From the IMG/VR virus record IMGVR_UViG_3300034200_000714, positions 1 to 27,314 of that record: a stretch of 27,314 nt of DNA. One strand, 5' to 3'. This document shows, piece by piece, positions 1 through 27,314 of this stretch. Position 1 is the stretch's first letter. Every line of letters begins with the position of its first letter. A program made the translations under genes and the position numbers. Origin of the DNA: a virus. The notes beneath the pieces were generated by a model. That model was not told the DNA's origin. It did not search any database and worked only from the letters and a program-made list of their open reading frames with translations.

Positions 1-57
1 ATCTATAGAGATAAATCTTTTTGGCTTTCCAATATCTTTCCAACTAGGTTTGGTCAT
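1..57 (-). CDS. 5' end of an unidentified gene (partial, runs off the window)
   Basis: An ATG at 57-55 opens a reading frame that stays open to the window edge. It encodes 19 residues, beginning MTKPSWKDIGKPK and continuing RFISID. The start overlaps the end of the upstream zinc-ribbon gene by 14 bases, in keeping with the tight packing of this strand. A purine-rich AAGGAT lies about 11 bases upstream of the ATG. The RFISID segment could be a first beta strand with an Asp, as in RuvC/RNase H-fold nucleases, and a resolvase would fit beside the recombination genes. Nineteen residues cannot establish this, so it is only a hint. Confidence 0.55.
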   Translation of the reverse strand, partial: MTKPSWKDIGKPKRFISID

Positions 58-337
58 AATCAAAAAATCCTTTTATATCTTTTAAAGTTTGGTCAAGCTT
101 TCTTTTACTCATCATACAGCTATTACAAAATCCAATATCATTATAAATACTAATTTCTATACCACACCCACCAGCACATTTTCTTGACTTTGTAGCACGA
201 GACTTAACCTTTGAAACTTTGTATCTTTGCATAATCTTTTCCTTTGTTGCAGTTGCCCTGCACTCAGGTGAGCAATAGATTTGACTCTTATTATTGCTTT
301 CAAAATGATTATCGCATAGTTTACAAAATTTACTCAA
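44..337 (-). CDS. Small double zinc-ribbon protein
   Basis: The 97-residue protein has two cysteine clusters. The first is C5-x2-C8 with C22-x3-C26 (context YCSPECR). The second is C54-x3-C58 with C71-x2-C74. Both look like zinc ribbons or treble-clef-like knuckles, separated by a basic stretch (about residues 32-53), which suggests nucleic-acid binding. Similar small zinc proteins occur in many actinophage and T4-like early regions, usually with no assigned role. The start codon is TTG at 337-335, preceded by a good Shine-Dalgarno (AAGGAAAG, about 5 bases away). It overlaps the stop of the nuclease gene by 8 bases (TTGAGTAA), so translation is probably coupled. It might be the remnant or binding domain of an HNH-type enzyme, but no HNH residues are visible. 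Function unknown. Confidence 0.75.
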   Translation of the reverse strand: MSKFCKLCDNHFESNNKSQIYCSPECRATATKEKIMQRYKVSKVKSRATKSRKCAGGCGIEISIYNDIGFCNSCMMSKRKLDQTLKDIKGFFDYDQT

Positions 338-1109
338 GATCTTTCCTTGGTGCTATTTTAATATCACCCTTTGGTTTTGTGCGACATACTGTTTCGAAAT
401 CACAACCCTTGCAAACTTTAGAGTTTGAACGGTAAGGATTTTCAGGAAGAAGACCATCATCAGATGCCTTCTTTACTTCTCTCATCCAATCAAAAAAGTA
501 ATTAATAAAATTCTTGTAGTGATCAGTTAGTTTAATGGGGAACAAAGAAAGTTCGTGACTATTCTTTGATTCATAAACAAGGAATGCAAAACTCTTCTTA
601 AGAATCTTCATATAGATTAGAAGTTGTTCAACATGGTATTTTCTTGCTTCTCCCTTGACATTTAGATAATGAAAAGAATCTTCGTTAAGTGTTTTAATTT
701 CAGTAAGAATATCCATATCATTCCACTTAATAATTGCATCTGTTCTACCAGAAATAGGTGGGTCTATATAAGATAAACGCTCTTCATTGGTTACTAGAAT
801 ACCAGCAGACTCCATAGCCTTTTCAATACGACCATGACGATCAGTACCGCTATCCATATTTGCAACTGAGTACCAGTCTGTTTTTACATCAGACTCATTT
901 CCTTCAAACCATAAGTACCAAAATCTAGGACACTTACCTGCACCATACGTTAGTGTTGACGGGGTAAAGCTATCTCTCTTTTTAAAAGATGCTTTTCTTT
1001 GCAGAGCATATCCTTCTTTAATCTTGTCAACAATTGCTTGACTATCAATTAAATTCTCTTCACTCTTTTTTGGTTTTTCAACCAACTTGTTAATAAGGCT
1101 CTTAGCCAT
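330..1109 (-). CDS. Cas4-like/RecB-family PD-(D/E)XK nuclease with Fe-S cysteines
   Basis: This 259-residue protein has the pattern of Cas4/AddB-type exonucleases. Candidate Fe-S cysteines are C60 near the N-terminus and C233-x2-C236-x5-C242 near the C-terminus. The nuclease core between them has D124 in GRTD, then E137-x-K139 in TEIK, then Q162 in EQLLIYM (the RecB QxxxY-like motif). Such phage enzymes resect DNA ends for recombination or replication; no Cas1, Cas2 or CRISPR array is nearby, so a CRISPR role is unlikely. The start is set at 1109, not at the in-frame ATG 18 bases upstream, because ATGGCTAA overlaps the previous stop by 8 bases and TTAGGA lies just upstream. The gene is in a run with RecA and a second nuclease-like protein, which supports a recombination role. 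Confidence 0.85.
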   Translation of the reverse strand: MAKSLINKLVEKPKKSEENLIDSQAIVDKIKEGYALQRKASFKKRDSFTPSTLTYGAGKCPRFWYLWFEGNESDVKTDWYSVANMDSGTDRHGRIEKAMESAGILVTNEERLSYIDPPISGRTDAIIKWNDMDILTEIKTLNEDSFHYLNVKGEARKYHVEQLLIYMKILKKSFAFLVYESKNSHELSLFPIKLTDHYKNFINYFFDWMREVKKASDDGLLPENPYRSNSKVCKGCDFETVCRTKPKGDIKIAPRKDLE

Positions 1110-1419
1110 TGTTAATCCTAACTGCATATTTTAATGCGTCCACTAGTCTATCCGTTGCTTCTTTAGCTGAATAGTATATATTTTTCTTTGCTCGTTCATC
1201 TTTCTTAACATTAGTATACCAGGAAGCGAGCATTGCAAATTTAGCAGAGTATGCCTGTAGCTTTACAATTAGTTCAACACCAACCGATGCTGGAACGTCT
1301 GGCTTAGAAATTAATTTAGCAATTAACACTAAAGTCTGTGTTAATTCTTCATCTTGCATATGTTCCGATATTTCATTAAATCCATTTACCTGATTTAATA
1401 AATCAACTGTTGTTTCCAT
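1102..1419 (-). CDS. Conserved-looking helical hypothetical protein
   Basis: This 105-residue protein has no recognisable catalytic motif. It reads as mostly alpha-helical, with regular hydrophobic spacing (for example TLVLIAKLI and AKFAMLASWY) and no membrane segment or signal peptide. It starts with ATG after GAGGAATA, a good ribosome binding site. It overlaps the preceding nuclease-like gene by 17 bases and the following Cas4-like gene by 8 bases, so it belongs to the same cistron string as the recombination genes. A small accessory factor for one of the two nucleases is possible, but only position suggests this. Confidence 0.7.
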   Translation of the reverse strand: METTVDLLNQVNGFNEISEHMQDEELTQTLVLIAKLISKPDVPASVGVELIVKLQAYSAKFAMLASWYTNVKKDERAKKNIYYSAKEATDRLVDALKYAVRINNG

Positions 1420-1702
1420 TATTCCTCAATTCTTCAAATACTTCCCATTCAATTACGGCAAGTCTAACTTTCTTATTTCCCTCACCAATAACAAGCATAA
1501 GGGCTGGGTTTTTAGATCTGTCAACCTTTAAAGTGTCAGTAACAATTTTAGCCCAGTTGTCTTGACTGATAGAAAAACTTTTACTGTACTCTTTTACATC
1601 AACAACAAACTCATCATCACTGCCATCAGCCTTTACAGCACCTCTTCCAGAATTTTTATGAGCCTTAAGACCAGCTCTTTTAAGTTCTGCACGTTCGCTC
1701 AT
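1403..1702 (-). CDS. Small protein, candidate Hjc-like PD-(D/E)XK nuclease/resolvase
   Basis: This 99-residue protein has an N-terminal charged helix (ERAELKRAGLKAHK), a glycine/arginine turn (SGRG), then D26 and a beta strand ending FVVDVKEYSKSFSI, then a helix and two further strands (ALMLVIGEG; VRLAVIEWEVF). The order E - D - DxK - S resembles archaeal Hjc-type Holliday junction resolvases and other minimal PD-(D/E)XK nucleases. The canonical (D/E)xK would be D35-x-K37. This is motif reading only, and a non-catalytic protein with similar strands is possible. It starts with ATG after AAGGGGG and overlaps the stop of the upstream zinc-finger gene by one base (TAATG). Its neighbours RecA and the Cas4-like nuclease make a resolvase plausible. 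Confidence 0.7.
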   Translation of the reverse strand: MSERAELKRAGLKAHKNSGRGAVKADGSDDEFVVDVKEYSKSFSISQDNWAKIVTDTLKVDRSKNPALMLVIGEGNKKVRLAVIEWEVFEELRNNGNNS

Positions 1703-1857
1703 TAATTCCCCCTTGTAAGAATAACTTCAGACATATGTCTATTTGAACAAAGCCAAGTTAGTTTCATATCTTCACTATAAAATCTTGCAATTAAAACTAA
1801 TTGTTTGCATGAGTGACAAGAAAATTTTCCTCTATACTCAGAAAATGCTTTATACAT
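1702..1857 (-). CDS. 51-residue zinc-finger protein
   Basis: An ATG at 1857-1855 opens a 51-codon frame ending in TAA at 1704-1702. The product begins MYKAFSEYRGKF and contains C14-x2-C17 and C37-x3-H41, a plausible CCCH zinc site in a protein of this size. It fills the gap between RecA and the next gene exactly. Its start overlaps the RecA stop by 8 bases (ATGTATAA) and its stop overlaps the next start by one base (TAATG). An AGAGG lies about 8 bases upstream of the ATG. The exact fit, the coupling signals and the paired metal ligands argue strongly that it is a real gene although it is very short. Its function is unknown; nucleic-acid or protein binding is likely. Confidence 0.82.
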   Translation of the reverse strand: MYKAFSEYRGKFSCHSCKQLVLIARFYSEDMKLTWLCSNRHMSEVILTRGN

Positions 1858-2863
1858 TTAGCTTTGCCTCTAGGTCTGCTACTCTCTTTGGATCTTCCTT
1901 TAGCCAATCAATGACTTTTGCTCTACCCTGGAATCTTTCTTCCCCGATAGTGTACCAAGCACCACCCTTTTGAATTGCACCAACAAGTTCTGCGGTATCA
2001 ACTAGGTCTGCAACCTTATCTATGCCTAAGACACCATCTCCATCAAAGTAGAAGTCGTAGGAACCTGCAACAAATGCTGGACCAGTCTTATTAAAATCAA
2101 TATGCCAATTAACTACACGACCAATTTTAGATTCAATCAACTTATCTCCAGAAGCTATCTTGCCCTTGATTGCCTGATTGTCAGAATCACTTGACCAAAG
2201 TTTTACAATTGTGCTGCTAAAGAATTTTGTAGCAAGACCTCCAGTTGGCATATGGCTTGCAAACATAGCACCAATATTATTTCGGAGTTGGGAAATAAAA
2301 ACTAGAAGTACTGGTTTTTCTTGATTGTTTGCAAAGTTAAGCATCTTTACTGCATTTGTCATATCTTTTGCTTCAGCCCCAATTTGTTTTGTATTCTCAA
2401 GTTGTTTTAATTCTTCTGAATCTTTTTCAAAATATATTGCAGGAAGCATCGCTGAAATTGAGTCAACAACAATCATATCTACACCAGCCTTCATTAACTG
2501 AACACCAACATCAACCATTTCATTCATACTTCTAGCATTTGAATAAATTAAATTTTTAACATCTACTCCAAGCTTTATTGCCCACTCAGGATCAAACGAT
2601 GCTTCTGAATCAATCCAAGCACAAATCTTTCCATCTTTTTGTGCATCAGCAATCATTTGTAAACAAAAAGAGGACTTACCTGCAGACTTATTTCCCCAAA
2701 CCATTACCTGACGACCATATGCAAACCCACCCTTTAATGCGTGGTTAAGGCTAACGCTAGGTGTCTTTTGTTTTATAATTTCAACGGTGTCCCCACTTGT
2801 AATCTTTTTACGCAACTTTGGATCTAATTGGGACAAAAATTCGTCAAGGTCTATTTTGCTCAT
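1850..2863 (-). CDS. recA: RecA-family recombinase
   Basis: This 337-residue protein is a RecA/UvsX-type strand-exchange ATPase. It has Walker A GNKSAGKS (residues 57-64), DSEASFDP just after it (the region carrying the catalytic Glu), Walker B MIVVDS (130-135), and a DNA-binding L2 region with SQLRNN and PTGG at about 191-209. It is close to bacterial RecA core length, with a short N-terminus and a short C-terminal domain. It would coat single-stranded phage DNA for recombination-dependent replication and repair. The start overlaps the MazG-like stop by 4 bases (ATGA). No strong Shine-Dalgarno is visible there, so translation is probably coupled. The nuclease genes downstream and polymerase upstream fit a replication-recombination operon. 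Confidence 0.95.
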   Translation of the reverse strand: MSKIDLDEFLSQLDPKLRKKITSGDTVEIIKQKTPSVSLNHALKGGFAYGRQVMVWGNKSAGKSSFCLQMIADAQKDGKICAWIDSEASFDPEWAIKLGVDVKNLIYSNARSMNEMVDVGVQLMKAGVDMIVVDSISAMLPAIYFEKDSEELKQLENTKQIGAEAKDMTNAVKMLNFANNQEKPVLLVFISQLRNNIGAMFASHMPTGGLATKFFSSTIVKLWSSDSDNQAIKGKIASGDKLIESKIGRVVNWHIDFNKTGPAFVAGSYDFYFDGDGVLGIDKVADLVDTAELVGAIQKGGAWYTIGEERFQGRAKVIDWLKEDPKRVADLEAKLNV

Positions 2864-3186
2864 GCTAGAACACCATGCATCTTTGGACGTTCTGTATTTA
2901 TCTTAGCCTTGTTTTTTAAAGACTCTTCAAGAGATATAGAAGTATATCCATCTCTAACTAAACCAGCATATAAATCTAAGACCCTAATAATAATGTCAGC
3001 TAGTTCTTCCACTACTTGATCATCACCCTTCTCCTTGCGTATTGCCTCAAGTACCTCAGACACTTCTGAGTGTACCATTGCAAGTTGTTTTAGATAAAAG
3101 ATAGTTCCATTATTATCATCCCAAAAACCTTTGTCTCTTGCATTTGCATGTAGTACTGCTGCAAATTCATCAATTACGATAGCCAT
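2860..3186 (-). CDS. MazG-like nucleoside triphosphate pyrophosphohydrolase
   Basis: The 108-residue, all-helical protein has the MazG/all-alpha NTP-PPase signature: E41-x2-E44 in HSEVSEVLEAIR and E61-x2-D64 in EELADIIIRVLD, which together bind Mg2+. A single domain of about 100 residues is normal for phage members. Family enzymes hydrolyse (d)NTPs to monophosphates and pyrophosphate, and in phages are proposed to adjust the nucleotide pool or alarmone signalling; which substrate applies here cannot be seen. The start follows an AAGGAAG with roughly 10-base spacing and directly abuts the polymerase stop (TAA then ATG). The position between polymerase and RecA supports a role in DNA metabolism. 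Confidence 0.88.
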   Translation of the reverse strand: MAIVIDEFAAVLHANARDKGFWDDNNGTIFYLKQLAMVHSEVSEVLEAIRKEKGDDQVVEELADIIIRVLDLYAGLVRDGYTSISLEESLKNKAKINTERPKMHGVLA

Positions 3187-6100
3187 TTATAATACTTCCT
3201 TCAATGTAATAGTTCCTTCTTTTGTTTCACCAAAATTAATTTTTGCTACTTTTCCAGGCTGGCATTTCATATATCCAGTAGAGAACATTGTAGGGAATAC
3301 CATTGCAGCAGTCATTTCTCTTGAACTATCAGCAACAATCATATTAGCCATTCTCTTTCCAGCTTTAGTAACTCTAGGAGTAAAGGATAGCACAAAGTGT
3401 TCATCATTTGCAAATGGTATTTGCTTATAGTTTAAAAACTTTATAAGTGGATTTTCTTTGTGCTCTTTTAATTCATCAATTGGAATAGCCTCAGAAATTC
3501 TATTTGCACCTGCAAGAATTAAATAAGTTCTTCCTGGTTCAATCTTAGTCTCTTCTTCATCAAAGATTCCAATTACTCCAGTAGAGTCCATAATTTCTAC
3601 TCTTGACCAGCCTTTACCACGCTTAATATTTTTTGCAATACCAAGTAAGACAAATACACCTTGCTCATCAAAGTCTTCTACCAGATCTATGTATGCATAG
3701 TAATGCTGTGGAACACTTGTATTTAATTCTGGAAGATTTAAATATTCATAAAGATTATCTCTAACCTTTACTTCATCTCTAGGATTATCTTCAAATGTTA
3801 ATGCACCAATAAGGTCTAATGCTTCTACTGCTCTTGAATTAATTCCACTACCTTTTTTTATTGCAAAGCTTTTAAACTGCTCTTTAGATTCAAAAGGTCT
3901 TCCTGCAATAATTTTACCTGCAACTCCTTCAGAAAGCCATTTGATTGCAGCAAGTCCAAACCTGATACCCTTGCCCTCAATCTTAAAGTCTGAATCAGAT
4001 TCGTTAACGTGTGGAAGTTTTAAAGACAACCCCATACGCTTACACTCAATTAAGTATTCAGTACGAGTGTCACTATCTTTTTCGTTCTTTAACAATGAAA
4101 ACATAAATTCAATAGGGTAGTGATACTTTAGCCAAGCAGTCCAATAGGACAAGGTTGAGTATGCAACAGCGTGAGACTTGTTAAAGGAATAACCTGCGTG
4201 TGCTTCAAAGTCATGCCATAAATCTTTTGCTCTAATTCCAATATGCTTTTCTGCATTGTTAACAAATTTATCTTTAAAGATGTCAAACTCTTTAGCATCT
4301 TTTTTCTTACCAATAATCTTACGAACTTTATCAGCTTCAACCATTGTCATTCCACCAAGAACCACGCAAGCTTGCATAACTTGCTCTTGATACAAGACAC
4401 AGCCATAGGTGTCTTTTAGGTAATCGTTCATAGAAGGATGAATATATTCAACCATTTCTCTGCCGTGTTTACGGGCAATGTATGACTTTCCAATTGTATT
4501 CATAGCACCTGGACGAACAAGAGCGTTTGATGCAACAAGTTCATCAAAGTTGCTTACTCTCATTTTAACCAGAAGGTTTGTATACGGAGTTGCTTCACAC
4601 TGAAAAACACCCTTTGTACGCCCCTCAGAGAGCATCTCAAAGACTTTCTTGTCATTTAGAGGTATCTGCTTTAGGTTTATGTCTGTACCGTGGCGTTCTT
4701 TAATTGTTTTAATAGTCTGATCAATTACAGTAAGAGTCTTTAGACCAAGCACGTCAAGCTTGATTAGACCAATTTCTGCAGCCTCTTCCATATCTACTGC
4801 AACTACTGGAATTCTTTCTTTACTTCCTGGTGCAATTCGTGTTTCAAGTGGTGCATACTTAAAGATTGAATCCTTTGCAGTAACCACACCTGCAGCATGA
4901 ATACCAGTTCCACGAATTCTTCCACGAAGTTGCTCTCCATATTTAACAATTTCAGGATACTTCATTCTAAACCATTGAGCATTAGCTGATCTTGTAAAAT
5001 CATCCCAGCTATCTACACCCTTAAGAACTTTATTAACATCATTAAGAGGGATGTTAAATGCTCTGGCAACATCTCTTACAACTCCCTTGTCTTTAAATGC
5101 AAGGAATGTAGCAATGGATGCAACATTCTTATACTCACGTTCAAGGTATGCCTTTACTTCATCTCTTCTATCATCTGCAATATCAGAATCAATATCTGGG
5201 AAATCATCTCTGTCTGGATTAATAAAACGGAAAAACAAAAGACCATATTCAATTGGATCAATTTCTGTAATTCCTAATGCATAACAAACTAAAGAACCTG
5301 CTGCTGAACCACGACCTGGACCAACCATGATGCCCTGCTCTTTTGCCCAATTAAGCATATTATGAACGACCAAAAAATAAGGTGAAAAGTTTTTACTCTT
5401 AATAACATCAAGTTCTAGATTTAATCTATCAAGGTATTCTTTATTTTCAGAAAGACCTCTTAGGACTAGCCCTCTAGAAGTAAGTGCAAGCAATTCATTA
5501 TCTGGATCCTCAACCTTTATTGGAAGAAGATCTAGATTACTTTTAATAGTATACTCTTCTACCTTGTTTGAAATCTCAACAGTATTTTCATAAATGTCTT
5601 CACGCTTAATTCCCTGCTGTTGCATTGCTGATTTAATTTCTTCATAAGAAAGTAAGTGAATGTCAAAACTTCTAAAAGACATCATTCTATCTTCACCATA
5701 TAAATAGTCAAGTCTTTTCATAGGGTCTTCGATCTTTGAAGCCTTGTCGAAAGTAGATTCTTTATTAAGTTTTGCGTGTGTATTTAAAAGTAACATCATT
5801 TCTTGGATTACCTTTTGACTCTTATCAGAGTGATGGCAGTCAGGAGTTACTACTGACTTCACACCATAAGTGTCAGCCATTTCAAGCAATTCTTTGTTTA
5901 ATTCTGAAGAGTTGTGTGGCATAACTTCTACATAAAAGTCGTCACCAAATGTTTCTTTAAACCATGTCATATGCTTTTTTGCAGCAGCATATTCTTTATA
6001 TTCAATTGCTTTTGCAAGAAGTCCACTCATACAAGCTGATAAAACTATTACACCTTCTTTATACTTTGATAATATTTCAAAGTCAATTCTTGGCTTTCTA

Positions 6101-6456
6101 TAGTATCCTTCAGTCCAAGCGAGTTCATTAAGTTTATTTAAATTTTCTAAGCCCTTGTCATTTTTTGCAAGAAGAACAATATGGTTGTATACCATATCCA
6201 AGGGGTCTGTTCTTTCAGACTTGTCTCTATTGTCAAATCTATCTGCAGTTATGTATCCTTCAATACCCAAAATTGGTTTAACGCCATTTGCTTTTGCAGC
6301 CCTATACATTGGTCTATGACCAGACAGAACGCCATGGTCAGTTATTGCAATTGCTGATAGTCCAATTTCAGAAGCACGTTTTGCATACTCTTCTGGAGTT
6401 GCGACACCATCCATTAGTGAATAGTGTGTGTGAACGTGTAACGGAACGTAAGTCAT
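3187..6456 (-). CDS. dnaE: DNA polymerase III alpha subunit (DnaE type) with intact PHP exonuclease site
   Basis: This 1089-residue family C replicative polymerase has an N-terminal PHP domain (about 1-290), a palm with GPGRGSAAGS at 379-388, and catalytic aspartates D421 and D423 (PDIDSD) and D568 (KLDVLGLK). A fingers region, helix-hairpin-helix (about 890-915) and OB-fold (about 940-1010) follow. The PHP metal ligands H7, H9, D16, H41, E66, H92, C142, D206 and H208 all seem present, matching the spacing of proofreading-competent actinobacterial DnaE1 at the N-terminal positions. It is somewhat shorter than bacterial DnaE (about 1160-1190) and shows no obvious clamp-binding QxxLF-type peptide between the HhH and OB parts. 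The start follows GAAAGG, just after a strong hairpin in the gap after the SSB gene. Confidence 0.96.
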   Translation of the reverse strand: MTYVPLHVHTHYSLMDGVATPEEYAKRASEIGLSAIAITDHGVLSGHRPMYRAAKANGVKPILGIEGYITADRFDNRDKSERTDPLDMVYNHIVLLAKNDKGLENLNKLNELAWTEGYYRKPRIDFEILSKYKEGVIVLSACMSGLLAKAIEYKEYAAAKKHMTWFKETFGDDFYVEVMPHNSSELNKELLEMADTYGVKSVVTPDCHHSDKSQKVIQEMMLLLNTHAKLNKESTFDKASKIEDPMKRLDYLYGEDRMMSFRSFDIHLLSYEEIKSAMQQQGIKREDIYENTVEISNKVEEYTIKSNLDLLPIKVEDPDNELLALTSRGLVLRGLSENKEYLDRLNLELDVIKSKNFSPYFLVVHNMLNWAKEQGIMVGPGRGSAAGSLVCYALGITEIDPIEYGLLFFRFINPDRDDFPDIDSDIADDRRDEVKAYLEREYKNVASIATFLAFKDKGVVRDVARAFNIPLNDVNKVLKGVDSWDDFTRSANAQWFRMKYPEIVKYGEQLRGRIRGTGIHAAGVVTAKDSIFKYAPLETRIAPGSKERIPVVAVDMEEAAEIGLIKLDVLGLKTLTVIDQTIKTIKERHGTDINLKQIPLNDKKVFEMLSEGRTKGVFQCEATPYTNLLVKMRVSNFDELVASNALVRPGAMNTIGKSYIARKHGREMVEYIHPSMNDYLKDTYGCVLYQEQVMQACVVLGGMTMVEADKVRKIIGKKKDAKEFDIFKDKFVNNAEKHIGIRAKDLWHDFEAHAGYSFNKSHAVAYSTLSYWTAWLKYHYPIEFMFSLLKNEKDSDTRTEYLIECKRMGLSLKLPHVNESDSDFKIEGKGIRFGLAAIKWLSEGVAGKIIAGRPFESKEQFKSFAIKKGSGINSRAVEALDLIGALTFEDNPRDEVKVRDNLYEYLNLPELNTSVPQHYYAYIDLVEDFDEQGVFVLLGIAKNIKRGKGWSRVEIMDSTGVIGIFDEEETKIEPGRTYLILAGANRISEAIPIDELKEHKENPLIKFLNYKQIPFANDEHFVLSFTPRVTKAGKRMANMIVADSSREMTAAMVFPTMFSTGYMKCQPGKVAKINFGETKEGTITLKEVL

Positions 6457-6477
6457 TTTAACCTTTCAGTTAGATAG

Positions 6478-6502
6478 GGTGGGGGAGTACTTCTCCCCCA
6501 CC
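6478..6502 (-). terminator. Strong GC-rich hairpin between SSB and polymerase genes
   Basis: A perfect 10-bp inverted repeat (GGTGGGGGAG with CTCCCCCACC) separated by 5 bases fills half of the 50-base gap between the SSB stop and the polymerase start. On the minus-strand transcript it is followed by CTATCTAACTG, not a U-run, so it is not a classical intrinsic terminator. It could be a leaky attenuator or a 3'-end stabiliser that keeps SSB mRNA above polymerase mRNA. The stem is visible in the sequence; the role is inference. Confidence 0.6.
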
Positions 6503-6506
6503 ACGA

Positions 6507-7157
6507 TTACCAATCTACAGAAGTTGATACAGATGGATTGTCAAAGCCAAGAAAGAATGATTCTTGCTCTGCATAAGGGACTTCTCTTACAACAGCTTCA
6601 AGGTCTGGAACTTCAAACTTAGACCAGTCAAACTTTTCCTCATCTTGCTTAATTGGAATTAGAATATAGGTTGTTTCAGTTCCTTTTCCATTTCGCTTTA
6701 GCTTCCATGTCATGTTAGAAAGACTTTGTGAATCTTGAACATATTCACGAATTGTATCAAATGTTGCAGACTTTGCTACACCCATACTCCATACAGCAAT
6801 GTACGGATCGTTTGCACCATCATCAACCAATACGTTGATGTAGAAACGTAGACGAGATCTCCATCCAGCCTTCATATCCTTTCTGTGCATTTCACAACCA
6901 AAGCAACGACCTTCGCTTTCAGCAGAACATGCTGCCTTACGCTTATAGTCCTTTGGGTTTGTATGCTCAGAAACAACAATGGCTAGACCATTCTTTTCGT
7001 CATAACTTGGGGAGTCTCCATCAAGCTCGTTTACAAAACGAACGGATACACTCTGATTGTCTTCTAGTTTTAGCCACGTTACTCGTGGACCATTATTTTC
7101 AAATTTTGGCTTATCTAGCATTGCTTCGATATTCTTTAGCCCTTTTACAATTGCCAT
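6507..7157 (-). CDS. Single-stranded DNA-binding protein, T4 gp32-like
   Basis: The 216-residue protein has an OB-fold-like core beginning WLKLEDNQSVSVRFV (28-42) and an inserted zinc site H65-x11-C77-x7-C85-x2-C88 (CFGCE), nearly the spacing of the His-Cys3 zinc site in T4 gp32. Basic and aromatic residues (GWRSRLRFYINVLV; MTWKLKRNGKG) suit ssDNA binding. The C-terminus is moderately acidic (DEEKFDWSKFE onwards) and ends in DW, which may contact partners. It would coat ssDNA for the polymerase, primase-helicase and RecA. A strong TAGGAGAA precedes the ATG. It sits between primase and polymerase, and the hairpin after its stop may favour its expression over the polymerase. It is not a bacterial SSB family member by motif. 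Confidence 0.88.
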   Translation of the reverse strand: MAIVKGLKNIEAMLDKPKFENNGPRVTWLKLEDNQSVSVRFVNELDGDSPSYDEKNGLAIVVSEHTNPKDYKRKAACSAESEGRCFGCEMHRKDMKAGWRSRLRFYINVLVDDGANDPYIAVWSMGVAKSATFDTIREYVQDSQSLSNMTWKLKRNGKGTETTYILIPIKQDEEKFDWSKFEVPDLEAVVREVPYAEQESFFLGFDNPSVSTSVDW

Positions 7158-7198
7158 AATATTTCTCCTAATATTTGTCCTATAGATGGACAGTTTTA

Positions 7199-8152
7199 CT
7201 ATTGTAACACATTTGCTATAAGATCGTCAAATTGTGACACAAACTTTTTTAATTCATCATCAGATAGTTCTGATACATCTTTTACTGATTCTGGAAGACT
7301 TGCAATTGTTGCACTTGAGCCAAGTATGTTGGATAACTTTTTAGCCATTTCTCTTCCTGCATCATCATTATCTCCTAAAACTATTACATTATTAAAGTAC
7401 TGTTTTAGCAATTCTCTCTGTCTACCTGACACTGATGCTCCTAAAGTGGCTACAGCGTGTGCTCCTACCTGTTCTAAGCGTATTGCATCAAAGGATGACT
7501 CAACAACAAATACCTTGTCAAATCTCTTTGCTCTAAATAAGTTAAACATTGTTTTTGATTTTGGAAGTCCTGGAGTGTTTTTAAACTCCTTGCCTTCTAC
7601 AGACCTACCAACAAACCCTAGACATATTCCATCAGGAGAGTGCACTGGTATTGTAACCATATCCTGACTTTCAGAGTATCCAAGCAGATACTTTTCAACA
7701 CTATCTTTATTAATTCCTCTACCAAGATAATACTGTGCAGCTCTTTGAGAGTTTAAGGCAGAAGCATTTAGTCTTTTAATTAACTCATTATCAAACTCTA
7801 TAAATTCAGGCTTTCTATTAAGCTTTGATTCAAGTACTTCAATAAAATTAGCATTGTCTGATTTAGAATCAATCATTCTTGCAGATTCAAAATATGATCT
7901 TTTAGTTACATGCATTATTACTTCAACAAGAGAATGAGATTCTTGACATCCAAAGCAATAAAATAATCCGCTTTCTTTTGAAATTTCTGCAGCAGGAGAT
8001 CTATAATTATTATGATAAGGACAAAAGATTATAAAGTCAGATTCTACTTCATATACTACATCAATACCTGCAGTTAGCAGACTTCTTCTGACTTGATCCT
8101 CTGAGTAGAAGAAGCCATCACTGGCTTGTTTCTGTCTATCCCTGCTATACAC
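7199..8152 (-). CDS. dnaG: DnaG-type primase
   Basis: The 317-residue protein has a CHC2-type zinc finger (C44-x2-H47 with C66-x2-C69; CPYH and CFGC) and a Toprim domain with E218 in VFVVESSFDA and D261-x-D263 in LGDNDDAG. It makes RNA primers for lagging-strand synthesis, presumably with the DnaB-type helicase encoded just upstream. It is roughly half the length of bacterial DnaG and lacks a clear C-terminal helicase-binding domain. The start used is GTG at 8152-8150, which lies 79 bases inside the upstream gene, the longest overlap in the window. An AGGAAAGAG about 9 bases upstream may serve it. No better in-frame start exists before the zinc finger. Confidence 0.92.
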   Translation of the reverse strand: MYSRDRQKQASDGFFYSEDQVRRSLLTAGIDVVYEVESDFIIFCPYHNNYRSPAAEISKESGLFYCFGCQESHSLVEVIMHVTKRSYFESARMIDSKSDNANFIEVLESKLNRKPEFIEFDNELIKRLNASALNSQRAAQYYLGRGINKDSVEKYLLGYSESQDMVTIPVHSPDGICLGFVGRSVEGKEFKNTPGLPKSKTMFNLFRAKRFDKVFVVESSFDAIRLEQVGAHAVATLGASVSGRQRELLKQYFNNVIVLGDNDDAGREMAKKLSNILGSSATIASLPESVKDVSELSDDELKKFVSQFDDLIANVLQ

Positions 8153-8385
8153 TCTGCTGTTCTCTTTCCTACATATACACCGTATATTGATATTTCAAAA
8201 TTAAATGTCTTACCATTATAACTAATTGTAAAGTCTGTGTCAATATCATACCTTGGAACATATCCATCAGATCTCATTCCAGCGACAATCATACTGTAGT
8301 ACTGCTCTTTAAGTCTTATGATATGGGAATCATCATAAATTTCACCATCAAGGCTAAATCTTTTTATTGACTTATGAGCGTACAT
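8074..8385 (-). CDS. Hypothetical early protein, possibly translated from a leaderless mRNA
   Basis: The 103-residue protein has a mixed alpha/beta look: a helical part (HIIRLKEQYYSMIVAGMRSDGY) followed by beta strands (DFTISYNGKTFNFEISIYGVYVGKR). It has no catalytic motif, membrane segment or metal-binding cluster that I can recognise. It lies between DnaB and primase in an otherwise replication-only stretch, and its last 79 bases overlap the primase start. The ATG at 8385-8383 lacks a Shine-Dalgarno but sits 7 bases downstream of a TGATATAAT motif, which would place the transcript start on the ATG itself. A replication accessory role is suggested only by position. Confidence 0.75.
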   Translation of the reverse strand: MYAHKSIKRFSLDGEIYDDSHIIRLKEQYYSMIVAGMRSDGYVPRYDIDTDFTISYNGKTFNFEISIYGVYVGKRTAECIAGIDRNKPVMASSTQRIKSEEVC

Positions 8386-8392
8386 ACCATCA

Positions 8393-8401
8393 ATTATATC
8401 A
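8393..8401 (-). promoter_or_regulatory. Extended -10 promoter for a probable leaderless transcript
   Basis: The minus strand reads TGATATAAT at 8401-8393, a full TGn plus TATAAT element. Seven bases (TGATGGT) then separate it from the ATG of the 103-residue gene, the usual distance from a -10 box to the transcription start. There is no good ribosome binding site between them. No clear -35 box is seen, which is tolerated by extended -10 promoters. It lies in the 32-base gap after DnaB and could drive the 103-residue protein, primase, SSB and polymerase. Confidence 0.5.
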
Positions 8402-8417
8402 ATGGAATTAACTAGTT

Positions 8418-9632
8418 TTATTCAAAATCCTTATAAATAAAGCGACCTGAGTCAAAATCAATATCTACCATAAACTCTCCACAGAAACCATGACGATTTT
8501 TTCTAAATATACATTCAAGGATTGTGCTACCAGTAGCACGACCTAAAGCTAAAACCCAGTCAGCATCATATGCTAATTGCTTTGACCACGCTACTTGACC
8601 AAGTGAGGGAACGCTGTTCATATCTGTAGCATCGTCAGGGGTGGCAGAGGCAATCGCAACAATTGGAACTTGGGAAGAAATTGCAAGAACCTTTAGTTCT
8701 CTAGAAATATTCTTAATCTTTACAACTTCATTATCATTTCCTTGATTTGAATTCATTAACTGAATGTAGTCAACAAATACAACATCTGGAGAATACTGAT
8801 CTATCTTTCCTCTAATAACAGAAGGAGATACATCTGCAAGACCATCATTAGAAATGATATAGAATGGTGGTCTATCTTTTAAATTTTGCTTAGCCCAATT
8901 TTCAAAGCCTTCAATATCAATCATACCTGCACTTAATTTTCTATGTGAGAAATATCCTTCAGCCATAATTGTATAAACACGATTTCTAACTTCTTTCTCC
9001 GTCATTTCAAGAGAAACTATTAACGGCTTTTTGCCAGCTTTCCACGCCTGTACAGCCATAAAAATAGCGAGCCAAGACTTACCAATGGCAGGATAAGCAA
9101 GAAGTATGCCAAACTGACCAGGAGCAATACCACCAGGTAAATAGTTATCAAACCCTGCAAGATTCGTTCTAACGCCATGTATACCTTTTTCACTTAACTC
9201 CTTAATGTGTGTAAAGTGTGCAGAAGCATCTTCTACATCTGTTGCATCAATATCTCTTACATCAGAACTAATTCTTTTAAGATCAGATGTCTTTGAAATT
9301 ATTGAATTAAGAGCTTCAATTGGTTGATGATCATTTAGTTGTTTTGCACTAGTCATTAGTGCATTTCTTAAATGGTCTTCAAGGAACTGAATTCTTAACT
9401 CTTCTAGATGATGCTTTGTTGTACCAATTTCACCTATTGGTTGAAAGTCTCTAAACTTTTCTACCAGAAGTGACCGTGTTGGAACGGTTGAATTTTGCTC
9501 ATAATAATTCTTTACAAAATCCCAAACGTCTTTATGAGTTCTAAACAAAGTATCTGGGTTTGCCTGAAATAGCACATGAATTTGCTTATCATTTAAAACT
9601 GCAGATAGTACCTTTGCTTCTAAATCAGACAT
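8418..9632 (-). CDS. dnaB: Replicative DNA helicase, DnaB type
   Basis: The 404-residue RecA-fold hexameric helicase has Walker A AYPAIGKS at 179-186 (DnaB members usually have ARPxxGKT, so the missing first glycine is normal), the SLEM glutamate at 209, Walker B VVFVDYIQLM at 284-293, and an arginine/glutamine-rich C-terminal region. It has a reduced N-terminal domain (about 1-115) compared with bacterial DnaB of about 450-470 residues. It unwinds DNA at the phage fork together with the primase. The start ATG overlaps the previous stop by one base (TAATG) and relies on an AAGGA about 14 bases upstream, so coupling with the preceding small gene is likely. Confidence 0.93.
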   Translation of the reverse strand: MSDLEAKVLSAVLNDKQIHVLFQANPDTLFRTHKDVWDFVKNYYEQNSTVPTRSLLVEKFRDFQPIGEIGTTKHHLEELRIQFLEDHLRNALMTSAKQLNDHQPIEALNSIISKTSDLKRISSDVRDIDATDVEDASAHFTHIKELSEKGIHGVRTNLAGFDNYLPGGIAPGQFGILLAYPAIGKSWLAIFMAVQAWKAGKKPLIVSLEMTEKEVRNRVYTIMAEGYFSHRKLSAGMIDIEGFENWAKQNLKDRPPFYIISNDGLADVSPSVIRGKIDQYSPDVVFVDYIQLMNSNQGNDNEVVKIKNISRELKVLAISSQVPIVAIASATPDDATDMNSVPSLGQVAWSKQLAYDADWVLALGRATGSTILECIFRKNRHGFCGEFMVDIDFDSGRFIYKDFE

Positions 9633-9940
9633 TATCTATTTAGCCATTCCTTTGCTTGTTCCCTAAGTAGCTTTCTAGCCACATCATCTTCTTCTTTAAT
9701 TCTTTTTGCATCATAAATTTTATCAGCATTGTTCACCAACCATTTCCAAGTTGGAGATGCAGACACGCTAACATAGTATTCAATTAGATCATAACTTTGC
9801 TCTATACCGTATGATTCAATCAACGAGTCTGCAGCCCATTGCTGAATGTGAATATTGATATTTTCTTCTTTTAAGTTTTTTTCTTTTGTTAACTTCTTGT
9901 ATCTAGATATTAGTGCAAAGCGATCTTTTTTTTCCGCCAC
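9632..9940 (-). CDS. Small helical protein upstream of the helicase, possible helicase loader
   Basis: The 102-residue, charged protein is predicted helical by composition, with a central GIEQSYDLIEYYVSVSASPTWKWLVNNADKIYD and a basic/acidic C-terminal helix. No nucleotide-binding or metal motif is present. It immediately precedes dnaB with a one-base stop/start overlap, the position often occupied by helicase loaders or primosome adaptors, and the tryptophan-rich centre could be a protein-binding face. This is a positional argument; there is no diagnostic motif. The start is GTG at 9940-9938, overlapping the previous stop (TAGTG), with a good AGAGGA upstream. Confidence 0.72.
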   Translation of the reverse strand: MAEKKDRFALISRYKKLTKEKNLKEENINIHIQQWAADSLIESYGIEQSYDLIEYYVSVSASPTWKWLVNNADKIYDAKRIKEEDDVARKLLREQAKEWLNR

Positions 9941-10143
9941 TAGTCCTCTAGTTCTTTCTTAGCTTCTTCAACCTTTTGAATTACCTTATTTTCTACAAAC
10001 TGATAAACTCTATCAAGAGCCTGGTCTGTATTTTCTCCACTACGCACAAAATCTGTAATTCCTAAATCAATTCTAAGACTTTGAAAATTTCCAAGATTTA
10101 GTGTATATCCTAGTGTTACTGAAACATTTGTTGTTTCTGACAT
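9940..10143 (-). CDS. Small hypothetical protein, beta-strand then helix
   Basis: The 67-residue protein has an N-terminal beta-rich half (VSVTLGYTLNLGNFQSLRIDLGITDFV) and a C-terminal acidic/basic helix (DQALDRVYQFVENKVIQKVEEAKKELED). Similar strand-plus-helix small proteins occur in early regions of phages of Gram-positive bacteria, but I know of no function. The ATG follows TAGGAGACC, a clear ribosome binding site, 9 bases after the stop of the helix-turn-helix gene. Its stop overlaps the next start by one base. It is the first gene downstream of a candidate internal promoter at about 10214. Confidence 0.7.
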   Translation of the reverse strand: MSETTNVSVTLGYTLNLGNFQSLRIDLGITDFVRSGENTDQALDRVYQFVENKVIQKVEEAKKELED

Positions 10144-10152
10144 TTTGGTCTC

Positions 10153-10665
10153 CTACCATGTCTCTTCTTGCCAAGTCGGAATGAAACGCCCATCCGATGT
10201 CTTCGTATAAAGCATTATAGCATCTCCCATTCTAGAACGCAAGTCTTGCTCTGTTAGTACGTTTCTAGGGGTGATCTTGCCGTCTTTCCTTGGTCTACCA
10301 CCGTGTATGGTTGTCATAATTTCCCTAATTTCAAAAATATGATCTTCAGAATAATAAGCATTAATTTGAAAACCTCTTTCTCCACCAATACTATCACCAA
10401 TTGGCTCAGGAATCAAACCCTTTGCAATTATTCTTTGAAACTGCACCCTTGATCTATTTAAAATTCTTGCAGTATTTGCAATAGTATAGGCTCTTTTCTT
10501 ATGTTTCTTAAAATCAGAATATAGCATACTTTGCTCTTTACCCTGAGTTACATTATAAAAGTTAACAATGTTGCTACTTTTATTGATATGAAATACCTTT
10601 ACAAGTTCTTTATTGATAAAGAATATTTTTTTGCAAGGATTTATTTTATCCTGTGGTTGAGACAT
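10153..10665 (-). CDS. MerR-like helix-turn-helix DNA-binding protein
   Basis: The 170-residue protein contains a winged-helix/MerR-type recognition region at about 59-110: YTIANTARILNRSRVQFQRI resembles the first two helices, LIPEP the wing entry, and YYSEDHIFEIREIM the following helix. It is preceded by a short beta-rich N-terminal segment and followed by a basic GGRPRKDGK loop. It lacks an effector-binding domain and a coiled-coil dimer helix typical of full MerR regulators. It stands at the border between the tail genes and the replication genes, so a role in early/late control or in origin recognition is a reasonable guess. The ATG follows AGGCAGGTAG. Its 3' part contains a TGCTATAAT promoter-like motif. 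Confidence 0.8.
   Translation of the reverse strand: MSQPQDKINPCKKIFFINKELVKVFHINKSSNIVNFYNVTQGKEQSMLYSDFKKHKKRAYTIANTARILNRSRVQFQRIIAKGLIPEPIGDSIGGERGFQINAYYSEDHIFEIREIMTTIHGGRPRKDGKITPRNVLTEQDLRSRMGDAIMLYTKTSDGRFIPTWQEETW
10214..10242 (-). promoter_or_regulatory. Candidate internal promoter upstream of the helicase genes
   Basis: Within the 3' end of the helix-turn-helix gene the minus strand reads TTGCGT (10242-10237), a 17-base spacer, and TATAAT (10219-10214), with TG one base before the -10 box. A transcript would start near 10207, about 64 bases before the small 67-residue gene, and could serve the helicase. The motif is inside coding sequence (GDAIMLY), so chance cannot be excluded. 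Confidence 0.35.
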
Positions 10666-10674
10666 TCTACCTGC

Positions 10675-11109
10675 CTAAGAACTAATTCTTTCACCAATTG
10701 CAATTATTGAAACATCAGCAGAAAAAGCTCCAGAGGTTGCTGACGAGAATACGTTTACCTGACAAGAGTTTTGAGTAACTCCACTTAAAACTGCGTACAA
10801 ATTTGATACACCAGTTACAGATGTTACTGAAGATATAACTACTGGAGTAGTTTTAAATATTCCAGAGTAGTCAAACGATGCTGGAGCATTTGGCTGAACA
10901 GATAAGTTTGCATCAACAATTTTTTGAGTCTCTGCATAAAATGCTAAATTTGATGTTAATAGTTGAGAAGGTGTAGAATTATCTCTATATTTAATTTTTG
11001 AAAGAGTAGTACCAATTAGCTCTGAAACTCTATTTATTTCTTGAGCTATTCTAAACAAGTAAGATATGTCAAGTGGTTGACCTCTATCTGGTAATTCAAT
11101 TTGTGCCAT
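10675..11109 (-). CDS. Putative minor tail or fibre protein
   Basis: The 144-residue protein has an N-terminal helical half (ISYLFRIAQEINRVSELIGTTLSKI) and a Ser/Thr/Val-rich beta C-terminal half (FKTTPVVISSVTSVTGVSNLYAVLSGVTQ, then FSADVSIIAIGERISS). This architecture, a helical stem with a small beta head, is common in tail tip or fibre proteins. It is the last gene of the tail block before the helix-turn-helix gene. Its first residues (MAQIELP) resemble those of the preceding tail gene (MAQIRIP). The ATG follows TAGGAG, and a TGATATAAT promoter-like motif lies just upstream, so it may also be made from its own transcript. No enzyme motif. Confidence 0.65.
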   Translation of the reverse strand: MAQIELPDRGQPLDISYLFRIAQEINRVSELIGTTLSKIKYRDNSTPSQLLTSNLAFYAETQKIVDANLSVQPNAPASFDYSGIFKTTPVVISSVTSVTGVSNLYAVLSGVTQNSCQVNVFSSATSGAFSADVSIIAIGERISS

Positions 11110-11124
11110 TTTATCTCCTAGTTA

Positions 11125-11133
11125 ATTATATCA
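11125..11133 (-). promoter_or_regulatory. Extended -10 promoter motif in the gap before the last tail gene
   Basis: The minus strand reads TGATATAAT at 11133-11125 in the 36-base gap between two tail genes. A transcript would start around 11118, leaving a very short leader with the TAGGAG site at or near its 5' end. No convincing -35 box. It would drive the 144-residue tail gene and the following helix-turn-helix and replication genes. Confidence 0.42.
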
Positions 11134-11145
11134 GGTAAGTAATTC

Positions 11146-11730
11146 TTACTCAGATAAGGATACTACTCCAGTATCAAATATTTTAAACAAGTCATATACG
11201 CCTTGTGCTGAACCAGAAACTCCTAAGTATTCATTAAGTCTTGGCTGATAAGAAGTTGATGCTGATTCAAAAATTTCTAATCTTGGAATATCTTTTAATG
11301 CAACAGTTCCAAAAACTCTTACTGAAGCAGATCCAGGTGGTATGACAATGCTTGTTGTATCTTCAGATACTCTGTTATGATATTCAAAATTACCCATGGC
11401 AGATCCTGATCCCCATTGAACAAAAACGTCTGTATCGTGTTGTTTAAATTTTTGTGAATGATTGTGAGCAATAGATGCACTAGTAATTGAAGCAGAATTA
11501 TAGTTATAAATTATTGGAGTATCCCATGTTAGACTAACCTCTTCTGAAGAAATTACTGCAGTAATGTCTGACTCTAAAGGTCTATATTGACCAATGCTTT
11601 TAAGTGTATAAAGCTGTGACCAGGCTGACCACTGGTTTTTATCAACAGATATGATTCTAAATTGAAAAGCATGATCTCCATTTTTATCTGGAGTTGGTAA
11701 TTTTTCTACAGGAATTCTTATCTGTGCCAT
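11146..11730 (-). CDS. Minor tail protein with Ig/FnIII-like segment
   Basis: The 194-residue protein carries a beta-sandwich-like N-terminal half: FQFRIISVDKNQWSAWSQ, then a Pro-rich turn and VISSEEVSLTWDTP, the strand-W-strand pattern of fibronectin type III/Ig-like domains. The second half is also beta-rich and aromatic (FVQWGSG; SIVIPPGSASVRVFGTV). Such domains are common on phage tail-tip proteins and probably touch the host surface. It begins MAQIRIP after a TAGGAG site with 8-base spacing, and overlaps the upstream stop by one base (TAATG). It is translated in the run hub, Pro-rich protein, GKNIVAKYL protein, this protein. The exact fold is inferred from pattern. Confidence 0.72.
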   Translation of the reverse strand: MAQIRIPVEKLPTPDKNGDHAFQFRIISVDKNQWSAWSQLYTLKSIGQYRPLESDITAVISSEEVSLTWDTPIIYNYNSASITSASIAHNHSQKFKQHDTDVFVQWGSGSAMGNFEYHNRVSEDTTSIVIPPGSASVRVFGTVALKDIPRLEIFESASTSYQPRLNEYLGVSGSAQGVYDLFKIFDTGVVSLSE

Positions 11731-12905
11731 TAGATAACTCCTATGCCAAACCTATATTCTACATAGCTTGTAGAATTTTCTCTCTTTAAAATTGGATTTT
11801 CATCTAATGTTTTTACATATTCGGCAGCAACAAGAGAATATAATGGATTATAGCTAGAAACATTTTCAAACCTTAAGCCATCATACAATACAAAATGATC
11901 TGCAACAACATCATTAGAATTATTATGAATACAAGTGTAAATTCTTACACCATTTACAGAACTCCAAGAAAAGTTTTGATCTGTTGTAAATTCTGAAAGG
12001 CTTTTTGTAATAACCTGATATCTTTTTAAATTTATATCTGTATCTTGAAGTACAATGTCTACAGAAGCTTTTGGTGAATCCTCTATTGAATTATTTAAAA
12101 ACTCTAATTTAATTTTAACATAATCTGGGTCTGAAGCAGATCTAGCGGTGCTAATTACTGAAAATGCTAATTTTATTTGATCCGTTGGTAAATTATTTCC
12201 CAAGTTTAAACTGATAGAATTATTTTCAATATAATATGAAGCACTGCTAGAGGTGTTTATTACAGACGAACTTGCAGAAACTCCAGAAAGCACAGAAGTA
12301 CTTCCAGAAACAAGTAGGCTTTTGTCTAAATATCTTGGGGGCTCTGCCCTATTTACTCTATCTGAATATTCAAATATTGGAGAGTTGCTATTTATGAAAA
12401 CAAAGTCTGCTAATGTGTAAATATTTTCTGGTGAAATTTCTAAATATTTTTCAATATTTCCAGGAGTTACATCATCAATTCTAAGAGGACCTATGTATGA
12501 AACGGTTCCAGAATTGTCTTGATTATTAGAATATGCCCAAGGTTCTGAATTGTTAAATGTTGATATAATTCTGCTATCAAAATTACCAGCTACTGCATTT
12601 GTTGCTGCTGGATATATTCCAAGTTCAGTTATTTGATATCTTTGTTCAATAGGAAGCTCTGCTTTAAAAACAATTTTTTCAACTTGCTCATTTGTTATTG
12701 GATCTAATTCTTTTAACAAGCCTTTTGATAAAATTGGAACTCTTGCTACTTCAAATTCTAAAGACTGAACACTTGCAGAAAATGTTGCAGAAGAAGATGT
12801 TGGATATGGCTGTCCACCAACGCCAATAGCAATATGACTTGCAAATTCTGGAGCTTGGTTTAAAAGATATTTTGCTACAATATTTTTACCATTTGTCGTA
12901 ATCAT
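11730..12905 (-). CDS. Minor tail protein, GKNIVAKYL-type N-terminus with jelly-roll-like domain
   Basis: The 391-residue protein begins MITTNGKNIVAKYLLNQAP and continues with SHIAIGVGGQP, a start I associate with minor tail proteins of actinophages. Residues 1-120 look like an attachment module. Residues about 190-350 are a Ser-rich beta domain whose end, SSVNGVRIYTCIH, then FVLYDGLRFENVSS, has the pattern of a carbohydrate-binding jelly roll. A short C-terminal part (YVEYRFGIGVI) ends the protein. It is likely part of the tail tip or fibre, and may bind host surface sugar. Its ATG overlaps the upstream stop by 4 bases (ATGA) after an AAGGTGGA site. Neither catalytic residues nor a chaperone domain were seen. 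Confidence 0.78.
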   Translation of the reverse strand: MITTNGKNIVAKYLLNQAPEFASHIAIGVGGQPYPTSSSATFSASVQSLEFEVARVPILSKGLLKELDPITNEQVEKIVFKAELPIEQRYQITELGIYPAATNAVAGNFDSRIISTFNNSEPWAYSNNQDNSGTVSYIGPLRIDDVTPGNIEKYLEISPENIYTLADFVFINSNSPIFEYSDRVNRAEPPRYLDKSLLVSGSTSVLSGVSASSSVINTSSSASYYIENNSISLNLGNNLPTDQIKLAFSVISTARSASDPDYVKIKLEFLNNSIEDSPKASVDIVLQDTDINLKRYQVITKSLSEFTTDQNFSWSSVNGVRIYTCIHNNSNDVVADHFVLYDGLRFENVSSYNPLYSLVAAEYVKTLDENPILKRENSTSYVEYRFGIGVI

Positions 12906-13798
12906 GATTCCACCTTTTCTATCTTATATATTGTACCATTTGTGTCTATTAAAACCTCTACCTGCTGATTTTTTTCTAAATTAATAAGTTCTATAACTAA
13001 ATCACCATTTGTATCAATATAGTAATATCCTTTTTGACGAGTGATTATTTTATTATTTTCATCAAGATATTGATAAGTTGAGTCTAATTTTTGCAATCTT
13101 ATATAGTCTTCTTGAGGTATTTTATCTTCAATATTAATTGTATAAATGCTAGTAAGAGGCTTAAACTTATCCATTATACTTAATTGTTTTGATATATCAT
13201 ACTTTTTTCTAACTTCAGACAGGTTTGAAATAATTGAGTATCTTTGATTAATTCCCTCAATAGTGTCATGCCTTTCAGCTATTGATAATTCTATTGCAGA
13301 AATATTTTCAAAAAGAAGTTTTTGAATTTGTTCTGCATCAAATTGTGGAACTAAAGAAGATATGTCAAAAACATTCCTTGCTGCAATTCTAACAGGGGAG
13401 GGGGCAATGGTAGCCACTGGTTCAGGAGTTGGCTCCATAAATTGGGGTACTTCAATTGGTGTATCAATTACCTTTGGTGGGGTCGTTGAAGAGTCGTTCT
13501 TTGTAGATCTAGGTGGGGGAGTTGGAGGTGGAGGAGTTGGAGGTGGTGGCGGAGGTGGGCTTGATGGAATTGCACCAGCACCGCTAAAATTGGGTCCAGC
13601 CTGAGCATACATTGCTGCTAGCTTAGAGGCTTGTGCAGCAGCTTGTGCTGCTTGTGCAGCAGCTTGTGCTGCTTGAGCACCGTCACTCTGAGGTTTCTTT
13701 GGTGGCGGAGGTGGGGGAGGAGGAGTTTTTCTGGGTGGTGGAGGTGGTGGATTTCTAGAATGACCCGCACCTGCTGGACCTGAATTTTCGCCTGGCAT
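12902..13798 (-). CDS. Poly-proline and Ala-Gln repeat tail-associated protein
   Basis: The 298-residue protein has three parts. Residues 1-110 are low complexity: proline runs of 6, 8, 7, 4 and 3 (NPPPPPPRK, TPPPPPPPPKK, SPPPPPPPT) around an Ala/Gln block (AQAAAQAAQAAAQ) at about 41-57. Residues about 110-150 are a Pro/Val/Ile-rich linker. Residues about 150-298 are a folded-looking helix-then-beta domain (KLLFENISAIELSIAERHDTI; YYYIDTNGDLVIELINLEKNQQVEVLID). The position between hub and tip proteins makes it a tail-tip component; a flexible arm is a plausible shape. The ATG follows GGAGG with one base between upstream stop and start. Its 5' half is much richer in G+C than neighbours. Poly-Pro runs of this length usually need EF-P for translation. 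Confidence 0.75.
   Translation of the reverse strand: MPGENSGPAGAGHSRNPPPPPPRKTPPPPPPPPKKPQSDGAQAAQAAAQAAQAAAQASKLAAMYAQAGPNFSGAGAIPSSPPPPPPPTPPPPTPPPRSTKNDSSTTPPKVIDTPIEVPQFMEPTPEPVATIAPSPVRIAARNVFDISSLVPQFDAEQIQKLLFENISAIELSIAERHDTIEGINQRYSIISNLSEVRKKYDISKQLSIMDKFKPLTSIYTINIEDKIPQEDYIRLQKLDSTYQYLDENNKIITRQKGYYYIDTNGDLVIELINLEKNQQVEVLIDTNGTIYKIEKVES
13631..13672 (-). repeat. Perfect 21-bp tandem repeat (two copies)
   Basis: Two identical 21-base units lie head to tail at 13631-13651 and 13652-13672, followed by a degenerate start of a third (TTGAGC). They encode the Ala/Gln repeats of the poly-proline protein with no frame change. Such repeats expand and contract by slippage, so this arm may vary in length among relatives. 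Confidence 0.85.
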
Positions 13799-13799
13799 A

Positions 13800-16700
13800 C
13801 TAAACCTCCATTACCCTTAATTGACTTTTAACATTTGAAGAAGATCTTCCATATTGGGCAGATATTACAACAAATCTTTTATTCTCATCTACCATTTTAA
13901 CACCTTCTGGTAAATCAAAATTAATTTTAACAATATCTCCAAGTTGAATGTGTGCTGTTGCAAAAGTATCTATCTCAAATACCTTTCTTGGTCTAATAGT
14001 TTTATCAAGAATCCATTTCATAATATCTTTTGCAGAATCTTCATTTTGAATATAAACAGAGTCTAATGAAAATGACTTACTTCCATAAGTAGATCTACTA
14101 TTTTTAATACTATCATATATCTTTTCAGATCTTTCTGGAGAAACAATTAAATTGTTGGCAACAACTGGGTCAGAAAAGTTTGATAGTTCTTTAAAGTAAT
14201 CATCAACAGTAAGAACATTAGAAATATTCTGAGTAAACGTAATTCCTTGAATCATAATTCTATTCGTAGAGCTTTCACTTAAATTTATTGCTTTGTCTGT
14301 TGTGTTAAAGATTAAGAATTCAGCTCCATAAGATCCTGGCAAAAAGCCTGAAATTTGATAAGATTTTTCTACGGTAAATGGAGGAACAAATTTTGCTATT
14401 AACGCTGGGTAAGCTTGGTCATATTTAATATTAAAATATGCACACTCTCTTAAGATAGTTCCAAATTCTTCAAAGTAAAAATCTACAGTTGGCTTTGTCT
14501 CTGTACTAATAGAAGATAGAAATGTATTTTGAATTACTGATGGAAGAGAATATTTTTTTAAAGATTCAGCAGATATTGTATTCTTTACTTTTTCTCCCAA
14601 AGAAACATCTTCTTCTTTTATATTTTTTAAAGCAAAAATATTTTCAAACATACATTTGGTAGATCCTCTTGTAAATAAACAAGTCTTTAAACCACTGCTT
14701 GGCATTTGTAAAGGATTGTTATCAGACACTCTTCCAATTAATGCATTATTTAAATATATATTAAAATCAATTCTATAAATTCCATTTGCATTTCTCTTAA
14801 TGTCTGCATCTAAAGATAAGTCATAGACTGCTATATCTTGAGAAATTAATCTATCTTGACCAACAAACTTTCCTTCATCAACAAGGATTCTTGCAAGAGC
14901 TCCAAAAAGTTTTTTAGGGACTGCAATATTTATCTTCTTATCTACTTGCGTAGAATATGGAGTTCTTTCTACTTTATAAAAAATTATATTTTCAAGAACC
15001 TGATCCGTTGGAAGAATGCCTCCACTTGAATCTGAACCATAGTATTTAAGAACGTCTTCAGACATAGATGCTATTTCAAGATAGTATCCAGAGTTTGTGT
15101 TTGTATCAACCATGTATCCAATTCCACCAGCTCCACCAGACAAGGTTTTTAAATTAGAGCTTGTAGTGGCTTTATCAATTTCAAAAAGATCTGTTGAGTT
15201 TAAAGCAGATTGAGTTTTATCATCTATAATTTTTCCAATAATTCTCATTCTTGTTCCAACATGTCTGTAATCTGTGTCTAAATCTTTATAAACATAGCTT
15301 ATTAAATCTCTACTACTTGTTGCAGACAGGTCTGTACTTTGTAGTGATGGAACTGGATATGGTCCACTGAATATTAGTGCAGATGATTGAATTCCTGCAA
15401 CGTCTTGCTGATTAAAACTAGAAAAGCCTTCCGATCTTGTTGACTTTTTCATAAAATTAGCAATCTTACTAGTTATTGAAGACTGTCCTTGTGAAGCCGT
15501 ATCGTTACCAAGGGGGTTTGCTGCAACTGAATTAGACACTGGATCATAAGTTAAAAATTCTGTGGGAACAGTACTAAATATGTTTTTAGAATCCATTCTA
15601 AAAGATTTTCTATTGTTTGAATCTTCCCAATAAGGATTTAGTCCAGCACTGTGAGCTGTAATAGCTGTTCCAAACTGACCTCTACCATGAGACCTTACTT
15701 CTCCATTTTTATATTTAACATTTTCTTCTAAACCATCAAAGTTGGCTCCAGATGCATTTTCATAATATGGTTCTGTATAGATTCTAAGAAGACCAGTTAG
15801 AACCATTTTTCCATTAAAAATTAGCTTGGAAAAGTATTTTTGATACTCGTTGTTATTCGTTATCCATACAAGACCATTTGTTGCAGAAGCAGATGGAGAA
15901 TCTACCTGATACTGCTGTGCATCATATCTTATAATTTCTCCATTAGCAAATAGATATCCCTGAAATCTTGGCAACCAAAAAGCACTTTCTCCAACATCAA
16001 TTGTGTTATTTATTATTTCATTATTTACTACAGTTGGTACTGCACTTCCAAGACTAGTTCCCAATGGCACTGCTCCAAGTGCATATCCAAGATTTGCTGT
16101 TGGTTGGTTTATTGTTCTTGCCTCTTGTTGATCTCCAAGTTCCCAAAGTATTGCACTTTTATAGCCATAGGTTTTTTCACTAAGACTTAAACTTGCTTGT
16201 TCTAACTTTGATACTTCTCTTTGTATGTATCTGGTTGTGTAATTAATTTTGCCATCATTTAATATCTTTGTTTCAAAACCAGCAATTCCCTCAATGTTTG
16301 GAACAATGTTACCAGTTCTTTGTCCGTAAAGAGTTGTTAGTCTTTCAGAAATTGCATCGTTATCATCTCTTACAGAAACATCTGGCATTAAGTATTCTTT
16401 TGGCATAATAACAAAATTATTATATTCATCAAAAAACATTGAAGTCTGAGTAGCCTGTGCAAGTCTTTGTAAAACTTCTGAAACAGAAGCGTCTGGCTCA
16501 ACAAAGAAGAATGGAATTACTGGATCGTTTGCAGTATTAATATTTTTAAATACATAATTACTAAATCCAATATTGTCCAAAAGTAGTGCTACTGCTTTTG
16601 TAAGGGTAGAGTTTTGCAAGAATATAGATGTGGCATTATTAGATTCTAATATAAAGAAAGCATCTCTTAAATTTAATGAAACATCTTGCATACCACTTGT

Positions 16701-18284
16701 AGCAACTGCAGCATTTTCTGAATAGAATGTTTTTAATGGAATAAACTTATCATATCCATTAACATCTAAAATAGATTCATAAAAATCAAACTTAATTTGT
16801 GGCTTAAGAATATTAGCAATAATGCTTCCATCTCTATTTGCAATACCAAAAACATTTAGCTCTGTAAAGGCTCCATCATGGTTTGATAAATTAATACCTC
16901 CAGTTGAAGCTACAAGTCCACCAACTGGAAGACCAAAGTCTGTTGCCATAATATTTTTATTAATATCATAGTCCAAAACATAATCTGTTATATCAACTTT
17001 TAATCTTGGTGATATCTCAATTAGTTCAAATGGCTTATTTGGAGCATACATTGTTTCTACAATAACTCTAATTCCTTTAATAAAGGCAAACTCTCTATAA
17101 ATATCATTACTTCCAACATTAAAATAGCTTGGACCTAATATTTTTTTAACTAGTCCAACCCTTTTTGTATCATCTTCTTCTAATAATGAAAATCCATATT
17201 CTGCGTTATAAGTTTTCCAGTCTTGATCTTCTTCACTCCAAACATATAGTGTCCCTGACTCAGAACTTGAGCTTCCAACTATGTAAGCATCTCCATTTAT
17301 AATATTTCTATTAGTATAAAGTGGATCTGGAAGTTGACCAACTGTGTCTAAATATCCATAAAGGTGAAAGTTTGTTTTAAAGTTTTCAGGCACTTTGATA
17401 CCATAATAAATTTCTACATGACCATCCCAAGGAACGATTCTTGAGCCATCTCTTCTTGTAGAGTTTTCGTTAAAGTCTATTGCGTCTATCCAGTTGTTAT
17501 CAGCATTAAGATATTGAATTTTCCATTTTTTTGGAACTGATGATTTTGTTATATCTTGAAGCGGGTCTGTAACAAGATTGTTATTGGTTCTAATTCTGCC
17601 TGGAACTAAAAATTCTCCATTTATTCCAACTGCTGATGGATCTGCTAGATTAGTTTGCATTTTTACAACTATTCTATTTGTTGCAACTTCATTTTTATAA
17701 GTAACAAAAGGCACACAATCATTTATTTTATATGAAGGATTTCCAGTACTAAAGAATGTTGCAGTTTGACTTGATATACCAAATTCTTGTCCATTTTCTT
17801 TTCTATATGAATTCCAATACTTAAACTTATCAAATCTTGAACAAAAATAATATCTTGGTCTTTTTCCAGATCTAATACTATCTACAAACTTTGTATTGTT
17901 TATATTTGACTCTCCAAAGTAAAGGATTTTATTAATTCCAGATCTTGGTCTAAATGGCTTAATACAATCTTTTAAAGAGTAGTAAAGCTCTCTACTTGTT
18001 TCTCCTGAATTAAAAGTTAAAGGCTCATTTGGATCTTCTGTTTTATATTCAGAAATATAGTTAGAGTCCAAAGCATTTGTATAAACATCAGCATTATCTT
18101 GGGAGTCATATTCTGGATAAAGTGTTCTATAAATAACACTTGCACTATCTGGTCTAAACCTATAGTTTCCATAATTGTCAAGGTTTAATAAATCATTTTG
18201 ATTCCATTCAGCAACTACTAAAGAATCTACGCTAATGCTATTGTTTGTTTGGATATGATCTATTAAGTCTGTATCTAAAAACAT
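13800..18284 (-). CDS. Tail hub/tip protein with lectin-like domain
   Basis: The 1494-residue protein follows the tape measure and distal-tail genes, the usual place of the hub (Tal). Residues about 1-420 are beta-rich, with a galactose-binding-like part (KKWKIQYLNADNNWIDAIDF; VPWDGHVEIYYGIKVP). Residues about 490-635 resemble a tail hub (SGMQDVSLNLRDAFFILES; EVLQRLAQATQTSMFFDE). Residues about 1080-1225 look like a LamG/concanavalin-type domain (ARILVDEGKF; YRIDFNIYLNNALIGRV; GSTKCMFENIFALKN). The C-terminus (HIQLGDIVKINFDLPEG, about 1450) is like hub ends of siphoviruses. It likely forms the tail tip and binds the host surface. No peptidase or lysozyme motif was seen. Its start overlaps the previous stop by one base (TAATG). 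Domain limits are approximate. Confidence 0.85.
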   Translation of the reverse strand: MFLDTDLIDHIQTNNSISVDSLVVAEWNQNDLLNLDNYGNYRFRPDSASVIYRTLYPEYDSQDNADVYTNALDSNYISEYKTEDPNEPLTFNSGETSRELYYSLKDCIKPFRPRSGINKILYFGESNINNTKFVDSIRSGKRPRYYFCSRFDKFKYWNSYRKENGQEFGISSQTATFFSTGNPSYKINDCVPFVTYKNEVATNRIVVKMQTNLADPSAVGINGEFLVPGRIRTNNNLVTDPLQDITKSSVPKKWKIQYLNADNNWIDAIDFNENSTRRDGSRIVPWDGHVEIYYGIKVPENFKTNFHLYGYLDTVGQLPDPLYTNRNIINGDAYIVGSSSSESGTLYVWSEEDQDWKTYNAEYGFSLLEEDDTKRVGLVKKILGPSYFNVGSNDIYREFAFIKGIRVIVETMYAPNKPFELIEISPRLKVDITDYVLDYDINKNIMATDFGLPVGGLVASTGGINLSNHDGAFTELNVFGIANRDGSIIANILKPQIKFDFYESILDVNGYDKFIPLKTFYSENAAVATSGMQDVSLNLRDAFFILESNNATSIFLQNSTLTKAVALLLDNIGFSNYVFKNINTANDPVIPFFFVEPDASVSEVLQRLAQATQTSMFFDEYNNFVIMPKEYLMPDVSVRDDNDAISERLTTLYGQRTGNIVPNIEGIAGFETKILNDGKINYTTRYIQREVSKLEQASLSLSEKTYGYKSAILWELGDQQEARTINQPTANLGYALGAVPLGTSLGSAVPTVVNNEIINNTIDVGESAFWLPRFQGYLFANGEIIRYDAQQYQVDSPSASATNGLVWITNNNEYQKYFSKLIFNGKMVLTGLLRIYTEPYYENASGANFDGLEENVKYKNGEVRSHGRGQFGTAITAHSAGLNPYWEDSNNRKSFRMDSKNIFSTVPTEFLTYDPVSNSVAANPLGNDTASQGQSSITSKIANFMKKSTRSEGFSSFNQQDVAGIQSSALIFSGPYPVPSLQSTDLSATSSRDLISYVYKDLDTDYRHVGTRMRIIGKIIDDKTQSALNSTDLFEIDKATTSSNLKTLSGGAGGIGYMVDTNTNSGYYLEIASMSEDVLKYYGSDSSGGILPTDQVLENIIFYKVERTPYSTQVDKKINIAVPKKLFGALARILVDEGKFVGQDRLISQDIAVYDLSLDADIKRNANGIYRIDFNIYLNNALIGRVSDNNPLQMPSSGLKTCLFTRGSTKCMFENIFALKNIKEEDVSLGEKVKNTISAESLKKYSLPSVIQNTFLSSISTETKPTVDFYFEEFGTILRECAYFNIKYDQAYPALIAKFVPPFTVEKSYQISGFLPGSYGAEFLIFNTTDKAINLSESSTNRIMIQGITFTQNISNVLTVDDYFKELSNFSDPVVANNLIVSPERSEKIYDSIKNSRSTYGSKSFSLDSVYIQNEDSAKDIMKWILDKTIRPRKVFEIDTFATAHIQLGDIVKINFDLPEGVKMVDENKRFVVISAQYGRSSSNVKSQLRVMEV

Positions 18285-18913
18285 TATACTTCCTCAAGAG
18301 AAATAGAAATATCCCAAAGGTCTCTATCTTTGACAATGGGACTTTCTCCACTATGGTCTGTAACATTTCCTCTTTTAATAACATTGTAGCTAAAGTCTGA
18401 AATAAAGACTTCTAGTACATCTGAATATTTATCAAGTTTTTCATATATGTCTGAAATAAAATTTTGAGGTTTGTCATAAGAAAGGAACATATAAAAAGAT
18501 CCAGGATTTGAACTATACCAGTCTAGGAGTTCTGCACCACCTGCACCACCATCTACTGTATATTCTATTAACGAAAGGTCTGTTGCAACTCCGCTTGTGT
18601 TAAATTCTGGGTCTCCATTAAAAGATCTAGATGGCAATAAGTTATAAGAAAAAGATACATTCATCTTATCTGCAATATGATAAGAACGCATATGACCATT
18701 TACCATTCTTTTTCTATTTTCAAGCCTATTGGTTTTAAAACTAATTTCACTTCTATTATGGTCAGAAAGGATTATAAAGTCCTCTCTTTCTATTCCAGAA
18801 ATTTGTGGAACACCGCCTGTAATTCCATTAGAATTGTTAGAGAAAATAACTGCTTGTGGTCTTATCCACTTTTTTCTGGCATTTAAATATCCACCAGGAT
18901 TATTGATAATCAT
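18284..18913 (-). CDS. Distal tail (Dit-position) minor tail protein
   Basis: The 209-residue protein lies between the tape measure gene and the hub gene, where siphoviruses encode the distal tail protein that joins tube and tip. It is beta-rich with scattered aromatics, for example IILSDHNRSEISFKTNRLE and HIADKMNVSFSYNLLPSR, and ends in a strand-rich part (VEFISDFSYNVI is approximate; the protein has VLEVFISDFSYNV). No recognised catalytic motif. The assignment as Dit is by position and secondary-structure style, not by a diagnostic sequence. The ATG overlaps the tape-measure stop by one base; its AAGGAG site is 12 bases upstream, so coupling probably matters. Confidence 0.7.
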   Translation of the reverse strand: MIINNPGGYLNARKKWIRPQAVIFSNNSNGITGGVPQISGIEREDFIILSDHNRSEISFKTNRLENRKRMVNGHMRSYHIADKMNVSFSYNLLPSRSFNGDPEFNTSGVATDLSLIEYTVDGGAGGAELLDWYSSNPGSFYMFLSYDKPQNFISDIYEKLDKYSDVLEVFISDFSYNVIKRGNVTDHSGESPIVKDRDLWDISISLEEV

Positions 18914-21900
18914 TAGTATCTATTACTCCTTAAATTTCCTCTATTTTGATTTGAAAGCTTTGCCATAACTACATTTGCAATATCATCTGGAGAAGCATTT
19001 GTTCCAGATACATTTACATTTACGTTATATGTACTATTATACATTGGTGAAGAGTTTGAAACAACGTTTGTGGTATTAACTGGAATATTAGTTACGCTTT
19101 GCCCTGGGATAGAGTATGTTGGAGAAGAAATTCCTTTTCCTACTGCAGGAAATACTTGACTATTTAGCTGGTTTAAGAATCCTCTATTTTGATCTGCTAC
19201 TGATTTTCTAACAACAAATTCTCCAGGGGTTAACAGGGCAGAAACTTTGTCTGTCATACCAGTTCCTGGAACAGTAAATCCATTATTCATTCTTAGTGCA
19301 GGAGGGGCTTCTCTAGAACCTTTATAAGCAACTCCACCATATGCCATCTTTATGCCCTTAAGTTTATTAAGAACTCCTTTCTTAGTTTGCTGAGCAGGAC
19401 TAGCTACTTTAGGAGGAGTAGGAGGAGTGAGACTAGTAACTGTTGGTTTTGGTTTTGTTGTGGCTGCACCCTTGGCTGTTTTAGTTGCGGCAGAGTTTAA
19501 AGGATCTACGTTTGCTCCAGGATTTGCTGCATTATACATATTTAAAGAAGATTCGTATTCTACAAGTGCTGCTTGATCTGCTTTAGAAAGGTTTGTTTTT
19601 TTCTTTAAAGCGTCAATAGTCTTTTGTTGCTCAATAAGGTACATTCTTGTTTCTACTTTTTCACGCTCTTTTGCAACGTCTAGCTTTCTTTGTTCAAAGC
19701 CTAATAATTTATCTTGCACACCTTGAAGCTCAATTCCCTTACTATAAATTCTATCTTGAATTGTTTCTATTTCAGATTCAATACCCTTTCTTGTCATCAA
19801 TTTTCCATTTATAGAAACTGTTAATGCATCTAAATCTGTTTGTCTTTGTTTTTCAAGTGCTGCTCTAGTATCTTCAATTTGATATTGTGCAGATTGCTGT
19901 TGCATATCTCCAGCTATACCTGCTGCTGCTGCAATGTCTCCAGAGGCAAGGGCAGAAGCTAAACTAATTCTAGACTTTTCCTGCTCATTAACTCTTGAAT
20001 TTGATTCTAAAACTTTATCTAATGCTTCTACTCTTAAGTTATAAGCATCATTAACAGCCTCTTCTTTTTTAGAAAGTTGCTCTAGTCCTTTTTGTCTTAA
20101 ATTAACTTGTCTTTCTTCTAATTCAATTTCTCTATTTAATTGCTTAAGTCTTTCATTAAACCCTTCTGCTTCTTTATCAATAAGCATTTCTTGAAGTCTA
20201 AATCTTTCCATAAGCATCTTTAATAGGTTTTCTTCTTTATTGTTGCCACCAGACTTATCTCCACTAGTAGTTCCTGGCTTAGGTCCTAAATTGCCAATGC
20301 CAACTTTTAATTTATTCAACAATGCACTTTCTAAAGTTTGCTTTTGTTCTTCACTAGTTCCTTCTTTGGCATTCAACTTTTTATTAGTTTCTGTATCCCA
20401 CGCAACTGACATAATAATTGGAATTGAAACTGAGGCTGGTAATGCATTTATTGCAGACATTATTTCGCTATTAAATATGTTCATACCAGTTGCTTTAACT
20501 AGAACTTCTTGAGTAAGTGGACCCTTTGCTGCAGCACTTTGAAGCTGTTCATAGGTTGAGTACAACTCTTCTATTGCTTTTGGATTTGGATTTTTAAAAT
20601 CAATCACGGTAGTAATGTCTGGAAGAGATTCTATGACTCCTAATTTAAATACAAGTTCATCAATTTCTTCAGTAGTCAAACCTTGTGTTTGAAAATTTAT
20701 AACCATTTGTGCATCTGTTGGGCTCCATTCTCCAGTCAGTAGCTTCCCCCAAGATGTACTTCCAACTTCTTCAAAATCTTTTATTATTTTATTAATTGCT
20801 TCTTCACTGTAGGCTCCAGATTCCTCAAGCATTGTTTTAACTTGTGTTTTTTGATTTTCTATTGCTTTGAGTGCTGGGCTTTCTATCCAAGCAAAACCAA
20901 GTATAGAGTCCTGCTTTTTTTGTGCTTCTATATCAGCAGTTGCAGTTAGTGCCTGATTATTTTCAAATCCAAGAATTTGTGCATTTGCATCTAAAGTATT
21001 TCCTGTTACATTCTTAGAATCATCAAGAGCTTTTTTATAGTTTTCTAAAGTTATCGTTCCTTCTTTAAAGGCTGCGTTAAGAAATTCAACTGTATTAAGC
21101 TGTGCAGAAAGTGCAGAATTATTTACAGTAAGAACTTCTTCTAGTTTATATTGATTTTCAAATCCAGCACTTCCGCCCTTGAACACACTAAAGATTTTTT
21201 GCATTTGATTTAAATCATCGTATGCACTCTTTGCATCATCTCTTATTTGAGAAATGTCAACACTTGGAGTTATTTCTGCTTGAATTTTTAAGATGTTTTC
21301 TGCCGTAAGTTTTTCTCCATTTGGACCCATAAGTTGCGATATCTTGCCAGAAACTTCAACTGCAAGTCTTTCGTTTTCTAAGGCTGTTCCAATATCTATC
21401 GCTATTGCTCTAGCCTCTTCTGCAGTTATTGCACCTGCAATAATAGCTTGAGAAAGTTGATTTCTTAAAGCAGTAGCTGCATCTTTTCCAGAAGATTCTA
21501 CAAAAGAAATGTCTTTTAGCAATGCTTTTCCTGCATCAGATTGCATAAACTGGCTAGAAACTTGCTGAGATTCTTCAGAAACTTCTTGACCTGTAGCTTT
21601 TTCTGCAGCTGCCACCATTGCCTGTTGTGCACGAGTTTGTCTTCCAAATGTTTCTGCAATAGCGTTAGTAGAATCTGCTGTTCCATACATTGCCGCTGCA
21701 AGTTTTCCTCCAGCCTTTGATGCATCGTTAATTTGTTTGTTTAATTTATACGCACCAAATCCAACTAAGGCAATTGCAGCTCCTGCTCCAGACAAAGGTC
21801 CAATAAATTTTAAAATGTTTGGACTTAGTTTAGATAATTGAGGAAATAGCTTTTTAAATCCTTCTCCAACTTGTCCAGTAGAATCTACTGCTTTTAAACT

Positions 21901-24900
21901 TACCTTTTGAAACTTCATTAAAACTGCTGTTACAGATTTTTGAGCTGCACTAAAAGCTGCTGTACTTGCAGCAATCTGTCCAAACATACCCATTTCTGGA
22001 GCCATTGCCATAGGAAGCATTGAAGCCCCTAATCCAGCTGCCATTGGAGCTATTCCTGAAAGCATTCCGCCAACACCTGTTGAACGACCTGAAATTTTGG
22101 CTCCTTGACCTTTATTTGAAAAATATTTCGCACCTTTTTGTTCTTGAACAACTCTTTCTGGTTCTTTTTTTGCAAAATATTGAACTCCAGCCATTCCACC
22201 CTTGTTTAATTTTTGAGAACCATTAATAGCAGTTAACAAATCATAATTGTTTTTAGTAGATTCTTTATTTACAACAAATTCTCCAGGAGTAAGCATTGCT
22301 GGAACGGTATCTGTATTACCCATACCTGGAACTATATTTCCTTGATTAAATCCTTGTACTCCAGATTGGGTAATTAAAGATGGTAACCTAGTTCTTAAAT
22401 CACTTGCTACTCCAGTTATTTCAGAAGTTCTATTTCCAACAAGTAATTCATGCTCTTTTGCACGAAGCCTTTTTACTCTATTGTTTCTATCAGACATTAC
22501 AGGGTGTTTATATGACGCTTTTTGCACATCAAGAGCAAGGACTCCAGATCCAACCATTTCATCAATAAATAATTGTTGAATTTTTTTATCTGGAAAAGTT
22601 TTATTTAAACGTTTTTTAGCATTGTTGTACTCTCTTGTTTTATTTGCAAGAACTTGTTCAAAGGTCCAATCGCTACCAATAGTGGGATTAGGTCCAGGTC
22701 TAAAGGAACGGGCAGGACTCCATCCAGCCATTGCAAGTTCTCTTGCATATTCTGCAGTTCCAGGAGTAAGTTTTTTAATCTTAGGGGTCTTCATTATTTT
22801 TCTTAATCTGCTAATATCTTTCTTTTGAGTGTCCAACCCCATAAAGCCATATGAAAAATCTTTTAAAGTTGGATTGCTAAGATCTCCAATAAATGGTGAA
22901 AAATCTAAATCTCTTTTAGTTGTATAAGATCCTGCCCCACCCTTGAAATTTAATTTCATTCCAAATAGATCTTCATATCTTCCTTCTTTAATTGCAGAAA
23001 CAATTTTCTTTTGCTGTGCATATGGTAACTCTTTATTGCTCGTTGATCCTAAAACAGTTCCTCTAGTTGCCCTAGTTTTTTGAGTAAGAGGATTCATCAT
23101 TCCTAAAATAGTATCCATTTCTGGAGTTTCTCTTACATTTCTAGAATCAAAGGCAAAATTATGAAGAGCACTTTGTTGGGCAAGTCTTTCTTCTTTTCCA
23201 GGTCTTACTCTTCTTCTAAGAGATTTTCCAATAAGTGCTCCAGCATTATACCCTGGAACTTTTCCACCAGCATTATACGGCGTTGAGGCTCCAAATTTTT
23301 CCCTATAAGTCACTCCGTCTCTTTCTGTTTCTAGTACCCAGTATGGTTTTCTATTTGGATTAGATGGAACTATTTGTTTAACTTGAAATGGAAGATTTCT
23401 TTCTTTAAAAAAAACATTTGCGTCAGTTGCAAATTTTTGAGCATCGCCTGGAAGAGAACTTAATTCAGGACCACCACTTTCTTTAATAAAATTTGAAATA
23501 TCTTTTTTTGCTGGTATGCGAAGACCTACAATTCTTGTAGAATCTTCAACATTTGGATATGCATCTCTAGCCACCGTTTCTAAAATATCATCTGTTAAAT
23601 CCACATTGCCGATTGGCTTACCTGATGCGTCAAGTCTACTTTTATATCTTAAAAGTCCCATAGCCATTTTTCTTCCAAATTCTTTTTCAGTTACTTCTGG
23701 GTAGGCTTGTCTAAATGCAGTAGTTTGATCAAAACTAATTAGTCCTCTAGAATCTCTCATTGCTATAGCTGCATCGTCAAGTGTCATCTTACCTTGTCCT
23801 CTGTTAGCTGCTTGATTTATTGTCTTAAGAATTTTAGACCAGTTGTTACTAAGACCTTCTATTGGAATTCCGTGTGATAAAAGGTCTCTTGCAAAAAGCC
23901 ATCTATTTGAAGTTTTTGTACCAAATAATTCTTGAAATCTAGCAATTGTTTGTATGTTTTCATTTCCACCTAAGTGTGATTTTTGTAAATCAGGACTTGA
24001 TGACACAGGTGCTCTAGATACTACTTGAGAATCTCTTCCAAGAAGTTCTCCAAAGCCATGTGGTTCATCCATTAAAGAGTCAAGGTCTCTTGGTGTGAGG
24101 TTTCTATTTCCCCCGATCCTACTGGCAGATTTTGCAGCCTGTCTAGCATGCCAAGCTTTTACAGCGTTTCCTATATTAAGATATTGAATTCCTTTTGCTT
24201 TTCCACCAACATTTAATCCTTGAGGATTTTTACTATCATTGATATTGTGAAGTAATCCAAGATTGTTTTTAGTAGCTTCTTTATTTACTACAAATTCCCC
24301 TGGTGTAAGCATTGCTGGAACCGTGTCAGTGTTTCCAGATCCTGGAACAGTTGTTCCATTTGACATAAAGATTGGTCCACCAGAATTTCTTTTTTGAACA
24401 CCTCTTATTACAACCTGGCTAGTTTTTGCAGATACTCCAGCAGCTCCAGCAGCACCAAAAACTTCAGGGAAATCTCTAGTTGCACCAGCTTGAGTGGCAA
24501 TCATTGCAGCATATGCCTTTGTTAGATTTCCAATTGAAGCAGCGGCAGTATTTCCAACCATTGCTTGCTTAACAAGAGTTTCATTTAATATTTGAGTTGG
24601 ACCTATGAGTTGTTGAGCAGCCATTGCTGCATCCATTTCTGCAAGACTTAAATATTTTGCACTTTGTGTAACTGCTTTAATTGCACCTAATGGACCACCT
24701 TTTATTAATCCCATTCCAAATAAAGATATGCCCTGTCCCATTTTTGCAAGGGTTCCAACAAGGTTTAAGAATAAACCAGTTAACATTGTTACTGCTGGAA
24801 CAACAATGCCAACTATAACTGCACCAATAGCAGCAAATTTCTTTTGACCATCTGATAATCCATTAAAAGCTTCTGCAATTTTTGTAGCAAGATTAACAAG

Positions 24901-26433
24901 TGGAATTGCTAATTTAACAAAAATTTCTCCAATAGGGGCAATTGCTAATTTAAATCTTTCTATTGCCCCCGTTAATTGCACACCAAAAGATTCTTCAATA
25001 GTTTTTAATTCTTTGTCTGCTGTTGCAGCAAGTTGTTCTGTACTATATCCTAATGTTGCAATAACTTGTTGAGCTTGAGATCCTTCTCTAGAAATATTTT
25101 CAAACAATGCTCCAAGTTTTGCATATTGAAATTTTCCAAATACTTGTTCAAGAGCTTGTTGTCTTGAAAACTGATCTAGAGAAGCAAGAGCCTGTGCAAA
25201 AGATTGAACAGTACCCATAAGGTCTCCCTTGTTTGCCTCAATAATAGATTGAAGATTTATTCCCATTCCAGAAAGCATCGCTGTAGCTTGCTTTGTTGGA
25301 TTGATCAAAGATGCAAGACCAGACTTTAATGCGTTAGCACCTTCTGCTGCATCAACTCCACCTTCTTGCATTGCTGCAAGGAATACTGTAAGATCTTTTA
25401 CGTCTCCACCAAGACCTTGAATAACTGGTGCAACACGAGGAATTGCTGCAGAGATATCTTGCAAGGAAACAACCGTTTGGTTTTCAACCATATTTAAAAA
25501 GTTAATAGTGTCTGCAAGGTCTTGTCCTGATAATCTAAATGCAGACTGTAAAGATATTGTAGTTTCTAGTGCTGCATTTTGATCCATTTGACCAAGTGTT
25601 GCAAGTCTTGTTGCTTGAGTAACTGAGTCAGTAAGTTCTGTACCCTGTCTACCAGCAGCAGCAGCTTGAGAGGCAAGACCAATAGTATCTTTTACTGCAA
25701 TTCCATACTTTGTATATTCAGCAGCAAGACCTTTTACTGCCTCAAGGTTTTGATTTAATTCTGCTGGAGTAGTAAATAAGTCTCCATATACCTTTTTAAA
25801 TCCAACAACTTGTTTTTCAAGATCCATAAAGGTCTTACCAGCAACTGCTCCGAATATTGTAAGAGGTACTGTAAAACCAACCATAAGCTGACGACCAGCC
25901 CATTGAACATTTTTACCAAAGTTGATTAACTGTGTAGTTCCTTGCTTAAACATTGAAGACATAATTTGTGCTTTTTGTCCAGCAATAGCAGCCTCAGTAG
26001 AAAATGCAGCAAGAGGTCTAACTGCTAAAGCATCTTGAAATCCATTTGCAGCAGCAGATGTTGCTATAAATTGTGTTTGAAGCCTTCTTGCACGTTCTGA
26101 AGCAAGTGCCATAGTTTCTGCTGCAATAGCACTATTTTTATTATATTTTGCACTAAAAAATTGACCCAGGGAGGTTTTTCCCTTGGTCAAAGTTTTATCT
26201 AGAGTTGCAGCAGCAGTTTGAAGTCTTATGGTTTCTGCTGTAAAACTTCCAGTTTGATTTATTGCTTGTTGAAGTGCTTTTGAAAACTTTGCAGTAAATG
26301 CTGCTTGGTCTACATTGCCTTTGTTTAGAGCTAATTGAAAAGCATTTATTTGTGCTAGAAGAGCCTTAAGCTCAGAGGAAGCAGACCCTGTATTGATCTC
26401 AACTTCAATAATACCTTTTGCAATTTCAGCCAT
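18913..26433 (-). CDS. Tail tape measure protein (2506 residues)
   Basis: This is the longest gene in the window. The N-terminal third (about 1-500) holds a typical tape measure core: FMDLEKQVVGFKKVYGDLF at about 203-221, alanine/glutamine-rich helices and QEGGVDAAEGANALKSGL. Hydrophobic stretches at about 530-585 and 1455-1560 (for example AAIGAVIVGIVVPAVTMLTG) could insert in the host membrane during DNA delivery. The C-terminal part has a coiled coil at about 2060-2310. Three copies of a PGEFVV-type repeat occur. At the usual 1.5 angstrom per residue, a tail of up to about 370 nm is predicted. No lysozyme, NlpC/P60 or M23 peptidase motif is visible. Starts after a GAGGTGG site, overlapping the chaperone stop by one base. 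Confidence 0.96.
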   Translation of the reverse strand: MAEIAKGIIEVEINTGSASSELKALLAQINAFQLALNKGNVDQAAFTAKFSKALQQAINQTGSFTAETIRLQTAAATLDKTLTKGKTSLGQFFSAKYNKNSAIAAETMALASERARRLQTQFIATSAAANGFQDALAVRPLAAFSTEAAIAGQKAQIMSSMFKQGTTQLINFGKNVQWAGRQLMVGFTVPLTIFGAVAGKTFMDLEKQVVGFKKVYGDLFTTPAELNQNLEAVKGLAAEYTKYGIAVKDTIGLASQAAAAGRQGTELTDSVTQATRLATLGQMDQNAALETTISLQSAFRLSGQDLADTINFLNMVENQTVVSLQDISAAIPRVAPVIQGLGGDVKDLTVFLAAMQEGGVDAAEGANALKSGLASLINPTKQATAMLSGMGINLQSIIEANKGDLMGTVQSFAQALASLDQFSRQQALEQVFGKFQYAKLGALFENISREGSQAQQVIATLGYSTEQLAATADKELKTIEESFGVQLTGAIERFKLAIAPIGEIFVKLAIPLVNLATKIAEAFNGLSDGQKKFAAIGAVIVGIVVPAVTMLTGLFLNLVGTLAKMGQGISLFGMGLIKGGPLGAIKAVTQSAKYLSLAEMDAAMAAQQLIGPTQILNETLVKQAMVGNTAAASIGNLTKAYAAMIATQAGATRDFPEVFGAAGAAGVSAKTSQVVIRGVQKRNSGGPIFMSNGTTVPGSGNTDTVPAMLTPGEFVVNKEATKNNLGLLHNINDSKNPQGLNVGGKAKGIQYLNIGNAVKAWHARQAAKSASRIGGNRNLTPRDLDSLMDEPHGFGELLGRDSQVVSRAPVSSSPDLQKSHLGGNENIQTIARFQELFGTKTSNRWLFARDLLSHGIPIEGLSNNWSKILKTINQAANRGQGKMTLDDAAIAMRDSRGLISFDQTTAFRQAYPEVTEKEFGRKMAMGLLRYKSRLDASGKPIGNVDLTDDILETVARDAYPNVEDSTRIVGLRIPAKKDISNFIKESGGPELSSLPGDAQKFATDANVFFKERNLPFQVKQIVPSNPNRKPYWVLETERDGVTYREKFGASTPYNAGGKVPGYNAGALIGKSLRRRVRPGKEERLAQQSALHNFAFDSRNVRETPEMDTILGMMNPLTQKTRATRGTVLGSTSNKELPYAQQKKIVSAIKEGRYEDLFGMKLNFKGGAGSYTTKRDLDFSPFIGDLSNPTLKDFSYGFMGLDTQKKDISRLRKIMKTPKIKKLTPGTAEYARELAMAGWSPARSFRPGPNPTIGSDWTFEQVLANKTREYNNAKKRLNKTFPDKKIQQLFIDEMVGSGVLALDVQKASYKHPVMSDRNNRVKRLRAKEHELLVGNRTSEITGVASDLRTRLPSLITQSGVQGFNQGNIVPGMGNTDTVPAMLTPGEFVVNKESTKNNYDLLTAINGSQKLNKGGMAGVQYFAKKEPERVVQEQKGAKYFSNKGQGAKISGRSTGVGGMLSGIAPMAAGLGASMLPMAMAPEMGMFGQIAASTAAFSAAQKSVTAVLMKFQKVSLKAVDSTGQVGEGFKKLFPQLSKLSPNILKFIGPLSGAGAAIALVGFGAYKLNKQINDASKAGGKLAAAMYGTADSTNAIAETFGRQTRAQQAMVAAAEKATGQEVSEESQQVSSQFMQSDAGKALLKDISFVESSGKDAATALRNQLSQAIIAGAITAEEARAIAIDIGTALENERLAVEVSGKISQLMGPNGEKLTAENILKIQAEITPSVDISQIRDDAKSAYDDLNQMQKIFSVFKGGSAGFENQYKLEEVLTVNNSALSAQLNTVEFLNAAFKEGTITLENYKKALDDSKNVTGNTLDANAQILGFENNQALTATADIEAQKKQDSILGFAWIESPALKAIENQKTQVKTMLEESGAYSEEAINKIIKDFEEVGSTSWGKLLTGEWSPTDAQMVINFQTQGLTTEEIDELVFKLGVIESLPDITTVIDFKNPNPKAIEELYSTYEQLQSAAAKGPLTQEVLVKATGMNIFNSEIMSAINALPASVSIPIIMSVAWDTETNKKLNAKEGTSEEQKQTLESALLNKLKVGIGNLGPKPGTTSGDKSGGNNKEENLLKMLMERFRLQEMLIDKEAEGFNERLKQLNREIELEERQVNLRQKGLEQLSKKEEAVNDAYNLRVEALDKVLESNSRVNEQEKSRISLASALASGDIAAAAGIAGDMQQQSAQYQIEDTRAALEKQRQTDLDALTVSINGKLMTRKGIESEIETIQDRIYSKGIELQGVQDKLLGFEQRKLDVAKEREKVETRMYLIEQQKTIDALKKKTNLSKADQAALVEYESSLNMYNAANPGANVDPLNSAATKTAKGAATTKPKPTVTSLTPPTPPKVASPAQQTKKGVLNKLKGIKMAYGGVAYKGSREAPPALRMNNGFTVPGTGMTDKVSALLTPGEFVVRKSVADQNRGFLNQLNSQVFPAVGKGISSPTYSIPGQSVTNIPVNTTNVVSNSSPMYNSTYNVNVNVSGTNASPDDIANVVMAKLSNQNRGNLRSNRY
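19165..19290 (-). repeat. Tape measure PGEFVV repeat, copy 3
   Basis: Encodes MNNGFTVPGTGMTDKVSALL, then TPGEFVVRKSVADQNRGFL, at about residues 2382-2422, close to the C-terminus. It is more diverged (DKVSALL; VRKSVAD) but keeps the VPGxGxTDxV and TPGEFVV core. Confidence 0.82.
22226..22350 (-). repeat. Tape measure PGEFVV repeat, copy 2
   Basis: Encodes NQGNIVPGMGNTDTVPAML, then TPGEFVVNKESTKNNYDLL, at about residues 1362-1402. It is closest to copy 1, sharing NTDTVPAMLTPGEFVVNK exactly. It is followed by LNKGGMAGVQYFA, which resembles the LNVGGKAKGIQYLN segment after copy 1. Confidence 0.85.
24243..24365 (-). repeat. Tape measure PGEFVV repeat, copy 1
   Basis: Encodes MSNGTTVPGSGNTDTVPAML, then TPGEFVVNKEATKNNLGLL, at about residues 690-730 of the tape measure. 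Compare copies 2 and 3. Shared core: VPGxGxTDxVxAxLTPGEFVVxK plus a following N-rich helix. Confidence 0.85.
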
Positions 26434-27097
26434 TATGTAACCACCTCATATTCCAAGCCTTCTCCAATACCGAAACCAGCTTTTCTGGCTGCAGCACCTT
26501 GTAATGCAAGAATATCATTAGGATTTGATGTAGCACCGTTGCTATAAACTCTAGCCTTCATCTCTTCCCATTTATTTTCAGACGAACCAGAATCAAGATT
26601 CACTCCCTGAAGTGCTGCCATAAATTTCTTACTTTCGTAATCTTCTTTATTTTTAGCTTCTAGTATTGCTACTAGTTCAGGCATTGATATGCTTTCTTCC
26701 ATTTCAGAATAATTCTTCCAGAATCCCAGAAGAAATACTCTTGATTCTATCTCAGCAAGATCTAGTTCGTCCCAACTAGAGCCGCTGTTAGTGCGTTTGG
26801 GTCATTTAACTGAATCCCTGCAGCCACTTCAATTACCTTGTACACAGTTGGAAGATCCATTATATCTTCTAACAGCTCCTTAGTTGCTAATTCTGCATTG
26901 TATTGCTTCATTGCAATAACAGCACAGTTTAACAATAGATCCATTGATTTGATATTATCTTCTGCAATTTTTGGATCACTAATCTTTTGAAACTCTTTCA
27001 TAAAATCTCTCAATAAAGAAATTTTAAGTGGTTTCATAGAAATAGTAGAACCATCTAATAGTTCTACTTCTACAACTTCATATACACTAGTTGCCAT
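26433..27097 (-). CDS. Tail assembly chaperone G-T fusion made by -1 frameshift
   Basis: Reading shifts by -1 at CCCAAAC (26801-26795), joining 101 residues of G to 120 residues of the overlapping frame, a predicted product of 221 residues. The shifted frame is open from the heptamer through WDELDLAEIESRVFLLGFWK and the MEESISMPEL segment to TAA at 26435-26433. The T part is helical and acidic/basic, ending in GFGIGEGLEYEVVT. The in-frame ATG at 26702 has no convincing ribosome binding site, so separate expression of T is unlikely. In lambda-like phages the G-T product recruits the tail tube protein to the tape measure. Its stop overlaps the tape measure start by one base. Confidence 0.88.
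26761..26780 (-). other. Hairpin downstream of the slippery site
   Basis: An exact inverted repeat TCTAGTT / AACTAGA with a 6-base loop contains the zero-frame stop codon of chaperone G. It has no U-run, so it is not a terminator. It may pause ribosomes for the -1 shift; the stem is AT-rich, so any effect could be modest. Confidence 0.5.
26762..27097 (-). CDS. Tail assembly chaperone G (unshifted product)
   Basis: The 111-residue protein lies two positions before the tape measure gene and is the zero-frame product of the chaperone locus. It has a beta start (YEVVEVELLDGSTISMKPL) followed by helices (LRDFMKEFQKISD; IKSMDLLLNCAVIAMKQY; DIMDLPTVYKVIEVAAGIQL), the layout of siphovirus tail assembly chaperones such as lambda gpG. 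It is thought to keep the tape measure soluble while tube subunits assemble. A slippery CCCAAAC is 10 codons before its stop. A perfect AGGAGGA site precedes the ATG, and an extended -10 promoter lies about 26 bases upstream, so it should be strongly expressed. Confidence 0.88.
   Translation of the reverse strand: MATSVYEVVEVELLDGSTISMKPLKISLLRDFMKEFQKISDPKIAEDNIKSMDLLLNCAVIAMKQYNAELATKELLEDIMDLPTVYKVIEVAAGIQLNDPNALTAALVGTN
26795..26801 (-). promoter_or_regulatory. Programmed -1 ribosomal frameshift site
   Basis: The transcript reads C CCA AAC in the zero frame, a canonical X_XXY_YYZ heptamer, which re-pairs as CCC AAA after a -1 slip. A TGA in the -1 frame lies just upstream, so the shift has to occur at or after this point, and the zero-frame stop TAG follows 30 bases later. 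A perfect 7-bp hairpin at 26761-26780 (TCTAGTT with AACTAGA, 6-base loop) begins 14 bases downstream and could stimulate slipping, though the spacer is longer than usual. Confidence 0.88.
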
Positions 27098-27122
27098 TTA
27101 TTCCTCCTATAGAATATATTCA

Positions 27123-27131
27123 ATTATAGCA
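27123..27131 (-). promoter_or_regulatory. Extended -10 promoter for the tail chaperone/tape measure operon
   Basis: The minus strand reads TGCTATAAT at 27131-27123, a perfect extended -10 element. A transcript would start near 27116, giving a leader of about 19 bases with a consensus AGGAGGA before the ATG at 27097. It lies directly after the terminator of the upstream gene, so it restarts transcription for the long tail operon. The -35 region (TTTATT at 17-base spacing) is weak and overlaps the terminator U-tract. Confidence 0.62.
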
Positions 27132-27143
27132 TAAATGCCTTAT

Positions 27144-27180
27144 TAAATAAACAATGCCCACCCTTTTTAGGAGGTGGGCA
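27144..27180 (-). terminator. Intrinsic terminator after the probable major tail protein gene
   Basis: On the minus strand TGCCCACC and GGTGGGCA form an 8-bp GC-rich stem (27180-27155) with a loop that can pair further in part. It is followed by TTGTTTATTTA, a U-rich tract. It lies 21 bases after the stop of the upstream gene. It should end most transcripts from the tail tube gene, with the next promoter immediately following. Confidence 0.8.
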
Positions 27181-27201
27181 AAGTTTCTATATTTAATTTT
27201 T

Positions 27202-27314
27202 TTACGGACCAACGACACGATCAACGATCTTGCCATAGGAACCATTGGATGCTGGAAGTAAACGGAATGTAACTTCATACATAGAAGGTTCGTCACGCTT
27301 TGCAGAAACAGTTA
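27202..27314 (-). CDS. C-terminus of probable major tail (tube) protein (partial)
   Basis: An open frame enters from the window edge and ends with TAA at 27204-27202. The last 36 residues are TVSAKRDEPSMYEVTFRLL, then PASNGSYGKIVDRVVGP, a beta-rich C-terminus. Position directly before the tail assembly chaperones, its own terminator, and codon choice richer in C-ending codons (CGT, GTC, ATC, TTC) than its neighbours all fit the highly expressed tail tube gene. The fragment itself carries no diagnostic motif, so the product name rests on gene order. Confidence 0.72.
   Translation of the reverse strand, partial: TVSAKRDEPSMYEVTFRLLPASNGSYGKIVDRVVGP

Follow-up and report, generated by a model that had tools for sequence, protein, structure and literature searches.

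A conserved terminator-promoter junction predicted to uncouple the tail-tube gene from the chaperone and tape-measure genes in Stanwilliamsviridae-like phages

The window analysed here is the whole of a 27,314-base virus record (IMG/VR IMGVR_UViG_3300034200_000714), in whose list of open reading frames the genes all lie on one strand and are closely spaced. The junction of interest is read on the minus strand at the high-numbered end of the window, and opens with the 3' end of a tail-tube (major tail) gene (27202-27314), represented by its last 36 residues, with the rest of the gene beyond the window. The tube stop codon (27204-27202) is followed by a hairpin, TGCCCACCTCCTAAAAAGGGTGGGCA (27155-27180), a T-rich tail, TTGTTTATTT (27145-27154), a 13-nt spacer, AATAAGGCATTTA (27144-27132), and an extended -10 box, TGCTATAAT (27123-27131), from which a transcription start site would be placed at about 27116-27117. 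A Shine-Dalgarno sequence, AGGAGG (27103-27108), precedes the ATG (27097-27095) of the first tail assembly chaperone gene (26762-27097, 111 aa), which belongs to phrog_10504 and matches annotated tail assembly chaperones. A second, overlapping chaperone frame (26433-26798, phrog_10474), counted as 121 residues from 26798 with no in-frame start assumed, lies in the -1 frame of the first, and the tape measure gene (18913-26433, 2506 aa; family search with its N-terminal 811 aa only) is the last named gene of the unit that would be served by the promoter. We also observed a 10-base palindrome, GAATATATTC (27121-27112), across the expected start site, which 20 of 80 relatives also carry upstream of their chaperone start.

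Past the first chaperone stop, the -1 chaperone frame remains open over 109-115 codons in almost every complete distinct sequence; in the Streptomyces phages examined the figure is 98-100 codons. This arrangement of the two frames fits a programmed frameshift; a classical slippery heptamer was not identified.

The naming of the upstream gene as a probable tube gene, made from the letters of the window, is supported by its relatives. A family search with the 36-residue fragment returned no match, and the full-length tube gene of one relative (L007/L166), which is phrog_2175-like, encodes a protein 42% identical (96/228) to the major tail protein annotated in Streptomyces phage Blueeyedbeauty. 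The window's tail genes as a whole are similar to those of Streptomyces phages in the family Stanwilliamsviridae, and the order of the homologous major tail, chaperone and tape-measure genes is the same, as in a Stanwilliamsviridae-like tail block.

The hairpin behind the tube gene has the properties expected of an intrinsic (Rho-independent) terminator. Its stem consists of 9 pairs, 6 of them GC, closed by an 8-nt loop (27180-27155), and it ranks first among the 15 terminator-like sites found in a scan of 7400-27314 (shuffle mean 10.1, sd 3.7). The 46 nt from 27190 to 27145 fold at -21 kcal/mol, compared with a shuffle mean of -8.6 (sd 2.17), which corresponds to z = -5.71, and none of 200 shuffles folded equally well, so that the stability of this GC-rich stem-loop exceeds chance. 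A T-rich tract stands right behind the stem, although in the window it is interrupted by two G/A in ten positions. A search of 26400-27314 against Rfam gave three matches, all sub-threshold (E 0.29, 0.64 and 0.9) and far under the gathering scores, and a known RNA family was rejected for this region.

Downstream of the hairpin, a TGnTATAAT sequence at a set distance before the chaperone start codon points to an extended -10 promoter of the sigma-70 type. The motif is no rarer than chance within the window, where 55 matches with at most one mismatch compare with 52.96 in shuffles (40 of 100 shuffles reach 55), and the box is convincing because it is conserved in relatives. The sequence-only reading had described a weak -35 region overlapping the terminator tail; the overlap holds for the -35 position, which at 17-nt spacing falls inside the tail (27146-27151), whereas a recognisable -35 box does not, since this position carries TTTATT with only 3/6 matches. 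A promoter scan that demands a -35 element did not return the 27131-27123 site among the matches listed. Over 50 distinct contexts the mean best -35 match was 2.64/6 compared with 2.50 in shuffles, as expected of an extended -10 promoter that would act independently of a -35 element. The same comparison led us to reject a -35 box borne by the hairpin itself, for which TTGTCG, TTTTCA or TATACA stand at 17-nt spacing in some loci only.

To place these signals in their relatives, we searched IMG/VR with the chaperone protein, which yielded 127 loci, and kept the best 80; the locus sets used in this work overlap and hold near-identical contigs, and counts of distinct sequences are given where possible. 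TGnTATAAT was present within the last 60 nt upstream of the chaperone start in 80/80 of these best loci of the 127, and over the 80 sequences compared the box lies 22-30 nt upstream of the start codon. The hairpin comparison covered 80 sequences, window included (55 distinct; L006, with too little upstream DNA, was left out), and a strong hairpin with a T-rich tail was found in 79 of them. Taken with the folding energy, this conservation supports the strong terminator that had been predicted at the end of the tube gene. The accompanying claim that the U-tract directly abuts the promoter proved literal for 33 of the 80 loci, in which the string TTTTGTGCTATAAT makes the T-tract continuous with the -10 box and the 3' arm of the hairpin falls inside the promoter spacer; in the window the two are 13 nt apart. 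In a second, overlapping locus set, the gap from the core hairpin to TATAAT ranged from 3 to 11 nt in one group of loci and from 18 to 27 nt in a second, which includes the window, with two loci at 41 and 56 nt.

The hairpin is conserved in pairing as well as in position. Of the cells in the 36 distinct hairpin cores, 94.9% are paired, and two-sided changes occur at 7 of the 10 pairs. No shuffle among 500 reached the observed value in four of the five covariation measures; for the last (further pair types), 10 shuffles of 500 did so, and every measure fell when the partners were slid. Because the shuffles ignore relatedness and the cores were selected by folding, we take this covariation as support and not as proof. 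An exception comes from a single contig (L055/L140), in which a 134-codon gene is inserted between the tube and chaperone genes: the tube terminator is kept and followed by the box TGCTACAAT, and the chaperone gene keeps TGCTATAAT without a hairpin, which suggests that a chaperone promoter would be needed in its own right. The inserted protein matches Pfam Polysacc_synt_C above the cut-off and Cupin_2 below it, and cargo genes may insert at this junction.

The tube gene appears to have a start of its own. Among 71 loci with enough sequence (53 distinct), all 53 distinct sequences have TATAAT or TATACT within the 115 nt ahead of the tube start. With a putative promoter thus ahead of it in relatives and a terminator behind it, the tube gene is probably a one-gene transcription unit, and an excess of tube protein, as had been proposed, would fit this arrangement, since relatives carry that putative promoter. 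An AGGA...GCC element (TGAGGAAACGCC-like) then follows in 52 of the 53 distinct leaders, beginning near the expected tube mRNA start (L082-L161), and GAGGAAG...GCC occupies the equivalent site upstream of the major tail gene in Streptomyces phages (L162, L163, L183-L191); it is possibly a leader signal of the tube gene. A conserved fold of this leader was rejected: with simple base shuffles z was -1.8 or lower in only 4 of 42 distinct leaders, and one leader in this set of 42 (L088) had clearly been given a wrong -10 position, for which reasons we claim no leader structure.

The same pairing of signals recurs elsewhere in the virion-gene block. Searching with the tape-measure protein gave 145 loci, of which the best 80 were kept, on contigs mostly shared with the chaperone set. 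Downstream of the major capsid gene, identified by Pfam Phage_capsid and PHROG matches, a terminator was present in 48/48 distinct sequences, followed by TATAAT in 48/48 and by the full TGnTATAAT in 40/48; downstream of the tube gene the corresponding figures were 53/53 for the terminator and 52/53 for TATAAT. No terminator was found downstream of the connector gene (0/52 distinct sequences) or after the gene preceding the tube gene (0/51), the latter being followed by TATAAT in 27/51. These two genes form a limited control, because in most cases the next gene follows them directly or almost directly (with gaps of 0 and 78 nt in L166) and little intergenic room is expected there. In four long records, TGnTATAAT lay 5-31 nt past 9 of 24 coding-strand terminators, compared with 0 of 28 opposite-strand terminators, and the records held 3, 2, 2 and 2 such pairs against a shuffle mean of at most 0.03. 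TGnTATAAT was also commoner on the strand of these genes in 14/14 records (15:3 to 7:3).

We consider it quite probable, from the sequence evidence above, that the junction serves as transcriptional punctuation, separating the expression of high-copy virion proteins from that of the genes downstream. The intrinsic terminator would close the tube transcript, apparently a one-gene unit with its own promoter as judged from relatives, and the -35-less extended -10 promoter, whose -35 position sits in the terminator tail, would open a separate transcript covering the chaperone and tape-measure genes. A siphophage tail is built from hundreds of tube subunits and few copies of the tape measure. The signals are predicted to terminate and initiate transcription in the cell, tube mRNA would exceed tape-measure mRNA, and the tube protein, of which each virion should contain hundreds of copies, would be decoupled from proteins needed in few. 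The near-universal hairpin and the invariant box (79/80 and 80/80) strongly support the proposed split between the tube gene and the chaperone and tape-measure genes. The footprint of a polymerase at the promoter would extend over the terminator tail, and a polymerase paused on the T-tract would reach the -10 box; some mutual interference between polymerases terminating and initiating here is expected because these footprints overlap, and each could thereby hinder the other. Read-through and initiation might then compete, as had been suggested.

Other readings of the junction were weighed against the same evidence. The hairpin might instead be a partial attenuator, with chaperone and tape-measure mRNA arising mostly from read-through at a lowered level and the promoter acting as a minor or early booster. 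We regard this as unlikely: the interrupted T-tract of the window, the short T-tract (TTTTG) in 33/80 relatives and the close order of all genes on one strand speak for it, but an exact TGnTATAAT in 80/80 relatives exceeds the needs of a minor element, and the promoter is retained where the inserted gene of L055/L140 parts it from the hairpin. Stable GC-rich 3' hairpins can protect mRNA and the T-tracts are modest in some loci, so that the hairpin could be read as a 3' stabiliser or processing site of the tube mRNA; a T-rich tail nevertheless stands behind it throughout and a promoter follows, which stabilisation alone would not require, and this reading seems quite improbable to us. In the window, CCTCCTA of the hairpin is complementary over seven bases to TAGGAGG at the chaperone Shine-Dalgarno sequence, which might silence read-through mRNA and leave only promoter-made mRNA translated, but among the 36 distinct cores CCTCC is confined to a single type, that of the window, which 7 sequences share; we rejected such pairing as a conserved mechanism and give the reading very little credence. 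A chance coincidence of hairpin and TATAAT in an AT-rich gap, for which the equal frequency of TGnTATAAT-like matches in the window and its shuffles could be cited, is contradicted by the conservation, the covariation and the recurrence behind the capsid gene, and is hardly credible.

Comparable arrangements exist in known phages. In 11 Streptomyces phages examined among 127 matching records, a hairpin with a T-rich tail stands between the major tail and chaperone genes in 11/11, and a -10-like box follows 26-49 nt past the hairpin in 11/11; no such hairpin lies upstream of the major tail gene in any of the 11. The box is TGnTATAAT in five, TGGTAAACT in four and TGGTAAGAT with TATAAT in one, and in Blueeyedbeauty it is TAAACT with TTGACC 17 nt upstream. 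The structural block of Blueeyedbeauty carries such a hairpin at 3 of 19 junctions, namely after the capsid gene (with TGCTATAAT), after the next gene (with a poor tail) and after the major tail gene. These Stanwilliamsviridae (Blueeyedbeauty, BoomerJR and others) thus share with the window the gene order, hairpin, T-rich tail and -10-like box, but differ in hairpin sequence and in the 26-49 nt gap, and most Loccivirinae examined carry TAAACT-type boxes instead of TATAAT.

Among the matches listed from the openly licensed PMC literature, no title or abstract dealt with the transcription of this junction in these phages. A mapped precedent is Listeria phage CKA15, in which an intrinsic termination site follows the tail tube gene and the chaperone unit is flanked by its own start and termination sites (PMC12282133). 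It resembles the window in the site behind the tube gene and the separate chaperone unit, although CKA15 is contractile-tailed and the available part of that report does not mention signal overlap or recurrence behind the capsid gene (PMC12282133). In Cluster O mycobacteriophages such as Corndog, a stem-loop terminator is predicted directly behind the major tail subunit gene, a likeness by prediction only; a downstream promoter is not mentioned in the accessible text (PMC4351075). The present junction is a conserved, compact case of a known arrangement.

The geometry also recalls polymerase recycling. Once it has terminated, E. coli RNA polymerase can remain on the DNA and start again from promoters close by (PMC6978380; PMC6978322; PMC11347151, in the portions available), and in T7, T3 and SP6 the distance from a terminator to the closest start site ranges from 14 to 1742 bp (PMC11347151). 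The window shares a promoter close behind a terminator; recycling was shown for the E. coli polymerase in single-molecule work (PMC6978380; PMC6978322; PMC11347151), whereas the likeness here is one of sequence geometry. By analogy, a polymerase releasing tube or capsid mRNA at the T-tract might stay on the DNA and restart immediately on the next unit, being already against the -10 box, most literally in those relatives in which T-tract and box are joined; we hold such a hand-off to be a speculative extension with a slim chance of being correct. If true, the output of rare assembly proteins would be a set fraction of termination events behind an abundant one, a hard-wired control of stoichiometry behind both capsid and tube genes. 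The junction is also a natural template on which to examine reinitiation by a terminating polymerase at an overlapping promoter.

Under transcriptional punctuation, a large, mostly uncultured phage group would split its virion-gene block behind the capsid and tube genes, the two that should yield the most abundant products, by means of a compact, covarying terminator-promoter element. The probable effect is that the supply of bulk tail protein is set separately from that of the rare tail-length ruler, which would explain simply, and in a testable way, what fixes the proportions of virion proteins in phages recognised chiefly through metagenomics.

Further exact TGnTATAAT sites were noted in the window at 8401-8393, 11133-11125 and 10222-10214 on the minus strand and at 12561-12569 on the plus strand. 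The first two lie just upstream of open reading frames that begin at 8385 and 11109, and long relatives have equivalent sites; the 10222-10214 site is intragenic, yet kept in relatives. A perfect TTGACA-17-TATAAT match occurs at 8243-8215 on the minus strand, within the 8074-8385 reading frame and just upstream of the GTG start region of the 7199-8152 open reading frame.
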